Virus record (IMG/VR): IMGVR_UViG_3300043467_000250
Coordinates: 1 to 64,000 of that record
Strand: one strand, 5' to 3'
Source of the DNA: a virus
DNA length: 64,000 bases
Below the pieces are notes generated by a model. It was not told the DNA's origin, did not search any database, and was given only the letters and a program-made list of their open reading frames with translations. A program made the translations under genes and the position numbers. Below are positions 1 through 64,000 of this stretch, in pieces. Position 1 is the first letter of the stretch. The number at the start of each line of letters is the position of its first letter.

Positions 1-20
1 AGTCGTATAGGAGAGAACAA

Positions 21-281
21 ATGTCAAAAATGTATGGACCGGAAGAAAAAGCCAAACTCGAAAGATTAATCAACGAAGGATCTAATGTGCTTCGTGAAGT
101 AGAAGATCTCAATGAAGGTCTTAAAGAAACTGTTAAAGCTGTCGCAGAAGAATTACAAATCAAACCCAGTTGGATCAACAAAGCCATACGTATCGCACAC
201 AAAGACAATTGGAAAGACCATGAGGCAGAGTGGAGCGAGATTGAAATGATTCTCGGTGTTACTAAAAAACTTCCTGAATGA
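21..281 (+). CDS. dsbA: DsbA-like dsDNA-binding protein
   Basis: 86-residue charged, helical protein. The C-terminal half (helix, 'WINKAIRIAHKDNW', then an acidic helix) resembles T4 DsbA, a small double-stranded DNA-binding protein that helps late promoter use; T4 DsbA has a matching 'LLALYHKDN' segment followed by an acidic tail. The start ATG at 21 has a GGAGAG ribosome site just upstream. The stop overlaps the next start as ATGA, so the two genes are probably translationally coupled. The assignment rests on remembered similarity over a short protein; a generic small DNA-binding protein is the alternative. Confidence 0.55.
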   Translation: MSKMYGPEEKAKLERLINEGSNVLREVEDLNEGLKETVKAVAEELQIKPSWINKAIRIAHKDNWKDHEAEWSEIEMILGVTKKLPE

Positions 282-568
282 ATGAATTATTAAAACCAAC
301 TTTTGATTGGATCAGAGATGACTGGCACAGCAATCGCTTCCGTTTTGTTGTTGAGCTGCTTGCCTGGGCTGTTAGTATCGGCTGCTCAATCACTATGGCG
401 CTTACAGTTCCCAATCCGCCTTTACTTGTGTTGTATCCTATTTGGATCGCTGGCTGTGCCATGTATGCTTGGGCTGCTTATACTCGGAAATCGTTTGGCA
501 TGTTGGCTAACTACATCTTGCTAACCGCAATTGACACATTCGGCCTAGCAAGAATGCTAATTAATTAA
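278..568 (+). CDS. small integral membrane protein
   Basis: 96-residue protein with about three hydrophobic segments (roughly residues 23-42, 46-67 and 72-92) joined by short polar loops, so it is probably an inner-membrane protein. The C-terminal part 'KSFGMLANYILLTAIDT' has the look of a conserved phage membrane family, but I cannot name a function. A PnuC-like small transporter fold is only a guess. It starts inside the stop codon of the DsbA-like gene (ATGA). A 73-base gap follows before the polymerase gene. Confidence 0.7.
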   Translation: MNELLKPTFDWIRDDWHSNRFRFVVELLAWAVSIGCSITMALTVPNPPLLVLYPIWIAGCAMYAWAAYTRKSFGMLANYILLTAIDTFGLARMLIN

Positions 569-641
569 ATAAAGTAAGAAGGTAGGCGGGCCATAAACCG
601 CACATTGGTATTTGCAAGCCTAAAATTGCATAGGAGAAAAA

Positions 642-3311
642 ATGAGTTTCGTGGACGCATACTACGATCGCGACGATGACATGATACGTGTTGTTGAGCG
701 TGACGACAAAGGGCAGAGGCATTTCAAAGACTATCCTGCCAGACATATATTCTATTACAACGACCCCAAAGGCAAGTTCCAATCCATTAAGCGTGAACCT
801 CTTAGCCGTGTAAGTTCAAAGAATGTCAAAGAACATCGCAAAGAACTTGCCATACATTCAAACAAAAAACTTCACGAAAGCGATATTAATCCCATATATC
901 GTTGTTTAGAAGACAATTATCTCAATCAAGATGCACCTAAGCTAAATGTAGCGTTTTTCGATATTGAGGTAGACTTTGATCCAGAACGTGGCTATGCATC
1001 ACCAGATGATGCGTTCATGCCAATTACTGCGATTGCTGTCTACCTACAATGGATGGAGACCATGGTGTGTCTAGCCATACCTCCCAAAACACTCAGCATG
1101 GCAGAAGCCACCAAGCAGGTTGAAGAATTTCCCAATACCATGCTGTTTGACAACGAAGCAGACATGCTAAACACATTCTTGGATCTCATACAAGATGCTG
1201 ATGTGCTGAGTGGTTGGAACTCGGAAGGCTTTGATATTCCATATACTGTTAATCGTGTTACCAAGGTTCTCAGTAAAGAAGATACCAAACGTTTTTGTCT
1301 ATGGAATTGTTTGCCTAAGAAACGAGAATATGAAAAGTTCGGTAAAACTGCCACTACATATGACTTCATTGGCCGTGTGCATATAGACAGTCTTGAACTT
1401 TATCGCAAGTATACCTATGAAGAACGTCACACCTATCGATTAGATGCTATTGCCGAATATGAACTAGGTCAGAGAAAGACTCAGTATGAAGGCACATTGG
1501 ATCAATTATACAACAACGATTTTAAAACATTCGTTGAATACAATATCAACGATTGTAAACTGTTAGATGATCTAGATAAGAAACTGAAATTTATTGACTT
1601 AGCCAATACAATTGCACACGAAAACACAGTGCTGTTAGCAACTACTATGGGTGCAGTGGCTGTGACTGAACAAGCTATCATCAACGAAGCTCATCGCAGA
1701 GGTATGATAGTTCCTAATCGCAAAAAAATGGAAGAGCACGGAGACACTCAAGCTGCTGGTGCCTACGTTGCATATCCCAAGAAAGGTATACATGAGTGGA
1801 TCGGCTCGCTAGATATTAACTCACTGTATCCTAGTGCTATTCGGGCTTTGAATATGGGTCCTGAAACCATCGTAGGTCAGTTGAGACAGGATGGGACCAA
1901 GGATTTTATTGCAGCAGAAATGTCAAAAGGAAAATCATTTGCGTCCGCTTGGGAAGGCATATTTGGTAGTCTTGAATATTCCGCTGTGATGAATCGAGAA
2001 GTGGGTCGTGAAGTCACTGTCGATTGGGAAGGTGGCGGCTCGGATACGCTAAGTGCGGCTCAGGCCTATGATCTTATATTTGACAGCAATCAACCTTGGA
2101 TGATCTCAGCCAACGGCACTATATTCACATATGAAACTGAGGGTGTTATATCCGGACTGCTAGCACGTTGGTATAAAGAACGTAAAGAAATGCAGGCCAA
2201 ACTGCGAGAATGTATCCAGGCCGGCAACAAGATTGAAGAAGAATACTGGGACAAGCGACAGTTGGTCAAGAAGATTCTACTAAACAGTCTGTATGGTGCA
2301 ATTTTAAATCCAGGCTGTAGATTCTTTGATAACAGAATTGGACAGTCCACAACTCTCACCGGAAGACAAATTGCCAAACACATGGCATCAAAAGTAAACG
2401 AAATTATCACTGGAGAGTATGATCACATCGGTCGAGCAGTAATCTACGGTGACACAGACTCTTGTTATTTTTCAGCGTATACTACCTTGAAAAAAGACAT
2501 TGAGAAGGGACTGATTCCCTGGAACAGAGAATCAGTGGTCGAACTTTACGATACCATAGGAGATACGGTCAATGGCACATTTGTCAAATTCATGCAGGAC
2601 GCATTTCATGTCCCTCGAACCAGAGCCGAGGTCATCAAAGCAGGTCGCGAAATTGTTGCAAGCAAAGGACTGTTCATCACCAAAAAGCGATACGCAGTTC
2701 TCTACTACGACAAAGAAGGCAAACGAGCAGACACAGAAGGCAAACCAGGAAAAATTAAAGCGATGGGGCTTGATCTCAAGCGTTCAGATACCCCGGTTGT
2801 TATACAAGACTTCTTGAGTGAGGTGCTGACTAAGACACTAACTGGTGTGACCAAAGAAGAGATCCTGCAATATATCACTGATTTTCGCACAGAATTTAAA
2901 ACTCGACCGGGTTGGGAAAAGGGCTCGCCTAAGCGAGCCAACAATATCACAGAATACGCTGCCAAAGAAAAAAAAGCAGGCAAGACTAACATGCCCGGGC
3001 ATGTTAGAGCTTCATTGAATTGGAACACTCTCCGGCGTATGATGGATGACAAATACTCCATGCAGATTGTAGATGGCATGAAAGTAATTGTATGCAAGAT
3101 CAAAGACAATCCTATGGGGCATACTTCCGTGGCCTATCCTGTGGATGAACTGAGATTGCCGCAGTGGTTCAAGGATCTTCCTTTCAACGATGCAGAAATG
3201 GAAACCACTGTGATAGATGAGAAGTTAGGAAACCTTATTGGTGTTTTGGAATGGGACATCAGTTCAACAAGGTCGGATAATACATTTAACAAACTGTTTG
3301 ATTTTGAGTGA
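642..3311 (+). CDS. 43: DNA polymerase, family B (T4 gp43-like)
   Basis: 889-residue replicative polymerase with 3'-5' exonuclease. Exo I is seen as FFDIEV with D107/E109. Motif A is SLDINSLYPS with D391, motif B is KKILLNSLYG near residues 543-552, and motif C is YGDTDS with D604/D606. A KKRYAVLYYD block follows, as in T4-like enzymes. Length matches T4 gp43 (898). The C terminus (880-889) ends in NTFNKLFDFE, a hydrophobic/acidic peptide like the clamp-binding tail of T4 and RB69 gp43. The start has a TAGGAGAAAAA ribosome site. The clamp gene follows after 60 bases. Confidence 0.98.
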   Translation: MSFVDAYYDRDDDMIRVVERDDKGQRHFKDYPARHIFYYNDPKGKFQSIKREPLSRVSSKNVKEHRKELAIHSNKKLHESDINPIYRCLEDNYLNQDAPKLNVAFFDIEVDFDPERGYASPDDAFMPITAIAVYLQWMETMVCLAIPPKTLSMAEATKQVEEFPNTMLFDNEADMLNTFLDLIQDADVLSGWNSEGFDIPYTVNRVTKVLSKEDTKRFCLWNCLPKKREYEKFGKTATTYDFIGRVHIDSLELYRKYTYEERHTYRLDAIAEYELGQRKTQYEGTLDQLYNNDFKTFVEYNINDCKLLDDLDKKLKFIDLANTIAHENTVLLATTMGAVAVTEQAIINEAHRRGMIVPNRKKMEEHGDTQAAGAYVAYPKKGIHEWIGSLDINSLYPSAIRALNMGPETIVGQLRQDGTKDFIAAEMSKGKSFASAWEGIFGSLEYSAVMNREVGREVTVDWEGGGSDTLSAAQAYDLIFDSNQPWMISANGTIFTYETEGVISGLLARWYKERKEMQAKLRECIQAGNKIEEEYWDKRQLVKKILLNSLYGAILNPGCRFFDNRIGQSTTLTGRQIAKHMASKVNEIITGEYDHIGRAVIYGDTDSCYFSAYTTLKKDIEKGLIPWNRESVVELYDTIGDTVNGTFVKFMQDAFHVPRTRAEVIKAGREIVASKGLFITKKRYAVLYYDKEGKRADTEGKPGKIKAMGLDLKRSDTPVVIQDFLSEVLTKTLTGVTKEEILQYITDFRTEFKTRPGWEKGSPKRANNITEYAAKEKKAGKTNMPGHVRASLNWNTLRRMMDDKYSMQIVDGMKVIVCKIKDNPMGHTSVAYPVDELRLPQWFKDLPFNDAEMETTVIDEKLGNLIGVLEWDISSTRSDNTFNKLFDFE

Positions 3312-3336
3312 TTTCTAGGTTGATTTTTTCTCAAGA

Positions 3337-3344
3337 TCTAAATA
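3337..3344 (+). promoter_or_regulatory. late-type promoter element TCTAAATA
   Basis: TCTAAATA lies 27 bases before the start of the clamp gene, the same gap as at 16192-16199, 32884-32891 and 36645-36652. It differs from the T4 late consensus TATAAATA at position 2. The match in spacing is the main support, since one octamer alone could occur by chance in this AT-rich DNA. Confidence 0.45.
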
Positions 3345-3371
3345 TAATCTTAATATACAGGAGAATTCTTA

Positions 3372-4109
3372 ATGAAAGATATTTTACAAGACATCGTTAG
3401 CCACACACAGAACCTCGGCTTCTTGACCACAGTTAAAGTCACAGGCACAGACAAAGGCACAACTATTAACTCAATGGCAGATGACCGTTCAGTGATCATG
3501 GAAGCAGAAACTGCTAATCCGTATCCAGATATGATTGGTGTGTTTGGCATGCCGCAACTGAACAAGTTGAAATATCTGTTGGAAGGTGCAGAATACAAAG
3601 AAGGTGCAAAGATCAGTATCACCACAGCAGAACGCAATGGCGAAACTTTGCCAGTAGGTCTACACTTTGAAAACAAAGACGGCGACTTCAAGAACGACTA
3701 TCGCTTCATGAATCAAGAAATCATCAATGAAAAGATGAAGACTGTGAAGTTTCGTGGTGTTAAGTGGGATGTTGAAATCGAACCATCAGTGACTTCTGTG
3801 ATTCGTTTTAACTTTCAAGCAGGTGCTAACTCAGAGCATCCCACATTCCTTGCTAAAACTGAAGGCGGTAATCTTAAATTTACATTCGGTGATGCATCAA
3901 CACACGGTGGTGAGTTTGTGTTTGCACAGAATGTTGCAGGCAAATTAGATCGCGGTTGGACTTGGCCAGTTGCTCCGATCTTGAGCATACTTAAGATTTC
4001 AGATACCAACACTGCTAAGATGTCGTTGAGCAATGAAGGTGCTATTCAGATCACTCTAGATAGCGGACTAGCAACTTACAAATATATTATCCCAGCACAG
4101 GCTGCTTAA
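3372..4109 (+). CDS. 45: sliding clamp (T4 gp45-like)
   Basis: 245-residue protein following the polymerase gene. The segment 'IGVFGMPQLNKLKYLL' followed by 'AKISI' resembles the end of the first domain of T4 gp45. The second half has alternating beta strands and a closing 'GLATYKYIIPAQ' strand, as expected for a two-domain clamp subunit. gp45 forms a trimeric ring that tethers gp43 and, in T4, activates late transcription. The start is preceded by ACAGGAGAA. Its TAA directly abuts the ATG of the transglycosylase gene. Sequence similarity to T4 gp45 is low, so the call leans on gene order and length (T4: 228). Confidence 0.8.
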   Translation: MKDILQDIVSHTQNLGFLTTVKVTGTDKGTTINSMADDRSVIMEAETANPYPDMIGVFGMPQLNKLKYLLEGAEYKEGAKISITTAERNGETLPVGLHFENKDGDFKNDYRFMNQEIINEKMKTVKFRGVKWDVEIEPSVTSVIRFNFQAGANSEHPTFLAKTEGGNLKFTFGDASTHGGEFVFAQNVAGKLDRGWTWPVAPILSILKISDTNTAKMSLSNEGAIQITLDSGLATYKYIIPAQAA

Positions 4110-5720
4110 ATGAAACCACCAGTTAATCTAACACCATTACAAAAGGACTATGCAGTATATCTGCCGGCAATTAGTTCTTTTTATTCTACCTATGTTGCAA
4201 AACAGCGACTAGAAGAGTTTGTACCAAAGGATCGTATTCCTGCAGGCTTTGATCAAGGAATTGAAGGAATGAACTTTCTTAATCCAGATCAAGGATACTT
4301 TACCTATAAGTATGCTCTGTATTCAGCAGGACACGCTCAACTTGATGTTATCAAAGCACAGGATCAAGAATCCATGATACAACAGCGTGATCGCGGACAA
4401 ACAATGATTTTAGGCGACTCCGGTGGTTATCAGATCGGTAAAGGTGTTCTCAAGTTTGATTGGTTGAACTTTGAAGGTGCAGAAGCTACCAAGACACGTC
4501 AAAAGATTCTTGAATGGCTAGAAGCAACTGCTGATTGGTCAATGATGTTAGACGTGCCTACATGGGCCTGTGATCACATCCACAGTCCGAAGACTGGATT
4601 GAAAACATTCGAAGACTGTTTAGAAAAGACTCGTTATAATAACAAGTATTTTCTAGATAATCGGTTGGGAGCTACCAAGTGGCTTAATGTATTGCAAGGC
4701 GGTGATTGGGATACTGCAGAAAAGTGGTATCGTGGCGTTGTAGAGTTCAGCGATCCCAAAGGACCATTTGCAGGAAAAGAAGCAGAAGGTTGGGCATTTG
4801 GTGGTGCTAATATGTGTAAGATGGATATCACACTCAAACGTCTAATGACCATGCGTGACGAAGGAATGCTAGACGGCAAGAACTGGATTCACTTCTTGGG
4901 CACAGCACAATTAGATTGGTCATGCTATCTAACTCAAATTCAACGTCAGATCCGTAAACACATCAATCCAGAACTCACAATCAGTTTTGACTGTGCAAGC
5001 CCGTTCATTGCTACTGCTCACGGACTTGTTTACACAAATGCACAACATACCAACAAGCGTTGGTCAGTGATCATGGACAAGGCTCCTGATAATAAAGCAC
5101 TTTCAGGACGATTTGATATTCCGTTTCCTTTTGAAAGTGAATTCGGAAGCCGTTTGACCATGGGCGATATTGCATATTACAATTACGGTGTTCGTAAGAC
5201 AGATGCCGAACTCGGAGATGTTAAGTTTAATCACTTGAATCCAGAACACTATCACGAAGTTCCGAGACTTAACAAGCTAGGTAAGATTCCAAACAAGACT
5301 AGTTGGGATAGTTTCAGTTACGCACTAATGATGGGGCATAATGTCGAATGTCATATCAAAGCGGTGCAACGTGCTCAACAGTTAATGGATATTGAATGTG
5401 CTAGGTTTACTCCAGACTGGCGTATGAAGAGCATTGAAGGCAAGAAAGAAATTGAATTCAGCGATTGGGTTCCAAATAAAATTCTTTACTTCGGTACATT
5501 TGTTGAAGAACTATTCAATACCAAAACCAAAGCAGAAGCGTTTGATATGATTGAAACTGGTGCGCAGTTCTTGAAATCACTAGAAGGTTCACGTTTACAA
5601 GGCGGTCCTGCTGCTAACACATTTGGTAACTTATTTGATTTCGATGATGGCAAGAAAGCAGGCGAAATTGATTTTGCCAATCCAGACGATGACGAATTAA
5701 ACAGTTTGGTTGTAGAATAA
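4110..5720 (+). CDS. dpdA: DpdA-like DNA 7-deazaguanine transglycosylase (TGT fold)
   Basis: 536-residue protein of the tRNA-guanine transglycosylase superfamily. DSGGYQ (103-108) matches the TGT hallmark DSGGFQ, whose Asp contacts the base. SFDCASP (D294) aligns with the nucleophile motif FDCVLPT. LNVLQGGD and WAFGGANM fit the intervening substrate-binding loops. In phages such enzymes (DpdA) exchange guanine in DNA for a 7-deazaguanine. I see no CxCxxC zinc site of bacterial TGTs, which agrees with a DNA-type enzyme. Residues 503-512 read NTFGNLFDFD, almost the polymerase's clamp-binding tail. The gene abuts the clamp stop codon; folE, queE and a queD-like gene lie downstream. Confidence 0.85.
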   Translation: MKPPVNLTPLQKDYAVYLPAISSFYSTYVAKQRLEEFVPKDRIPAGFDQGIEGMNFLNPDQGYFTYKYALYSAGHAQLDVIKAQDQESMIQQRDRGQTMILGDSGGYQIGKGVLKFDWLNFEGAEATKTRQKILEWLEATADWSMMLDVPTWACDHIHSPKTGLKTFEDCLEKTRYNNKYFLDNRLGATKWLNVLQGGDWDTAEKWYRGVVEFSDPKGPFAGKEAEGWAFGGANMCKMDITLKRLMTMRDEGMLDGKNWIHFLGTAQLDWSCYLTQIQRQIRKHINPELTISFDCASPFIATAHGLVYTNAQHTNKRWSVIMDKAPDNKALSGRFDIPFPFESEFGSRLTMGDIAYYNYGVRKTDAELGDVKFNHLNPEHYHEVPRLNKLGKIPNKTSWDSFSYALMMGHNVECHIKAVQRAQQLMDIECARFTPDWRMKSIEGKKEIEFSDWVPNKILYFGTFVEELFNTKTKAEAFDMIETGAQFLKSLEGSRLQGGPAANTFGNLFDFDDGKKAGEIDFANPDDDELNSLVVE

Positions 5721-5729
5721 GGAGTTGAT

Positions 5730-5957
5730 ATGTATCAAAATAGAATCAAGCATCTAGAAGAAGCTCACCGTGCTTTGGACAAACAGATAGACAGTATGGA
5801 AAAAACTGGTATCTTTGATGACCTAAAAATAGAAGAATTGAAGAAACAAAGGTTGCGTTTAAAGGATGATATTGTTATACTTAAACACAAGCACGAAGCA
5901 GTGATGCAAGAAGCGCAGGCAGAACAAGAAGCAAGAAGAAATGGACTAGAACTATGA
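5730..5957 (+). CDS. small coiled-coil protein, YdcH/DUF465-like
   Basis: 75 residues, almost wholly predicted helix with heptad-like spacing. The pattern HLEEAHRALDKQID followed by IEELKKQRLRLKDDI matches the YdcH/DUF465 family of small helical-hairpin proteins of unknown function. The start ATG has AAGGAGTTG upstream. The stop overlaps the next small gene as ATGA. Confidence 0.65.
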   Translation: MYQNRIKHLEEAHRALDKQIDSMEKTGIFDDLKIEELKKQRLRLKDDIVILKHKHEAVMQEAQAEQEARRNGLEL

Positions 5958-6100
5958 AATGCGACACATGCAGGCAAGAAATCACAGTTAACTGTGATTG
6001 GCAACAAGGTCGTTGTCCGCATCGAACTCCATTCTTAACCGACTATCATTTTCGATTTCTTAATCTAATCCGATCAATTCAAAATTTATTTAAAAAATGA
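5954..6100 (+). CDS. 48-residue four-cysteine (zinc ribbon-like) protein
   Basis: Small reading frame linked to both neighbours by ATGA overlaps. It has CxxC at residues 3-6 and further cysteines at 14 and 21 (CDWQQGRCPHR), a spacing compatible with a small zinc-binding knuckle. The rest is basic and aromatic. I know no family. The tight start/stop coupling on both sides and the ordered cysteines are the case for it being real. Confidence 0.6.
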   Translation: MKCDTCRQEITVNCDWQQGRCPHRTPFLTDYHFRFLNLIRSIQNLFKK

Positions 6101-6630
6101 AAAGAAATTACGATTCAGGTGTTGCTGATAGCATTACCTTCTTCACCGGCGTAGAGATTGAACATACTCCTGCCTACGGAATGAAAACACTGTTTGTTGT
6201 AGGTGTGCATGATCCATATATTATTATGGAATTGGCTCGTAACAACAGGTGCAAACATATTTACTTTGGTGCTAATCAAAGTTTTAAGACTAATGGTGTT
6301 AACGATACAGAAACATGGCGTCCTTGGGAAGATATGATCTATGTCTGCTTAGATGCAGAGGACGAATTTTGGTGTACCTTAGACTTTGATGTTCGTGAAA
6401 CGGAAGGATTGCTTGAAAGTGGTCTTACCGAAAAGCGTAGATTTATTCCGCAGATTAGTGTAAAATTACCTTATATTAATCAACTAGGCTATAACGCTAC
6501 GCTGAAAATTGATGACAAAGACTTTAAAGCAACTAATCACGGAGTGTGGTGCCATAACCTCCATGACCTACTAGATAGAAATAAGTTTACTAGTTGGGAT
6601 CAATATGGTAAAGATGAGATTATCAAATGA
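6097..6630 (+). CDS. conserved phage-type protein of unknown function
   Basis: 177-residue soluble, mixed alpha/beta protein with no signal peptide or membrane segment. It contains FTGVEIEHTPAYGMKTLFVVG near the N terminus, a WRPWEDM segment, and a C-terminal part rich in His, Trp and Asn (TNHGVWCHNLHDLLD). I do not recognise the family. It begins in the stop of the four-Cys protein and ends in the start of the next gene (ATGA both sides). It lies between dpdA and the QueD-like gene, so a link to base modification is possible but unproven. Confidence 0.8.
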   Translation: MKRNYDSGVADSITFFTGVEIEHTPAYGMKTLFVVGVHDPYIIMELARNNRCKHIYFGANQSFKTNGVNDTETWRPWEDMIYVCLDAEDEFWCTLDFDVRETEGLLESGLTEKRRFIPQISVKLPYINQLGYNATLKIDDKDFKATNHGVWCHNLHDLLDRNKFTSWDQYGKDEIIK

Positions 6631-7001
6631 GTGGTGGCTACGCAGTAGCATCGGTGACAAAGGTTCCAAGAATCCGCGGTGCTAATAAAATTAATCGTGC
6701 AAGAAGTGTAGTAGAAAAGAAACCTATGAAATTAACATTTAAACAAAAAATTCGCAACTGGCTAATGAACGACGAAGAAGATTACAGTAATCAGCTTATT
6801 TCAGTTGACAGCGAAGGCCCAAACATTGCATCACAAGGTTTTCGACTAAATGTCTATGGCGCTAGTGGCGGTACTATCATTGAAACTACCAAGTATGACC
6901 GAAAGAACGATGAGAATCGACACAGTCTACATGTGGTCACTGAAGATAAAGATCTCGGTGAAGAATTATCTAAAATTATAACCATGGAACAACTAAGATG
7001 A
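6627..7001 (+). CDS. conserved protein of unknown function
   Basis: 124 residues. A basic, variable N terminus (about 33 residues) leads into 'MKLTFKQKIRNWLM', so an internal start at 6726 is possible. The rest looks like a compact domain: GFRLNVYGASGGTIIET, then RHSLHVVTEDKDLGEELSKIITME. Such proteins seem common in T4-like marine phages, but no function is known to me. It overlaps its neighbours by ATGA at both ends. Confidence 0.8.
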   Translation: MSGGYAVASVTKVPRIRGANKINRARSVVEKKPMKLTFKQKIRNWLMNDEEDYSNQLISVDSEGPNIASQGFRLNVYGASGGTIIETTKYDRKNDENRHSLHVVTEDKDLGEELSKIITMEQLR

Positions 7002-7387
7002 ACATTCGACAAGACGTTAGACCTAACAAAATGATTTGGGTTACCTTTCAGAAAGAAGGTATGCACAAATATCCAGCTGCACTTACAGACCCAGCACTTG
7101 CTACAGGTGATGAATATGATGTAAGTTTTCTAGGTTATCCGCATCGTCACATCTTTCACTTCAAAGTTTGGATTGGCGTTACACACGATGATCGTGATAT
7201 TGAGTTTATTCAGTTTAAACGATGGTTGCTAAATCTCTACAAAGATGCTACACTAAGTTTAGATTATAAGAGTTGTGAAATGATGTCAGGCGACTTATAT
7301 GACGTCATTAGCAAAAAGTATCCAGGTCGCGAGATTTGGATTGAGGTCTCCGAAGACGGAGAAAATGGTTCATTCATCAAATACTAA
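6998..7387 (+). CDS. divergent QueD / 6-pyruvoyltetrahydropterin synthase-like protein
   Basis: 129 residues. The order of elements fits the PTPS/QueD fold: a His-rich PHRHIFHF strand where QueD has its HGHxY zinc ligands, then DIEFIQFKRWL in the place of the '(V/I)DFxxLK' segment. Next come SCEMMSGDLYDVI in the place of 'PTxExLAxxI', and a last strand IWIEVSEDGENG like the 'VxVxET' strand. QueD makes 6-carboxytetrahydropterin, the substrate of QueE. The zinc-ligand spacing is not the usual one, so this is an inference helped by folE and queE nearby. Starts within the preceding stop (ATGA). Confidence 0.5.
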   Translation: MNIRQDVRPNKMIWVTFQKEGMHKYPAALTDPALATGDEYDVSFLGYPHRHIFHFKVWIGVTHDDRDIEFIQFKRWLLNLYKDATLSLDYKSCEMMSGDLYDVISKKYPGREIWIEVSEDGENGSFIKY

Positions 7388-7398
7388 AAGGAACATCG

Positions 7399-7623
7399 AT
7401 GAAAAACTACAAGGACTACAGGTACTTTGAAAATCGTCCTGACGTTGTAAAGGTGTGGGAGGACCTCGAGGCCTACCACGATTGGTGCAGATTTCAACTC
7501 TGCGATTTTAATCCTGCAGATCTCTATCGCAGGGATAGTCAAAACTATGGATCCTATCTTGCCAGCAAACGGCCAAGACGTCCATATCAAGGCAACAGAC
7601 CACACTTTCAAAAAAGAGGTTAA
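7399..7623 (+). CDS. small conserved protein of unknown function
   Basis: 74 residues, acidic and aromatic N-terminal half (DLEAYHDWCRFQLCDFNPADLY) with a basic C terminus rich in Arg, Pro and Tyr (ASKRPRRPYQGNRP). I recognise it only as a phage-type small protein. The start follows AAGGAACATCG. The C terminus could bind nucleic acid, but that is a guess. The glycosyltransferase begins three bases after its stop. Confidence 0.75.
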   Translation: MKNYKDYRYFENRPDVVKVWEDLEAYHDWCRFQLCDFNPADLYRRDSQNYGSYLASKRPRRPYQGNRPHFQKRG

Positions 7624-7626
7624 TTA

Positions 7627-8691
7627 ATGGCACGAGTTTTTCTCATTGATCTTGAAGCAGTAGAGACTAGATATACGGGTCAGTGGAAAACTCACGTGCC
7701 GGCAATCCTTAAAAAAGCAGGGCACCATGTCAACATTATATCAGGTCCTACGGACATTCCTAGTGCTACCACTCCTGGAGCATTTCTCAACTTTGGCGGC
7801 ACGAATATCTACAAGGCTAGTCAAATTGAACAAATGGGTAGGTTATTTTGTAACGGATCCATTCATCCCGGCGATCACTTTATCTTTACTGATGCTTGGC
7901 ATCCTGGTATCATAAATTTAAAGTATATGAGTGAGCTACTGGGAATTCCAGTAACTACACATGGTCTTTGGCATGCTGGCTCATATGATCCGCAAGACTT
8001 CTTAGGACGCCTTGTAGGAAATAAACCCTGGGTTAGAAATGCTGAACAAAGTTTCTATCATGCGTTTGATCACAACTACTTTGCTACACAGTTTCATATT
8101 GACATGTTTTGTGAAAATTTGTTAGGATTTACTCCAGCAAAAAAACTATATGATACTAAGATTGTGCGCACAGGTTGGCCTATGGAGTATATGGAGGACA
8201 CGTTAACAATGTATAAAAACATGACTAAACGTGATCTTATCTTGTTCCCGCATCGTATCGCTCCAGAGAAACAGGTTGAAATCTTTCGTGACTTGAAAGA
8301 ACACTTACCGCAATATGAATTTGTCGTCTGTCAAGATCAACAACTAACAAAAAACGAATATCATAATTTGCTAGGCGAAGCCAAATTGGTGTTTAGTGCA
8401 AACCTGCAAGAAACCCTAGGCATCAGTTGGTATGAAGGTGCTATTGTAGGTGCCATTCCTATGGTTCCTGATAGACTCAGCTATAGTGAAATGGCTTTAG
8501 ATACATTTAAGTATCCTAGCAAATGGACTGAGAGCTACGATGCATATACTGTATATCGTCCAGATATTTGTAGAGAAATAATCCAGCATATGGATAATTA
8601 CGAAACTCGACTGCCTAGCCTAAATAAACAGGTAGCTATACTACAAGAAAACTTTTTTAGTTGTAATAAACTATTAGAGATGTTAAAATAA
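7627..8691 (+). CDS. GT-B glycosyltransferase (GT4-like)
   Basis: 354-residue protein with two Rossmann-like halves. The C-terminal half shows LILFPHRIAPEKQVE and then SANLQETLGISWYEG, which matches the E-x7-E type sugar-nucleotide site of GT4 enzymes, followed by GAIPMVPDRLSYSEM. It would move a sugar from a nucleotide donor to an unknown acceptor. It lies between the QueD-like gene and folE, so DNA glycosylation is an attractive but unproven role. It does not look like the T4 alpha- or beta-glucosyltransferases. There is no signal or membrane segment. A 39-base gap with a weak inverted repeat (8699-8714) follows. Confidence 0.8.
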   Translation: MARVFLIDLEAVETRYTGQWKTHVPAILKKAGHHVNIISGPTDIPSATTPGAFLNFGGTNIYKASQIEQMGRLFCNGSIHPGDHFIFTDAWHPGIINLKYMSELLGIPVTTHGLWHAGSYDPQDFLGRLVGNKPWVRNAEQSFYHAFDHNYFATQFHIDMFCENLLGFTPAKKLYDTKIVRTGWPMEYMEDTLTMYKNMTKRDLILFPHRIAPEKQVEIFRDLKEHLPQYEFVVCQDQQLTKNEYHNLLGEAKLVFSANLQETLGISWYEGAIVGAIPMVPDRLSYSEMALDTFKYPSKWTESYDAYTVYRPDICREIIQHMDNYETRLPSLNKQVAILQENFFSCNKLLEMLK

Positions 8692-8730
8692 CTATTATAT
8701 GACATCCACGTCATTAACTCGGAGAATAAA

Positions 8731-9477
8731 TTGACAAATAAAACAGAAACAGGCCTGGACGCAATGGCAGGCGATGGCGGATATAAAGAAGCATATCTAG
8801 GTGATCACATTCGTTTTAAGATGAAACGTGAAGGCAAGCGTTTCTGGGCCGGTGACAACATCAGTGATTATCTGCATGACGGCGACTTAGAAAAATTAAT
8901 TGACGAAGCAACTCCTGCATTTGAACAAGTGCTAGACAGTTTGCTTATTGATCGTGAAAATGATCCCAACAGTAAAGGCACAGCACGTAGACTTGCTAAA
9001 ATGTATTTTAATGAAATCATGTCAGGTAGATACGACCCTGCTCCAGATGCAACAGCGTTTCCGAATGATAGTGAGGATAGATATGAAGGAATGTTGGTTG
9101 TTAGAAGTGAATTGCGTAGTATGTGTAGTCATCATCACCAGCCTGTATCTGGGGTGGCTTATATTGGTATCATTGCTGCCAACAAACTTATTGGCCTTAG
9201 CAAGTATACTCGTATTGCTCAGTGGTGCGCTAGGCGTGGCACTCTCCAGGAAGAACTCTGCAATGATATTGCAAGAGAAATAAGTCGAGCTACAGATAGT
9301 GAAAACATCGGAGTATACATACAAGCCACTCACGGTTGCTGTGAGAATCGTGGCATTATGGCGCATTCGAGTCTAACACAGACCACTGTACTCAAAGGTG
9401 CATTTAAAGATGATCCAGGAACAAAGAAAGAATTCTTTGACAATATTAAAATGCAGCAAGAATTTTCGCCACGATGA
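8731..9477 (+). CDS. folE: GTP cyclohydrolase I
   Basis: 248 residues. Converts GTP to dihydroneopterin triphosphate, the first step of both folate and 7-deazaguanine synthesis. CSHHHQP (132-138) holds the zinc Cys and His, GLSKYTRIA is the family signature, and THGCCENRG (200-208) supplies the second zinc Cys. Start chosen as TTG at 8731 because GGAG stands six bases before it; an ATG at 8764 is the alternative. The N-terminal 45 residues extend beyond the core. Together with the QueD-like gene, queE and dpdA it makes a deoxy-7-deazaguanine route. It overlaps the next small gene (ATGA). Confidence 0.96.
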   Translation: MTNKTETGLDAMAGDGGYKEAYLGDHIRFKMKREGKRFWAGDNISDYLHDGDLEKLIDEATPAFEQVLDSLLIDRENDPNSKGTARRLAKMYFNEIMSGRYDPAPDATAFPNDSEDRYEGMLVVRSELRSMCSHHHQPVSGVAYIGIIAANKLIGLSKYTRIAQWCARRGTLQEELCNDIAREISRATDSENIGVYIQATHGCCENRGIMAHSSLTQTTVLKGAFKDDPGTKKEFFDNIKMQQEFSPR

Positions 9478-9587
9478 GATACATTACTAACAAGTTTGAT
9501 AGCGTTCGCTTACCAGTTGAAGCGGGCTTGTTAGAGTGGTTGCAGGTGCAATACCCTGCATCAAAATACTTTATTAAGGAAATATAA
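9474..9587 (+). CDS. 37-residue protein of unknown function
   Basis: Tiny frame starting inside the folE stop (ATGA) and ending on the start of the next gene (TAATG). The sequence is amphipathic with aromatic residues (KFDSVRLPVEAGLLEWLQVQ). No family recognised. Coupling on both sides supports it being translated. Confidence 0.5.
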   Translation: MRYITNKFDSVRLPVEAGLLEWLQVQYPASKYFIKEI

Positions 9588-9760
9588 TGGATAAATTTTT
9601 TATATGGGTTGGCCGTAACAGAAAAGAAATTAGCCTTACAATCGGCGGACTAAACTTACTATCTGGATTGAGTGCGTTAGTTAACGGTAACTACGGACTT
9701 GCTATTGTAGGATTTACAATTGGCGGTGCTCTTATTCTTGATGCTTACAAGGGAATTTAA
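9587..9760 (+). CDS. 57-residue membrane protein
   Basis: Two hydrophobic segments (about residues 17-32 and 37-51) separated by an NGNY turn, after a short basic start (WVGRNRKE), so a hairpin in the inner membrane with both ends inside is likely. Starts in the stop of the 37-residue gene (TAATG). The next gene starts on the base after its stop. AAGGAAATATA upstream gives a usable ribosome site. Function unknown. Confidence 0.65.
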   Translation: MDKFFIWVGRNRKEISLTIGGLNLLSGLSALVNGNYGLAIVGFTIGGALILDAYKGI

Positions 9761-10246
9761 ATGAGTCAAGTATATGTAATCAAACCACTGGAAAAGAAAA
9801 GCATTGTCTACCATGTAGAAATGTATCGTAAGAATCCAGATGATAGCATCAGTTGGTTTAACATTGACGAAACCTATCGTTGGGGACAAGGCTTTGTTGA
9901 AGGTGATTTAGATTGCAATCTTCCCTGGGAAGGTGATCCTGTTGCCTATGCTCGAACCGATTGTGGTTGGGGTTGTGAGTTTGACGACAGTGTCAGTGTT
10001 GAGTGGGAATTCAGTGATGACATTAGCGAATTAGAGCAACAAGAACTCAAAGAACTCTACTACGAAGGTGGTGCAGGTTGGCTCTATGACGGCGAACATG
10101 ATTGGTCAGAAGAAGATTGTGCAGTGCATATCATTGCACCGTATCAAGTTGACCTGTGTGATGAAATAACAGGTGACGTTATTGAAGAGAATGTAAAATT
10201 AAAAACTCGACCAGAGCCAAGTAAAGCGTGGCCCTTCCCAACTTAA
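9761..10246 (+). CDS. acidic conserved protein of unknown function
   Basis: 161 residues, very acidic (many Asp/Glu in the middle third) with several Trp and five Cys; no membrane segment. Features include YRWGQGFVEGD, DCGWGCEFDDS and a Glu-rich helix SELEQQELKELYYEGG. I do not recognise a family; the acidity would suit a DNA mimic or protein-binding role, but nothing shows it. Start is the ATG directly after the membrane protein stop. Confidence 0.75.
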   Translation: MSQVYVIKPLEKKSIVYHVEMYRKNPDDSISWFNIDETYRWGQGFVEGDLDCNLPWEGDPVAYARTDCGWGCEFDDSVSVEWEFSDDISELEQQELKELYYEGGAGWLYDGEHDWSEEDCAVHIIAPYQVDLCDEITGDVIEENVKLKTRPEPSKAWPFPT

Positions 10247-10254
10247 GGAATATT

Positions 10255-10449
10255 ATGCAAATAAGAGTTAAAGAAAATGCAGAAGAATTTGGTAAATGCG
10301 GATGCGGCCGAAGCCCGACTGGTAAATGCTGTGGATGGCATGGACTTTCAGAAGAAATGTATCAACATCAAAAAATGTTGTGGATGGAAGATCAACTGCG
10401 TCAAGATGCCGAAACAGAGAACAAGAATATAGTTCGGGGACAGCAATGA
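10255..10449 (+). CDS. small Cys/His protein with CDGSH-like motif
   Basis: 64 residues from ATG 10255, which has AAGGAATATT upstream; a start at 10228 in the same frame would overlap the previous gene. The segment [16 protein letters not shown] has C-x-C-x2-S-x4-C-x-G-x-H. That is one residue shorter than the iron-sulfur motif C-x-C-x2-(S/T)-x3-P-x-C-D-G-(S/A/T)-H of CDGSH proteins, and it lacks the Pro and the Asp. It may bind an iron-sulfur cluster or zinc. The C-terminal half is a charged helix. The stop overlaps the next start. Confidence 0.65.
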
Positions 10450-10664
10450 ACACAGCCAAAGATCTTACAGATAATTTAATACACAGAATGAAGCATCTAC
10501 AAGAGTTTGTTGTAGAACGAGATTGGAATCTTATCCCCGCTGGTGTGATAAAGTTTAATATTCAGCACACTGTCGGAGAACCTGCTAGAATCTTTGTTCA
10601 TGCAATGACCCGAGAAGAAGCAGAACGTCAAGTTGATGAATGGTTTGACGAGGATGTAGAATGA
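10446..10664 (+). CDS. small protein of unknown function
   Basis: 72 residues. The start is taken as ATG 10446 because it forms ATGA with the preceding stop; an upstream start in the same frame would lie wholly inside the previous gene. Pattern: N-terminal helix, two strands (AGVIKFNIQHTV and ARIFVHAM) and a C-terminal acidic helix (TREEAERQVDEWFDED). A small alpha/beta domain is likely; no family recognised. The stop overlaps the next start. Confidence 0.7.
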   Translation: MNTAKDLTDNLIHRMKHLQEFVVERDWNLIPAGVIKFNIQHTVGEPARIFVHAMTREEAERQVDEWFDEDVE

Positions 10665-11080
10665 TTAAACCTCTACGTGACGATCTAATGGTGCAACAAC
10701 AAGTTGACAATGCTTGGCAGCATTTTGTTGGGGTAATTATGTTAAATCAAACTGGTCGCAAAGCTGTGAAGACCACTCTGCCAGAATTTCTATATTGGTT
10801 TCCTACAGCACTGGCATTGCTACAAGCAGACGAAGAGTTTGTCAAAAGCATAATCCAACCACTCGGAATGGTTAATGTTCGTTATACTCGATTGATTAGA
10901 ATGAGTCAAGACTATTTGACTTGGGACGGAAATGATGCTACAATGTTATATGGCATTGGAAAATACGGCAGCGACAGCTATGAGATTTTTTACAAGAACA
11001 ATTATAGTGTATCGCCCACAGATAAAGAACTGATAAGATATCTCAAGGAAGAAGTTAATAATGTTTTTGAAACTGCTTGA
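10661..11080 (+). CDS. HhH-GPD DNA glycosylase-like, MBD4 type
   Basis: 139 residues. The segment LYGIGKYGSDSYEIF (96-110) is a helix-hairpin-helix very like the GIGKYGNDSYRIF of MBD4. After it comes VSPTDKEL with D121 where MBD4 has its catalytic Asp (PEDHKL). IIQPLGMVNVRYTRLIRMSQDYL matches the preceding MBD4 helices, and 'VIMLNQTGRKA' the first one. MBD4 removes T or U from G mismatches. In a phage it might repair deaminated bases or act on host DNA. Length is near that of the catalytic core alone. It overlaps both neighbours. Confidence 0.7.
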   Translation: MIKPLRDDLMVQQQVDNAWQHFVGVIMLNQTGRKAVKTTLPEFLYWFPTALALLQADEEFVKSIIQPLGMVNVRYTRLIRMSQDYLTWDGNDATMLYGIGKYGSDSYEIFYKNNYSVSPTDKELIRYLKEEVNNVFETA

Positions 11081-11528
11081 ACGACTGGGCCGCAAGCGTA
11101 TCATTTATGATCGTGTTAATAACGAACCGTATCTCGAACGGTATTATCTCTTCTTGAAAGAAAGAGATCGTTTTCCATTCAACGTATTTTTACATAAATT
11201 CCTCAAAGGTGATCCTGACGATGTTCATGATCATCCGTGGCCCTATGCTACACTGATACTAAAAGGTGGATACTATGAATATACTCCTAATTTCGAAAAT
11301 GGCCAAATGATTGGAGAGACCAAGCATTGGCGGGGTCCTGGTCACTTCCGTATTTGTGGTTCTAATAGCTATCATCGCATCGAACTTCAACCTGGAATAA
11401 CTGCTTGGACCCTATTCATGCCTGGCCCGCATAAACGTGAATGGGGATTTTTAGTCAACAACAAATGGATACAACACGAACAATATCTCAAGGATAGAAA
11501 TGAACAAACTCAAAATCAACCAGCATGA
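11061..11528 (+). CDS. cupin-fold protein
   Basis: 155 residues. DDVHDHPWPYATLILKGGYYEY looks like cupin motif 1 (HxH with downstream Gly turns), followed by GPGHFRICGSNSYHRIEL and 'AWTLFMPGPHKREWGF' as motif 2, so a small metal-binding beta barrel is likely. Enzymes of this type include dioxygenases and sugar epimerases; nothing fixes the substrate. Begins inside the previous gene with AAGGAAGAAG as ribosome site and overlaps the next gene by 29 bases. Confidence 0.65.
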   Translation: MFLKLLERLGRKRIIYDRVNNEPYLERYYLFLKERDRFPFNVFLHKFLKGDPDDVHDHPWPYATLILKGGYYEYTPNFENGQMIGETKHWRGPGHFRICGSNSYHRIELQPGITAWTLFMPGPHKREWGFLVNNKWIQHEQYLKDRNEQTQNQPA

Positions 11529-12039
11529 AGTAACCGGACTAGTCGGCAAGATTTGTAGAGAGCTTGCTATAGGAACGTGGAGGCCCGATTATATTGTAGG
11601 AATTACTCGAGGGGGATTGATTCCTGCTGTTATGATCAGTCAATATTTTAATATTCCGTTACATACTCTCAATGTAAGTCTACGAGATAGTGAGATTGGT
11701 CCGGAGAGTAATTTATGGATGGCTGAAGATGCTCTAGGACCGTTGTCCAAGGATCGTGCAGTTGATAGCGATACTGCTTTTAAAAACATTTTAATTGTAG
11801 ATGATATCAACGATCAAGGCACCACACTTAACTGGATCATGAAAGATTGGCCAAGTGGTTGCTTTCCAGATGATCCAGCCTGGGAAGAAGTGTGGAATAA
11901 CAATGTTAAATTTGCTGTGTTAGTAGATAATCTCGCCAGCAAGTGCAATGTTAAGATGGATTTCGTTGGCATGGAAGTTAACAAGGCAGAGAAGGATGTA
12001 TGGATTGATTTTCCTTGGGAAGATTGGTGGACAAAATGA
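11500..12039 (+). CDS. phosphoribosyltransferase (purine PRTase type)
   Basis: 179 residues. ILIVDDINDQGTT is the PRPP-binding signature of type I phosphoribosyltransferases, and IVGITRGGLIPAVMIS the N-terminal loop of the Gpt/Hpt kind. It would join a purine base to PRPP. A hood-like insert (about residues 65-90) sits before the PRPP loop. The likely role is salvage of host purines for phage DNA; activity on a deazapurine base is possible given the neighbours but unproven. AAGGATAG precedes ATG 11500. The stop overlaps the next start (ATGA). Confidence 0.85.
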   Translation: MNKLKINQHEVTGLVGKICRELAIGTWRPDYIVGITRGGLIPAVMISQYFNIPLHTLNVSLRDSEIGPESNLWMAEDALGPLSKDRAVDSDTAFKNILIVDDINDQGTTLNWIMKDWPSGCFPDDPAWEEVWNNNVKFAVLVDNLASKCNVKMDFVGMEVNKAEKDVWIDFPWEDWWTK

Positions 12040-12263
12040 TCGATTCTAAGATTAAAGTTCATTGCACTGACGCAGGTAAAGATTTTGATATGCATGTTCT
12101 AGGTTATAAGCCCAAGGCATTTTTAGATGTTGCATTTCAAACTCTTAAACTACGATTAGTTTATATGGAACGCACTAAAGCATTTGCAGGCAGTCTAGGC
12201 GGCCGTGAGTTTGTTGTACGAGAAGATGACCTACCTACAGAAAGAAAGGAATATAAACGATGA
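12036..12263 (+). CDS. small protein of unknown function
   Basis: 75 residues from ATG 12036, which sits in the PRTase stop (ATGA). Alternating strand and helix: IKVHCTDAGKDFDMHVLGY, then AFLDVAFQTLKLRLVYMERTKAFAG, then an acidic and basic tail. No family recognised. It overlaps the HIT gene start by four bases. Confidence 0.7.
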   Translation: MIDSKIKVHCTDAGKDFDMHVLGYKPKAFLDVAFQTLKLRLVYMERTKAFAGSLGGREFVVREDDLPTERKEYKR

Positions 12264-12637
12264 ACTTACATTATTCGTTAGACGATGCACGTGATGCAGG
12301 GCAGGCACCATGGAACGATGTTGTACAAGACGACTTTCATGTGGTTGTTTTTAAAGACAAGTATCCTGTAACAGACGGTCACTTGTTGTTTGTGCCTAAA
12401 TATTCAGCTGTGGGAGTTATTGAAGATTGTTTTGCTGATGCTCTGAGAGTAGGGCAGGCAAAGGTTAAAAATGGTGAGTGGGATGGATTCAATATTGGCC
12501 TTAATTGGGGCGAAGCTGCTGGACAGACTGTGCCGTATCCACATGTTCATTTGATTCCTCGACGCAAAGGTGACATGGAAGACCCCACAGGCGGTGTCAG
12601 ACATGTTATTCCAGAAAAAGGTAATTATAAAAAATGA
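12260..12637 (+). CDS. HIT-family nucleotide hydrolase/transferase
   Basis: 125 residues. TVPYPHVHLIPRRKGD is the histidine-triad region, followed by GGVRHVIPEKGNY, the usual end of bacterial HIT proteins. The first His of the HxHxH triad is Tyr here (Y-P-H-V-H), but the two His needed for catalysis remain. HIT proteins hydrolyse nucleoside phosphoramidates or dinucleotides. In this cluster it may clean up nucleotide adducts. It overlaps the preceding gene by ATGA. Confidence 0.88.
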   Translation: MNLHYSLDDARDAGQAPWNDVVQDDFHVVVFKDKYPVTDGHLLFVPKYSAVGVIEDCFADALRVGQAKVKNGEWDGFNIGLNWGEAAGQTVPYPHVHLIPRRKGDMEDPTGGVRHVIPEKGNYKK

Positions 12638-12647
12638 GTGAGATATT

Positions 12648-12854
12648 GTGTCTGATCTAAAAACAATTTTAGTTCCTTGGAAAAAAGAACAAACTGGATT
12701 TTGGTGGAATGAAACCTGTGCCATGGTGTTGGAACACTTTGGCTTGCCAGGCGATCGATACACTAGTCATCCAGAAACAGATCAAATGACATTTAAATTT
12801 TATCACGAACATGATGCCATGCTGTGCAAAATATTGTTAAGCGACAGAATATGA
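12648..12854 (+). CDS. small protein of unknown function
   Basis: 68 residues from a GTG start at 12648, preceded by GTGAG about five bases upstream. No in-frame ATG gives a useful length before residue 26. Contains ILVPWKKEQTGFWWNETCAMVLEHFGLPG and an acidic, His-containing C-terminal part. No family recognised. The stop overlaps the next start as ATGA, which supports the frame. Confidence 0.6.
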   Translation: MSDLKTILVPWKKEQTGFWWNETCAMVLEHFGLPGDRYTSHPETDQMTFKFYHEHDAMLCKILLSDRI

Positions 12855-13033
12855 AGAAATACATCATTGGGTTTGTTGTTGCCTGTGTGCTTTGGATTCT
12901 CTTTCTTTCTCAAGTAGACGTGCCAGAATATAAGGTATACGATTGCAGTATATCCGAATGGCATCCTGATGTTCCTAATGAAGTAAAACAAGAATGTCGT
13001 AAGCGTAGATCACAACCAGGAATGATAACATGA
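12851..13033 (+). CDS. membrane-anchored small protein
   Basis: 60 residues: a short basic start, one hydrophobic segment (residues 4-20, IIGFVVACVLWILFLS), then a polar outer part with two Cys (YDCSISEWHPD ... KQECRKRR). Probably anchored in the inner membrane with the C-terminal 40 residues in the periplasm; the two Cys could form a disulfide. Function unknown; a role in lysis or superinfection control cannot be excluded. Overlaps both neighbours by ATGA. Confidence 0.7.
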   Translation: MKKYIIGFVVACVLWILFLSQVDVPEYKVYDCSISEWHPDVPNEVKQECRKRRSQPGMIT

Positions 13034-13194
13034 CTCGATGGACAGTTACTCTTGAAGAAGATCCCGATACTGGTGATCTCATTATGCCAATACCACAGGA
13101 AGTATTGGATCTGCAAGGTTGGGGCGAAGGCGACACATTAGAATGGCTAGATCAGGGCAATGGCTCTTGGCAATTACAAAAAAAGAGTGTATAA
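13030..13194 (+). CDS. AbrB/MazE-like small DNA-binding protein
   Basis: 54 residues, starting within the previous stop (ATGA) and ending six bases before queE. The pattern LIMPIPQEVLDLQGWGEGDTL followed by a Trp-rich strand is that of the swapped-hairpin AbrB/MazE domain ('xPxPxxVLxxLGWxxGDxLxW'). Such domains bind DNA as dimers, so it could be a regulator. There is no toxin gene beside it. Confidence 0.55.
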   Translation: MTRWTVTLEEDPDTGDLIMPIPQEVLDLQGWGEGDTLEWLDQGNGSWQLQKKSV

Positions 13195-13200
13195 TAAACT

Positions 13201-14055
13201 ATGAGCAAAATAAAAATAGCAGAACTTTTTTACAGCATACAAGGCGAAGGCCGATATATGGGTGTCCCTAGTGTGTTCTTACGCACGTTTGGATGTAACT
13301 TTACTTGTGACGGCTTTGGTATGTCACGTGGTGAACAAAGCAAGGAGCGTGATTTTATTGCGGCCGATATTAAGAAGTTTTTTAAATATCAAGACTTACC
13401 ATTAGTAAGCACAGGTTGTGATAGCTATGCCAGCTGGGATCCTAGATTCAAAGATCTTTCGCCCATGCTAACAACTGATGCGATTGCAGAACGCATCATG
13501 GAAATATTACCTTACAAGCGTTGGGAAGATGAACACTTGGTTATCACTGGCGGTGAACCGTTGTTAGGTTGGCAACGTGCTTATCCGGATCTGTTGAATC
13601 ATCTGAGTATGACAGGTCTTAAAGAAATTACTTTTGAAACCAACGGTACTCAAAAGCTAACTCCGGAGTTTAAAAAATATCTACAAGAATGGGCACAGAA
13701 TCCTCCTTTTGCCAGTAGAGAAGTTACATTCTCGGTCAGTGCCAAACTCAGTTGTTCAGGAGAACAGCCTAGTGAAGCTATACGCCCAGACATAGTCTGT
13801 GAATATCAAGAAGCTGGTCATGTATATCTCAAATTAGTAGTGGCCACTGAAGGTGATGCAGAAGAAGCTCTAGAAGCTGTGGATATCTATCGTGCAGAAG
13901 GTTTCACTGGTAATGTTTATCTCATGCCTGTGGGCGGGGTTGAAAGTGTATACACACTAAATAACCGCAGAGTAGCAGAACTGGCAATGAAACATGGACT
14001 GAGATATTCAGACAGATTGCAGGTGCCATTGTTTAAAAATGAATGGGGAACATGA
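13201..14055 (+). CDS. queE: 7-carboxy-7-deazaguanine synthase, radical SAM
   Basis: 284 residues. Converts 6-carboxytetrahydropterin to 7-carboxy-7-deazaguanine. IAELFYSIQGEG (6-17) is the substrate-loop signature of QueE, and VITGGEP the SAM-binding motif. The cluster cysteines are C32 and C36 (CNFTC), with the third displaced to C73 in GCDSYASWDP, which aligns with the CDTKHTW of E. coli QueE. So about 36 extra residues sit between the second and third Cys. Length exceeds E. coli QueE (223). With folE, the QueD-like gene and dpdA it points to deazaguanine in phage DNA. Confidence 0.93.
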   Translation: MSKIKIAELFYSIQGEGRYMGVPSVFLRTFGCNFTCDGFGMSRGEQSKERDFIAADIKKFFKYQDLPLVSTGCDSYASWDPRFKDLSPMLTTDAIAERIMEILPYKRWEDEHLVITGGEPLLGWQRAYPDLLNHLSMTGLKEITFETNGTQKLTPEFKKYLQEWAQNPPFASREVTFSVSAKLSCSGEQPSEAIRPDIVCEYQEAGHVYLKLVVATEGDAEEALEAVDIYRAEGFTGNVYLMPVGGVESVYTLNNRRVAELAMKHGLRYSDRLQVPLFKNEWGT

Positions 14056-14495
14056 TGAATAAATGGATTGAAAAATTATTTGGTATTGACAAGATCAGAG
14101 CAGAAGCAGAACGATCAATAGGCATTGCAGCACAAGCCTCTGAAACAGCCAAAGCAGCCACTGAAGCTGCCGAACGTGCTACAGAAGCAGAGGCACAGGC
14201 CAAATTATCTCCAAAAGAACGTGCAACACGTAAAAAAGAACCGTGGGTAGGCGTAATCGAAACACATGTCAACAAAGATAATGTTCGTAATGGCTTTTTT
14301 GAGCTTGACTGGAACGACCTTTTTGTGTTAAAATTAAAGCAAGAGGGATATGGTGAGGACGGAGACAAAGACGAAGAAATTATAGATCGTTGGTTCCGTG
14401 AACTGTGTGCCAATGTAGTAGTCGATGGCGATTTCGGCGGTCCTGTAAACACAGGCGTAATTGATATTAAAACAGTGAAGAAAGATAATCTATGA
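14052..14495 (+). CDS. conserved protein with Ala-rich helix, unknown function
   Basis: 147 residues from ATG 14052, which overlaps the queE stop; a second ATG at 14055 is equally possible and GGGGAA lies before both. Residues 15-60 form a long helix rich in Ala and Glu. The C-terminal part WVGVIETHVNKDNVRNGFFELDW, continuing to EIIDRWFRELCANV, is a compact domain that I associate with T4-like marine phages, function unknown. It overlaps the RNase H gene by four bases. Confidence 0.75.
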   Translation: MMNKWIEKLFGIDKIRAEAERSIGIAAQASETAKAATEAAERATEAEAQAKLSPKERATRKKEPWVGVIETHVNKDNVRNGFFELDWNDLFVLKLKQEGYGEDGDKDEEIIDRWFRELCANVVVDGDFGGPVNTGVIDIKTVKKDNL

Positions 14496-15478
14496 ATTAT
14501 ATCTTAGTTGATACAGCAAACACATTCTTTCGTGCTCGTCACGTTATCAACGGTGACGCTGATATCAAACTAGGCATGGCATTTCACATCACATTAAACA
14601 GTATTCGCAAAGCATGGCAGCAGTTCGAAGGTAGTCATGTTATCTTCTGTTTAGAGGGTAGATCGTGGCGCAAGGACTACTATGCTCCTTACAAGCGTAA
14701 TCGTTCAGATGCTCGTGCCGCACACACAGAAAAAGAACAAGAAGAAGACAAAATCTTCTGGGAAGCATTTGACACGTTCAAAGAATTTATTGCAGAAAAG
14801 ACTAACTGCACTGTTTTGCAAAATCCGCAACTAGAAGCTGATGATTTAATTGCAGGGTGGATACAAACACATCCAAATGACAAACATGTGATCATCAGCA
14901 CAGACACAGACTTCGTTCAATTGATTGCACCCAATGTCACACAATACAATGGTGTTATGGAACATGTTATCACTGACAAAGGAATATTTGATGACAAAGG
15001 CAAACCTATCATTGACAAAAAAACACAAGAGCCTAAGCCTGCACCTAACCCAGAATGGCTGTTGTTCGAAAAATGCATGCGTGGTGATACCAGTGATAAT
15101 GTCTTCTCAGCGTATCCAGGTGTGCGTACTAAAGGCACAAGCAAAAAAGTGGGTCTTAGTGAAGCGTTCGAAGATCGTAAAAGCAAAGGATTTGCGTGGA
15201 ACAATCTCATGTTACAGAGATGGTCCGATCACGAAGGCAAAGAACATAGAGTCTTAGAAGATTATGAACGCAATCGTCGACTGATTGATCTAAGTCATCA
15301 GCCAGATAACATCAAAGAAATAATTACAAATACCATTTCTACTGCAACCGCCGAACAAAAGAATGTGAGTCAAGTAGGTATAAGATTGATCAAGTTCTGT
15401 AATTTGTGGGACTTGAAAAAGATTGCTGATCAGGCACAGAGTTATGCAGAACCACTTAATGCGAGGTATACACAATGA
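14492..15478 (+). CDS. rnh: RNase H / 5'-3' exonuclease (T4 Rnh-like)
   Basis: 328 residues of the FEN/5'-nuclease family. Acidic metal sites are visible: LVDTANTF (D7), QLEADDLIAGW, and IISTDTDFVQL. MRGDTSDNVFSAYPGV stands where the helix-3-turn DNA-binding part begins. T4 Rnh removes RNA primers and adjacent DNA during lagging-strand synthesis. Length is close to T4 Rnh (305). The start is within the previous stop (ATGA) and the end overlaps the next start. Confidence 0.92.
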   Translation: MNYILVDTANTFFRARHVINGDADIKLGMAFHITLNSIRKAWQQFEGSHVIFCLEGRSWRKDYYAPYKRNRSDARAAHTEKEQEEDKIFWEAFDTFKEFIAEKTNCTVLQNPQLEADDLIAGWIQTHPNDKHVIISTDTDFVQLIAPNVTQYNGVMEHVITDKGIFDDKGKPIIDKKTQEPKPAPNPEWLLFEKCMRGDTSDNVFSAYPGVRTKGTSKKVGLSEAFEDRKSKGFAWNNLMLQRWSDHEGKEHRVLEDYERNRRLIDLSHQPDNIKEIITNTISTATAEQKNVSQVGIRLIKFCNLWDLKKIADQAQSYAEPLNARYTQ

Positions 15479-15951
15479 CAGATATACATGCTAAACCTAT
15501 CATAGCAAATAAATTTTGGATCGTAGAGGAGAACGGTGAGAAGATTGCCACTCTGAGAAAAGACGACGACAATAGATTTTTTATGAGCAACGAGTCGGGT
15601 GTGAAAATTTACGAAACCAAAGACAGTCTAACTCGTCAGTTTGGTAAAAAGTTTTTCACAGTAAAAATTGTCAAGGAAGCCGACACAGCTCTACCTAATG
15701 AGGTTCATGGATACTCCACCAGTGCCGAACCTCACAATGCCATGTTTGATATTCGTAAGAAACTGCCGCTATTCACCAAGAGCAGCGATTCCAAGAGTCT
15801 ATACTGTGCAGGTTACTACTGTATAAAATTTGACAAAGGATGGGTTAAAAGTTTTTGTCCAAAAAAAATCACACTGGAACGATATCCATATAAAGGTCCG
15901 TTCAAAACAGAATTAGAAATGAAACAGGTATTGGCTAATGTTGCAAAATAA
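15475..15951 (+). CDS. conserved protein of unknown function
   Basis: 158 residues, basic, mainly beta: an N-terminal domain (FWIVEENGEKIATLRKDDDNRFF), a conserved-looking centre HGYSTSAEPHNAMFD, and a C-terminal part with three Cys (LYCAGYYCIKF and SFCPKKITLERYPY). I know it only as a type found in T4-like marine phages. It overlaps the nuclease gene by ATGA and the next gene by 14 bases. Confidence 0.75.
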   Translation: MTDIHAKPIIANKFWIVEENGEKIATLRKDDDNRFFMSNESGVKIYETKDSLTRQFGKKFFTVKIVKEADTALPNEVHGYSTSAEPHNAMFDIRKKLPLFTKSSDSKSLYCAGYYCIKFDKGWVKSFCPKKITLERYPYKGPFKTELEMKQVLANVAK

Positions 15952-16186
15952 TCTACCAGATACACTGCCCACTATACAGAAACTGTTGCAGAGAATTCAA
16001 GTAGCTGAACGCAGTCAACAAAAAGAAATACGCATTAGTTTACAAGAAGCACGTGATCTGACCACAGAACTGGCACTCATGTCTGCTAAACTAAGCAAGA
16101 CTGTGGGCGAAATACATCAAATGCTGGCAGCAATCAAAGAATCAACCACTCAAATAGACGTAAAATTCGACGGCGGCAAGTTCTAA
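15938..16186 (+). CDS. small coiled-coil protein
   Basis: 82 residues, almost all helix, with heptad-like spacing from residue 10 to 70 (IQKLLQRIQVAE ... LALMSAKLSKTVGEIHQML). The C terminus (QIDVKFDGGKF) leaves the coil. No family recognised. It starts inside the previous gene. A late promoter follows six bases after its stop. Confidence 0.65.
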   Translation: MLQNNLPDTLPTIQKLLQRIQVAERSQQKEIRISLQEARDLTTELALMSAKLSKTVGEIHQMLAAIKESTTQIDVKFDGGKF

Positions 16187-16191
16187 AAAGA

Positions 16192-16199
16192 TATAAATA
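16192..16199 (+). promoter_or_regulatory. late promoter TATAAATA
   Basis: Exact match to the T4 late consensus, in the 40-base gap between two genes and 27 bases before the ATG at 16227. It is recognised in T4 by the gp55 sigma factor with gp33 and the sliding clamp. Confidence 0.8.
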
Positions 16200-16226
16200 T
16201 ATACGTGGTTAATTAGGAACACGTAT

Positions 16227-16511
16227 ATGAGTAGACCCAAACCTAAAATTCTTTTAGAATATGCTAACAAAGAAACCTACAAGGTTGAGCAAATTCTCGA
16301 TTCAGAAGCTATCTGGGCTGTGTTCTATAACGGCCAACCTTTCAATCTCAAGAGCGGTAGTTTGGTAGCCAGCTATCCCGGACCAAAATATAAAAAAGTC
16401 TCATTTTCAAATCCAGGTCATGCACATAATCTGGCAAAGAAATTAAATCGATTGTTCAAGACCAAAGACTTTGCTGTATATAAACTCACTGCAGGTGAAG
16501 AGATTAAATGA
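16227..16511 (+). CDS. conserved protein of unknown function, late gene
   Basis: 94 residues, basic, with strand-rich pattern (KVEQILDSEAIWAVFYNGQPFNL) and a C-terminal helix (HAHNLAKKLNRLF) before DFAVYKL. Looks like a small DNA- or protein-binding domain; function unknown. It has its own late promoter and an AGGAACACG ribosome site, so it is probably made with the structural genes. Confidence 0.75.
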   Translation: MSRPKPKILLEYANKETYKVEQILDSEAIWAVFYNGQPFNLKSGSLVASYPGPKYKKVSFSNPGHAHNLAKKLNRLFKTKDFAVYKLTAGEEIK

Positions 16512-16512
16512 C

Positions 16513-16911
16513 ATGAACAAAGATGCCTACACCAAGGCGTTCTTGCAGGCAGCAGAATTACCGGTTAATGAAAAAAACATCAAAGACTACAAAGCTGTAT
16601 GGTGGTGGAGTTTTAGGAAAAAAGATCAAGGTGGTTTAAGATTAACTGAACAGGCTCTCGAATTCATTGAGAAATATGCCAAAATTAAAACCTACAAAAT
16701 AGAATTTCCCAAAGAATTTGCATTCACTCCGCAGGTGCTGCTTTGGTTAGATAACTACATTGATTCTCCTTTCTTTGTTAATAAAAAACACATTATAGTA
16801 ATGAAAGAAAAAGCTGCATTTGAGTTATATCTTCTTAGTGGAGATGTTAGAAAGCTAGGACACAATCGAGCCATGAGTAAAAGACTTAGCCAAGAATCTA
16901 CCCCCGAGTAA
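16513..16911 (+). CDS. conserved protein of unknown function
   Basis: 132 residues from ATG 16513, one base after the previous stop; an earlier in-frame start at 16471 would lie within the preceding gene. Contains WWWSFRKKDQGGLRLTEQALEFIEKY and a C-terminal block FAFTPQVLLWLDNYIDSPFFV and LSGDVRKLGHN. It has the look of a small helical DNA-binding or scaffolding protein; I cannot name it. Confidence 0.75.
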   Translation: MNKDAYTKAFLQAAELPVNEKNIKDYKAVWWWSFRKKDQGGLRLTEQALEFIEKYAKIKTYKIEFPKEFAFTPQVLLWLDNYIDSPFFVNKKHIIVMKEKAAFELYLLSGDVRKLGHNRAMSKRLSQESTPE

Positions 16912-16919
16912 TCCCCCTG

Positions 16920-16927
16920 TATAAATA
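16920..16927 (+). promoter_or_regulatory. late promoter TATAAATA
   Basis: Exact T4 late consensus between two genes. It is only 8 bases before the ATG at 16936 but 26 bases before the in-frame ATG at 16954, close to the 25-27 base gap at the other late promoters. So either the message has almost no leader or translation starts at 16954. Confidence 0.75.
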
Positions 16928-16935
16928 TTTTCACT

Positions 16936-17205
16936 ATGTTTGACCTTAATCCAATGGACGTACTACAACAGCGAAAGCTGAAGACTGTGGCCCCACATTT
17001 CACTGAATTGAATATTTCAGAATCTGAAATATTTGAAGGCATCGAAGATTGGATCAAAGTCAAACTCAAGGGCAGATATTATATCTGCAAAAAACCTGCT
17101 CTAGACCAGAGTGGAAATTTAAGATCTTCGCATTTCGTAGGTTTTGAAGATCAAAAAGAATTAACCTATTTCATGCTTGCATGCCCACATCTAAGGAGAA
17201 ACTAA
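16936..17205 (+). CDS. small conserved protein of unknown function
   Basis: 89 residues. The start may be ATG 16936 or the internal ATG 16954 (MDVLQQRKL), which fits the promoter gap better; neither has a clear ribosome site. The core WIKVKLKGRYYICKKPALDQ followed by FVGFEDQKELTYFMLACPHL is a small alpha/beta domain. Function unknown. The TAA shares its last A with the next ATG, and the last codons carry that gene's AAGGAGAA ribosome site. Confidence 0.7.
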   Translation: MFDLNPMDVLQQRKLKTVAPHFTELNISESEIFEGIEDWIKVKLKGRYYICKKPALDQSGNLRSSHFVGFEDQKELTYFMLACPHLRRN

Positions 17206-17444
17206 TGTCAGAAGAAGTTAAAGATCAAGTCGTAGAGACACCAGCCCAAGCAGCGCCTGCGGCAACAGAAGCACCTGCAGCACAAGGTCCTGATTTAAAT
17301 ATCAGCGATCTGTTAGCCGTAAAAAATATCATCGAAGTTGCAACAAGCAGAGGAGCGTTCAAAGCAGCAGAATTGGAAGCAGTTGGTAAAAGTTTCAACA
17401 AACTAAATTCCTTCCTTGAAGCTGTATCTAAAAAGGAAGCCTAA
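17205..17444 (+). CDS. small Ala-rich protein of unknown function
   Basis: 79 residues from ATG 17205, which has AAGGAGAA upstream. The N-terminal 30 residues are Ala/Glu/Pro-rich and disordered; the rest is helical (LNISDLLAVKNIIEVATSRGAF and AVGKSFNKLNSFLEAV). This type is common in T4-like marine phages, possibly as a structural accessory, but no role is known to me. The next gene starts on the base after its stop. Confidence 0.75.
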   Translation: MSEEVKDQVVETPAQAAPAATEAPAAQGPDLNISDLLAVKNIIEVATSRGAFKAAELEAVGKSFNKLNSFLEAVSKKEA

Positions 17445-18095
17445 ATGAAAAGCCTTAAACACATAGGTAGAATTCAAAACACAGGTGCCAAGGTATTGGT
17501 AGTGTTTAGAACGTTGCCCGGAGAGTCAAACATGGCTCTAGTATTACCTGTAGCTCAACTGCCAGATCAATATCATGATTCGATTATGACTTTGGTAGAA
17601 ACAGAACAAGCGCAGGATGCATTTGAGTTTGGCGAAATCATGCACATACGCCCATTCCCGGATGGTAGACCTATGTTGCGGGCCATGCAAGCAGATGGCA
17701 GATTGATTAAAGTAGCCACAGATGCTGTAATGATGACACCTACTACCAACGATACTGTGCTGTTGGCTAATCTTAACACGCTGATAGCAGAACAGAAAAA
17801 CTGCACCGTAGATGATCTATGCACATTTGTAGCAGGTGCTCCGTCTGCTAAAGCTGAAGTTAAAAATGCAGCCACAGTAAATGATACGATTCCTGCGGTA
17901 GATTCAGATATACCTGCTCCTATACGAGCGCAGGCCGCAACCGATGCTGTACTAACTGACAAGGATCTAGCAAAATCATATCGTAGCCAAGCTGATGCTA
18001 TGTATAAAGAAGCAGCAAGATTACGCAAAGAAGCGGAAGAACTCGATCCCACTGTTAAAAAAGTTAAAAAGGTAGAAGAAACTGCTGATGCCTAA
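17445..18095 (+). CDS. conserved protein of unknown function (T4-like phage family)
   Basis: 216 residues. N-terminal domain with LKHIGRIQNTGAKVLVVFRTLPGE and DSIMTLVETEQAQDAFEFGE, the latter leading into FPDGRPML. A central helix-loop (NTLIAEQKNCTVDDLCTFVAG) is followed by a variable Ala/Asp-rich linker and a charged helix at the C terminus (RSQADAMYKEAARLRKEAEEL). I associate it with T4-like marine phages but know no function. It overlaps the next gene by 8 bases. Confidence 0.75.
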   Translation: MKSLKHIGRIQNTGAKVLVVFRTLPGESNMALVLPVAQLPDQYHDSIMTLVETEQAQDAFEFGEIMHIRPFPDGRPMLRAMQADGRLIKVATDAVMMTPTTNDTVLLANLNTLIAEQKNCTVDDLCTFVAGAPSAKAEVKNAATVNDTIPAVDSDIPAPIRAQAATDAVLTDKDLAKSYRSQADAMYKEAARLRKEAEELDPTVKKVKKVEETADA

Positions 18096-18393
18096 TCCCT
18101 TGTTCAAACCTCCGCGCCATCTTGTAAAAGAATGGCCGGAGGTTTTTGAAGATCTCTACATGAATACCATGCCGGTAGCCTATCTGGATTCAGTACGACT
18201 GGATTTTATAGATGGCAGAGTATGGGAAATCGATGTAAAAAATGAATTGACTAAACAAACTTCCGAAAGCATCGCTGACGTATTGCTTAACACACTCCAA
18301 GAATACAAGGATGAAATCAAAAAGATCGATTTTAAAGTTGATGTGACCCGCTTGAAAACTGATATTGCCAGCGAAACTAATAAATTGTTCTAG
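18088..18393 (+). CDS. conserved protein of unknown function
   Basis: 101 residues: PNPLFKPPRHLVKEWPEVFEDL at the start, then a strand pair (LDSVRLDFIDGRVWEIDV) and two amphipathic helices. Appears to be a phage-type conserved protein, role unknown. It begins in the end of the previous gene. It is the last of the closely packed + strand genes of this type before the accessory methyltransferase. Confidence 0.7.
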   Translation: MPNPLFKPPRHLVKEWPEVFEDLYMNTMPVAYLDSVRLDFIDGRVWEIDVKNELTKQTSESIADVLLNTLQEYKDEIKKIDFKVDVTRLKTDIASETNKLF

Positions 18394-18406
18394 ATGATTA
18401 AAAGCA

Positions 18407-19072
18407 TTGTTAGATTTACTTATGTATAGAGTCGATGATTCATCTGTAGAAAAAGAAGTAATAGAGATTTTAACATCTCGACCAATGTCGTTGATGCCCA
18501 TGAATAAGTTAACACCTATTATCAAAGCAATCAATGATTATAAGTTAACACAAATATTAGAAATTGGAACATTTGCAGGCGGCACTACATATATACTAGC
18601 AAAAGAATTCCCAAGCAATTCAATAACAACCGTTGACCCTAGCAACTTTGAAGAATACTTCGCAATGAAAGGTCTCTCAGATCATTTAATGCACCTACGA
18701 TCGAAGTATCCCGAACTTATGTTAGAGCCCGCATCTTTTAGACATATTCAAAAATTGTATAAAAAAGAGTGCGATAATATTACGTTAATTACAGATGTAG
18801 TGCATAATGTTGATATTTCTCAAATGAGTTGTATAATACTCGATGGTAGCCATAAGGACGAAGTTTTAAAAACTGACTTAGAATATTGTTATGCGAACAT
18901 GAAGCCCGGTATTATATTTGTCGACGATTGTATGTATGAACATATTAACAAGTGTGCCAACAGATTTGCCAAAGAACATCATTTAGAATTAGTCTATTTT
19001 AATATCGAACACAACGGACTCTGGAAACTTGATCTATGTGCAATAATAACAAATCCATTAATTAAATTATAG
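18407..19072 (+). CDS. class I SAM-dependent methyltransferase
   Basis: 221 residues. ILEIGTFAGGTTYILAKEFP is the SAM-binding motif I, followed by TTVDPSNF as motif II. CIILDGSHKDEVLKTDLEY and PGIIFVDDCMYE follow, which is the pattern of the Methyltransf_24 type (O-methyltransferases of sugars and small molecules). Start uncertain: TTG 18407 or ATG 18422, with no clear ribosome site for either. It ends 22 bases from the convergent end of the radical SAM block, so it may belong to that accessory block. The substrate is unknown; it does not look like a DNA methylase. Confidence 0.8.
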   Translation: MLDLLMYRVDDSSVEKEVIEILTSRPMSLMPMNKLTPIIKAINDYKLTQILEIGTFAGGTTYILAKEFPSNSITTVDPSNFEEYFAMKGLSDHLMHLRSKYPELMLEPASFRHIQKLYKKECDNITLITDVVHNVDISQMSCIILDGSHKDEVLKTDLEYCYANMKPGIIFVDDCMYEHINKCANRFAKEHHLELVYFNIEHNGLWKLDLCAIITNPLIKL

Positions 19073-19094
19073 CAGAACAATTTCTCTATTCTGG

Positions 19095-19937
19095 TTAGTT
19101 GATAATAACATGCTCTTTGTAAAGCTGTTCGGCGAAAGATTTATGAGCATCCTCATTTAAATGTCCATGTGGTAATGTAGTTTTTTCCGTTTTAAAATCG
19201 TATAAACAACAATCTGTAGTTGCAAATAGTTGAGAATTATGTAATTGATTTATTATTTTGTTAAAAAATAAAGCATTCTCAAGTGACGCTACCCGATATG
19301 TGCCGTAAGCGTGTGTGCTGGGCCAAAGACATAATTCTTCACGAATTTGTTCCATAGGGATCACAAACAATCTGCCATTTATTTTCTGTTTTATTGATTC
19401 GAATACTTTTAAATCTCTATAATAATTCCACAAGAGTCTATCGTCTGTGAAATATTTTGTTATATGTTCTGATAGTTCGACTTTGTACGATTCGATATTT
19501 GAAAGTAAAAACGGCACAGGTTCTGGATAGGTACTAGAGAAAAACATAGATCGCTGGGTTCCGGTTGTTCCGACCAAAATTAAATCGTCATCGGTAATTT
19601 CTCCCGAATTTAATTTTTGTTCTATCTGCCAACACATGAGTTCATTACTATTACCAGGCTTTGCATAATTTATAAAGTTCACACCCAAGTAAGAAGCTAG
19701 ATGTGCCGGCCAAGAATGGTTGGGTTCTTGTTTTCGAATTTCTAGCTGTAGCTTCATCTGATCTGGATCTTTTTTAAGTTTTTCCCACCACTGATACGCA
19801 TCTAATTTATTTTTTAAATCTACAAAATAGGGATTTAATTGATAATCTAGTATTTCGGTCCCGGCTGTAAAACTGCAACCGAATGCTACGATTCTTTTTA
19901 CATTAAATGTATTTTCTTTGATAGTAAGTTTTACCAT
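19095..19937 (-). CDS. SGNH-hydrolase-like protein
   Basis: 280 residues. IVAFGCSFTAG (17-27) has the block I Ser of GDSL/SGNH esterases in the form GCSFT. YAKPGNSNELM carries the Gly/Asn of blocks II-III, and GHLNEDAHKSFAEQL near the C terminus offers the Asp and His of block V. SGNH enzymes remove or transfer acyl groups on sugars and lipids. No signal peptide, so it acts in the cytoplasm. Last gene of the accessory operon; its ATG overlaps the stop of the upstream radical SAM gene (ATGGTAA). Confidence 0.7.
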   Translation of the reverse strand: MVKLTIKENTFNVKRIVAFGCSFTAGTEILDYQLNPYFVDLKNKLDAYQWWEKLKKDPDQMKLQLEIRKQEPNHSWPAHLASYLGVNFINYAKPGNSNELMCWQIEQKLNSGEITDDDLILVGTTGTQRSMFFSSTYPEPVPFLLSNIESYKVELSEHITKYFTDDRLLWNYYRDLKVFESIKQKINGRLFVIPMEQIREELCLWPSTHAYGTYRVASLENALFFNKIINQLHNSQLFATTDCCLYDFKTEKTTLPHGHLNEDAHKSFAEQLYKEHVIIN

Positions 19938-21130
19938 GTGTTTACCTTGAATTGTTTTGCGTATTCTATAAAATGAGGTTTGATTTTGAATAAATTTTGA
20001 TTACGTATCATATCATAGTTTTTTTGCATTTTAAAAAATTCGACCACCCTTTTAGAGTCCACATTTTTAGATTTATCTATTGCTTCCTTAATCATATTTA
20101 ATAATTCATCTGCTCGATGCAACGATGTATTTCTATACTTTTGTAATTTGCTGTGTGACTCTTCCAAAACATGCAAGGGTGTTATGTCAAGCTCATTGAA
20201 TTGAACTACCGGAATAAAATAAAAGCTGAGTTTATTATCTGATAGTTCATGCATGCTATCAATAAGTTGGTCTAAGTTATCAACATTTAAATTTTGCACA
20301 GTGGTGGCTATTCCAGGTAGTATATTCTTATTCTGTTTAGAATAATCAATTACAAGGTTTATATTTTTATGTAATTTAGCCCAATTTCCAGGCCACCTTA
20401 TATACTCATAAGTATCACCATGGCCGTCTATACTGATGCTTAAATCTATATTTCTAAATTTTTCCCATACTTCTAATTTACGTTCAGCATCAATTTGTAG
20501 GTTTGTATTGTAATGCAAGATTAAATTTTTTGATCTACCGTTCGCAATGAGCAGTTCAACAATCTCATCGTGAAATTCAGATACCAGTGGTTCTCCTCCC
20601 AACATGTATATTTCTGTTAAGTTAACAGATTTGTTGATTGTGTCAAGTATTTTGTCTTTGGTAGATCTATCAAATTCGATGATTTCCTTGTGACCCTGTG
20701 ATTTATTAATGATATTCCATTGTTTGGCAACTAAAGAACTGCTATAAGGACTGCACATTCGACAGGCGAGATTACATTTATTTCCTAGTGTAATATCAAG
20801 ATACTGTATATTTTCAAAACCTATGTGACTTTTAAATTCAATCGTCTTGTTATTTTTTATTCCATAAGATTGATTTTCATTTGCTACGTGTCTAAAACTA
20901 GGATTCCCGATAGCCTCCATGTTCCAGCATCGATCACAGTTACTAGGCTTTTGTCCATTTAAAAAATCCTGTCTTAGTTCTACAATTTTTTTATTATTAA
21001 TGAATTCTTCAGGAGTTAAATCCTTGGCATATAATTTGAATCCATTGGTTCCACTGCTACAACAAGCTCTAAATTGCCCGACTGCATCTATGCTTATGCT
21101 ATTAAAAGGTAAGACACATAAATTATTCAT
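19931..21130 (-). CDS. radical SAM protein with N-terminal twitch/SPASM-like cysteines
   Basis: 399 residues from ATG 21130, chosen because it overlaps the upstream stop (ATGAATAA); a longer form from 21190 would overlap by 68 bases. The radical SAM cluster motif is CNLACRMC (C119, C123, C126) and LGGEP (177-181) binds SAM. Before the barrel lie C5, C23/C24 and NCDRCW (C65, C68), an arrangement like a twitch domain for a second cluster but placed N-terminal. The substrate is unknown. Closest in layout to the protein at 22358-23560. Confidence 0.85.
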   Translation of the reverse strand: MNNLCVLPFNSISIDAVGQFRACCSSGTNGFKLYAKDLTPEEFINNKKIVELRQDFLNGQKPSNCDRCWNMEAIGNPSFRHVANENQSYGIKNNKTIEFKSHIGFENIQYLDITLGNKCNLACRMCSPYSSSLVAKQWNIINKSQGHKEIIEFDRSTKDKILDTINKSVNLTEIYMLGGEPLVSEFHDEIVELLIANGRSKNLILHYNTNLQIDAERKLEVWEKFRNIDLSISIDGHGDTYEYIRWPGNWAKLHKNINLVIDYSKQNKNILPGIATTVQNLNVDNLDQLIDSMHELSDNKLSFYFIPVVQFNELDITPLHVLEESHSKLQKYRNTSLHRADELLNMIKEAIDKSKNVDSKRVVEFFKMQKNYDMIRNQNLFKIKPHFIEYAKQFKVNTW

Positions 21131-22349
21131 TGTTTTCCTTGATAATGTATGAATCTTTTTTGTTTCCAAGTTCTCCAAAATCGAGACCATTAAATTCTAC
21201 ACCACAGCATTGTCCGCATTTCGCTGGACGCATTGAAGTATTACCATTTTCGTTATCCCACGTGTCGGGAATCCATTTCTGGAAAATATCTAATTGCAGT
21301 ATGTCGTAGATATCGTTGATATGCATATTAAGTCTATGTAGTCCACCTTGAGCATTAATCATACTGATATAATTTTCGTCTCGGTCTTTAACTTTGGTAT
21401 CTATCATAGGCTCGGAACCTAAAAAACAACAAGGAGCAACATGTCCTCCTGCACTTACAAATATTTCATTGTGCGGTTGATGCATTCTAGCATCTTTGAC
21501 TGCGCGGCACGCTATGTTAAGTGAATCTAGATCAATAGTTTCCCATTTTCCATTTACAAATCTCATGTCCCCATTCTTGATACCTACCATATTTTTAAAA
21601 TCATTCAGCGTGATACTTTGATATTTGCTCTGCTTGAAGTATTGCGAATCTTCAAAGTTGTGTTTGAATTTATCTTCATTGGGTTGTTTAAGATCATACA
21701 AGTGTATGCCTTTGGAATAAACAGGATATGACCCAACACCGTCTTTGTATTTTGCCCAACGGGTAGTTCTTTTAACGTTAAAGTTCTTAAAGCCCATAGA
21801 ACGTGCTAGTTCTCTAGCTTCCTCAACTTGATGTTCATTGTGCTCAAATACAATAAAATCCCAATGAGCAACACCGCCAGCATCAATAAATGCTTTGGCG
21901 TTTTCCATGATTTTTTTCCAGTTGGTATTTCGACGATAAAGATGATTTGTGTCTTCAAGTCCATCTAGACTAAACGTACAGTAGTTACCTAGATTTTGAT
22001 CTTCACGCATCACAGCCCCTAACCGACTCCACCATGCTGGATTTCTAAGGCTACCGTTAGTGTTACAGGCAAGCCCCATGCCTGGATTGATTTCTCTGCA
22101 GTATTCATATATGTCTACAAATTCTCTACAGGCGCAAGGATCACCAAAGTTACCACAAGCAAGTATCTTTTGCAATTGCGATAAAAATTTTACAGACCAT
22201 GCTTTTTTAAAACTTTCTAAAGTCCATTCTTTATTTTCTAATGTGCTTATCTCAAAACCTTTTGAATCATATCTTGGACACATAGAACATCCACTGTTAC
22301 ATTTGTCTGTTGGTTCCCAATGAACCTGTGTTACTGCATCATTCCACAT
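21123..22349 (-). CDS. radical SAM protein with C-terminal SPASM-like cysteines
   Basis: 408 residues. CNSGCSMC (C17, C21, C24) begins the barrel almost at the N terminus. The usual GGEP is replaced by GNFGDPC. The C-terminal third has SPASM-like cysteines: a Cys in NIACRAVKD, then GGHVAPCCFLG, then KCGQCCGVE, enough for one or two extra clusters. This is the common plan of peptide- or sugar-modifying SPASM enzymes and differs from the four other radical SAM proteins of the operon. Eight bases separate it from the upstream gene. Confidence 0.88.
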   Translation of the reverse strand: MWNDAVTQVHWEPTDKCNSGCSMCPRYDSKGFEISTLENKEWTLESFKKAWSVKFLSQLQKILACGNFGDPCACREFVDIYEYCREINPGMGLACNTNGSLRNPAWWSRLGAVMREDQNLGNYCTFSLDGLEDTNHLYRRNTNWKKIMENAKAFIDAGGVAHWDFIVFEHNEHQVEEARELARSMGFKNFNVKRTTRWAKYKDGVGSYPVYSKGIHLYDLKQPNEDKFKHNFEDSQYFKQSKYQSITLNDFKNMVGIKNGDMRFVNGKWETIDLDSLNIACRAVKDARMHQPHNEIFVSAGGHVAPCCFLGSEPMIDTKVKDRDENYISMINAQGGLHRLNMHINDIYDILQLDIFQKWIPDTWDNENGNTSMRPAKCGQCCGVEFNGLDFGELGNKKDSYIIKENNE

Positions 22350-22357
22350 ATTATATC

Positions 22358-23560
22358 CTATAAGTATTTTTTAATTTCGTTGAAATATTCAGGAAAGATC
22401 TCTTTGAAAGATTCTTTTCTTATTGTATCTCGCTTTTCGAGTTCTGCCCAAAAATTAATCCAGTCTGATTCAAAAAATTCTGTGTTAGATAGGTATTGTA
22501 TAACCATATTTCTATCATTGTTCCACTGTTGTGGCAGATATTTAGATTCAGATGCATTGAGTCTATTAATTATTGATTGTTTTAATTCACAAGGCAACAC
22601 TTTGATACTATGATGATCGTGCACCATATTAACATATATACCGATGCCCTTGCTGGCATAATGCTCAAATGTTTCAAAAAAATCATATACATTAAATGCT
22701 GAAACAGAAATACAAGCAGATAGCAACCATTCAGTTTTGCTATTATTTTTTGCAGAAATAAACTTATCAATATTTTCTTCTACTTCTTCCCAAACAGCTG
22801 GATGACGGCAATATTCAAATTTCTTACCGACACCATCACTGCTGATTTGTATATCCACAAGTCTAAACTCTTCTAGCAATGACATATATTTCTCTGGGTA
22901 GATAGTGCCATTAGTGTTATAATGAATGTGTTGTTTTTTACTCCACCCTTCCTCAACGCATTTGTTTACAATACTCCAGTGTTTTTCGATATAAAAAGGT
23001 TCGCCTCCGGCAAAATCAAATTTAGTTACATTGGGCAATAATGCAGTAATATCATCCCACAGAAATTTATTTTCGTAATCAAAACTATCTTTAACAGTTT
23101 GCCACCTCGGTTGTTTTAAATATGCTTGTTTATTATTTGGAAAATGTATACTAGCTTCTTCAATCATCCAAGGAGTAGAGTGTGTTGGGCTACATATCCT
23201 ACATTTTATATTGCATAGATTTCCCATACTTAGGTCTACAACTACTGGTAACATGTCACTATCAGTAATAATACTTGCATACGTTTTATTGTCTCTAATT
23301 CGTTTGCTTTCCTTGCCGGCTTCCTCTTCTTGCCAGCAAAATGTGCATTCCGGTATTTTAACCCCGTTATTAAGATTGCTAATCATTTGTTGACGATCTT
23401 TACTATTCCAAAACTCCAAAATACTAGCATTATTAATGGTAGTCTTCCCTGAGTCAGTAACCAATTCTCGAGTACTCATGCAGCATGTTTTAACTATGCC
23501 TTTAGGATGAATACTTAGATTCATGTATGGATTCACACAGTAAGTGGATTTATTTGTCAT
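22358..23560 (-). CDS. radical SAM protein with N-terminal twitch/SPASM-like cysteines
   Basis: 400 residues. CNIKCRIC (C116, C120, C123) is the SAM cluster site and AGGEP (184-188) the SAM-binding motif. Upstream C8, C26/C27 and ECTFCW (C72, C75) form a second putative cluster region. The sequence after the SAM cysteines (SPTHSTPW) matches the SP-x-S/T-S of the other members. It overlaps the upstream radical SAM gene by 11 bases. Confidence 0.87.
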   Translation of the reverse strand: MTNKSTYCVNPYMNLSIHPKGIVKTCCMSTRELVTDSGKTTINNASILEFWNSKDRQQMISNLNNGVKIPECTFCWQEEEAGKESKRIRDNKTYASIITDSDMLPVVVDLSMGNLCNIKCRICSPTHSTPWMIEEASIHFPNNKQAYLKQPRWQTVKDSFDYENKFLWDDITALLPNVTKFDFAGGEPFYIEKHWSIVNKCVEEGWSKKQHIHYNTNGTIYPEKYMSLLEEFRLVDIQISSDGVGKKFEYCRHPAVWEEVEENIDKFISAKNNSKTEWLLSACISVSAFNVYDFFETFEHYASKGIGIYVNMVHDHHSIKVLPCELKQSIINRLNASESKYLPQQWNNDRNMVIQYLSNTEFFESDWINFWAELEKRDTIRKESFKEIFPEYFNEIKKYL

Positions 23561-24908
23561 AATTTTCGTAAATTTGTTTGCACAGATTATAAAATTCTGT
23601 GTATTCTGGAAATGTCTTTAGTAAATCTGTACCTAGACGTTTGTCATTTTCTTTAAAAAAACTATAAAAGTCTCTTCTGCCAGCATGAATCTTTTCTTTG
23701 CTTACCGGATTCTCTTTCATATAGTCTGTAACACGAAGCATTTTTTCATATTCGACGTCGGTGAACCATTTTTTATTGTCTACAATAAATTGTAATTGAC
23801 GTTCTTGATGTGCTATAAAATCATCTGTGAGAATGTTAATCATCCAATGTGGTGGTTCTTTCAAGTACGGTGTATCAAAAGACACTGACTCAAATCCAAA
23901 CTTCTCGCGCCATTCGATTACCTTTTCTAATAGTTGTTGAAAGTTAGTAACGCACAAGACATTATAGGTACACATCAAATTTACAGTAGCACCTGCCTTG
24001 ATTACTTCTATCATATTGCGTTCCCAGTGATCACATTTAAGTCCTGTACGCATATATTCTGCTTGCTCGCCCCAACTATCAATGCTTGTAAAGAAACTAA
24101 ATTTACGGATCTTCTTTTGACGAACAAGACTAGTTACTCTTTGAATAAGTCTGTCAACACGATCAAAGGTTACACCTAGATTACTGTTTAATGTAATTTC
24201 TAAATGAGGACTTGGTTCTGTTTCTAGCAAATCAAAAAACTGCATAGCCCCTGGATTCATTAGAGGTTCGCCGCCAGTAATACGCAGAGTATGTAAGTCA
24301 TTTTTTAAACTTGGCCACCATTTCCAGAATGCTTCAATGTAGGGATTTTCGTCTTTAGGACCGTAGTATGTTCCGTTGGTCATAAACTCAATGCCATACT
24401 GATTATAGGTTAGATCGTAATTGCCATGCTTCTTGATTTCTTCTGTCCACATGGTGCTTGCTTGTGGGCAGCAATAACCGCAACGATAATTACATCCGTT
24501 ACCAAAACTCACTTCTAAGTAACGAGGATTAACCGGAGCATCCCAAGGTAATTCTGCTAGTTTTTCAATCAGTGGTTCGCTGAAATCACTGGAACTATGT
24601 ATCATTCTGTCACTGATATGCTCGCCTGGTAGATCTTCAATATTCCAACAATATTGGCATTCGTTAGGGCGACCGCCTTCTAACATGGTTTTACGCTGTT
24701 CTTTTTTCCATTTTGTATTGTGTAATGCACTAGGATCTGCTGCAATTTCATCTAAACCAATATGATGTGGGCGCGGATGATAGCAACTGTGATTATCACC
24801 GGTGTGTAGATACAGAGTTTGGTGCAACCACTTCATTGCACAGAATCCCGTACCGACTTTGTTTAATCTATCTCTTACGTTTTTAATATATTGTAATTTA
24901 TGACTCAT
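23550..24908 (-). CDS. radical SAM protein, CYHP/ECQYCW type
   Basis: 452 residues. SAM cluster CNYRCGYC (C139, C143, C146) and TGGEP (211-215). The N-terminal part has FCAMKW (C23), SCYHPRPH (C42), ALHNTKWKKEQRK and ECQYCW (C84, C87). These blocks are nearly the same in the protein at 25575-27008, so the two are paralogues. The C-terminal 150 residues are helical, with 'FYSFFKENDKRLGTDLLKTFPEY' shared in form with the paralogue. It overlaps both neighbours by 11 bases. Function unknown; a two-cluster radical enzyme is likely. Confidence 0.87.
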   Translation of the reverse strand: MSHKLQYIKNVRDRLNKVGTGFCAMKWLHQTLYLHTGDNHSCYHPRPHHIGLDEIAADPSALHNTKWKKEQRKTMLEGGRPNECQYCWNIEDLPGEHISDRMIHSSSDFSEPLIEKLAELPWDAPVNPRYLEVSFGNGCNYRCGYCCPQASTMWTEEIKKHGNYDLTYNQYGIEFMTNGTYYGPKDENPYIEAFWKWWPSLKNDLHTLRITGGEPLMNPGAMQFFDLLETEPSPHLEITLNSNLGVTFDRVDRLIQRVTSLVRQKKIRKFSFFTSIDSWGEQAEYMRTGLKCDHWERNMIEVIKAGATVNLMCTYNVLCVTNFQQLLEKVIEWREKFGFESVSFDTPYLKEPPHWMINILTDDFIAHQERQLQFIVDNKKWFTDVEYEKMLRVTDYMKENPVSKEKIHAGRRDFYSFFKENDKRLGTDLLKTFPEYTEFYNLCKQIYENYDK

Positions 24909-25578
24909 TATGTAACCTGTTTTTTAAATTAATTTGACCTGCTAGTCTATGATGAAAAACATCATCTACTATTTTAAATAGTTCGTCGTGCAATTTTTGG
25001 TTAGCCATATGATTAGGTCTCATATCTTTAGAGGCAAACTCAAGCAGTTTTTCTTCTGTGTTTAAATATTTTTTTGGTATTTCTATTCTAGAGAAATATA
25101 TCAGAGCTGGCCTAACTTCGTTTTCAAATGTGTGCGAATAAACTAAGCTATCCTCGGATACAAATTTAGTAGATACCCAATTGCTCGAATCACCGTATCC
25201 GGAAGGGAAAGCCCAGAAAAACAACATGCGGATCTTTCGTTCTTTAACAACCGCTTCGATCTTATCCAAATACATATCAGACTGCATTTCAAGAAGACGT
25301 TGATTATAAAAGTGTTTATGATACAACTGGTGAATTTCTTGTGTCTTCTTAGAATCTTTCTGATAATATCTTTGATTCTCAGACCAACAAAAAACAACTA
25401 AATCGTCAGGTGTTATACGGTCTAAGTCTTCCATGAATCTTAAAAATATATAATGATTGCTTGCACCTGCAATTGATCGATTTATTAGTTGATGTTTTCC
25501 ATGTAATTGATCAATCCACGAAGTGCATCTCACTTCACTAGACATGCTAAAACTATCACCGTATATGAAAATCGTCAT
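24898..25578 (-). CDS. SGNH-hydrolase-like protein
   Basis: 226 residues from ATG 25578, chosen since it forms ATGA with the upstream stop; the frame is open to 25614. FIYGDSFSMS (4-13) is the GDS block with S9 as likely nucleophile. SIAGASNHYIFLR supplies the Gly and Asn blocks, and SKDMRPNHMANQ the Asp-x-x-x-x-His end. No signal peptide. It sits between two radical SAM paralogues, so both probably act on the same material, perhaps adding or removing an acyl group. Confidence 0.72.
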   Translation of the reverse strand: MTIFIYGDSFSMSSEVRCTSWIDQLHGKHQLINRSIAGASNHYIFLRFMEDLDRITPDDLVVFCWSENQRYYQKDSKKTQEIHQLYHKHFYNQRLLEMQSDMYLDKIEAVVKERKIRMLFFWAFPSGYGDSSNWVSTKFVSEDSLVYSHTFENEVRPALIYFSRIEIPKKYLNTEEKLLEFASKDMRPNHMANQKLHDELFKIVDDVFHHRLAGQINLKNRLHNES

Positions 25579-27008
25579 TGCTTGTGTATTGCTTTCTTGC
25601 ATTTTACCTCGCATTCTTTCCAGAAATTTTCTAACTCTGGAAAAGTATTTAAAAAATTTGTATCTCTACGTGCATCATGCTGGCTAAAGAACAAATAAAA
25701 ATTTTCCATCGCCAGCTCACGATTAAAACCTGTATCCGATTTAATCCAATCAATTAAACGCTGAACCTTACTAATTTCAAAATCACTAAATCCTTTAAAT
25801 TCGTTCCAGCGTGTTTCAGGATTGTATTTCATAAATTCTATAGTGCGTTCTAATTCACTAACCATTTCTGGTAATAATTTAGGATTTAAAAAATCAGGAT
25901 CTAATAACTGTGGAACATCAAACCAAACTAATTGACGTCCTTTGTTATATTGTTTTCTAAGTTTTAAAATATTTTCTATGTAAGAATAAAATCCTGTATA
26001 ACTTAATGCGGTAAAAGTTATAATAAATGTTAAACTGTGTTTATCACTATTTTGCAAATAATCACATACATTATTATACAGTAGATTAAAATCCATACCG
26101 TTGCGAATATATTCTGCTTGATTACCCCAAGAGTCTAAACTACAATACAACATAAAATGATCAATTGCATCTACATCTGTAATCTCTTTAAGACTAGTCA
26201 TAAATTTAGCCCACTGATCACCCGGCGGACAACAGTTACTAGTAATACTTAGATGCAGATCTTCTTTAGGATGTTCTTTAACATAGTCAAACATACGGAA
26301 CGTGTTCTTATCCATCAATGGCTCACCGCCAGTCATACGGAATGTATGTAGTGTTGGATATATCTGTGGCAACCATTCCCAGAACGCTAGCAAGTAAGGA
26401 TTGTTTGGCCCGTTATCTATGTTAAGACTCTTCATCCAATTAATATCATTGTGCCAACGATCTTTTAAAATAAACGCACCGTTATGTTGAATATCGTTGT
26501 GCCATGCTGTACTTAGATGAGGGCTGCAATAACTACATTTAAAATTACAGGCTTGATTAAAATTTACTTCAACGTAGCGTGGATTAGGATTTTCTACTAA
26601 CTGTGCTTCTTCTATTAAACCGTGTTCGTAAACATCTTTACTTCGATATGCACGATCACTTAACTGCGTACCACTATCTTCTATCTGCCAACAAAATTCA
26701 CATTCTTTAGGACGTTCTCCAGCTAACATTAATTTGCGTTGTTCTTTTTTATATTTTGTATTATGTAATGCACTAACATCAATTCGAACTTCTTCTAAAG
26801 GAACTTGATGTGTCCTAGGATGATAACAACTATGTGTTTTTCCCGTAGGAATGTGTAGACTAACATTATACCATTTAGCAAGACAAAAGCTCGGACTAAC
26901 TTTGTTTAGTTCTTTATACACGTAGTCAGCATCAGCAAGATATCGAGATTCATATCTACCGTTAATCTCTTTAAGTTCGTTGCCTTTTATATTACGATTG
27001 TATTCCAC
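25575..27008 (-). CDS. radical SAM protein, CYHP/ECEFCW type
   Basis: 477 residues. SAM cluster CNFKCSYC (C154, C158, C161), TGGEP (226-230). N-terminal cysteines C42 (FCLAKW), C61 (SCYHPRTH), C103 and C106 (ECEFCW) with SALHNTKYKKEQRK between, as in the paralogue at 23550-24908. The end YLFFSQHDARRDTNFLNTFPEL also matches it. Possibly a two-cluster radical enzyme. It overlaps the upstream repeat-glycosyltransferase gene by 17 bases. Confidence 0.88.
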   Translation of the reverse strand: MEYNRNIKGNELKEINGRYESRYLADADYVYKELNKVSPSFCLAKWYNVSLHIPTGKTHSCYHPRTHQVPLEEVRIDVSALHNTKYKKEQRKLMLAGERPKECEFCWQIEDSGTQLSDRAYRSKDVYEHGLIEEAQLVENPNPRYVEVNFNQACNFKCSYCSPHLSTAWHNDIQHNGAFILKDRWHNDINWMKSLNIDNGPNNPYLLAFWEWLPQIYPTLHTFRMTGGEPLMDKNTFRMFDYVKEHPKEDLHLSITSNCCPPGDQWAKFMTSLKEITDVDAIDHFMLYCSLDSWGNQAEYIRNGMDFNLLYNNVCDYLQNSDKHSLTFIITFTALSYTGFYSYIENILKLRKQYNKGRQLVWFDVPQLLDPDFLNPKLLPEMVSELERTIEFMKYNPETRWNEFKGFSDFEISKVQRLIDWIKSDTGFNRELAMENFYLFFSQHDARRDTNFLNTFPELENFWKECEVKCKKAIHKQ

Positions 27009-29301
27009 TGAACTGTTCCTTTAACCAATCAAAGTCATTAATTTTCTTAAGGGCCTCTGGATTGTTTTTGTTAGTTTCGCCGTATTCTCTACCTGCCTGA
27101 GCACCTTTAATTGCATATTTGCCAAATAGTTTATCAACACCAACTGAGCACCATACATCTAAACGATGTGTAGTTTCTTCCTCGTATTGTCTTTCGATTA
27201 CACGACTAGCTAGTTTACAACATTCTCTAAATGCTGATCTCCATGTAGCAAATTCATCTGTGTTAAATGAATTCGTGTTAGACACAGTATTCATAGCTTT
27301 AAATTTTTTCGATATGCTAGTGGTCATATCGGGCGAATTAACATCAACAGATATTGTTAATTGTCTTGGTAATAACTTAACACCTCCGTTGCCGTATTCT
27401 AGATTGTTAATAGGATTGCGGCTTTTCCAAACATGAACACAGTCTATGTCGTAACTACTCATAACTAAATTAAAATTAAAATCATTTTCGACAATAGCAT
27501 CACCGTCAACGATCCATATCATGTCAGTATTGCACATTTTAGCTGCTTGTATATGCGCCTGGTGAATTCCTTTAACTCCGTGAATACGTTTTGCTCTTGG
27601 ACACATTTCTAATAACTTGTTACAGTTTTCATCGGCATTGGGTTCGTTATAAGAAATAAAAACAACATCATATAAAGAATGTTTAGATACTAATCTATCA
27701 TGTTCTTTTTTCTCAATTAAAAATCTGTGTTTAAATTCTCTTTGACCAATTATTTTATCTTTAGACAATAACACTACACCGTTAACAAAAATTTCTTTTT
27801 CATTGAATAAGTGTTTAAATGTATGATTTTCTTTTCGATCGTGTTCGTATTTTCCGTCATTGGGATCAAAATATAAATCAAATATCGATTCGTCGATAAT
27901 ATCTATTTCGGGCCAGATTCCCCAAAATAGTGGTTGGGTTTCTTTTTTAACAATGTCGGTATACTCGTCATATGACGATAACACATATCTATTATATCTG
28001 TAACGGCTTACAACTTCTGCATGTTCTTTTTTATCTATTAAATATCTTCTATTAAATTCTTTCTGTGAAATAACTTGTGTTGTTGAAAACAATACTAATC
28101 CACAAAGATAAGTTTCTTTATCGTTACACAAATTTTTAAACATATGATTTGTTTTTCTATCTTGATCGTATTTTCCGTCATTGGGATCAAAATATAAATC
28201 AAAAACAGAATTATCTGTAACAGCTATTTCGGGCCAGATACCCCAGAATAAAGGTTGAGTTTCTGTTTCTATAATTTGTTTATATTCTTCGTAACTGGAA
28301 ATATTGTATCGATTATATCTATACCTACTAACTATGCGGGTATGTTCTTTTTTGTCAATTAAATATTTTCTATCAAATTCTTTCTTAGAAATAATTTTAG
28401 ATTTAGAAAATAAAACAACTCCGCTTAGATATGATTCTTTATCATTGCATAAATTTTTAAATACATGATTTTCTTGCCTATCATAATCTAATGCACCATT
28501 GTTAGGATCAAGATAAAAATCAAATATTGTATCGTCAATAATTTCTATACTAGGCCACTGACACCAAAACATTTGTTGTTTTTCATTGTCAATAATCTCT
28601 AAATAATCAGCATAAGAATTAATTTTATAAACTGGGTATTGATATTTGCTGACAACTTTGTTGTGCTCTTTTTTATCTACAGCATACTGTTTATCAAACT
28701 CTCGATTTGATAAAGGTTTATATTTGCTGCAAAGGATTACTCCGCTGAGATAAGATTCAACACTATTGCAGAGATTTTTAAATACATGATTTTCTCTGCG
28801 GTCATAACTATTATGATGACTAAAATATATGTCAAAAATTGATTTGTCAGTTACAGTAACTTCTGGCCATACTAGCCAAAACATGTCGTCGGTTATGTGT
28901 TGGTATTCGTTGAATGTATTAGGACTGTATGTTTTATATTGTTTTGGAATACTAGCAACAATATCAATTTCTTTTTTAGCTGTAAAAAATCTATGATGAA
29001 ATTCACGCTGAGAAATCGTCAACGATTTAGGAAACAAACAAATACCATCATAGTGTTCTCCGTTTTTAAAAACGTGAACATACATGTCATCCCACTTAGT
29101 GGCTTTATAATCTAATAAATTAAATTCTGTAAGATTTATATCGTCCCAGATTACCCAGAACATTTTTGTAAAAGATTTAGATCGAATTTCTTCGTAAGAC
29201 TTTATGTTTGTTAATTTTTGAGCAAGGGGATACCTAGACTTTATTGCATTCCAATCTTTAGTATTTCCTTCGCCTTTTGAAACATAAAAAATATCATACA
29301 T
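26992..29301 (-). CDS. repeat protein fused to GT-A glycosyltransferase domain
   Basis: 769 residues. Residues 1-535 hold five tandem copies of a unit of about 107 residues: 'SYxEY', then MFWxIWPEI, FDxYFDPND, NHxFKNLCNDKE, a hydrophobic strand, and EFxRxYLIDKKEH. Copies 4 and 5 are most alike. From about 540 comes a glycosyltransferase-like domain: VVFISYNEPNAD, RAKRIHGVKG, and IVDGDA as a DxD-type metal site. This domain is close to the whole protein at 29294-30211. The repeats may bind glycan or give multivalency; that is inference. It overlaps neighbours at both ends. Confidence 0.8.
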   Translation of the reverse strand: MYDIFYVSKGEGNTKDWNAIKSRYPLAQKLTNIKSYEEIRSKSFTKMFWVIWDDINLTEFNLLDYKATKWDDMYVHVFKNGEHYDGICLFPKSLTISQREFHHRFFTAKKEIDIVASIPKQYKTYSPNTFNEYQHITDDMFWLVWPEVTVTDKSIFDIYFSHHNSYDRRENHVFKNLCNSVESYLSGVILCSKYKPLSNREFDKQYAVDKKEHNKVVSKYQYPVYKINSYADYLEIIDNEKQQMFWCQWPSIEIIDDTIFDFYLDPNNGALDYDRQENHVFKNLCNDKESYLSGVVLFSKSKIISKKEFDRKYLIDKKEHTRIVSRYRYNRYNISSYEEYKQIIETETQPLFWGIWPEIAVTDNSVFDLYFDPNDGKYDQDRKTNHMFKNLCNDKETYLCGLVLFSTTQVISQKEFNRRYLIDKKEHAEVVSRYRYNRYVLSSYDEYTDIVKKETQPLFWGIWPEIDIIDESIFDLYFDPNDGKYEHDRKENHTFKHLFNEKEIFVNGVVLLSKDKIIGQREFKHRFLIEKKEHDRLVSKHSLYDVVFISYNEPNADENCNKLLEMCPRAKRIHGVKGIHQAHIQAAKMCNTDMIWIVDGDAIVENDFNFNLVMSSYDIDCVHVWKSRNPINNLEYGNGGVKLLPRQLTISVDVNSPDMTTSISKKFKAMNTVSNTNSFNTDEFATWRSAFRECCKLASRVIERQYEEETTHRLDVWCSVGVDKLFGKYAIKGAQAGREYGETNKNNPEALKKINDFDWLKEQFSGIQS
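27690..29301 (-). repeat. five tandem coding repeats of about 320 bases
   Basis: The DNA of copies 4 and 5 remains partly identical: 27845-27882 and 28166-28203 are the same over 38 bases at an offset of 321 (107 codons). Earlier copies (3, 2, 1, toward 29301) diverge step by step. The pattern suggests duplication from the 3' side and ongoing unequal exchange. Confidence 0.75.
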
Positions 29302-30211
29302 TGGCTGGCACCGGCATCTTAAAATAAGTGTCGTTGAGATTCATGGTTTCATTATACAAATCTAAAGTAAATTTACTTTGCTGCGCATCAAGAAACGGCC
29401 AATCTAATCCCAAACTCATTTTTATTTTTTCGCCTAAATTTTTAATCTCATCTACTAGACCATCACCGTTTACATCTTCATACGGTTTACCGTATTGATT
29501 CCATATATCTCTGAGTATTTCAAAATCTCGAACATCGACATAATTCCACTGTGTGCAATTAGCCATCCATGTTCCTAATCTAGCACCATATACTGCATAA
29601 ATTCCGTTTTCTTCGTGAGCACCCACAGTTGACCACATGCGCAGTCTATGGATATTGTGCCACCATATGCGTTCTTTAATTTCCATAGGAGGAACTTTGA
29701 CCCCGTCTAGCAAAGTCATCTTAACACCTTCACGGAATCCTGCTCTCCATGCTTGGAATGGTGATCCTGTGATAACGCTTTCACTGAACGTCAATGGAAA
29801 ATTTCTATACCCATCTTCCCAACAAAAGTCTACTTGGCCGCGATCACTGTTGGAGTTTTCATGCGTTTTCATGTTAAGAACAAAATCTTTACGCCAGATT
29901 TTCAATCCACCGTTGCCATATCGAAGACCATTAATTGCATTGCGGCCGCACCAACCATAGACCTGTATCTTGGGATCACTCATGTCAAGGTCGATATTAA
30001 AAAATCTAGGATCTACAATATTATCAGCATCAACAGTGATAAACCAATCTGTTTCACTGGCTTCTGCTGCGGCTTTATGGGCGTGGTCTGATCCTTTGAC
30101 TCCGTGAATACGTTTAGCCCAAGGTACTTTATTACACAAGTCAGCATAATGCAGATCTGCGTTAGGTTCGTCGTAACTTAAAAAAACTACATCAAATTCA
30201 ATTACTTTCAT
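29294..30211 (-). CDS. GT-A-like glycosyltransferase
   Basis: 305 residues. DVVFLSYDEPNADLHY (7-22), AKRIHGVKGSDHAHKAAAEA, and FITVDADNIVDPRF with DAD at 61-63 make a GT-A nucleotide-sugar site. Downstream RYGNGGLKIWRKDFVL and TGSPFQAWRAGFREG are shared in form with the C-terminal domain of the neighbouring repeat protein. A short insert reads DVNGDGLVDEIK, like a calcium-binding dockerin/EF loop. The acceptor is unknown. It overlaps the upstream gene by four bases. Confidence 0.8.
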   Translation of the reverse strand: MKVIEFDVVFLSYDEPNADLHYADLCNKVPWAKRIHGVKGSDHAHKAAAEASETDWFITVDADNIVDPRFFNIDLDMSDPKIQVYGWCGRNAINGLRYGNGGLKIWRKDFVLNMKTHENSNSDRGQVDFCWEDGYRNFPLTFSESVITGSPFQAWRAGFREGVKMTLLDGVKVPPMEIKERIWWHNIHRLRMWSTVGAHEENGIYAVYGARLGTWMANCTQWNYVDVRDFEILRDIWNQYGKPYEDVNGDGLVDEIKNLGEKIKMSLGLDWPFLDAQQSKFTLDLYNETMNLNDTYFKMPVPANV

Positions 30212-30825
30212 TTATATTCAATCACATAATTTTTAAATAGGCGTCTTGTATACACACTAAACTTATCATAGTCAATATTTTTAATTGTTACATTATGCCC
30301 TATTAGTTCATTTAGTTTAACAGAAAACATCTGAAAAATCAAGTTGGGATCGTTGTAATCTGTGATTAAAAAATCCAGATCGGTGCTACCATCCCAAATA
30401 AATTTTCTTGTTCCGTCGTTGCCTTTGTATTTTTTGGTTCCGCCGTATTCTGTAGACAGTTGAATTTTCAAATATTTGTTTTTTGAATTATATGTTATAT
30501 GTATATCCGATTCAATTTGATCTGAATATTTGATATCAGGAATTCTATGCAACACATCATCTAATTTGTTTAGTGTCTTTTTTTCAGCTATGTCTAACTG
30601 TCCTGACTCTACATTTATTTGACAGTTGTGTATCTGTATTTCAGCTGTGATTATGGATTCAGCAATTTCTTGTGATATCTGCACTATATGTTTTTGATCT
30701 GCAAAAGCATGATCTGGCCCCACGCTGATAACTTGACCCGTATTTGGATCAAACACCGCTACATACTGTGTAATTGGTGGCTTGTATTCTCTCAGCCATT
30801 TATCAAAATCTTCTATAGTTTCCAT
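30208..30825 (-). CDS. operon protein of unknown function
   Basis: 205 residues, soluble. N-terminal part ITQYVAVFDPNTGQVISVGPDHA looks like a beta hairpin of the sort found in fibre or chaperone proteins. HIVQISQEIAESIITAEIQIHNCQI and a helix follow. The C-terminal half is strand-rich (DIHITYNSKNKYLKIQLS, STDLDFLITDYNDPNLIFQMF). No enzyme motif seen. As a non-enzymatic member of the operon it could be an acceptor or a fibre chaperone; this is speculation. Confidence 0.7.
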   Translation of the reverse strand: METIEDFDKWLREYKPPITQYVAVFDPNTGQVISVGPDHAFADQKHIVQISQEIAESIITAEIQIHNCQINVESGQLDIAEKKTLNKLDDVLHRIPDIKYSDQIESDIHITYNSKNKYLKIQLSTEYGGTKKYKGNDGTRKFIWDGSTDLDFLITDYNDPNLIFQMFSVKLNELIGHNVTIKNIDYDKFSVYTRRLFKNYVIEYK

Positions 30826-31652
30826 GCTTTAGTCTCCAAGATATGTATACACTCATTTGTGATTAAATTTTTCTCTACGTAATGCACAATATCATTCTGT
30901 TGAAAATTTCCTATCTTTAGTCTAGCGTCTGCATTAAGATAAAATCCCACATGATCGCTCCAAGTATCAGCCGGCCATGGCCATTTTTGCAGCATTGGTT
31001 TCATATGCACTACTCGAGGAAATGGTAAATCGTAGGCAATGTCGTCAGTGATGTCTAGTATGTTAGCAGCCAATGCGAATGCTTCATCTGTGCCAATTAC
31101 CTTAGGCCTGTGTTCACTTAAAAACTGATTGGCGAATTCGCGGGGATTTTTTATAATCTGTCGACCTAATTCAAAAAATTCTTGGCATAGCACAGATCCT
31201 TTAGAGAAAAAAGTCCACATGGAGTATAAATCCGGCAGACAATTTCTGTCAAAGGTTTTTCTATATGTGCGATCTGTGATTGTTTCGCCTCTATAGGTAT
31301 AGACCTGATTGGCCACATACAATTCGCTGTTGGCAATAAAATAATCAATCCAATGACTGTAATCTCGTAGGAATAACATATCAGCATCAAGGCATACTGT
31401 GTGATCAAACGGAGACAGTTGGTCCATCCATGATCTGCCATCCCAATATTTCTCTTGGTCCCATTCGATCACTGTGTCAAACACCCACGGACTTGATAAT
31501 TTTGCAAGTGATTCTTTGTTGTCAATTACCAGTGCCACCCTGTCATACCCTGGTTTTTGAGTGGTTTTTATACTCAAAGCTAGAGCATAGGCGCACTTGA
31601 GATAATCAATGTCATCATAGTGTGCTACAAACAACAGATATCCAAAGTTCAT
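30813..31652 (-). CDS. GT-A-like glycosyltransferase (GT8-like)
   Basis: 279 residues. YLLFVAHYDDIDYLKCAYALALSI is the typical start of nucleotide-sugar transferases of the GT8 plan. TVCLDADMLFLRDY carries the DxD metal site (DAD 89-91), and IGTDEAFALAANI the later acidic motif. Similar in layout to the next gene upstream (31649-32509), so a paralogue pair. No membrane segment. The acceptor is unknown. Confidence 0.78.
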   Translation of the reverse strand: MNFGYLLFVAHYDDIDYLKCAYALALSIKTTQKPGYDRVALVIDNKESLAKLSSPWVFDTVIEWDQEKYWDGRSWMDQLSPFDHTVCLDADMLFLRDYSHWIDYFIANSELYVANQVYTYRGETITDRTYRKTFDRNCLPDLYSMWTFFSKGSVLCQEFFELGRQIIKNPREFANQFLSEHRPKVIGTDEAFALAANILDITDDIAYDLPFPRVVHMKPMLQKWPWPADTWSDHVGFYLNADARLKIGNFQQNDIVHYVEKNLITNECIHILETKAWKL

Positions 31653-32509
31653 ATCAACTCCATTAACTGTTGTCGATGTCTCAATATACTTTGTTTATTC
31701 ATCACATGTATATCAACTCCAGTCACAGATGCTGCACAATATGTGGCATCTAATCGATGATCAATCAAGAATGTTAATTTGTCTTTGTCGACAGCAGTGA
31801 GTATGTCTTTGTCCATGACTGATAACACGGGTGGGAGTGTTGGTGTGTGCATGTTCTCAAATCCATCTAGCATGTGTTTGGCAACACTAAACGCTATGTC
31901 ATTTCGATATTGTCTGTGATCGAATCGGAAGACATCAGCATAGTGCTTGTAATTTTCTTTGACTAAATTCACAGTATCAAAAAACAGTTTAGATTGTGGA
32001 TTTTTCGTGAACATCACTGTGGTTGCCCAATACATTTTACAGCTGGTTTCACAGACATATCTATCAAGGTAGCCTAATCTTTCTTCACTGTAGATATCGT
32101 TGATCGAATCACCTATCATTACGTCAGCTTCCACATTCCAATATTTGTTTAGATTATCACTGAATATCAAAAAATCGCTGTCTATCAGTAGCGTTCTATC
32201 GTAGGGTGTGAGGTCCCATACAGAGTGTCTATTGGTATTACAAAATGGTATTTTTTTATTGATTACACCGTCGTGTAATCCACGTTGATTATCTGTGACA
32301 GGTTTATCTACAATTATCACATGCTCGAATACTGTTTCAACCTGCTGCCATGTATGTGATTCAATCAACCATTCCTTGGTGCTGAGATCTGTGACCAATG
32401 AAACTGGAACATTAAGATGTTTTTTTGCAAGACCGCCGCTGATCACTGCTAATAATCCATAATCTACTTCACGATTATTGTGTGCGAAAATTAAAATGCC
32501 ATTGGTCAT
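31649..32509 (-). CDS. GT-A-like glycosyltransferase (GT8-like)
   Basis: 286 residues. GILIFAHNNREVDYGLLAVISGG at the start, RTLLIDSDFLIFSDNL with DSD (110-112) as the metal site, and FRYDH-like 'RFDHRQYRNDIAFSVAKHML' as the later motif. Same general plan as the downstream neighbour. It overlaps both neighbours by four bases. It probably transfers a sugar to an unknown acceptor. Confidence 0.78.
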   Translation of the reverse strand: MTNGILIFAHNNREVDYGLLAVISGGLAKKHLNVPVSLVTDLSTKEWLIESHTWQQVETVFEHVIIVDKPVTDNQRGLHDGVINKKIPFCNTNRHSVWDLTPYDRTLLIDSDFLIFSDNLNKYWNVEADVMIGDSINDIYSEERLGYLDRYVCETSCKMYWATTVMFTKNPQSKLFFDTVNLVKENYKHYADVFRFDHRQYRNDIAFSVAKHMLDGFENMHTPTLPPVLSVMDKDILTAVDKDKLTFLIDHRLDATYCAASVTGVDIHVMNKQSILRHRQQLMELI

Positions 32510-32856
32510 TGTGTGATAAGTTTTTCTACAGATCTAGATTTCTTGATTTTATCAAATTCTTGAAAGTATTCATTAGTGACTTCGAAATATCTGCTGAAGA
32601 TTTCATCACGAAAAGCTTCTAGATTTTCTATCAATATGGGATTTTCATTGACGTCTAACAGCACCGTTCCAGAAACTCTGCCTTTGCTACACAGCATTTC
32701 AACAAATGTCAACAGATTTCTATCAATGGCAAACAGCCCGCCGGAGAAACCGTACATCAGTTTGGCAGCTGTGCGTTCTTTGAGAATTTTTTTGTGGATT
32801 GAAAAAGTCTGCTGATAATTGGCAAAATCCAATACAGCTTTTAACTGTGCGTTCAT
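32506..32856 (-). CDS. first gene of the late accessory operon, unknown function
   Basis: 116 residues, helical: FANYQQTFSIHKKILKERTAAKLMYGF, then GGLFAIDRNLLTFVEMLCSKG, a strand pair VLLDVNENPILIENLEAF, and a closing basic helix KKSRSVEKLI. I associate this type with T4-like marine phages, where it seems to lie near structural genes. It is the gene nearest the late promoter at 32884-32891, with AAGGAGAACTC just before its ATG. Confidence 0.75.
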   Translation of the reverse strand: MNAQLKAVLDFANYQQTFSIHKKILKERTAAKLMYGFSGGLFAIDRNLLTFVEMLCSKGRVSGTVLLDVNENPILIENLEAFRDEIFSRYFEVTNEYFQEFDKIKKSRSVEKLITQ

Positions 32857-32883
32857 GAGTTCTCCTTGATAAACTGCGTAGTT

Positions 32884-32891
32884 TATTTATA
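32884..32891 (-). promoter_or_regulatory. late promoter TATAAATA driving the radical SAM operon
   Basis: The - strand reads TATAAATA, an exact T4 late consensus, 27 bases before the ATG at 32856. It lies in the only real gap (59 bases) between the fibre genes and the accessory block, so the whole block of thirteen genes is probably expressed late. Confidence 0.82.
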
Positions 32892-32915
32892 GAGAACTAT
32901 GTGGTGTGAAATAAA

Positions 32916-33896
32916 TTACGAGCCAGTGACAGCCCCAATAGAAACTGTGGGTTGAGTTACGGTGAATACTGCGCTGCTAGGAGCCATGATACCCGTGGCA
33001 AATAATGTCGAAACACTCACTGTGAGAGTACCATCTATGTCATCACCCGGGGGTGGGTTTAAAAACGGAGGACCTATTGCACCCGAGTCGGTGTATCCGT
33101 CTGTGAACAACACTCGTATTTCACCGCTAGCCGATGTGCCTCCGCTGTTCGAAGGTACATCAACACATCTAGCTTGTAATCGATAGTTGTTAGATCCGTA
33201 AGGGCTACTGGCTGTGGCTGTATAAAATGTTTGAAAAGTATTAGTGGTTTTATACCAATTGGTGCCATCGTTAGGAGAAGTTCCTGCACTAGGCACAGCA
33301 CCGCCAAAGTTCTGTGTACCTGCAGCACTGAGAAGACTAGTCCAACTAGTGTTTTGCTGGGTGCCAAGCACCCCACCGGTTCGACTCGCACTGATCCTAA
33401 TTTTACCGCCACTATTGAACCAGTATCTAGCATCATTGGCATTGGTCCAATAAAACTGTATGACGCATTCACACTGGCTGATCCATGCTCCGGTTCTGCT
33501 TGATGTGGTCGCTGCTGTGGTAGCTGATTCACTAGTGGCTATCGTAAATCTATTAGTTGTGATATTATCGGCCCAATCATCATATTGCTTTTGCGGTACG
33601 TCGAGAGTTCCGGTATCAGGAGTAAATGAACTGGTATATCTAATAGTATCACCGTCTGCGACCACAGCCGTAGTCGGATTAGATCCGTTGATGTGCTTGT
33701 AGGCATTGATGATGTCAAATCGTAGATTTGCCCATTCGTTAATGGTGACTCGTTGTCCTTCAAGAACTTCTGTAGAGACTATTCTGACCTGTTGACCATA
33801 TCCAGAGTTTCCACTGCCGTTGCCTAACACAGCAACGATTTTGTTTCTTATCGAATTGTAGTCTGCTTGGACTATTGTACTGTTAACAGCTGGCAT
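32916..33896 (-). CDS. fibre-like structural protein, paralogue A
   Basis: 326 residues, Ser/Thr/Gly-rich and beta-rich. Contains 'YNSIRNKIVAVLG', a GYGQ block, 'WANLRFDIINAYKHING' and RYWFNSGGKIRIS, then repeated aromatic strands ending in PPPGDDIDGTLTVSVS. The same blocks in the same order occur in the next gene upstream. Probably a virion surface or tail fibre component. Only 16 bases separate it from that gene. Confidence 0.7.
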   Translation of the reverse strand: MPAVNSTIVQADYNSIRNKIVAVLGNGSGNSGYGQQVRIVSTEVLEGQRVTINEWANLRFDIINAYKHINGSNPTTAVVADGDTIRYTSSFTPDTGTLDVPQKQYDDWADNITTNRFTIATSESATTAATTSSRTGAWISQCECVIQFYWTNANDARYWFNSGGKIRISASRTGGVLGTQQNTSWTSLLSAAGTQNFGGAVPSAGTSPNDGTNWYKTTNTFQTFYTATASSPYGSNNYRLQARCVDVPSNSGGTSASGEIRVLFTDGYTDSGAIGPPFLNPPPGDDIDGTLTVSVSTLFATGIMAPSSAVFTVTQPTVSIGAVTGS

Positions 33897-33912
33897 GAGA
33901 ATATTTAAGAGA

Positions 33913-34815
33913 TTATGATGCTACAATGCTTGAAAGTGAATATGTCGGTCCTGTAACTGTAAAATTGCCTGATGGCTGTAGCAGTCCAGAAGCTTTGACT
34001 TCTGCCACATTTACTGTCAACGTGCCCGATACAGAATCTCCTGGAGGTGGACTAGGTTCTGGTCCAGGATCAGTATACGTGTCTGTCAGTGTAATACGTA
34101 TCTGAACTTGCGTAGCTGTTCCTGTGGAGTTATTTGCTACATCGGTCTTGGCTTCAAGTCTATAATTATTTGCAGAATAAGGGCTGCTGAGAGAATCTTG
34201 ATAGAATGTCTGATAAGAATTTGTCAGAGTGTAGTAATTAACTGTAGGATCCGTGCCGGCACCAAAGCTTCGTGTTCCAACACTGTTCAAAAAGTTTACC
34301 CAAGCTGTAACCTGCGCGGTTGATACACCAGCTGTCAACGCCGATGTAATTCTGATTTTTCCACCACTATTGAAAAAATATCTGGCTGTGGTAGCATCAG
34401 CAAAGTTACAGGTCAATACTGTCTGGGCTTGTGTTGTCCACGGAGAACTGAATGTCTGTGTGGCTTTAGCTGAGACTACGGATTGATTGTCGGCAAGATT
34501 GAATCTATTTGTAATAGCCTGTTCTAACAATATATCGTAATTGGTATTTGGAGAACTTGGTCCAAATCCAATTGCATCGCCGACATTAACTTGCACCACA
34601 TTGGGCATCACACCGTCTTGATGTAATCTTATATTGATGATATCAAATCTCAATAGATCCCACTGTGCTTTGGTGATCGAGTTGCCGATGAAGACATCCG
34701 AAGATTGCACTGCTTGCCCATATCCCCTAGTAGCAGATCCTATGCCTAACAAAGATTCGGCCTTGTCCTGTATGGCCACATACTGCGAAGCAAATATTTG
34801 TGTTCCGCTAGTCAT
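33913..34815 (-). CDS. fibre-like structural protein, paralogue B
   Basis: 300 residues. Shares with paralogue A 'RGYGQAVQSSDV', 'WDLLRFDIINIRLHQDG', RYFFNSGGKIRIT, FQTFY-like 'SYQTFYQDSLSSPY', NNYRLEAK, and PPPGDSVSGTLTVNV near the end. It overlaps by one base the preceding tail fibre stop (TAATG). Role as a virion protein is inferred from composition and context. Confidence 0.7.
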   Translation of the reverse strand: MTSGTQIFASQYVAIQDKAESLLGIGSATRGYGQAVQSSDVFIGNSITKAQWDLLRFDIINIRLHQDGVMPNVVQVNVGDAIGFGPSSPNTNYDILLEQAITNRFNLADNQSVVSAKATQTFSSPWTTQAQTVLTCNFADATTARYFFNSGGKIRITSALTAGVSTAQVTAWVNFLNSVGTRSFGAGTDPTVNYYTLTNSYQTFYQDSLSSPYSANNYRLEAKTDVANNSTGTATQVQIRITLTDTYTDPGPEPSPPPGDSVSGTLTVNVAEVKASGLLQPSGNFTVTGPTYSLSSIVAS

Positions 34816-36617
34816 TACAGCACCAATACTTCAATGATATTGCCAGTTCGTGTTCCGGTTGATTCTAGAGCAACTGCAAACACATTGGCATAATTACCGT
34901 GGGCTGCCATAGCTGTGCCGCTTGGGCCAGCTATCAGTCTATCTCCTTTTGTTACTGAACCGTATGCCTTACATGGAACCCTTCCTTTGAGAGCAACATA
35001 TATCCCACCTTCGAGATCTTTGTTCATCATAAAAGCAGGATCTGCACTAACGACTCCTATAGCACGAGTATTAACATCACCGGCTGTAACTTCTTTTTCT
35101 CCACCTATTATCATCACTGTTCCTGCTTCGTATTCTTTATCAGCAAGATATTTTTCAGCTAAATCTGCATAACGAGCAGCTGTGGCTGTGCCATTAAAAA
35201 TATTTGCGGTGATGTTACCGCTGACATCTCTAGCTGCTATACTGTAAGCTGTGGCTGTGATTCTTGCAGTTCTATATTGAGTGCTGGCTGTGCCATCCGC
35301 CCACGTAGGATCAATTCTTGCGTTGGTTCTATCGATGAACGTTCTATCAGCGTTGTCTGCTATACCTACAAATTGATTGGCTAATATATCGCCGTTGGAG
35401 TTTCGCACAGCTATTGTCGAAATTGCTAATCCAGGTATAACAGCACTCGGATCTAAATTGTTTAGTTTACTGGCATTTACCGCTGTTGACGCAGACCCAG
35501 TAACTGACCCAGTAAGAGTACCAATAATATTAGCACCGGCAAATCCTATTTCTTTCGTCGTAGCGTTTATCAGAACTGTACTGTCATTGGCTAACACATT
35601 ACCTGTATGAACTCCTGTGGTGTTTCCGGTCACTGCTCCGGTTAATGCACCGGTGAATGCTGTAGAAAAAACATTGCTCCACCGCTTTGTAGTTGATCCT
35701 AATGTGTATGCATTAGAGATACCAGGTTCTACGCCTGTGCGTTTTATAATCGCAATATCTCTCTCATCGATAACATCGTCTACTGTGATCCTAAATGTTA
35801 TATCATTGCCTAAACGATTTTCTACAATTACATCAGTACCGTTTTCAACCCTGACTCTGAGATCGTTGCCATCGCCCAATTGAAATCCAGGATCACCAAA
35901 ATTCACTTCAGAAATAAATGCACTTTCACCTGTTTTAATATATTGATCAGCGGTGAACCCGCCTAGCTTGGTAGCATTGCTTGCGGTGCCCCAAAAGGTA
36001 AAATCATCCGTAGAAACACCAGTCTGTGATTTTACTAATGTTACACCTTTCTTAATCACTGTGAAATCGTCAATGGGGTTTTTACTAGTGTCGAGAGTAA
36101 AAGCAGTCTTGCTGATCACAGCTATGGTTTTGTTGTCTGCTATGACTTTAAGTATAGTATGAGGACCTTCTGCAGTAGCCAATGTTCCATATACCACTGC
36201 CGGACTAATAATTGATGTGCCTAGATCGGGACTAGCTATAGGACCAATGAGTGTGAAATCATTCCCGGTGTATGTATACAACTGTTTAGCCGCTGTGTCC
36301 CACCAAAAATCACCGATAGATAATCCACTAGGTGCTGATGCGCTGGCTTCAGCACCACCGGCTGTTTTAAACTTAGCGCCATCATAAAATTTTAGTTTTT
36401 TAATTGCTGTATCAAACCAAATTTGTCCGGTTATGGCTTTTGGTGGTGCTGTTGTATTGGCAAAATTTTCCAATAGGTGCACAAAATTTTCATTCTGCAC
36501 TTCGCCGTAACCTGCGTAATTTTTACCTACTAGCCTTAGGTCGGTATTGGTGTCGATGGTGCCGTCGGCTACAGACGTTAAAAATACACCGTTAAATTTG
36601 TTGACTTCATATGCCAT
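34815..36617 (-). CDS. tail fibre protein, paralogue 1
   Basis: 600 residues. N-terminal module: VNKFNGVFLTSVADGTIDT, LVGKNYAGYGE, QNENFVHLLENFAN, GQIWFDT and a short domain ending in FTLIGP. A beta-rich shaft follows. The C-terminal domain starts at RYADLAEKYLADKEYEAGTV and runs through IGVVSADPAFMMN and GRVPCKAYG, the same as in the next paralogue. The shared start probably attaches to the baseplate or a common partner. It has its own late-type promoter 27 bases upstream. Confidence 0.82.
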   Translation of the reverse strand: MAYEVNKFNGVFLTSVADGTIDTNTDLRLVGKNYAGYGEVQNENFVHLLENFANTTAPPKAITGQIWFDTAIKKLKFYDGAKFKTAGGAEASASAPSGLSIGDFWWDTAAKQLYTYTGNDFTLIGPIASPDLGTSIISPAVVYGTLATAEGPHTILKVIADNKTIAVISKTAFTLDTSKNPIDDFTVIKKGVTLVKSQTGVSTDDFTFWGTASNATKLGGFTADQYIKTGESAFISEVNFGDPGFQLGDGNDLRVRVENGTDVIVENRLGNDITFRITVDDVIDERDIAIIKRTGVEPGISNAYTLGSTTKRWSNVFSTAFTGALTGAVTGNTTGVHTGNVLANDSTVLINATTKEIGFAGANIIGTLTGSVTGSASTAVNASKLNNLDPSAVIPGLAISTIAVRNSNGDILANQFVGIADNADRTFIDRTNARIDPTWADGTASTQYRTARITATAYSIAARDVSGNITANIFNGTATAARYADLAEKYLADKEYEAGTVMIIGGEKEVTAGDVNTRAIGVVSADPAFMMNKDLEGGIYVALKGRVPCKAYGSVTKGDRLIAGPSGTAMAAHGNYANVFAVALESTGTRTGNIIEVLVL

Positions 36618-36644
36618 GTTAGTAAGAACCTCTGCTATGTTTTA

Positions 36645-36652
36645 TATTTATC
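36645..36652 (-). promoter_or_regulatory. late promoter variant GATAAATA
   Basis: On the - strand GATAAATA, one base from the T4 late consensus, stands 27 bases before the tail fibre ATG at 36617, in the 48-base gap between two fibre genes. Confidence 0.65.
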
Positions 36653-36665
36653 TATTCAAATACTA

Positions 36666-38768
36666 TTAGTTTCTTCCAACTAAAACTTCAATAATTCCTT
36701 CAGTTCCGTCAAAATTTTCTAAAGATTTACCTATTATATTACCGAACTTCGGTTGATTAGTTGCTTTAGCAAACCCGTTACCGGCGCTGACTAACATATC
36801 ACCTTTATTAATTTTTCCTGTAACTTTACACGGAACTCGCCCTTGCAATGCTACAGCAACTACATTGTTGCCTGCACACAAGGAATTCATTAAATACGCA
36901 GGATTAGTAGAAACAACACCAGCAATTTTATTAGTTTCTGGGTGAGCTAAAGTAACTTCATATTCTCCGCCAATTTCCAAAACTGTGCCAGGTTCATATT
37001 CTCTGTCAGCTACATAATTTTCTGCTAGATCCGCATACTGAGCAGTTGTTGCTGTTCCTCTAAATAACCCGGTGGTAAAAATATCATTACTACCTGTATC
37101 TAAAACTTTGTTTAAAACCCACTTGTTACCAATGCTTGAATACATAACCGAAGCGCCAGACCCATTAATAAATATACCAGCACCGTTAGCTTCAGCTGCT
37201 GTAGCTGCTCCGCTGGCCAATGTTATTAATTTGTCTTCGATTGTAAGTTCTGTAGAATTGACTGCTGTTACATTTCCTTGAACTGTTAAATTTCCAGTTA
37301 CAATTAAATTGCCGTTAGCTGTTATATCATTACCAGGGTCTGCCGACGTTATGCTATTAACTTCAACATTAGTGCCCTTGAAATATGTTGCATACACATT
37401 CTTAAATTTATGACCTGGAATACCTAAATTTGATGTATTATCAGAAATAATTGCAGGCTCGTTAGGACCGCCTAAAGACAATGATTCCGGAGCATCTATA
37501 AACGATAACTCGGGTCCTATTCCTAACATATCAAATTTTAATTTTCCGCTAGTAGATCTTATCGTAGGACCACTCGAATGAACAAACAACCTCAGTTGAT
37601 TTCCACTGCCTAACAATATTCCAGTGTCACTGACATTCAACGAACTCAGTGTTCCTAGCTGTGTGAGTCCACTCAGTGTCACAGAATTATTAAGACTGCT
37701 TCCCGTCAAGGTTGCAGCATCAGCTGTGACTGTGATATTGTTAGAACCATCAAAATTCACACCATTAATAGTTCTAGCAGTAGCTAATCTAGTAGCAGTG
37801 TTTGCATTTCCGGACAACTGTTCACCAATAAATTGGGTGGCCTGAACTATGTTAAATGTGCTGGTTCCGCTGGTTGCTGTGACATTTCCGGTAAGGTTGC
37901 CAACGAAATCTGCTGTAATGATACCTGCTGAAAACCCGCCCTGTGAATTTCTGGCAACTATCTTGCCTATAAGATTGGCAGACGATGCGTCTACGTTCCA
38001 TGTTCTTTCCACCGCACCATTGAAATCTGATCCTACAATATAATCACCTTTTTTCAATGTATTGGTAGTATTTGCTGTGATTGTGATATTTGACGCAGCT
38101 GTAAATGGTACTCCATTGATTAGTCTAGGTGTTGATAACTGATCAGCTGTGGCAGCATTGCCGGTTACACTGCCATTGATCTTGGCTGTGCTAGAAAGAT
38201 TGATTCCCACCAATAGACTGTTGCCGAACCCCTCAACTTGATTGTTTGTGTTGATAGTAAAAGCTGCCGCAGTGCAGATAGCAAATATCACGCCATTGGT
38301 TTCTAAGAATATCACTGGACGAGGATTACCGGTATTGTCGTCCAGTGTTCCTGATCTTGCTTTGGTAGATCCAAATCCTTCTACGGCCTCTGGACCTATC
38401 AATCTCCATGATGTACCGGTATATGTAAACAATTGATTGATAGGAGTCTTGAACCATAACGATCCCGGGCTAGCACTGGATGGGACTGTTGCACTCACAA
38501 TAGCAGATCCTATAGGATTCCATTGTGTGCCATCATAGGCATGAGCTATGTCGTTTGTGGTATTAAACCATATCTGTCCAGTCAACGGTCTTGATGGAGG
38601 AGCTGTATTAGCAAAATTTTCTAAGAGGAACACAAAATTTTCATTCTGTATTTCGCCATAGCCTACATAGTTTCTACCAACCAATCCTAGACTAGTAGTA
38701 GTATCAATGGTGCCATCTTGCAACACCACTAATTGTTCCTTGTTGAACTTGTTTATTACATAGGCCAT
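36666..38768 (-). CDS. tail fibre protein, paralogue 2
   Basis: 700 residues. Same N-terminal module (INKFNKEQLVVLQDGTIDT, LVGRNYVGYGE, QNENFVFLLENFAN, GQIWFNT, RLIGPE), then a long Thr/Asn/Ala-rich shaft with several 'RxINGVxFxxxxNITxT' repeats near residues 210-380. The C-terminal domain is YADLAENYVADREYEPGTV followed by AGVVSTNPAYLMN and GRVPCKVTG, as in paralogue 1. Confidence 0.82.
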   Translation of the reverse strand: MAYVINKFNKEQLVVLQDGTIDTTTSLGLVGRNYVGYGEIQNENFVFLLENFANTAPPSRPLTGQIWFNTTNDIAHAYDGTQWNPIGSAIVSATVPSSASPGSLWFKTPINQLFTYTGTSWRLIGPEAVEGFGSTKARSGTLDDNTGNPRPVIFLETNGVIFAICTAAAFTINTNNQVEGFGNSLLVGINLSSTAKINGSVTGNAATADQLSTPRLINGVPFTAASNITITANTTNTLKKGDYIVGSDFNGAVERTWNVDASSANLIGKIVARNSQGGFSAGIITADFVGNLTGNVTATSGTSTFNIVQATQFIGEQLSGNANTATRLATARTINGVNFDGSNNITVTADAATLTGSSLNNSVTLSGLTQLGTLSSLNVSDTGILLGSGNQLRLFVHSSGPTIRSTSGKLKFDMLGIGPELSFIDAPESLSLGGPNEPAIISDNTSNLGIPGHKFKNVYATYFKGTNVEVNSITSADPGNDITANGNLIVTGNLTVQGNVTAVNSTELTIEDKLITLASGAATAAEANGAGIFINGSGASVMYSSIGNKWVLNKVLDTGSNDIFTTGLFRGTATTAQYADLAENYVADREYEPGTVLEIGGEYEVTLAHPETNKIAGVVSTNPAYLMNSLCAGNNVVAVALQGRVPCKVTGKINKGDMLVSAGNGFAKATNQPKFGNIIGKSLENFDGTEGIIEVLVGRN

Positions 38769-38787
38769 TTATGCCGCTCCTGATTCA

Positions 38788-40602
38788 TTATGGAGGTAGT
38801 GGTAGATCCGACTGCCATGTCCACACTCCTCCGATTATTCGAAATACTTTGATAATTCTTGTTACCGAGACACTTGCCGCAGCTATAGTTGCTGTGGGGA
38901 AACTAATGTTTGTGATTGCTTGGCTGCTGGCTCCACCAAGATTGGTTAAAAATGCTGCTGTGGAAATTGACGGTGGCAATGAATTTATACTTAAAGATTG
39001 AGCGTTATTGCTTATCAAATTACATAAAATTCTAGCATATGTGAATGCTCTATACTCGCTCACAGGAGCAAGATTATTCAATATGTTTGTAATAATATAT
39101 GTATTAGATTTGCCATCGGATAAATCAATAGTAAAAATCACAGGTCTTGATTCCACCCTGTTATCTGTATACTCTTTGGTGGCAGCATCTTGAGCTGCCA
39201 CAGGATCTTGCATGCCGGTGATTCTTGGAGACCCGATCAATGCAACATTTCCTGAGCCGTCTGGTTCTAACTCAATATCAAAATTCGTACTCACCGTGCT
39301 GATTCTGTGATTTTCCAGTCTCATCTGAGTGACTGCAGGAGCACCCGGACCTATGTTAACTACAGTCTGTGTACCAAAGGAACTAACTCCTGGAATACTT
39401 GTAATAGCCGAACCCAGACTGTTGCCATCTATTACCTTAGTTCCGCCAATATATACTGCTCGTCCTGCGGCTAAATTCAGTGTCTCGGATATATCAAGCC
39501 AATTACTACTGTTGTTGTAAGTTATAGTTTTATCTGTAGACGCTTTGATTGTGATACCTGCACCATCGGCCGTGATGTTTGTAGGACTAACCACATTAGC
39601 TATAACAATATTTTTGTCTTCTATCGCCACTGTTGTGGTATTAATAGTTGTAGTCGTTCCTTCGACTGTGAGATTACCATTGACTATTAGATCGCCGCCG
39701 GCGACCACTGTGCTGTTGGTAAATCCAGAATATAGATCGATGTTTCTTGTTGCTGCATTAATCGTGATAGCTGCTTCTTGTGTAATACCCTTTCGAACAC
39801 TCAACTGAATATTCCTATCAGTTGCAGCATTGCTTATCAATACATCTCCTGCACTAACAAATAGATTTGCCTGGCCTGCTGAACCTACTGTGATACCTAA
39901 ATCACTAGTAATCTGCAGTTGCCCATTTATGCTATTAGAAGTGTCAGTTCTAACATAGGTGGTTGCCGGAGCTCCGCCTAAACTATCGCTGTTTATACAA
40001 GTCGCACGTATTTTAAAATTAGATAATGTGCCTGCATTGAAACCAGGTTCTATATTGCCATTAAATCCTATGATTCCTACTTTGGGTGTAAAACTGTCTT
40101 TGGAAAAAATTCCCAGTAACACACCATTATTATAAAGACTAGTTACTACCCTAGTTTGATTTAGTGTATCTAAAATAGTATCTACTCTCAGTCCGCTAAG
40201 ACCTTGCACACTACTATACGCCGGTGCAAGTAACACCGCTGTAACCCCATCAAAAAAGTATAGTTGTTTTCCGATATCGTCATACCAAAGGTCACCGGTG
40301 GCCAGTGTGCTTGGTTGGGAGCTCGATACCGTAGCCGAACTTACCGGAACAAAAGTAATACCGTTGTAAACTTTTAATTTTGACTGGCTAGCGTCAAACC
40401 ATATTTGACCTTTAATGGGGTGTATGGGGGCTGTATTACTAGAAAAATGCTCTAGCAATTTAATAAGATTCTCGTTAAATGCTTCGCCGAAACCGCTGAA
40501 ATTCTTTCCTATAAGAGTGATATCAGTGGAAAGATCGTCGATCTGGCCGTCTGCTACAGTTGCTACAATTGTGCCGTCAGTTTTGTTTATTTGATATGCC
40601 AT
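38788..40602 (-). CDS. tail fibre protein, paralogue 3
   Basis: 604 residues. N-terminal module is INKTDGTIVATVADGQIDD, LIGKNFSGFGEAFNENLIKLLEHF, GQIWFDA, YDDIGKQLYFFDG. The shaft is beta-rich. The C-terminal part differs from paralogues 1 and 2: 'ITGMQDPVAAQDAATKEYTDNR', a sequence often seen before fibre tips, then a hydrophobic strand-rich end. Nineteen bases separate it from paralogue 2. Confidence 0.8.
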   Translation of the reverse strand: MAYQINKTDGTIVATVADGQIDDLSTDITLIGKNFSGFGEAFNENLIKLLEHFSSNTAPIHPIKGQIWFDASQSKLKVYNGITFVPVSSATVSSSQPSTLATGDLWYDDIGKQLYFFDGVTAVLLAPAYSSVQGLSGLRVDTILDTLNQTRVVTSLYNNGVLLGIFSKDSFTPKVGIIGFNGNIEPGFNAGTLSNFKIRATCINSDSLGGAPATTYVRTDTSNSINGQLQITSDLGITVGSAGQANLFVSAGDVLISNAATDRNIQLSVRKGITQEAAITINAATRNIDLYSGFTNSTVVAGGDLIVNGNLTVEGTTTTINTTTVAIEDKNIVIANVVSPTNITADGAGITIKASTDKTITYNNSSNWLDISETLNLAAGRAVYIGGTKVIDGNSLGSAITSIPGVSSFGTQTVVNIGPGAPAVTQMRLENHRISTVSTNFDIELEPDGSGNVALIGSPRITGMQDPVAAQDAATKEYTDNRVESRPVIFTIDLSDGKSNTYIITNILNNLAPVSEYRAFTYARILCNLISNNAQSLSINSLPPSISTAAFLTNLGGASSQAITNISFPTATIAAASVSVTRIIKVFRIIGGVWTWQSDLPLPP

Positions 40603-40613
40603 GTTTTACTCTG

Positions 40614-42731
40614 TTAGAAAGCTGGTGGTCCAGATCTTATAATATAATTCATTGCCAAGAAAGGATTCATTAAACCTACTGGTGTTGCTAGTGTTACTCC
40701 CACGGCTTTTTTTACTCCGCCGCTGTCTTTGAGATATTGTGCCTGACCTGGGGCTGTTGGGCCAGGTCCGGAAGTGGCTAACGGATCGAGTGTTGTTGTA
40801 AGTGCAACTGCAGAATAGTCTTGAGTGGGAGTTGACAGTGTATGACTGTGTTCTGGTAGGTTCGGCAATGTCAACGCTACAGAACTTTGTCCTGCTGACC
40901 CCCCAAGTATTGTGGCCTGCACATCCGGAACTCGGCCTGCAACGCCGCCGCCAGCATCTACATAAGGACCTGCAATAGTCGGCACGGTGCCAGCATTATC
41001 CATATTATCCTTACCAAGTGCAAATCTACCTCTAAGATCAGGTAATCTAAATGTGTTTACTCCTAGTAATGGTGTGGCTCCATTATATACATTGCCGATC
41101 ACATCAAACAGATCTGTAAACTTTACCCTTTCAATTTCTGAACCGTCACAAAACAAGTAACCATCAGGAGCAGTAATACCTGCATACGGCAGAATAGCTC
41201 CTATCGGCACTGCTAGATCACCAAGAAACACTTCTCTGGTTTGTTTAAGAAGACCAGAACTAGCTAGAGTGCTTTCACTAGGTCTGTAGGTTAAAATAAA
41301 ATCGCCTTTTTTGCCACGATTAGGCACCGGAGTTTCTTTACCTGCAATAATATTTGCTGTGAGTGTGGCATTAAGAATTTTAGTAGAACTGCCTACTTGC
41401 CCGTCAAATTGCACAGCCGGTGAAATCACATCACCTGCTAATTGAAAACTAGTAATTGTGCTGAGAGATGTCGCAGTGTTAGCATTGCCACTGATGTTTC
41501 CGTCAAGCACTCCTTGTATAGTATCTGCGATGATTGTTTTGGCACGTATATTATTGAAGCGTCTTGTTGCAGTGCCTATATCATATGTGTTTGTAATTTT
41601 TGGTAATATAAACGCAGTTTGCAGTGGACCGGTAACATCGATGCCGTCGCCGACAATTATGTTTTTTGCAACTGCAATTCCACCTTGAGTAACAATACTG
41701 CCGTTATTTAAATTGGTGCTGGCTAAGCTACTGGTAGTAAAAAAAGAACCTGTGATTTTTGCATTGCCTTGAATGTCTAACGCTTCTAGTGGATTGCTTT
41801 GATTTATACCAACTTTGTTGTCAACAATTCTTAAAACCGTTGCTGGAATACCGTTGCGATTTGTCTGTAGATCTATAGAACTGCCTGCAGCAGAGTTATA
41901 GATATTACTAGATGTTGTTGTAGCTGATAACTTGAATGTCTCATCAGCACCTATAGAGATACCGTTATTGTTTTTGATCTTTATTTCAAAATTAGTGGTG
42001 TTGATGGTATCTGATCTAAGGAATGTTCCCGCAGCTTTTTCTACTCCCCCTACTAACAATGCTTGAGCATTTCTTGCTGTGCCATTTAGCACAGGTAAAA
42101 ATCCCCCTACAAAATTTGCAATTTCACCTGACGTTGCAGGAGCACTGATGTTGATGCCTGATTTTATCAGAGCAAATCCAGTGATCAAAGTCTTCGGTGT
42201 AAAACTGTCTTTGGAAAAAATAATTACAGGAATATCTGCAATATAAAATGTTAAAATAAATCTATCTAAGTTATCAGAATCTGATATTTTTTCTATAACC
42301 GGTCCATATCTCAAGCCACCAACTGAACTCTCAACCGGCCCAACTAATATCCATCGTGTGCCTGTGAATATCCGTAGTTGTTGATTGGTAGTGTCTACCC
42401 ATAATTCTCCTACTTTACTAGTTTCTACTGAAGGTTGACTAACTCCTTTTTGTATTCCGGATGCTGCTTTCCATGCAGTATTATCCCATATTTTTAGGGT
42501 TTGTGTTCCACTTGTACTATCATACCAAAGCTGTCCTTCTACAGGGTTAACTGGTTGACTAGTAGATGCAAAATTTTCTAGCAGTGATAAAAAATTCTCT
42601 GCGATAATCTGACCGTAGCCGGTAACATTACGACCTGGAAATTTGAGACTAGTGTCTGTACTAGAAGTATTATCAAACACCGTGATAGGACTTTTGTTTT
42701 CTTTATCTGTAAAATTAACTATGTATGGCAT
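40614..42731 (-). CDS. tail fibre protein with tail collar domain, paralogue 4
   Basis: 705 residues. N-terminal module LKFPGRNVTGYGQIIAENFLSLLENFAS, GQLWYDS, LWVDTTNQQLRIF. Near residues 520-610 it has a phage tail collar domain: VPIGAILPYAGITAPDGYLFCDG, then NTFRLPDLRGRFALG. Such a domain is seen in short tail fibres such as T4 gp12. The tip has Gly/Pro-rich strands with a LPEHSHTL motif. It is the first of the four paralogues in transcription order, next to the structural gene at 42734-43384. Confidence 0.85.
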   Translation of the reverse strand: MPYIVNFTDKENKSPITVFDNTSSTDTSLKFPGRNVTGYGQIIAENFLSLLENFASTSQPVNPVEGQLWYDSTSGTQTLKIWDNTAWKAASGIQKGVSQPSVETSKVGELWVDTTNQQLRIFTGTRWILVGPVESSVGGLRYGPVIEKISDSDNLDRFILTFYIADIPVIIFSKDSFTPKTLITGFALIKSGINISAPATSGEIANFVGGFLPVLNGTARNAQALLVGGVEKAAGTFLRSDTINTTNFEIKIKNNNGISIGADETFKLSATTTSSNIYNSAAGSSIDLQTNRNGIPATVLRIVDNKVGINQSNPLEALDIQGNAKITGSFFTTSSLASTNLNNGSIVTQGGIAVAKNIIVGDGIDVTGPLQTAFILPKITNTYDIGTATRRFNNIRAKTIIADTIQGVLDGNISGNANTATSLSTITSFQLAGDVISPAVQFDGQVGSSTKILNATLTANIIAGKETPVPNRGKKGDFILTYRPSESTLASSGLLKQTREVFLGDLAVPIGAILPYAGITAPDGYLFCDGSEIERVKFTDLFDVIGNVYNGATPLLGVNTFRLPDLRGRFALGKDNMDNAGTVPTIAGPYVDAGGGVAGRVPDVQATILGGSAGQSSVALTLPNLPEHSHTLSTPTQDYSAVALTTTLDPLATSGPGPTAPGQAQYLKDSGGVKKAVGVTLATPVGLMNPFLAMNYIIRSGPPAF

Positions 42732-42733
42732 GA

Positions 42734-43384
42734 TTATATCTCAGTGAATCCGGTTAAACTCTGCACACGGATAGTGTAGTCAATCTGTAACAGTCTGTTA
42801 AGACTTTTCTGCACAGGGTGAAACACCACATGTGTTAATAGTTTTCCCTCAGCACCGTTTTGGCCGATGCTTTTTAATCCTAATTCATCAAACACAAATT
42901 CACCATTCATGTCAACACTGTTGTCAAATGCTTCTTGTTCTAATGGTTCTCCATAATCTAACAAGCAGCTGATCACAATATCACTATAAGTCGCTCCGCT
43001 GATATGTCTAATTTCCATTTTATTTCTTACAGGATCTTGGTTTTCAATAGCATTTTGATCCACTACTTTTTGGTAGGTTTGATTATAGAGGCTAGAATTA
43101 ACACCAACAGTATTGGGTGTAAGATAAGTGATAAGACCTGTAGGATCGACTGTGGTTCCGCCTGTACCAAAAATCATCTGATATACTGTACCGTATCCTT
43201 GATTACTAAGACTGTTGACCATGGCCACACTCATATTTTCATAGTGAATAGCATTGCGTTTGTCTACAAAAATTTCTTTGGTCTCAGGATCGTGAATCTT
43301 GATATGACCTTCAAAATTAAATCCGCCCGTTTCGTTGGGTCGAGATTGTGTATTTTGAGCTGATTGATCTTGATTTTTAGGCAT
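42734..43384 (-). CDS. conserved virion structural protein
   Basis: 216 residues from ATG 43384, preceded by AAAGAGATAAAA; the ATG pair at 43408/43405 is an alternative but would leave almost no leader after the late-type promoter. After a Gln/Asn-rich start come FNFEGHIKIHDPETKEIFVDKRNAIHYENMS-like strands, a glycine-rich MIFGTGGTTVD turn and a Thr/Asn region. I associate this with a small structural protein of T4-like marine phages found near baseplate and fibre genes. It begins 28 bases after the giant protein's stop. Confidence 0.75.
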   Translation of the reverse strand: MPKNQDQSAQNTQSRPNETGGFNFEGHIKIHDPETKEIFVDKRNAIHYENMSVAMVNSLSNQGYGTVYQMIFGTGGTTVDPTGLITYLTPNTVGVNSSLYNQTYQKVVDQNAIENQDPVRNKMEIRHISGATYSDIVISCLLDYGEPLEQEAFDNSVDMNGEFVFDELGLKSIGQNGAEGKLLTHVVFHPVQKSLNRLLQIDYTIRVQSLTGFTEI

Positions 43385-43409
43385 TTTTATCTCTTTTTGT
43401 TCCATCATG

Positions 43410-43417
43410 TATTTATT
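43410..43417 (-). promoter_or_regulatory. late promoter variant AATAAATA
   Basis: On the - strand AATAAATA overlaps the stop of the giant gene and lies 25 bases before the ATG at 43384. It differs from the consensus at the first base. The spacing is the main support. Confidence 0.5.
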
Positions 43418-46400
43418 CAGGGATGTCAGTGGTCTTTTCCACAATGAATCTAGCCACCGGCGTCAAACTGTCTATTAGACTCACACCATCTGCTGCTGTA
43501 GTATTGCCCCTCGTATACCAAGTTTGTCCTAGTCGTTTAAGTACGGTAACCCTAGTTCCAGCAGGTAACGCAGCGGTTAATCTAATTTGCTGTGAAACAC
43601 CGTCCACACTAAACTCAGCTTCTTGTGTTTGATCTGCCTCAGGACTTGCCGCTCCATTAATTTCGGTGTATACATCCTGTGGATCTTTTTTTAATCTACG
43701 GCCTGCTGCAAAAACTTCAAGTTGGTCGCACGGTCCATAAGTTAGCGGAATAGATTTTCTATACCAGAGACCGCTTCGTGAGCCTTTTACAGGAGTAAAA
43801 TCCAATGGCCCAATCAGTAATGTGCTACCGTCGCTGGTAAAATCAATCCGCTGTTGTGTTTCATTGTAAGGAATCGTTTCACTATACCCTACATCAGCAA
43901 CCACAGTGTTTATAGCATATGTTTCTGCGATCGATGTTCCTTGCACTCCTCTACGCAGCTGGCTCAACACATTTCCTGTCTTCAACATATATTCAATGCG
44001 TTCGCCCTCAATGAATATAGTTCCTGGTAAATTTCTAGACATAATCGGATGCCCTAACAAACTAGCATCTGATACTTCTATGGTCGTATCAAAATATCTC
44101 AAAGGTTTTGTTAATTTGCATGATGCTTTTGAAAATCTGTTAAAGTGATATACATTTAACATGTCTTTATGGATTTCGTAAGCTGAGGGCAATTTAAAAA
44201 TATCATTTCCAAAAGTAATTATTTTGATATCATCGTCAAGTGTGGTCGTGACATTGAGGTACACCACTGCTCTTGGCAGGCTCACAAAGTAATCTTTTTC
44301 TTGTTGAAGTCTGATGCCGTTTAAGTATACCCATACATAACTGGCCGATATAGGAGATCTAGCCAATTGATAATTCACTTTGCCGCCTTTGATTTCATCT
44401 TGAATAATATCCATAGAAGGATATTCACCAAACCAAGTAACATTGATTGCAGGATATGTTGAATCGGATATTGTAGAATCTCCAGGAAATCCAAAATCAA
44501 ATTCACTGTCAATAATTACATTATTTCCTTGTATAAAATACTGTGCATTTAAATCGTTTTCAATTTTGATTTTATCGCCCAGTGATAGCTTTTCTGGTTT
44601 GATGATCAATTCCTTGGTAGGACCGTTGAATGTGTAATCAATCACAAACGTGCTGGGATCATCATTAATGTAAACTTTTAGATTAGAAGGTAATATGCTG
44701 CCTCCTGATTCAAACGGATCTACTCCAAGTATGAACTGATTATTAGTGCCGTCATATATTACGTAGTTAGTGTCTGGACCTCTAAGTAATTGCCCGTTGA
44801 CTTCCACAATCGCAGAACTTAGAGACGATCCTCTGGCTAATTCACTAAATCCATCGAGATCAAAACTGCGTGTGCTACCTTCGTAATAAAATGTCTGAGT
44901 ATTTACATTTACTAGGGACAGTCCTAATGAATCCACATCCGACGATGCTGCTAGACATGCTATTTTAATTACATCGCCAAGCTGAGGTTTTATTGCAAAT
45001 TCAACTAAAGTTTTTCCTACAGCATCTATGATATCTGTGCTGTTGCGGAAGCCTACATCAACTCGAGATCCATTTAGTGTAACAAATACACCACTAGTAG
45101 CATCATAGTCTGCATTGGTAAGAAATAATCCAGTAGTGCCATCTGCTATGTAACTTTGATAATCTAATATGCCGAGGCCGCCAATTCCTATGCTTAATAT
45201 TTCCACTAGTTCGCCTATTGCTGGGGCTGAAATAAAATTCACAGTTGCAGCTGAACGGTCTATGGTGTAGTGTTGATTCAACGCTTTTGCAGTGTTATCA
45301 ACATAAACAAATACTGAGGAGTTTTCTAAAACTGTCTGACCTATAGCAAACGCAGTGTCTTGACCATTGGAAATAGTAATCTTTGATTGTAACGCAGCTG
45401 CTCCGGATGTTTTGTTGTTATATACTTTTATCGAAACACTGTCTATTACTTGTCCTGGTATGTTTTCTTCAGGTGCCGGAACGTTATCTTTGTCAATGAA
45501 TGTTCCGCCCAAGATAGATATCTCTTCTGCAGTTTTGCCTGTAGCTGTGGCGTAAGCAGAACTTATAGCTGACAACGAGCCACCGCTGAGTTTGGTATCA
45601 AGTATATTATCATCTGTAATTACTACAGATCCATCACTGTCTGTAGGACGGAAAATAAGGATATCACCATCTTGAGTGCTGATATACGGGCCTATTAATA
45701 CTACAGCATTTACGCCATCACCTACAAACGTTGGCATTTCTGCTGCAGGATTAACACCTGTGCTTGAATCTTGTGCCGATGAGTAATTTTCATCATCTAT
45801 ACGCACAGTGATGTTTGTGTTTTTACGTTTGATATATATGTTGATTTGCTGTCCAGCTGCTGGTATATATGGTAACGTCACTGATCCGGTGCTTCCGTCC
45901 GCTACGTGATAATAATCTGAGCTGATCTCTACTGAATCCCAACTGTCGGTGAACCAAGGCAAGGCATCCCAACCACCGGTGACATCAAATGTCGTGCCTT
46001 GTATTCTCACTCCGCCAAAATCAATACCAGTCATGAGTTGATTTATTTCTTTGCCTGCCATTCCTGTTTTTGGGTTATAGGACTTTTCTATTCTATTTAC
46101 AGCATCCAATAACAAAATGTTCTTGTCATAAGTCACTATAATTTCATCATTTATAGTCGGAGCAGTATTAAATATCAGTTTTCCACGAAGCAAATTATAA
46201 CCACCGGTGGCTTGATAATACAGAGATACCTGATAGTCACTAGCTAACACAACTTGTGTTTTTTGCGTGGCAAATATTTTTCTAGTTACCTTGATTCGAG
46301 TTTTATCATTAGTCGGTGCATAATTTAAAAAGAATACAGCACTGCTGCCACCGGCAATAAATGTCTGTGTCTGCGAAAAATTTTCATAGATGCCGTTAGC

Positions 46401-49400
46401 TGAAAGTCTATCAAATTTCAAAGCAACATCAAACATACGAACTTGAGAATTTCCTATGATTGCAGTGGCTTTGGCCTGTACAGCAGTAGATGAATTTCCT
46501 CCTACCAATGTCACTGTCGGAGCTTTGATATATCCTGAACCTTGAGTTAACATTTGTATGCCTGCCACTTTACCATTCGAGATAAATGCTCTAGCAGTAG
46601 CGCCGGTGCCGTCTCCTTCTATCAAAACTCTAGGCGGAGTTAAATATTCTGTGCCCTGCTGATATACCTCTATAGCGGTGACTGCATAGCCTTTATTATC
46701 TGCCCACCATTTCCATGGATACTGTGATATTTCTAGTGATGATGCATTAACAGGATTGGCACGACCGTCAAAGATTGAATACGACGGTGGCAAATCAAAA
46801 TCGATCGCTGCCGATGCGTATGATTCTGGTTGATCATAACGGCTGATATACTCTCTAACTGTGGTTCTAAATGGTTTAACTTCGTTGATGTAATCTTGAT
46901 AACTTGATAAATTATCATTTTTGTAATTCGGTGGGCTTGCTAATGTGCCAATGTTATGCGTGGCATTTAGGAAACTGGTTTTAAACACCCAATCTACATA
47001 CTGTTGTTCGCTGAATACATGTCTTATTGAAGCAAAAAATAATTTGTTCCATTCTACTGCGTAATCACCTACAAAAATATTTTCTTTTACTGCTGCAAAA
47101 ATATTTCTAAGTTCTTGTGAATTTTCAATGTCATAGGTTGTGGTATCAAACGCCTGTGTATTATCGAATCCTACTCCAACTGCACTGGTGTTATATAGTA
47201 TAGAATCAAATTGTATTGTACCGTTTTGTCTACCGACCAATAGATACTTGTCTAAAAACGTTTGACCTATTTCTTGAGTTTTTTGGAATTTCGCCCAGCC
47301 GCCGGCAGCATATTCTTTGACTTTGATTATGTCACCAATCGTCACAAGGCTATCTACAACTTCATAAATGTTAGAATACTCTTTAACAACACGTTGAGTA
47401 TCATTATATCCGGATCTAAACCAATCCACTTTATTCCAATACTTGGTGGTGTCGTAAGCCTGTGACCTACTACGGAAATACGTCTTACGTAGATCGTCCC
47501 AAGAATATATACTCCAGAAATTATTTAAAGTTGCATCATTGTTTACTAAAACAGAAAAATATCTAACATCAACTTTGATGACACCGTAATTTTTACCGCG
47601 ATTGGTGACCACCACAGCTATTACTCTGCCTTGACCGTCAATGTGACACACTGCTGTGGCATTCAAACCATCTCCGGTAATAATCACCGGAGGGCCAATA
47701 TAGATTCCGGGCTGTTCTTGATCAAATAATTCTTTAGGCTTATATCCGTATCCCGGATCTATTATATCTATTGTGTCTAATTCACCGTTGATCAAATTAC
47801 CACGCAATACAGCACGTTTGGTATTAGTTGTTCCTACTGTCTGTAACTCTATTTCAGTGTCTACTGCAATGTCATAAAGATTCAACTTATCACTAGGAGC
47901 TGTATCAACTTTATTTAAATTAGTATATTCTATGGTTTCTGCAAAAGTTTCATTTAATAATATATCATTGATATATTCTATAACGATTTGCAATGCCAGC
48001 AACCTATCAACAAACATAGTCTGTCGAGGTCTATATTGTATACCATATTTTTGTTTAGCTGGAAGATCGATATCAGGAATTTTATTTCCTGCTATATCTG
48101 AACCAATAAGACTGTCAATCCATTTGTTTTCTAATTTTAAAGATGGTAAATTATCAGCCACGCCTTCTGTAAGTAGTTGATATTCGTTGTGAATTGGTCT
48201 TTGAGATTCTAAGCTGTTGCTAATTTGTAGATTCAACAACGCTGTATCAGACTGCATGATTGTTTTAAAATTATATGTGAGGAATTTGTTAGATTCTATC
48301 AATGCAACAAAAGCTAGATTTGATCCTGCTGGATTTGCAATTAATCCGGCCACATCAGCAGCTGATTTTGTTCGATCTGGCATATTAGATGGTGTCACAG
48401 CTTTGCTACGTACCCAATAATAATATAATGTTTCTGAGACAAGTCCAGTGGTTGGGCTAAAGAAAAATTTCACACTGTAAACATCATTGTTGGGATATAA
48501 TGGTTGTCCGCTAACTCCTTGAGCTAGTCCTGCATTAGTGTCTGCCAATGCTGCCCATTCGTTAGGCAATAACACAGTTTCGACCCACTCATACACATCT
48601 ATGCTCGAACCCACTGCCTGTTGATTCCAATTTCCTGTTTTGTAAGCAGAATCTTTTTGTTCTGCATATTGAAATTTTGCAGTGCTAGTATTCCACCATA
48701 ATTTTCCTACATTTTTTTCTAACCAGTTTATTGTGGAATCTACTACTACTTCAGCAGTTCCTATTGAATACACTGCAGGATCATATGGAGTTTTGTATTT
48801 TATTTCTTGCTCAGCTATATTAAGAATTTTTCCTCTAGCTGCATCGACGAAATCTATGTCTTGTATTTTTACATTGTTTACATTGTCATAAAGTTCAATT
48901 TTTTTAATTTTTCTTAAATCTACCAATGGTCGTTGGCTTGTAAGCACAGTCCAACTTGCATCTGCACTAGCTGTGAACAGACGTGCTATGCCTTGATATG
49001 CTTTGGTAGATGTGTTTTTATAATAAGGTGATCCTACTAGTATTTTTGAACCTATACAGTCTATGCTGTGTCCAAATGATTCGTCTGTCTGTAGATCGCT
49101 GTCTAGTTTTTCTGTAAGAAAGAATATTTGATCTTTGTTGTCAAACACATAGACACCACCAGTAAATCCTTGATCAATATAAAATCTTGTTCTTGCATTA
49201 TCAAATGTTGTGCCTTCTAGTAGATCAAAATTGATAGAGAAAGGTGTTTTTGTATTTCTAGCACCGACTGCTATTTTAGAACTGTCTGGACTCACTGATA
49301 CGGCAAAACCAAAATATTCATCAGCATAGATTTCATAACTTTGCAGACGCTGTTTTACTCGGAATTCAGTTGTTGATTGATCTAATTCTAACACATATAC

Positions 49401-52400
49401 TGCACCTTGATCTTGATAGTTTACATCTGACCTAGGACTAGAAACTACTAGTGTATTTCCATTGGCATCTAAATCCATGGCAAATCCAAACTGATCCCCA
49501 GTACTAATCACCAACCCAGAATCTATGTCGGTGAACGACGACAGTGTGCCAGCATTGATCATTTGAACAAATTCATAGGAATCGTATGCAGTTTTTTTAT
49601 ATACAAAAATCTTACCGCTAGGTGTAGTAGTGCTGTCTCCTACCTGATGCCAATTAACACTAGCAGATGGATCTTCATTATAGCTACGATACGTGCTGTC
49701 TGTACTGTCAAATGTGTTACCTAATTGATAATATTGATATGCTGTGCCAGGTGATCCTTGAAATCTTACAGTCTCTCCTTCAACATATTCAACGTCTGGT
49801 CTCCATAGTCCTCGATAGTTTGCAAAATATTGTCCATCGCTGTTTGGAGCACCTATAACTAAAATATTTCCATCGCCACTCATGGCCATAGAAAAACCAA
49901 ACTGATCTCCTTGCTTGACTAGTTCTGCTTTCTGAGTGTTAGTTAACAGTCCAGTGGTTGTAAACTCCTGTGTGGAACCATCATCTTCCACAGAGATATT
50001 TGTTGGTAGAGAGCAGTGTGTTGATATGTCGCTAACTTTCAGCCAATTCTGTGAATCAAGAGTGATAGTGCTTCCATCTGATGTTGATCCGTCTAGACTC
50101 TGCCATAAATTGCCACGTGCTGTTTCTAAGATAGGATCTTGTGCTGCTTGCCATACTATGTCACCTTGCTTGTAGGAATCGGATAGATTGTATATGCCTT
50201 TATACAAAGGATTTTCCATATGTATCCACTCTGTTCCTGTGCCTTTGATGAGATATACCCTGCCTGTGTTGTTGTAAGATCCTACAGCAGATACTGCCAA
50301 ATAGTATTCAGATCCGTTTACGCCAATGGCAATTTCAGAACCAAATTTTTCATTGTCAGCGGGTCTAGGAGACACAAATGCTGAGACATTGACATACCTG
50401 CCGCCGACAAATTCATAGATAGCAACCATGCCCTGCTGATAGTATCCAAAATCGCTTGCTGATGTCTGTGCAGGAATGACTGTGGTATGGGGGATCCAGT
50501 CATCTGAATTTACAGCTATTTCCGAACTACCGTCAACGACTGCTGTGTTAGCGTTCAGAGCTCGATACAATCTACCGCCATATACGACAATATCATCCTG
50601 TGCATAAAACACATCTACTGCCCAAGCACCTCGAAATCTACTGGTCACTCCGCTGGCTGTAGGAGCACCTATTACAAGATATTTGCCGTCCGGACTAACT
50701 GCTATCTTGTCGCCAAACGATCCTAACGCTGTTTCAAAGAAACCAACTGGCGGTGCTATGATTTGTTTTAACGAAAGGCCTGTATCAGTTTCCACATATA
50801 CATTTACAAAACCTGACTGAGGAATAGCAACAATAGTATGTTTATTAGCATTGTCATATATGACCTTAGTGCCTAAGCCTAATGGATTAGATATCCCAAT
50901 ACTGTCTATATTTTTTGCAGAATAAGTTTTATTCTTTTCAATAACTTCCCATTGATCATTTTTATTATTATCAACAAAGACCAAAGATTTGTTTTTTAAC
51001 AGTGCTGCGGCCTGTTGATCAATATTAGAATAATCAAAAAATCTAGCAACGGTTAGTAACTGCAGATTAGCTGTGGTACTTGTGTCTATCTCAGGATCAT
51101 CTATATCTGCGTTTACTGTGATTGTTATGGTTGTGTTTGTTACTGCACTGATCTTGAAAAATCCTTGCAGATTTGCAATTTCACGAATACCTATGTAGTC
51201 ATCAACTGATATAACGTGTGGACGATTTAGTGTTAGTATCACTATGGTATCGTCTGGTCTGGCTACTGCCACTACATAAAGCAGCGAAGATTCATTTACT
51301 CGTAGAACTTGCCACGAATCTTGATAAAACGTCACCCAGATGTGATCATTTTCGTTAACTGTATCGATGGCTAAGGTAGTTAAATCATCCAAGGTTCGAA
51401 TAGTATGTTGATACTGACCGGCACTTACGTAACCAGCTGTGAACAACGGCTCAGTCTGTGTCGTAGTAGGTAAAAAATCCGCTGTGTAGGGCACAGGAGC
51501 AATAGTGAAATCGGTGGCAGTGATACGATAGAATGAATCTACAACTTGGGAATTCACTGAGAGATTAGAAATGTGCAGCTGAGGATTCAGTTTAAATTTA
51601 GCTTTTTCCAACTGTATTTCAACTTCTGTAAACTGGTCCGTGCCGCCAACTTGTCCTAGTCTAAATGCCCATTCTTCATTGAGAGTAACACTGCCTGCCG
51701 AAGATCTACTTAACTTATCAAATATCTTGGTTATGCTGTTTGCTGTACCTTTTTCTCTGATAAATCCTTGATATAGTTGAAATTGGCTCACAGAATCTTC
51801 TGCTAGATTTTGTAGATAATCTCGCTGTTGATATCCTATAGCGTGTCTAGCAAGTTCTCGTTGACTTTGATTTATACCTTGTGATGTAGTTTCAAAGTAG
51901 TCACTGAACTGATTTATTTTGTAATCAAAATTAGAAACCAGTTGTTTAACAGGAGTGGAATCTAATTTAGTCCACGTCGCATCGTTAAAGTTTTCCGAAC
52001 CTAATTGATTAACTAAACTAGTCCAACTATATGATTTGTAAGATACAATGTCTCCTAATTTGTAATCTTTGAACGGTTGCCAAACTTGTATATCGACATT
52101 GTCGAATAAAAATCCTGGACTGGTGTAATCTCCGTCCCAATCTACTGTACGGAAAGCCTGCATTTTTATGCGTCCTTGCCGGTATCCTGTGGTCTTGTCA
52201 TAGATGATATCATTAAATACGGTACGATCATCAAATACAGTTACATGCTCTTTGATAACATAATGTAACCGTGCGTAATATATACCGTCAGTGGTATTTG
52301 TTGTTTCTAATTTAAAATTCTGAAAACTTCTATTAACATTAATAAATCTAGGAGCCAATACTGTGCCATCGCCTTTAAGTATCTGGTAGTCATAGAATCC

Positions 52401-55400
52401 GTCTAAGAGATTATCCGGTGTTCCTACAGGCACATTAATTTCTAATTTTTGCGCTGAGGGGCTTAGAGCTATAATTGCGCCAGGTTCCCAATTGTGTTTG
52501 GTCCAAAACATAAATTCTTTGGCAGCACTTAACCAATCCTGGCTAGTAGCATTCTGAGGATCATAGTTATTGAATACAATACCCTGTGTTTTAAGATAAC
52601 TGTCATAACCTAACAACAGATCCACCACTTGTTGTATACTGGTTAGCAATGTGCCATAGCTCATCTGTCGCACTGTGATGGTATTAAAAACTCGTCTTCT
52701 CAGTGCTTCTACCGCGCCTAATTTAGGAACGTCTCTTAATTTCTGCCATTGATTGCGATCAAACTCGTCGGTACTGCGATGTGTCTTCAATGCACGATAA
52801 AAATTGCTTTGATATCTTACTAATACACCGTTATTGTAGTTTTTTTCTTCAACCCAGTCTGTGAACGGTTCACTTAAACCGCCTACTGAAATCACTGGAT
52901 CTTTGCTGCTGGCTTGTGGCTGATGATAATTGAAATAGGGATGTATGTCATCATAACCTGCTACTATCCAGCCGCCTCCAGTTTTTTCTAATCGAACTCC
53001 ACTGTAACTAACCGTAGTTACTGGACTGCTGACATTGAATATAATATCATAGTTTTCAGGAGGTATGAAAATACTTTTAGATTTAGCAGAAGGATTTTTA
53101 GAGTCTAGTAGATACTTCTGTTGTTGCTGATCTACGAATCCACTCATTCTAAAACTTAGGGCCACATCTAATTTTTCTATTTTTTTCTGTAGACTATCTA
53201 CAGGCAAGCCTTGTGATTTTATGTAACTAGTGAGATATCTCACTAGGCCTATATTATTAGCTTCAGACACATGCCTTGCAACATCTGAGATAGTTACAAA
53301 CAATCCTGTGTCTGAATTTATATATTGATCTAGTTTATTTTTGGTGAATTTTGATCTATCAAAATTGTCAGGAATATATTCGAATGGTTTCATCACACAC
53401 ATGGCTGTGATTACTGCATAGGGCCATTCTGAACTAGATCGCCAGGCATGTTCAACTGGACTGACATCTCCTAGTACGAAAGGTCCGCGATTATTAATCA
53501 ACGAAAAATCTTTTGCAAGATTCGAATCCAACGGACTCAGCAACTTGCCGTCACCGTCTACAGGGACGTGCGACGATAACCCGGGTCGTTTGTATCTATC
53601 ATAACGACCTGCTCGAACGCCTTGGCGAATAATGCCGGCTTCGAGATCTTCCCACAATATCAAGTTATTGCTGGTATAAGGAGCGGCCCCGTATTCGGCT
53701 TCCCACCAGTCCGGTTGTTGACTGAATCCCAACATTTCCCAAGGACAGCGATGTGGTCTGTCTGTGTCATAGAAATGTTGATACACTCCTCTCCACCAAC
53801 CAGGTATGTTTTTGGTCTTGGTGGGGTCAGACATGTTTGAATAGGTATAAGTGAATGAGTTTTCACTGTCAAAATATTCATTTACAGTATAATTGATATT
53901 GGTATTTTGTATCCATTTCAAAAAATCTTGGACTATCACACTGTCTAGCTGAGTTTTGGTGTATTCACCAACTCCATAATAACCGGCTAATATTTGATCT
54001 ATATCGAACACTGCAGAATCATATTCCTGCTTGATATTGTTGTAGATACGTAATTCTAATTCCAATAGTAGGTCATCTCTGTAATCTCCGTAAGCTGCTG
54101 TTATACTGCCGTCGTGACCTTGTATGACATATCTAGGCTCTTGATATGTGTCATCGAGAAATTTGGAAGGAGTGTATTTTTTATACAGTCCCATAGAGGT
54201 CGGGGTAGGTGGGATATGATTAGTAGATGTACTGAGATATTCTCTGATTTCTATGATATCTAATAACTCTAGTGTTACTAATAATTTCACAAAGCTAAAT
54301 GTCACGTCAAACACATAGTCAACACCATGTAATAACTGTGTGTCATTTTTGTATACATACACTGCTCTGCTACTAGGCTTTGTAAGATCAAATGGTTGTG
54401 ACAAGGAAAACGTGCGTATCCCTGTGTCTTCTACCACTGTGGTCAACGCAGTAAATGCGCCTGCTCCGATCATATCTGAATCAGCAAATGCATCTTGTGC
54501 AGTTTTTACAGATGTAAGACTATTGATGATGTCATCTACAAAATCATTTACTGTATCATTGTAATCGATTTCTACAGACCGTTGTAAAAAATTATTTTTA
54601 AAAATTGTATATTCTTTTTCAGCATATTGTATGGCTTTGACTATGTTATGGGTTTTGTCACATAATGCCATTACTGCCAACGGCGTATTACCGCTGTGTT
54701 TTAAAAATCTTGACGCATGATATCTGTAATCTTGAAGATCTCTTAGATTGCTGACTCCTGGTAAAATACCAATAAACTCGTTGTCCCATTCTATCGCACT
54801 GGCAATATGATTAGTGGCCTGCCCGAGTGTAAATGATTGAATTGCAGTGTTAAGGGGATTCTTTTCAATGCCTATTGGCATTTCATAATATCCTTGATCA
54901 GGTTCTATGTCAGCAATGATCTTGATTACCACGGCATCTTTGGCAGCAAATGTTTTATCAAATACAAATACATTTCGACTTCGAGTCCAATTACCTAGAT
55001 ATCTGTTTCCGTTGAGATAAAAATTTATATCGGGATCGACTGTGAGATTATCCCATTTCACTGTGTTAAATGTCAATGTATCAGTAGCAGTGTCTACTAT
55101 AAGATTATCAATTATTGGTTGGATATATGTATTGTTTAATTTCTGCCACCCGTTGGCAAACACATCAGATCCCAGTTTATAAAAACCAGTAGAGATTTTT
55201 TGTGTCACAGGCTTTCTATCGACACTGTATCGAAACGTTTGTGTTTCCCAATTCCAATTAAATTCAATGTCTCCAATATTGTCTATATTGAGATAACTAA
55301 GTCTAAAACCTAACTCGCTGTCGATTCTACCATTGCCGGGCTTATAGCTAAGGAGATGCGAACCTAAAAACTCTGTGTCGGAATACGTTGTGGTATCACC

Positions 55401-57230
55401 GAAACTTATTCCATCGCTGTCAAAAACATCAAACAATGGTGGTTGATTAACTGTGGTTTTTCGCTGACTAGCTACCCAGTTTGATCCGTTAAAGTGATAC
55501 ATCAATCCTTTGTTTTTGTTGCCTCTGGTGACAACTACCCCTTGTCCAAGTATTGATTCTGTATCTTCAGTTTCCTGCAAATGTATCTGTTTTGAATTAG
55601 TATGAGTGATAAATTGCACTGTGTAGATTTTGTTGTTTGCTAATCTATCAGTGTCTGCTATCACTAAAATTCTTGCACCGTTGAATAAAAATTCACCATC
55701 TACACTGTAGCCCGTCGATCCTTCGATGGTTGAAAATACATCGGCAGTATTTGTATCAATGTAATCCACAGACATTTTTGCCGTGGTTCCATGATTAATC
55801 AGTTGTAGATTAGGCAGAAATTCGATTATAGGCCGTTTGGCTCTAGAAGTTTCTGTGGCTGGAAAATCTTGCCCTCGTAGTTTGTAGGCTTTTTCCAATA
55901 CTGACCGATGAAACCAACGATTATATCGGCTCCACGGATTGTTGTCTAGGCTGTTTCTAGCGATAGTGATATAATCTTTAAATGCAGCATATTCAGTGGC
56001 ATCGTCAAACGGCTGAGTATCAAAGCCTTCGTTGTCGAATAATATTTCAGGAACGTTTGCGCTTAACTCCGGCACAACTAGATCGGTGAATCGTGTTAAG
56101 GTAATAGCCGTGCCTACTCCTTCTACCAACCACAGGTCTTTGGCATATTTTGAGGGAGTGACTTTGCCATCGAATTCCACAATCATTCCGTTTGAAAACT
56201 CCACAGCATTGCCGCTGGTATATGTGGTTTTTCCAAGTATCTCTAGCTCTACATTAATCGCTGTATTTTCTTCTATGTCGGAGATGACGAATCTACCAAA
56301 TGCATCGGGAGTGATGTTGCTTTGATAATAAAGGACATCGGGTGCATCATACGGCACAGTAAAAGTCAATGTTCCGTTTTCAATTCCGTTGTTTGTAACA
56401 CCCTTGTCATAGGCAAGTGCTGCGCCTTGGTTAGCTGATTCAACAAACTGCCAATCTTGACTATCAATGGCAATAGAACTGGCATCTAAAACAGACACAT
56501 CACGAATTGCTCTCCATAATTTTGAATCATACACAGCAAAACTTCCTGCACGATACGGTTGGTTGGGTCGAAACAGTAGTGAGCCGGAATCAAAATTGGT
56601 GCGTAAGTTAAAGCCTTCGTCAGGAGCATTAATTTTAAATTTATATGTTTGGCCGCGGAATAAAGTTAGAGTGGGATTATTCGTGTAGCTGTCAGGACTA
56701 AAGACAAATGAATTTCTTGTTGTTCCTAGCACAACTTTATATGTGCTGACTATGTCCGCAGATTGACCAGTAATATTAATGCTGCGTGGACCTAATGGTT
56801 CCCAATAGTATTCACGATAGTTTATGAATTTGTCCCAATCTATGGGAGGGTTCCATGTGTAGTGAGTTTGATCGGTCAGCTTGTCATCTCGTTCAATGGA
56901 ATTTCCAAAAAATTTCAGTTGATTTTTGACATCTATGTAGTCATAGAAATTTTCTATTTTATCATGATTTTTAAATATGACTCCAGGTTCGAGCTGATAG
57001 CTGCTTCTCAAAGTAGCATCTGTATCAACATATACGTCATTGCCGTTATAGGTTTTGTCATATCTACGACCCACATAACCTACTACTTTATCTAACACAC
57101 CGGGTTGAATCAGCGGATCAACTACTGCAGATAAAAATTTATCATTAGCAGGAGTTTGAAAAATTGTAGGTAGTAATTCGACTGATCTGCGTATAGGCAA
57201 CTCGCTTTTAGGAAATGTATTATCAGCCAT
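43413..57230 (-). CDS. giant virion/baseplate protein, 4605 residues, in the gp7 position
   Basis: One uninterrupted frame of 13.8 kb. The N terminus (ELPIRRSVELLPTIFQTPANDK) and a middle segment with FIREKGTANSITKIFDKL suggest a T4 gp7-like wedge core. Around residues 2150-2700 there are beta-propeller-like units (FGSEIAIGVNGSEYYLAVSA, FGFSMAMSGDGNILVIGAP, FGFAMDLDANGNTLVVSSP, FGFAVSVSPDSSKIAVGA) resembling FG-GAP/integrin repeats. The last 1500 residues hold many beta-sandwich-like segments. It follows gp6 directly, its ATG overlapping the gp6 stop. T4 gp7 is 1032 residues, so this is more than four times longer. Probably an elongated tail fibre/wedge fusion; partly inference. Confidence 0.8.
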   Translation of the reverse strand: MADNTFPKSELPIRRSVELLPTIFQTPANDKFLSAVVDPLIQPGVLDKVVGYVGRRYDKTYNGNDVYVDTDATLRSSYQLEPGVIFKNHDKIENFYDYIDVKNQLKFFGNSIERDDKLTDQTHYTWNPPIDWDKFINYREYYWEPLGPRSINITGQSADIVSTYKVVLGTTRNSFVFSPDSYTNNPTLTLFRGQTYKFKINAPDEGFNLRTNFDSGSLLFRPNQPYRAGSFAVYDSKLWRAIRDVSVLDASSIAIDSQDWQFVESANQGAALAYDKGVTNNGIENGTLTFTVPYDAPDVLYYQSNITPDAFGRFVISDIEENTAINVELEILGKTTYTSGNAVEFSNGMIVEFDGKVTPSKYAKDLWLVEGVGTAITLTRFTDLVVPELSANVPEILFDNEGFDTQPFDDATEYAAFKDYITIARNSLDNNPWSRYNRWFHRSVLEKAYKLRGQDFPATETSRAKRPIIEFLPNLQLINHGTTAKMSVDYIDTNTADVFSTIEGSTGYSVDGEFLFNGARILVIADTDRLANNKIYTVQFITHTNSKQIHLQETEDTESILGQGVVVTRGNKNKGLMYHFNGSNWVASQRKTTVNQPPLFDVFDSDGISFGDTTTYSDTEFLGSHLLSYKPGNGRIDSELGFRLSYLNIDNIGDIEFNWNWETQTFRYSVDRKPVTQKISTGFYKLGSDVFANGWQKLNNTYIQPIIDNLIVDTATDTLTFNTVKWDNLTVDPDINFYLNGNRYLGNWTRSRNVFVFDKTFAAKDAVVIKIIADIEPDQGYYEMPIGIEKNPLNTAIQSFTLGQATNHIASAIEWDNEFIGILPGVSNLRDLQDYRYHASRFLKHSGNTPLAVMALCDKTHNIVKAIQYAEKEYTIFKNNFLQRSVEIDYNDTVNDFVDDIINSLTSVKTAQDAFADSDMIGAGAFTALTTVVEDTGIRTFSLSQPFDLTKPSSRAVYVYKNDTQLLHGVDYVFDVTFSFVKLLVTLELLDIIEIREYLSTSTNHIPPTPTSMGLYKKYTPSKFLDDTYQEPRYVIQGHDGSITAAYGDYRDDLLLELELRIYNNIKQEYDSAVFDIDQILAGYYGVGEYTKTQLDSVIVQDFLKWIQNTNINYTVNEYFDSENSFTYTYSNMSDPTKTKNIPGWWRGVYQHFYDTDRPHRCPWEMLGFSQQPDWWEAEYGAAPYTSNNLILWEDLEAGIIRQGVRAGRYDRYKRPGLSSHVPVDGDGKLLSPLDSNLAKDFSLINNRGPFVLGDVSPVEHAWRSSSEWPYAVITAMCVMKPFEYIPDNFDRSKFTKNKLDQYINSDTGLFVTISDVARHVSEANNIGLVRYLTSYIKSQGLPVDSLQKKIEKLDVALSFRMSGFVDQQQQKYLLDSKNPSAKSKSIFIPPENYDIIFNVSSPVTTVSYSGVRLEKTGGGWIVAGYDDIHPYFNYHQPQASSKDPVISVGGLSEPFTDWVEEKNYNNGVLVRYQSNFYRALKTHRSTDEFDRNQWQKLRDVPKLGAVEALRRRVFNTITVRQMSYGTLLTSIQQVVDLLLGYDSYLKTQGIVFNNYDPQNATSQDWLSAAKEFMFWTKHNWEPGAIIALSPSAQKLEINVPVGTPDNLLDGFYDYQILKGDGTVLAPRFINVNRSFQNFKLETTNTTDGIYYARLHYVIKEHVTVFDDRTVFNDIIYDKTTGYRQGRIKMQAFRTVDWDGDYTSPGFLFDNVDIQVWQPFKDYKLGDIVSYKSYSWTSLVNQLGSENFNDATWTKLDSTPVKQLVSNFDYKINQFSDYFETTSQGINQSQRELARHAIGYQQRDYLQNLAEDSVSQFQLYQGFIREKGTANSITKIFDKLSRSSAGSVTLNEEWAFRLGQVGGTDQFTEVEIQLEKAKFKLNPQLHISNLSVNSQVVDSFYRITATDFTIAPVPYTADFLPTTTQTEPLFTAGYVSAGQYQHTIRTLDDLTTLAIDTVNENDHIWVTFYQDSWQVLRVNESSLLYVVAVARPDDTIVILTLNRPHVISVDDYIGIREIANLQGFFKISAVTNTTITITVNADIDDPEIDTSTTANLQLLTVARFFDYSNIDQQAAALLKNKSLVFVDNNKNDQWEVIEKNKTYSAKNIDSIGISNPLGLGTKVIYDNANKHTIVAIPQSGFVNVYVETDTGLSLKQIIAPPVGFFETALGSFGDKIAVSPDGKYLVIGAPTASGVTSRFRGAWAVDVFYAQDDIVVYGGRLYRALNANTAVVDGSSEIAVNSDDWIPHTTVIPAQTSASDFGYYQQGMVAIYEFVGGRYVNVSAFVSPRPADNEKFGSEIAIGVNGSEYYLAVSAVGSYNNTGRVYLIKGTGTEWIHMENPLYKGIYNLSDSYKQGDIVWQAAQDPILETARGNLWQSLDGSTSDGSTITLDSQNWLKVSDISTHCSLPTNISVEDDGSTQEFTTTGLLTNTQKAELVKQGDQFGFSMAMSGDGNILVIGAPNSDGQYFANYRGLWRPDVEYVEGETVRFQGSPGTAYQYYQLGNTFDSTDSTYRSYNEDPSASVNWHQVGDSTTTPSGKIFVYKKTAYDSYEFVQMINAGTLSSFTDIDSGLVISTGDQFGFAMDLDANGNTLVVSSPRSDVNYQDQGAVYVLELDQSTTEFRVKQRLQSYEIYADEYFGFAVSVSPDSSKIAVGARNTKTPFSINFDLLEGTTFDNARTRFYIDQGFTGGVYVFDNKDQIFFLTEKLDSDLQTDESFGHSIDCIGSKILVGSPYYKNTSTKAYQGIARLFTASADASWTVLTSQRPLVDLRKIKKIELYDNVNNVKIQDIDFVDAARGKILNIAEQEIKYKTPYDPAVYSIGTAEVVVDSTINWLEKNVGKLWWNTSTAKFQYAEQKDSAYKTGNWNQQAVGSSIDVYEWVETVLLPNEWAALADTNAGLAQGVSGQPLYPNNDVYSVKFFFSPTTGLVSETLYYYWVRSKAVTPSNMPDRTKSAADVAGLIANPAGSNLAFVALIESNKFLTYNFKTIMQSDTALLNLQISNSLESQRPIHNEYQLLTEGVADNLPSLKLENKWIDSLIGSDIAGNKIPDIDLPAKQKYGIQYRPRQTMFVDRLLALQIVIEYINDILLNETFAETIEYTNLNKVDTAPSDKLNLYDIAVDTEIELQTVGTTNTKRAVLRGNLINGELDTIDIIDPGYGYKPKELFDQEQPGIYIGPPVIITGDGLNATAVCHIDGQGRVIAVVVTNRGKNYGVIKVDVRYFSVLVNNDATLNNFWSIYSWDDLRKTYFRSRSQAYDTTKYWNKVDWFRSGYNDTQRVVKEYSNIYEVVDSLVTIGDIIKVKEYAAGGWAKFQKTQEIGQTFLDKYLLVGRQNGTIQFDSILYNTSAVGVGFDNTQAFDTTTYDIENSQELRNIFAAVKENIFVGDYAVEWNKLFFASIRHVFSEQQYVDWVFKTSFLNATHNIGTLASPPNYKNDNLSSYQDYINEVKPFRTTVREYISRYDQPESYASAAIDFDLPPSYSIFDGRANPVNASSLEISQYPWKWWADNKGYAVTAIEVYQQGTEYLTPPRVLIEGDGTGATARAFISNGKVAGIQMLTQGSGYIKAPTVTLVGGNSSTAVQAKATAIIGNSQVRMFDVALKFDRLSANGIYENFSQTQTFIAGGSSAVFFLNYAPTNDKTRIKVTRKIFATQKTQVVLASDYQVSLYYQATGGYNLLRGKLIFNTAPTINDEIIVTYDKNILLLDAVNRIEKSYNPKTGMAGKEINQLMTGIDFGGVRIQGTTFDVTGGWDALPWFTDSWDSVEISSDYYHVADGSTGSVTLPYIPAAGQQINIYIKRKNTNITVRIDDENYSSAQDSSTGVNPAAEMPTFVGDGVNAVVLIGPYISTQDGDILIFRPTDSDGSVVITDDNILDTKLSGGSLSAISSAYATATGKTAEEISILGGTFIDKDNVPAPEENIPGQVIDSVSIKVYNNKTSGAAALQSKITISNGQDTAFAIGQTVLENSSVFVYVDNTAKALNQHYTIDRSAATVNFISAPAIGELVEILSIGIGGLGILDYQSYIADGTTGLFLTNADYDATSGVFVTLNGSRVDVGFRNSTDIIDAVGKTLVEFAIKPQLGDVIKIACLAASSDVDSLGLSLVNVNTQTFYYEGSTRSFDLDGFSELARGSSLSSAIVEVNGQLLRGPDTNYVIYDGTNNQFILGVDPFESGGSILPSNLKVYINDDPSTFVIDYTFNGPTKELIIKPEKLSLGDKIKIENDLNAQYFIQGNNVIIDSEFDFGFPGDSTISDSTYPAINVTWFGEYPSMDIIQDEIKGGKVNYQLARSPISASYVWVYLNGIRLQQEKDYFVSLPRAVVYLNVTTTLDDDIKIITFGNDIFKLPSAYEIHKDMLNVYHFNRFSKASCKLTKPLRYFDTTIEVSDASLLGHPIMSRNLPGTIFIEGERIEYMLKTGNVLSQLRRGVQGTSIAETYAINTVVADVGYSETIPYNETQQRIDFTSDGSTLLIGPLDFTPVKGSRSGLWYRKSIPLTYGPCDQLEVFAAGRRLKKDPQDVYTEINGAASPEADQTQEAEFSVDGVSQQIRLTAALPAGTRVTVLKRLGQTWYTRGNTTAADGVSLIDSLTPVARFIVEKTTDIPE

Positions 57231-60200
57231 TAAACGTATCCTCCGCTACTAGTCTGGTATGTTGTAACTTGTTCATTTTCAGATTGCACACTTGTGTTTG
57301 TTCTTATACCTATTTCAGCAGCCGTAATCGCAGATACAATTTCTATGTCATCAACTGTGGCTGCGCTAATTAAAATTTCATCAGGATTGCTTTGTATTTC
57401 AAAAAGACTGCCAAATGCCTGACTTGTTTGTCTTGGAATGATCACAATATTTGCTAGGTCCGGAGCTACAGTATTTAAAATATACGTGGTAAGTTCGCCC
57501 ATATAGAATCTGTCTCCAAAATCCCAATTGTTGATATCAAAGAAATTATTGATAGCTGAAATGATTCTTACCTTGAGATCGTTGTCGTTGATAGACAGAT
57601 TTTGATTTTTTACAATCTTGAACACGGCCTGAAATGCAGGATCAGCCTTGGCCCCGAACAGCACTTTATATTTTACAGGATGATATATTATATCATCACT
57701 GATGCTTTTTATCGAAGATAACGCAGATCCAAATGTGGTTCTTAGAATCTCGCTGGTCGGTGCTACTGGTTCTATATCAGTGCCGCCTGCAAGATATATT
57801 CTGTAACTTTCATCATAACTTCTAATTAACAGATAGATATCAATAATGTTGCTAGAGGAAGGATCTATTCTTCTATCAACGCTGGCGTTATGTATATATT
57901 GAAACTTGAGATTTCTCCTACCCACAACTGCAGAATATTCACTAGCGATATCTAGGATATTAGTTGTTCGATTTACTCGTTTAATCACATTTTCACCAAT
58001 GTCATAAAAATAAATCAATTGTTGATCAGGATATGATAACACATCTGTAAAATCTATATTGTCTTGTTTGTCTCTGATTAATATGAAATCTGTAGAGTTA
58101 TCAATTAGTGTGCTGATTCTGTTACCGTAGATATCGTTAGTAGCTTGGAAAAATAAAAAATTTAAATCCGTATCAACACCTACTATATTTTCAAATGCTT
58201 CAGGATTATCTATAACGCCGTCATCGTCGGAGTCTCTAAAACTTAGTTTGATTTCACTAGTGCTTTCATAGCCGTCACTGAACTTTATTGTATCGCTGAT
58301 TTCAAAAGGAAAATCTTGAATCAGCTGTGTGACAAAATCTTTGCCAGTATTGACTCCTAGAACCTTGATTTGATCTTTTACTACTACCCCTAATTGATCA
58401 TTGTAACGTTTTTCATTTGAGTCAAAGTAAAATCTATTCTGATTGACACTACCAAAAATATAACCAAGCTTTCTAATTCTCACTGTGTAACTATCGGGTT
58501 GTTTGACAAATGCCACAATCCAAGAACTATCTATATTTGTGTTTGTGGTATCTCCGGCCTTGCCAAGAATAAAATCATCTATAAGATTCAAATTGTTACT
58601 GGTCACTAATTTCCACTGCGATTCAGAAGATTCATAACGCAAACCAAAATTTTGATTTTCAAAAACTTGATTAACTATTTCTGTTTCTAATGCCGTAGGT
58701 AAATCATTGACAAATCTTGGCAGTATTCGTGTAGCAATTGCACCTGTTGGCACTACAATATTCAATAATATAGGACCGAGACCTTTGACATAGCGGCCGT
58801 CGCCGGAAACTTTGATAATTTTCGCCCAGATATAGTCTGTTTGATCTGCGTCATTGGCATCAGCTGGAACAATTTTTCCTTTTTTAAATCTACTGCCTGC
58901 GGGGGCTGTAAATTTCACAGCTGCGTTAGTCAACACATATTTTAAGTTACTTGTTGAATATGCACCTACCAACAATTGTGAGTTATCTACCACATTTTTA
59001 AAATAGCCTGTGCTGGTTGCTGTGGAAATAGACTGCCACACTGTGTTGGTATCTGTGAAAAGTATTTTATCAAACTTGGTAAAATAAAAATTGTAAATTT
59101 CTGCGTCAGTAAAAACTGGTTCTATGCTGCGTCTAAGAAAGTTAATGATGTCTATTCTACTGGTAAATTTAAATGACAATACCGATTCGTCTTCTTGTTT
59201 ATAAAGATATCCGTCATCACCAAATACGTTTATACTGCTGTATTTTCCCGTGGCATCAATGATGTCAAAATTTCTGCTGATGCCGCTGCTGGTTCTGTTG
59301 ACTGATTTTATTTTTACAATGTTTTGCGATCCTAACAACGGAGCAAGATTATAATCTTCTGCAGTGATCATTCTATTCTGAGTGTAATACACTGCTGGCG
59401 CATTTGCTCGGATGGTGTCTATGTCTTCCGATGCTGCTGAGTTTGCTACAGTGCTCTGTAAAGCCAACCCTATAGTAAGTGTATGCTCAACATTATTTTT
59501 GTTTCTGTATAATACAGAAATGTTAATACCTCTTAATTCGTTGGGATATATGGTATAGGATAGACCATTGCTGGTTCTATAAAATACCCTAAATGCTCCT
59601 TGCGGTAGATTTCCGTAAACGCCGTCTGCGAATACGAGATCTATGTTGTCATTTTCTTTGGTGTTGATAGCATATATGTTGCGTATGTCTTGTGTTACAC
59701 TGTTATATGCAATATTATTACCTACTAACGATGATACTTTGGTCCATTCTTCCAGTTGGGCACCTTGCGAATTAAGAGAAAATAACCACACATCGTCATT
59801 ATTGATATTACCTGCGTCTACTGCAATTTTTTCGTTGGTAGTTGGTACATCTATAGAAAAATCTGCTAGTTCCAAACTACCTTGCTTGAACTGTATAAAA
59901 AATCCTGTGTTAGCACTGCCTGGTCCAGATCCATCATTTTTATATATAAATCCCAATTGGTTACCCGGAACTGGAGGCTCTTCATAGATATTTTCACTGT
60001 TCTTGAAAGATGTGCTGACTATTTCAAAATTTACACTTCTACTGGCCACAGTCTTGGTAAACGAGAACAAAGGTACATCTGTGCCCACAGTTCGGAATCT
60101 ATATTGCTCTGTGGGAATTCCTTGGATGGTAGCAGAACCTTGGCTGCGACCAAATTCTGTGTTGTCGGCCATAGCACTGTTCAACACAGTGAGAAATTGT

Positions 60201-60661
60201 TCTAACCAGTTGGTATTGGTAGGGTCGTTCCAGGTTATCAACTGTTGGGCAAGATTCTTGCCATTACTGTCGACGATAGTATCAGTGGTAGATACTGAAA
60301 CAAATTTTAAAAGTCCGCTGGCGGCTGCTGTGCGTTTGGCATTGTAACTGAGCATGCGAGCAATACGCAGCACACTTTCTTTGGTCTCCGCTAGTTCAAT
60401 AAAGTTTTCACGGCTGGCAAGATCTATGCGGAATGCTAGGCTCTGGCCCAAGAACGCTACGGCATCTATCAATGCCATGTATTCTGATGATTCTATATAG
60501 TCGTTGAAATCTTCTGGGTAGTTTTCACGTAGGTATGTGATAATAACCCTGCGCAGATTTTCAAAGTCGTAGCTGCGGAAATCCGCGTTTTTAAAGGTCT
60601 GATATATCCTGGTCCAATCTTGATTCAGTATGAGATTGTTTTGTCTGCTAGTTGTAGTCAT
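57230..60661 (-). CDS. 6: baseplate wedge protein (T4 gp6-like)
   Basis: 1143 residues. The N-terminal half carries the gp6/J-like pattern: FENLRRVIITYLRENYPEDFNDYIESS, ALIDAVAFLGQSLAFRIDLASRENF and ESVLRIARMLSYN. Near the middle RANAPAVYYTQNRMITAEDYN is the usual baseplate J segment. The C terminus is a folded domain with FGDRFYMGELTTYIL. T4 gp6 is 660 residues, so this one is longer, as in many marine T4-like phages. Gene order gp25-gp6-giant supports the call. Its stop overlaps the giant gene start. Confidence 0.93.
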   Translation of the reverse strand: MTTTSRQNNLILNQDWTRIYQTFKNADFRSYDFENLRRVIITYLRENYPEDFNDYIESSEYMALIDAVAFLGQSLAFRIDLASRENFIELAETKESVLRIARMLSYNAKRTAAASGLLKFVSVSTTDTIVDSNGKNLAQQLITWNDPTNTNWLEQFLTVLNSAMADNTEFGRSQGSATIQGIPTEQYRFRTVGTDVPLFSFTKTVASRSVNFEIVSTSFKNSENIYEEPPVPGNQLGFIYKNDGSGPGSANTGFFIQFKQGSLELADFSIDVPTTNEKIAVDAGNINNDDVWLFSLNSQGAQLEEWTKVSSLVGNNIAYNSVTQDIRNIYAINTKENDNIDLVFADGVYGNLPQGAFRVFYRTSNGLSYTIYPNELRGINISVLYRNKNNVEHTLTIGLALQSTVANSAASEDIDTIRANAPAVYYTQNRMITAEDYNLAPLLGSQNIVKIKSVNRTSSGISRNFDIIDATGKYSSINVFGDDGYLYKQEDESVLSFKFTSRIDIINFLRRSIEPVFTDAEIYNFYFTKFDKILFTDTNTVWQSISTATSTGYFKNVVDNSQLLVGAYSTSNLKYVLTNAAVKFTAPAGSRFKKGKIVPADANDADQTDYIWAKIIKVSGDGRYVKGLGPILLNIVVPTGAIATRILPRFVNDLPTALETEIVNQVFENQNFGLRYESSESQWKLVTSNNLNLIDDFILGKAGDTTNTNIDSSWIVAFVKQPDSYTVRIRKLGYIFGSVNQNRFYFDSNEKRYNDQLGVVVKDQIKVLGVNTGKDFVTQLIQDFPFEISDTIKFSDGYESTSEIKLSFRDSDDDGVIDNPEAFENIVGVDTDLNFLFFQATNDIYGNRISTLIDNSTDFILIRDKQDNIDFTDVLSYPDQQLIYFYDIGENVIKRVNRTTNILDIASEYSAVVGRRNLKFQYIHNASVDRRIDPSSSNIIDIYLLIRSYDESYRIYLAGGTDIEPVAPTSEILRTTFGSALSSIKSISDDIIYHPVKYKVLFGAKADPAFQAVFKIVKNQNLSINDNDLKVRIISAINNFFDINNWDFGDRFYMGELTTYILNTVAPDLANIVIIPRQTSQAFGSLFEIQSNPDEILISAATVDDIEIVSAITAAEIGIRTNTSVQSENEQVTTYQTSSGGYV

Positions 60662-60690
60662 ACCAATATTTACCCTTAAAAATAAACTGC

Positions 60691-61128
60691 TTAGTTAATC
60701 ACACTGTTGTTTTTGTCAAAGTTCAAGGTCATACGTTCATTGATGTTAAACGGAATATACACCAAATCTGCTTGAATACGCATGCCTTGATCTGTGCTGT
60801 CTATGTTGATTTCAGTGACTGCAAATCTCGGATCATAGTTGATGATGGCTTCTACGTCCTTGGCTATGATTTCTTTGACATCAGGAGTAAATGGTTCAAA
60901 CAGCATGTCCCAGATCACTGTGCCGAATTCCGGATTTTCCAGTTTTTCGCCTTTGCGAATATAAAAATGATTGATCAAATCCTGCTTGACAAGATTGATA
61001 TCGTATAGCTTAAAGTTCTTATTAGCTTCAGTAGAGCTGAATCCTTTATAGGTGAACTGACCTTGATTCTGCGTTACCGTAGCAGAACGCTGCGCTGCTG
61101 TTTGTTGGTTGTATAGTCTTGTGGCCAT
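60691..61128 (-). CDS. 25: baseplate wedge protein (T4 gp25-like)
   Basis: 145 residues. The pattern DLINHFYIRKGEKLENPEFGTVIWDMLFEP is the strongest mark of gp25/phage W-like baseplate proteins, with the GEKxxxPxFG and WDxLFEP blocks. NYDPRFAVTEINID and MRIQADLVYIPFNINERM follow. Length is close to T4 gp25 (132). It is between the gp5-like and gp6-like genes. Confidence 0.94.
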   Translation of the reverse strand: MATRLYNQQTAAQRSATVTQNQGQFTYKGFSSTEANKNFKLYDINLVKQDLINHFYIRKGEKLENPEFGTVIWDMLFEPFTPDVKEIIAKDVEAIINYDPRFAVTEINIDSTDQGMRIQADLVYIPFNINERMTLNFDKNNSVIN

Positions 61129-61131
61129 GTT

Positions 61132-62727
61132 TTAGGTGTCCCTGTCAGTTTTATCTGGAGTTAATAATTGCGGTGCTCTATGTTCATGCAAGGCCCAAGG
61201 CTCATGCATGGGTATGCGTTTCATGAAGCTTTTTACAATGCCAGCTTGGTAACGCTTGTCCCAACCTGCTGTAGTGCTAGTGGCTAAATTGTCTCTGAGA
61301 TCATAGGGTCTTACAAAGTCAGCAGCCTCGGCAGTTTCTGCGTTTGTAGGACCGTTAAAAAATATTTTAGTACCGTTGACTTTGACTTCTGCGCCACTAC
61401 CTAAATTGATATCTGAAGTGGAGCTAATTTTAGTTTCTGCTCCGGATGCAATATCTAGATCGTTGTTGGTGGATATTTTAGTCTTGGCTCCGACTAATAT
61501 ATCTAGGTTAGCACCCACTGTGAGTTTAGAATCATTGTTGATTAAAAATTCCATGTCTGTGGCAATTTCTACGTGCCACTTACCCGATTCAGTTCTCATA
61601 TTGATATTTCTACCTGCTTCTAGATTTATATCTCGAGCAGCACGTATGTTGAGATCTTGCTGTGTATGCACACTGATGCTGTCTTGTGCATAGACATCGA
61701 TCTTACCGTTGCTGGTAAGTTCTATCCATGCTGTGCCACGAGCATTAGCAATATAGATTAGATCTTCTGAGTTGTGCATCAGGATCTGATGCCCAGTTCT
61801 TGTTCTTACTCTAAAATATTCACTAGCAGGGATCGTTGCAGATCCTGTATCACCTTTTTTCTGATTAGTAGGATCTAAAAGATCGATGTATTTCACTGGA
61901 CCTTCTGCAGCAGATTTTTCTCTGTGAAATCTATCATTGCCGTCATCCATGACCAACTGTGTGCCACCTAATCTACTCACTGGCACAGTGGCCTGACTGT
62001 CTGATTTGCCTATTTGTTGTTTTTTAGCACTGGTTCTGCGATCAAGCGGACCTGGAGTAGATATACCAAACACCATGCTAGGAGCTTCTCGCCTCGGTGA
62101 ACTTGTATTGAATCCCCTGACATCATCTTCTAACAAACCTTGTTCGAGAAATCTATCTGCTATAGGATGGACTACTCTGGGATATTTTTCTGGATCAATT
62201 TCCTGCGTGTCGCCATTGATGCGTTTGTTGATTTCAGCCACAGGCAAGGGCAAGGTAGTATTACCATATCTTTTTTTATCTTCAGCATCTAAACTGTTTA
62301 CAGTGCTGCTAGCTATGGCTGGTACCATGTGATTGATGTTGATGCCAGGTACGCAGGCAAACCAATAACCTGCTGCAGGATCGCCATTGACAAACAATAC
62401 CAACACATTAACACCAACATCCGGCGGTACAAACCACATGCCGTATGATTTCTGTGTGTCGCTGAACCCGTCAATGGTTGACTTTGATCCATCGTTGTTT
62501 CCCATGAATTCAAATGGAGTATAACCGAAAAACGGCGATGCGTATTTCACAATAAAAGTTTGACTGTCGTCACCTGATGCGTTTGACTGATCTTTCAATA
62601 AGGTAACTTCGATAGATCCCATGAAGGAAGGGTCAAGATGACTGATAACTCGGGCGATGTATATGCCCGTGGTTAACCCACCGCTTCTGCCTTCATCATC
62701 AACTGACGGTCTTGATAATTCTGCCAT
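61132..62727 (-). CDS. 5: baseplate hub/spike protein (T4 gp5-like), without visible lysozyme domain
   Basis: 531 residues. N-terminal OB-fold type domain (YIARVISHLDPSFMGSIEVTLL to GMWFVPPDVGVNVLVLFVNGDPAAGYWFACVP). The C-terminal part (about residues 330-455) is a run of beta-helix strands with alternating polar and non-polar residues (TQQDLNIRAARDINLEAGRN, then TKISTNNDLDIASGAET), as in the gp5/VgrG spike. T4 gp5 has a lysozyme domain between the two parts; I see no glycosidase Glu-rich motif here. It is next to gp25 as in T4-like genomes. Confidence 0.85.
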   Translation of the reverse strand: MAELSRPSVDDEGRSGGLTTGIYIARVISHLDPSFMGSIEVTLLKDQSNASGDDSQTFIVKYASPFFGYTPFEFMGNNDGSKSTIDGFSDTQKSYGMWFVPPDVGVNVLVLFVNGDPAAGYWFACVPGININHMVPAIASSTVNSLDAEDKKRYGNTTLPLPVAEINKRINGDTQEIDPEKYPRVVHPIADRFLEQGLLEDDVRGFNTSSPRREAPSMVFGISTPGPLDRRTSAKKQQIGKSDSQATVPVSRLGGTQLVMDDGNDRFHREKSAAEGPVKYIDLLDPTNQKKGDTGSATIPASEYFRVRTRTGHQILMHNSEDLIYIANARGTAWIELTSNGKIDVYAQDSISVHTQQDLNIRAARDINLEAGRNINMRTESGKWHVEIATDMEFLINNDSKLTVGANLDILVGAKTKISTNNDLDIASGAETKISSTSDINLGSGAEVKVNGTKIFFNGPTNAETAEAADFVRPYDLRDNLATSTTAGWDKRYQAGIVKSFMKRIPMHEPWALHEHRAPQLLTPDKTDRDT

Positions 62728-64000
62728 TAATTTTGTCCTAGATCTCGATAATATCTAAAGCCCACTCTTCGTTGGGGTTGATTAGATGTAGTGGTTGGTT
62801 GAGCGCCTGTGCTAGAGGATGCAGTGTCAGCTCCAACTGTAGAGCTAGAAGCACTGCTGTCAACCAATGATGTTTTTGGCGGTTCTTTGTCGCCTATTTC
62901 TACCGCTGGCACATCTGCTTTGTCTACCACTGATGCTTTGTCTCCGGTAATAGTTTCGTTGACTTCCGGTCCTTGTGGGCCTGGCATTCTAATACATTTC
63001 AATTTCTGTTTCCAATTTCCATCATTGAATTGATTTTCGCAGCTGACAACTCTATATATACCGCCAAAAGGGCTTTCCTTTCCTGCTATTGAAAAATCGT
63101 ATAGACCAGTTAATGTGTTCACATCAGCTGGAGTTCTGAATGTCATATAGATATAGACGTTGCCGCTTTCATAGTTCATAGTGCCATCGTCTGTTATCTG
63201 TGCTGTGGGCGAAGCGGCTCCTACAAAATAGTTACTCATTCCCGAATCTATCAACCAATAAGGATCACCAAGTATTTCAAGATTTACCGTGACCATGTCA
63301 GCACTGCTGCCACTGATAAACGCTTCTTGAAAATTCTCTGCAACGTTTTGTTCAACAGTTTTGTATTCAGAACCGCCTTTGAATCCTTTCAATAGTCTAG
63401 GATCACGTTTTGGTCTAGCTCTACCGGTTTGTGCAGACTGCACTTCCGCAGCTTGTCCTTTACCTGTTTTAGTAGAAGAATTCTTTGTTTCAGCTGCGTT
63501 TTGATCTTGTGTGGAAGTTTTAGCGGCATCAGCTTCTGGTTTAGGATTTGCTCCTGCATAGAATAAATTATTGATGTCAATACTGAAACTAAGAATATCT
63601 ACATTTTGTCCGGTGTAGATGTATTGGTATTCTTTGACTACATCTTTCATTAGTTCCGCATAACCCACCGGTGCGGATGTGGCGTTGGCAAATATGCTTT
63701 GATGCACTAGATATGGCACTACCCTGTAAGTGATCTTTTTTGCATAATCGCCTGTGATAACATCAAATTTCAACAGCTCTATTTGCACATCTAGTTTAAA
63801 CCACTTGATAAATCCCTGCGGTGTTAGAAATTTAGGTTCTAAGGCTTCGGTGGCATATTCCGAACTGAGGATCACTTGATTAATAATTGCTGTCAATGAC
63901 TGACTCTGTCCAAATTGAAAGGCTCGAGTTTTTGGATCTATGGTCATGCCTTCTCTTTTTAACACACCTGTTTTTTCATCGTATTGATCACCAGCTCGCT
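62727..64000 (-). CDS. putative baseplate hub protein, 5' end outside window
   Basis: The frame stays open to the right edge, so the gene starts beyond the window; at least 424 residues are present and its stop overlaps the gp5-like start. A GTG at 63965 and an ATG at 63947 are probably internal. The middle has a disordered Ala/Lys/Thr-rich stretch (about 155-200 counted from the GTG) followed by MVTVNLEILGDPYWLIDSG and VYIYMTFRTPADVNTLTGLYDF, a form seen in baseplate hub proteins. The C terminus is Ser/Thr/Asp-rich. The exact T4 equivalent is uncertain. Confidence 0.7.
   Translation of the reverse strand, partial: RAGDQYDEKTGVLKREGMTIDPKTRAFQFGQSQSLTAIINQVILSSEYATEALEPKFLTPQGFIKWFKLDVQIELLKFDVITGDYAKKITYRVVPYLVHQSIFANATSAPVGYAELMKDVVKEYQYIYTGQNVDILSFSIDINNLFYAGANPKPEADAAKTSTQDQNAAETKNSSTKTGKGQAAEVQSAQTGRARPKRDPRLLKGFKGGSEYKTVEQNVAENFQEAFISGSSADMVTVNLEILGDPYWLIDSGMSNYFVGAASPTAQITDDGTMNYESGNVYIYMTFRTPADVNTLTGLYDFSIAGKESPFGGIYRVVSCENQFNDGNWKQKLKCIRMPGPQGPEVNETITGDKASVVDKADVPAVEIGDKEPPKTSLVDSSASSSTVGADTASSSTGAQPTTTSNQPQRRVGFRYYRDLGQN

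Follow-up and report, generated by a model that had tools for sequence, protein, structure and literature searches.

The thirteen minus-strand genes at 19095-32856 are best read as a late, fibre-linked system that builds and tailors a glycan and carries an exchangeable end, a tentative reading to which we give a little less than an even chance. It draws on a conserved gene order, a promoter-like element, glycosyltransferases of GT-A and GT8-like type, radical SAM enzymes and the independent exchange of the end.

Organization and products of the operon

All thirteen overlapping open reading frames (G1-G13) are found in the 64-kb window, that is, the whole stretch of DNA analysed, where an earlier note on this DNA had placed them. 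With the longest starts, the junctions from G1/G2 to G12/G13 are overlaps of 7 and 68 nt, a gap of 8 nt, and overlaps of 11, 11, 40, 17, 8, 4, 13, 4 and 4 nt. A G2 start at 21130, preceded by AGGAAAACA, reduces the 68-nt overlap to 8 nt, and a G6 start at 25602, preceded by GAGG, reduces that of 40 nt to 28 nt; because both large overlaps shrink in this way, the range of 4-17 bases proposed earlier is nearly right with these alternative starts, whereas the longest starts give 68 and 40. Since junctions either overlap or leave 8 nt, there is no room among G1-G13 for a separate precursor-peptide gene; a precursor peptide elsewhere, or in an overlapping frame, would still be compatible with the layout. 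With a maximum 19-residue mean hydropathy of 1.34, G1-G13 are predicted to lack a strong membrane segment. A convergent methyltransferase-like gene lies at 18407..19072 on the plus strand (PF13578, 29.1 bits), and a protein about 30% identical to it (f50) is encoded in line inside the cassette of the relative L021. QueE-like and GTP cyclohydrolase-like genes lie elsewhere in the window, on the other strand.

The exact late-promoter-like motif claimed ahead of the operon is present before G13 (TATAAATA, 32884..32891, minus strand). Of 69 distinct upstream sequences from relatives, 64 have TAAATA in the corresponding place, between -45 and -22 relative to the start of G13, against a shuffle mean of 3.0 and a maximum of 9; the exact TATAAATA occurs in 19 of 68. 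What exceeds chance is the position of TAAATA upstream of G13 rather than the copy number of TATAAATA, which was rejected as a window-enriched motif, having 3 copies, fewer than the 6.6 expected by chance.

The CxxxCxxC motif is present in G2, G3, G4, G5 and G7, the five genes for which it had been claimed. Four of them, all on the minus strand, belong to the N-twitch radical SAM family (N_Twi_rSAM, NCBIfam NF033640), whose curated cut-off of 170 bits they exceed with 285.5-307.5 bits: G2 (19931..21130 with the chosen start, longest frame to 21190; 288.5 bits), G4 (22358..23560; 285.5 bits, and SPASM at 26.7 bits), G5 (23550..24908; 294.7 bits) and G7 (25575..27008; 307.5 bits, with CNFKCSYC and CEFCW). 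G3 (21123..22349, minus strand), which shares the exchangeable end with G4, falls below this cut-off at 37.1 bits and is a radical SAM protein by PF04055 (40.6 bits; cut-off 29.5); its C-terminal cysteines appear SPASM-like by eye. PF04055 also recognizes G2 (40.8 bits), G4 (30.4) and G5 (30.5), and gives G7 21.9 bits, under its cut-off, yet G7 is over that of NF033640. Peptide maturases are among the NCBIfam models that G2-G4 match below cut-off.

The two proteins described earlier as SGNH-like keep that name with a qualification, because their Pfam calls are weak: G1 (19095..19937, minus strand) reaches 19.0 bits for Lipase_GDSL against a cut-off of 23.6, and G6 (24898..25602 with the chosen start, longest frame to 25614; minus strand) has no Pfam match. 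In G1 the GxS motif and two His are conserved, being invariant in ten relatives, with a block III that contains no Asn; its matches to GDSL proteins of the PDB are weak (E 0.03-1). In relatives, G6 may be present or absent between G7 and G5.

The remaining six genes, also on the minus strand, include four predicted glycosyltransferases, G8, G9, G11 and G12, each with a DxD-type motif, in agreement with the earlier count. The motif alone is not diagnostic, since a loose DxD pattern also matches G4, G7 and F1. G12 (31649..32509, DSD) and G11 (30813..31652, DAD) have no Pfam match; they appear GT8-like, with profile matches to glycogenin at E=0.0094 and to glycogenin-1 at E=1.2e-4, respectively, and G12 aligns to G11 in hhalign with 99.45. 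G9 (29294..30211, DAD) is homologous to the C-terminal part of G8 (26992..29301), which consists of five repeats of about 107 aa and a C-terminal domain of GT-A-type fold with DGD (model pLDDT 88.8). The model of this domain matches B4GALNT1 (Z 11.3, rmsd 2.6, 135 aligned); IspD cytidylyltransferases match it equally well (Z about 10-11), so that the fold is no proof of glycosyltransferase activity. G13 (32506..32856, 116 aa) lies between F1 and G12 and is present in all sufficiently long loci retrieved with G9 or F1 as bait, and G10 (30208..30825) encodes 205 aa and is about as variable as F1.

Fibre neighbours, conservation and exchange

F1 (32916-33896) and F2 (33913-34815), on the minus strand, form the end of the fibre cluster ahead of the operon. 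Both are homologues of gp360 of phage PA5oct, which matches the F1/F2 profile at E=3.5e-41, F2 at E=7e-20 and F1 at E=1.5e-5, and which carries an ESI-MS/MS note in its record (NC_071039.1). The giant neighbouring protein matches gp355, F7 matches gp357, and F3-F6 share domains with gp358/gp359; the order corresponds to that of these PA5oct proteins, which bear ESI-MS/MS notes. Ser and Thr make up 23.5% of the F1/F2 family on average (42 members), and gp360 has 22.2% although PA5oct is without the module. No PDB structure matches the fold of F1 convincingly (the best, VIA, has Z 7.6 and rmsd 3.2 over 113), which does not imply a new fold; against BFVD, F1 has three matches, to function-less entries.

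The gene set recurs as a unit, with conserved order and co-occurrence, rather than as genes that almost never meet, the outcome the earlier note had named as a refutation. With G9 as bait, F1-G13-G12-G11-G10 lie upstream in 42 of 42 loci with enough sequence, many near-identical. In 41 of 41 that extend far enough downstream, G8 is followed by radical SAM genes, on its own strand in 37 and, within about 1.7 kb of it, convergent in 4. These last four were considered as exceptions lacking radical SAM genes and dismissed, as the other strand carries them. With F1 as bait, again with many near-identical contigs, the loci long enough contain G13 (54/54), G12 (53/53), G11 (51/51), G10 (51/51), G9/G8-type (45/45) and G7-type genes (35/35).

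The proposal of one block is supported in part, as a linked modification system beside fibres with a late-type promoter element; within it, however, the loci appear from sequence comparison to behave as three parts, namely F1 with G13-G9, G8-G7, and a swappable end that includes G4-G3. Over 48 loci, distances of F1 correlate with those of G13-G9 (rho 0.38-0.58) and weakly with those of G8 and G7 (0.15 and 0.11, permutation p 0.018 and 0.010), and G8 correlates with G7 (0.46); over 18 loci, G4 correlates with G3 (0.86) and either with F1 at about 0. Zero lies inside all seven bootstrap intervals of the gene-pair differences tested, and physical linkage may account for the block signal. A hint from 18 loci of closer coevolution of F1 with G10 and G9 than with the genes nearer to it was not upheld by the 48 loci and the bootstrap. 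In L021 the F1 and G9-G13 proteins are identical and the G4-G3 end is replaced, and in 4 of 41 locus groups (L061, L065, L067, L070) the radical SAM quartet occurs without F1 or G9-G13 over the 4-10 kb of upstream sequence covered. In or beside the variable end, relatives encode sugar-type enzymes (PF02543/PF16861; PF08421/PF13489/PF08484), and their B12-type protein f26 matches RiPP C-methyltransferase models below cut-off.

At the limits used, tblastn of 50,697 phage records found no match to the window's G8, F1, G13 and G9, nor to a divergent G12 (L087) and G9 (L060); G3, G5, G7 and G4 gave weak matches (19-24% identity) in 4, 2, 18 and 26 records, and a divergent F1 gave 11 Pseudomonas records. 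Assignment of a host from MAG bins was rejected because the bins that contain F1-G9 operons bear the names Betaproteobacteria, Rickettsiales, Pelagibacter and Rhodobacteraceae, and one with a radical SAM stretch of phage type is named Flavobacteriales.

A proposed glycan-building and glycan-tailoring system and its rivals

In the mechanism that we propose, the four glycosyltransferases, assisted by G13 and G10, would assemble a glycan on an acceptor in the cytoplasm, F1/F2 or a neighbouring protein of the fibre cluster being the likeliest candidate. G7 would be the partner of the repeat-bearing G8, and the remaining radical SAM and SGNH-like proteins, joined in relatives by carbamoyltransferase and C-methyltransferase enzymes, would tailor the sugars by oxidation, epimerisation, C-methylation, acyl transfer or removal, or carbamoylation. 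Swapping the end would alter the outer chemistry and keep the fibre and the core glycan. A more specific form, which we regard as possible and on balance doubtful, is modular decoration of the virion, with a fibre glycan made in the host cytoplasm, an exchangeable radical SAM/SGNH tailoring set that would vary the chemistry displayed by phages whose fibres are identical, and a glycosyltransferase and radical SAM core shared with predatory Bdellovibrionota, in one genome together with the fibre gene.

The main rival, itself rather unlikely in our estimate, is a late remodelling of the host surface glycan, for instance against superinfection or re-adsorption of released virions: the enzymes would act on O-chain or capsule precursors, and the linkage to fibres would reflect co-selection with receptor specificity. 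Such a role has been suggested for the glycosyltransferases of the pelagimyophage host recognition cluster in the part of that paper available (PMC7029224), and the rival is strengthened by the glycosyltransferase and radical SAM pairs on Bdellovibrionota contigs, where a G9/G8-like glycosyltransferase is at most three genes away from a radical SAM gene in 10 of the 15 loci inspected and several (L322, L325, L329) lie, by eye, among GT2-like and mutase-like genes. Nevertheless, flippase, polymerase, ligase and lipid-anchor families were not found in the operon with Pfam and NCBIfam, the products seem to lack a strong membrane segment, and the operon, with its late-promoter-like element, directly follows F1 in phage loci of sufficient length. 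Alternatively, the radical SAM proteins could modify polypeptide, that is, side chains or backbone of the fibres, as SPASM maturases do, with the glycosyltransferases acting on the modified residues. We think this improbable: the maturases among the matches of G2-G4, the Ser/Thr-rich F1/F2 family and the f26 matches are in its favour, but gp360 is nearly as Ser/Thr-rich without the module, sugar-type enzymes also enter the variable end, and a classic RiPP cluster was set aside for the operon itself because its junctions leave no room for a precursor gene.

Hypermodification of phage DNA with glycosylated bases, or a role in host metabolism, would make the fibre neighbourhood incidental. Phage glycosyltransferases that glycosylate DNA are mentioned in the available part of PMC12619734, and in that of PMC2853527 the authors on phage CP220 suggested that its radical SAM genes have a role in metabolism. 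The operon is, however, late-promoter-like and fibre-linked, the QueE-like and cyclohydrolase-like genes that could speak for this explanation are encoded apart from it, and no thymidylate synthase family was found in the 10 records searched, which are possibly fragments; we judge it very improbable.

Comparison with known systems

Published descriptions of radical SAM cassettes in phages go back to 2010 (PMC2853527), and those of pelagimyophages lie near fibre and glycosyltransferase genes in the host recognition cluster (PMC7029224), their function being undemonstrated in the parts of both papers available. The earlier view that the operon is not a standard phage module is, in view of these cassettes, partly right; the unit described here was not found in the literature searched. 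In the Campylobacter phages CP220 and CPt10, five radical SAM genes are likewise clustered with GT-like genes and exchanged between near-identical phages, according to the accessible text of PMC2853527, and the G3 profile matches three of the CP220 radical SAM proteins (E 1e-14 to 1e-19). CP220 differs in that the 24.5-kb stretch of it searched has no match to F1, G9-G13 or the N-twitch proteins at the thresholds used, weak G2/G4 matches of gp084 being the only exception, and in having a possible amidinotransferase, none of which is found among G1-G13 by Pfam. A homologue of this CP220 enzyme (gp086) lies in a second island of a 281-kb relative, outside the operon. Pelagibacter phage Mosig also combines fibres, glycosyltransferases and radical SAM cassettes, and has a G3-like protein, an f33-like protein of SGNH type and an annotated carbamoyltransferase; its 24.5-kb stretch searched has no F1 or G9-G13 match, and the pelagimyophage cluster is described as a variable, non-syntenic island in the portion of PMC7029224 seen.

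PA5oct and Paride (Arenbergviridae) share the giant protein, gp357, the fibres and gp360 in corresponding order, but opposite-strand genes directly follow gp360, and neither whole record contains PF04055 or a G12-like glycosyltransferase; the F1 homologue can thus do without the system. When the Paride stretch was searched in six frames with the profiles, one weak G5/G7 match came up (E=0.0013, 11 bits) and was taken as chance. Beside a conserved unit linked to a protein of virion type, these module-free phages are natural comparators for mass spectrometry, and if virion glycans swap independently of fibres, a second, chemical layer would be added to adsorption and phage recognition.

Bdellovibrionota chromosomes share the N-twitch radical SAM proteins (31 of 114 genomes) and the G9/G8-like glycosyltransferases (20 of 368), the latter without F1 in all genomes but one, a pattern that would suit a surface glycan equally well. 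The genes are, however, dispersed or in large clusters, and F1 and G12 are almost absent (1 of 368). A 140-kb Bdellovibrionota contig (L316) encodes F1-G13-G12-G11-163 aa-G9 with radical SAM genes, beside pheST-like genes. Its chromosomal F1 homologue has, by eye, no signal-like start; the mosaic adhesive trimer fibres of Bdellovibrio are described, in the part of PMC10769870 available, with a signal peptide and a conserved N-terminal beta domain. If modular decoration is true, these phages and predatory Bdellovibrionota would both tailor surface or adhesin glycans with radical SAM enzymes, and the sharing offers a way to learn what a large orphan family of radical SAM proteins does.

Gene order and late-type element of the operon

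The thirteen overlapping minus-strand reading frames described in the earlier note were found again at 19095-32856 (G1-G13, with G13 first and G1 last in transcription order), nearly all junctions overlapping, in a virus record of 71,247 bases. Window positions 15001-34908 are 99.99% identical across 19,908 bases to locus L016, which was cut from a contig of 281,658 bases (G001), and the DNA polymerase is nearest to those of the jumbo myophages Phosso (50%) and Atu_ph07 (47%). Four of the radical SAM proteins, G2, G4, G5 and G7, belong to the N-twitch type (NCBIfam model NF033640, 285.5-307.5 bits against a cut-off of 170); G3 is a radical SAM protein by PF04055 and not N-twitch. An alignment of 92 relatives of G5 and G7 has eight conserved cysteine columns: four N-terminal to CxxxCxxC, the three of the motif, and one near the end.

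The same gene set occurs as a unit in other phages, a check that the earlier note had put forward: the gene maps of relatives have a conserved order, with gains and losses, of fibres, F1/F2, G13, G12, G11, G10, G9, G8, G7, (G6), G5, G4, G3 and a variable end. These maps came from a scan of viral contigs with G5 (best 80 of 281 relatives, 41 groups); as G5 itself had selected these loci, the scan was repeated with the glycosyltransferase-like G9 as bait. Among the best 80 of at least 597 G9 loci, F1/F2-type genes, G13, G12, G11 and G10 were all present in the 42 of 42 loci with at least 4.5 kb upstream, and a same-strand G7/G5-type radical SAM gene was present in 37 of the 41 with at least 5 kb downstream. 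The remaining four have convergent radical SAM genes, which adjoin G8 in three loci and in L136 lie about 1.7 kb off, behind an SGNH-type gene. With F1 as bait, which reaches close relatives only (55 loci), those long enough contained G13 (54/54), G12 (53/53), G11 and G10 (51/51 each), G9/G8-type (45/45) and G7-type genes (35/35). These counts are not independent, since many contigs are near-identical or fall in more than one set. A G3 scan (28 loci) gave more loci of the same kind; two of its loci, L220 and L221, have glycosyltransferase genes on the opposite strand.

Of 69 distinct sequences upstream of G13, 64 have TAAATA 22-45 nt before its start codon, against a mean of 3.0 and a maximum of 9 after shuffling; TATAAATA is the T4-type late promoter. 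In 17 of these 64 the element is flanked by an inverted repeat with arms of 6 bp or more (shuffle mean 1.6, maximum 5); this region, 32870-32905 in the window, differs among relatives in the sequence of the arms.

Glycosyltransferase-like proteins and the exchangeable end

Glycogenin, a GT8 enzyme, is matched by G11 and more weakly by G12, and the two match each other (hhalign 99.45). G8 (26992-29301, minus strand) has five repeats of about 107 aa N-terminal to a GT-A-type domain. In its structure model (pLDDT 88.8) this C-terminal domain aligns with B4GALNT1 (Z 11.3, rmsd 2.6, 135 residues), IspD nucleotidyltransferases tying. By eye, the repeats resemble the DxD-bearing half of a glycosyltransferase with FWxxW in place of DxD, and look like halves that lost this motif. 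G8 relatives range from about 230 to 1084 aa in steps of about 107 aa, with from none to at least seven copies, by FWxxW counts, ahead of the glycosyltransferase domain.

The operon unit appears, on sequence comparison, to consist of three parts, with G4-G3 within the variable end. Locus L021 is 94% identical in DNA to window 25590-35584, and its proteins are identical for F3 (part), F2, F1 and G13-G9, 91% for G8, 83% for G7 and 94% for G5; G6 is absent from it, and window 18393-23567 has no DNA match there, being replaced by SGNH-type f49, relatives of G4 and G3 (about 30%), f21, f29 and f30, together with one methyltransferase-like gene (f50) and one gene for a B12-type radical SAM protein (f26). 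In the 18 loci that contain the full set of eleven genes, distances for G4 correlate with those for G3 (0.86), and neither correlates with those for F1-G9 (-0.10 to 0.03). In 48 dereplicated loci, F1 distances correlate with those of G13-G9 (0.38-0.58), G8 (0.15, permutation p 0.018) and G7 (0.11, p 0.010), and G8 with G7 (0.46). On bootstrapping, however, each of the seven differences compared between gene pairs spans zero, and linkage alone could therefore explain much of the pattern.

An operon was scored complete if an opposite-strand gene comes next, as in 30 of 45 mapped loci (two groups giving two loci each). These 30 have two (3 loci), three (6), four (13), five (7) or six (1) radical SAM genes, and 20 contain at least one gene grouped as SGNH-type. 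The variable end of L070 includes a family-tested carbamoyltransferase; beside that of L060 and L055, on the opposite strand, are a C-methyltransferase (L060 copy family-tested) and, by eye, an epimerase-like gene. The G7-G5-G4-G3 quartet also stands without F1 or G9-G13 in the available 4-10 kb upstream (L061, L065, L067, L070).

Related genes elsewhere in phages and bacteria

Contig G001 has 19 PF04055 matches: five in the operon, the QueE-like protein, and a further 13 that form a second island between 230 and 262 kb (L288, L289). The island also encodes SGNH-type, epimerase/dehydratase (PF01370), 2OG-oxygenase (PF13640) and B12-type radical SAM proteins, and homologues of a Mosig methyltransferase and of a possible amidinotransferase of CP220 (29.6% over 358, E=1.8e-49, without Pfam match). 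The radical SAM genes of Vibrio K566, Campylobacter CP220 and Pelagibacter Mosig have, by eye, neighbours whose proteins contain DxD-like motifs. In the window, a GTP cyclohydrolase-like gene (8731-9477, plus strand) and the QueE-like gene (13201-14055, plus strand) suggest a deazaguanine pathway separate from the G1-G13 block; a tRNA-Glu(ttc) is predicted at 11118-11193 (minus strand), antisense to plus-strand reading frames.

Outside phages, the G5/G7 scan gave 24 genome loci, 16 of them under Bdellovibrionota-type names; of the rest, five lie in bins with other names (four F1-G9 operons and a stretch of phage-type radical SAM genes), and three are others. With up to 14 candidates scored per genome, NF033640 was found in 31 of 114 genomes from the phylum of a Bdellovibrionia MAG, itself counted, and in 1 of 118 from the phylum of a Flavobacteriales MAG, namely the Flavobacteriales MAG itself. 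At E 1e-10 the Bdellovibrionia MAG gives 25 matches, of which 19 exceed the cut-off, and large chromosomal N-twitch clusters were seen in genome G011 (L292, L293) and other Bdellovibrionota genomes. G9/G8-like glycosyltransferases occur in 20 of 368 genomes; in 10 of 15 loci, one each from 15 of the 20 (L294 and L317 being apparently one locus in two genomes), a radical SAM gene lies within three genes of them. F1 and G12 were each found in a single genome of the 368, the same one (L316). This locus has F1-G13-G12-G11-163 aa-G9 and radical SAM genes near a contig end, beside pheS/pheT-like genes (named by eye); the F1, G13, G12, G11 and G9 copies are 29-51% identical to the best phage copies, F1 lacks a signal-like start (by eye), and TAAATA is absent from the 70 nt upstream of G13.

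The fibre cluster and the proposed acceptor

We take the block to be a glycan system whose tailoring end is exchangeable. An acceptor on the virion is favoured by the linkage to F1, the soluble enzymes and the late-type element; modification of the host surface is a strong rival. In L071 and L074 an F1-like domain lies within proteins of 714 and 709 aa respectively, the former also with an Ig-type domain, and both loci have a G8-like protein; the neighbour of the L071 protein (L071:3382-4518) weakly matches a Hint module, at 21.3 bits against a cut-off of 29.7.

The fibre genes F1 (32916-33896) and F2 (33913-34815), both on the minus strand, lie upstream of G13. At 26-29% identity and E values from 3e-5 to 5e-4, a divergent F1 (L060) matches 11 Pseudomonas jumbo phage records, including PA5oct, MIJ3 and Paride. 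The PA5oct homologue, gp360 (F1/F2 profile E=3.5e-41), is last in the cluster gp355-gp357-gp358-gp359-gp360, whose members are annotated 'ESI-MS/MS' in the record. The part of the giant virion protein gp355 that was compared matches the window's 4605-aa protein (43413-57230, minus strand; FG-GAP and CBM5/12 matches), gp357 matches F7 (40%), and gp358 and gp359 have domains common to F3-F6. In PA5oct and Paride, opposite-strand genes start immediately beyond gp360, and neither PF04055 nor G12-like matches were found in their whole records. These phages have the F1 homologue without a radical SAM or G12-like match; the operon therefore looks like an addition behind the last gene of a cluster of virion fibre genes.
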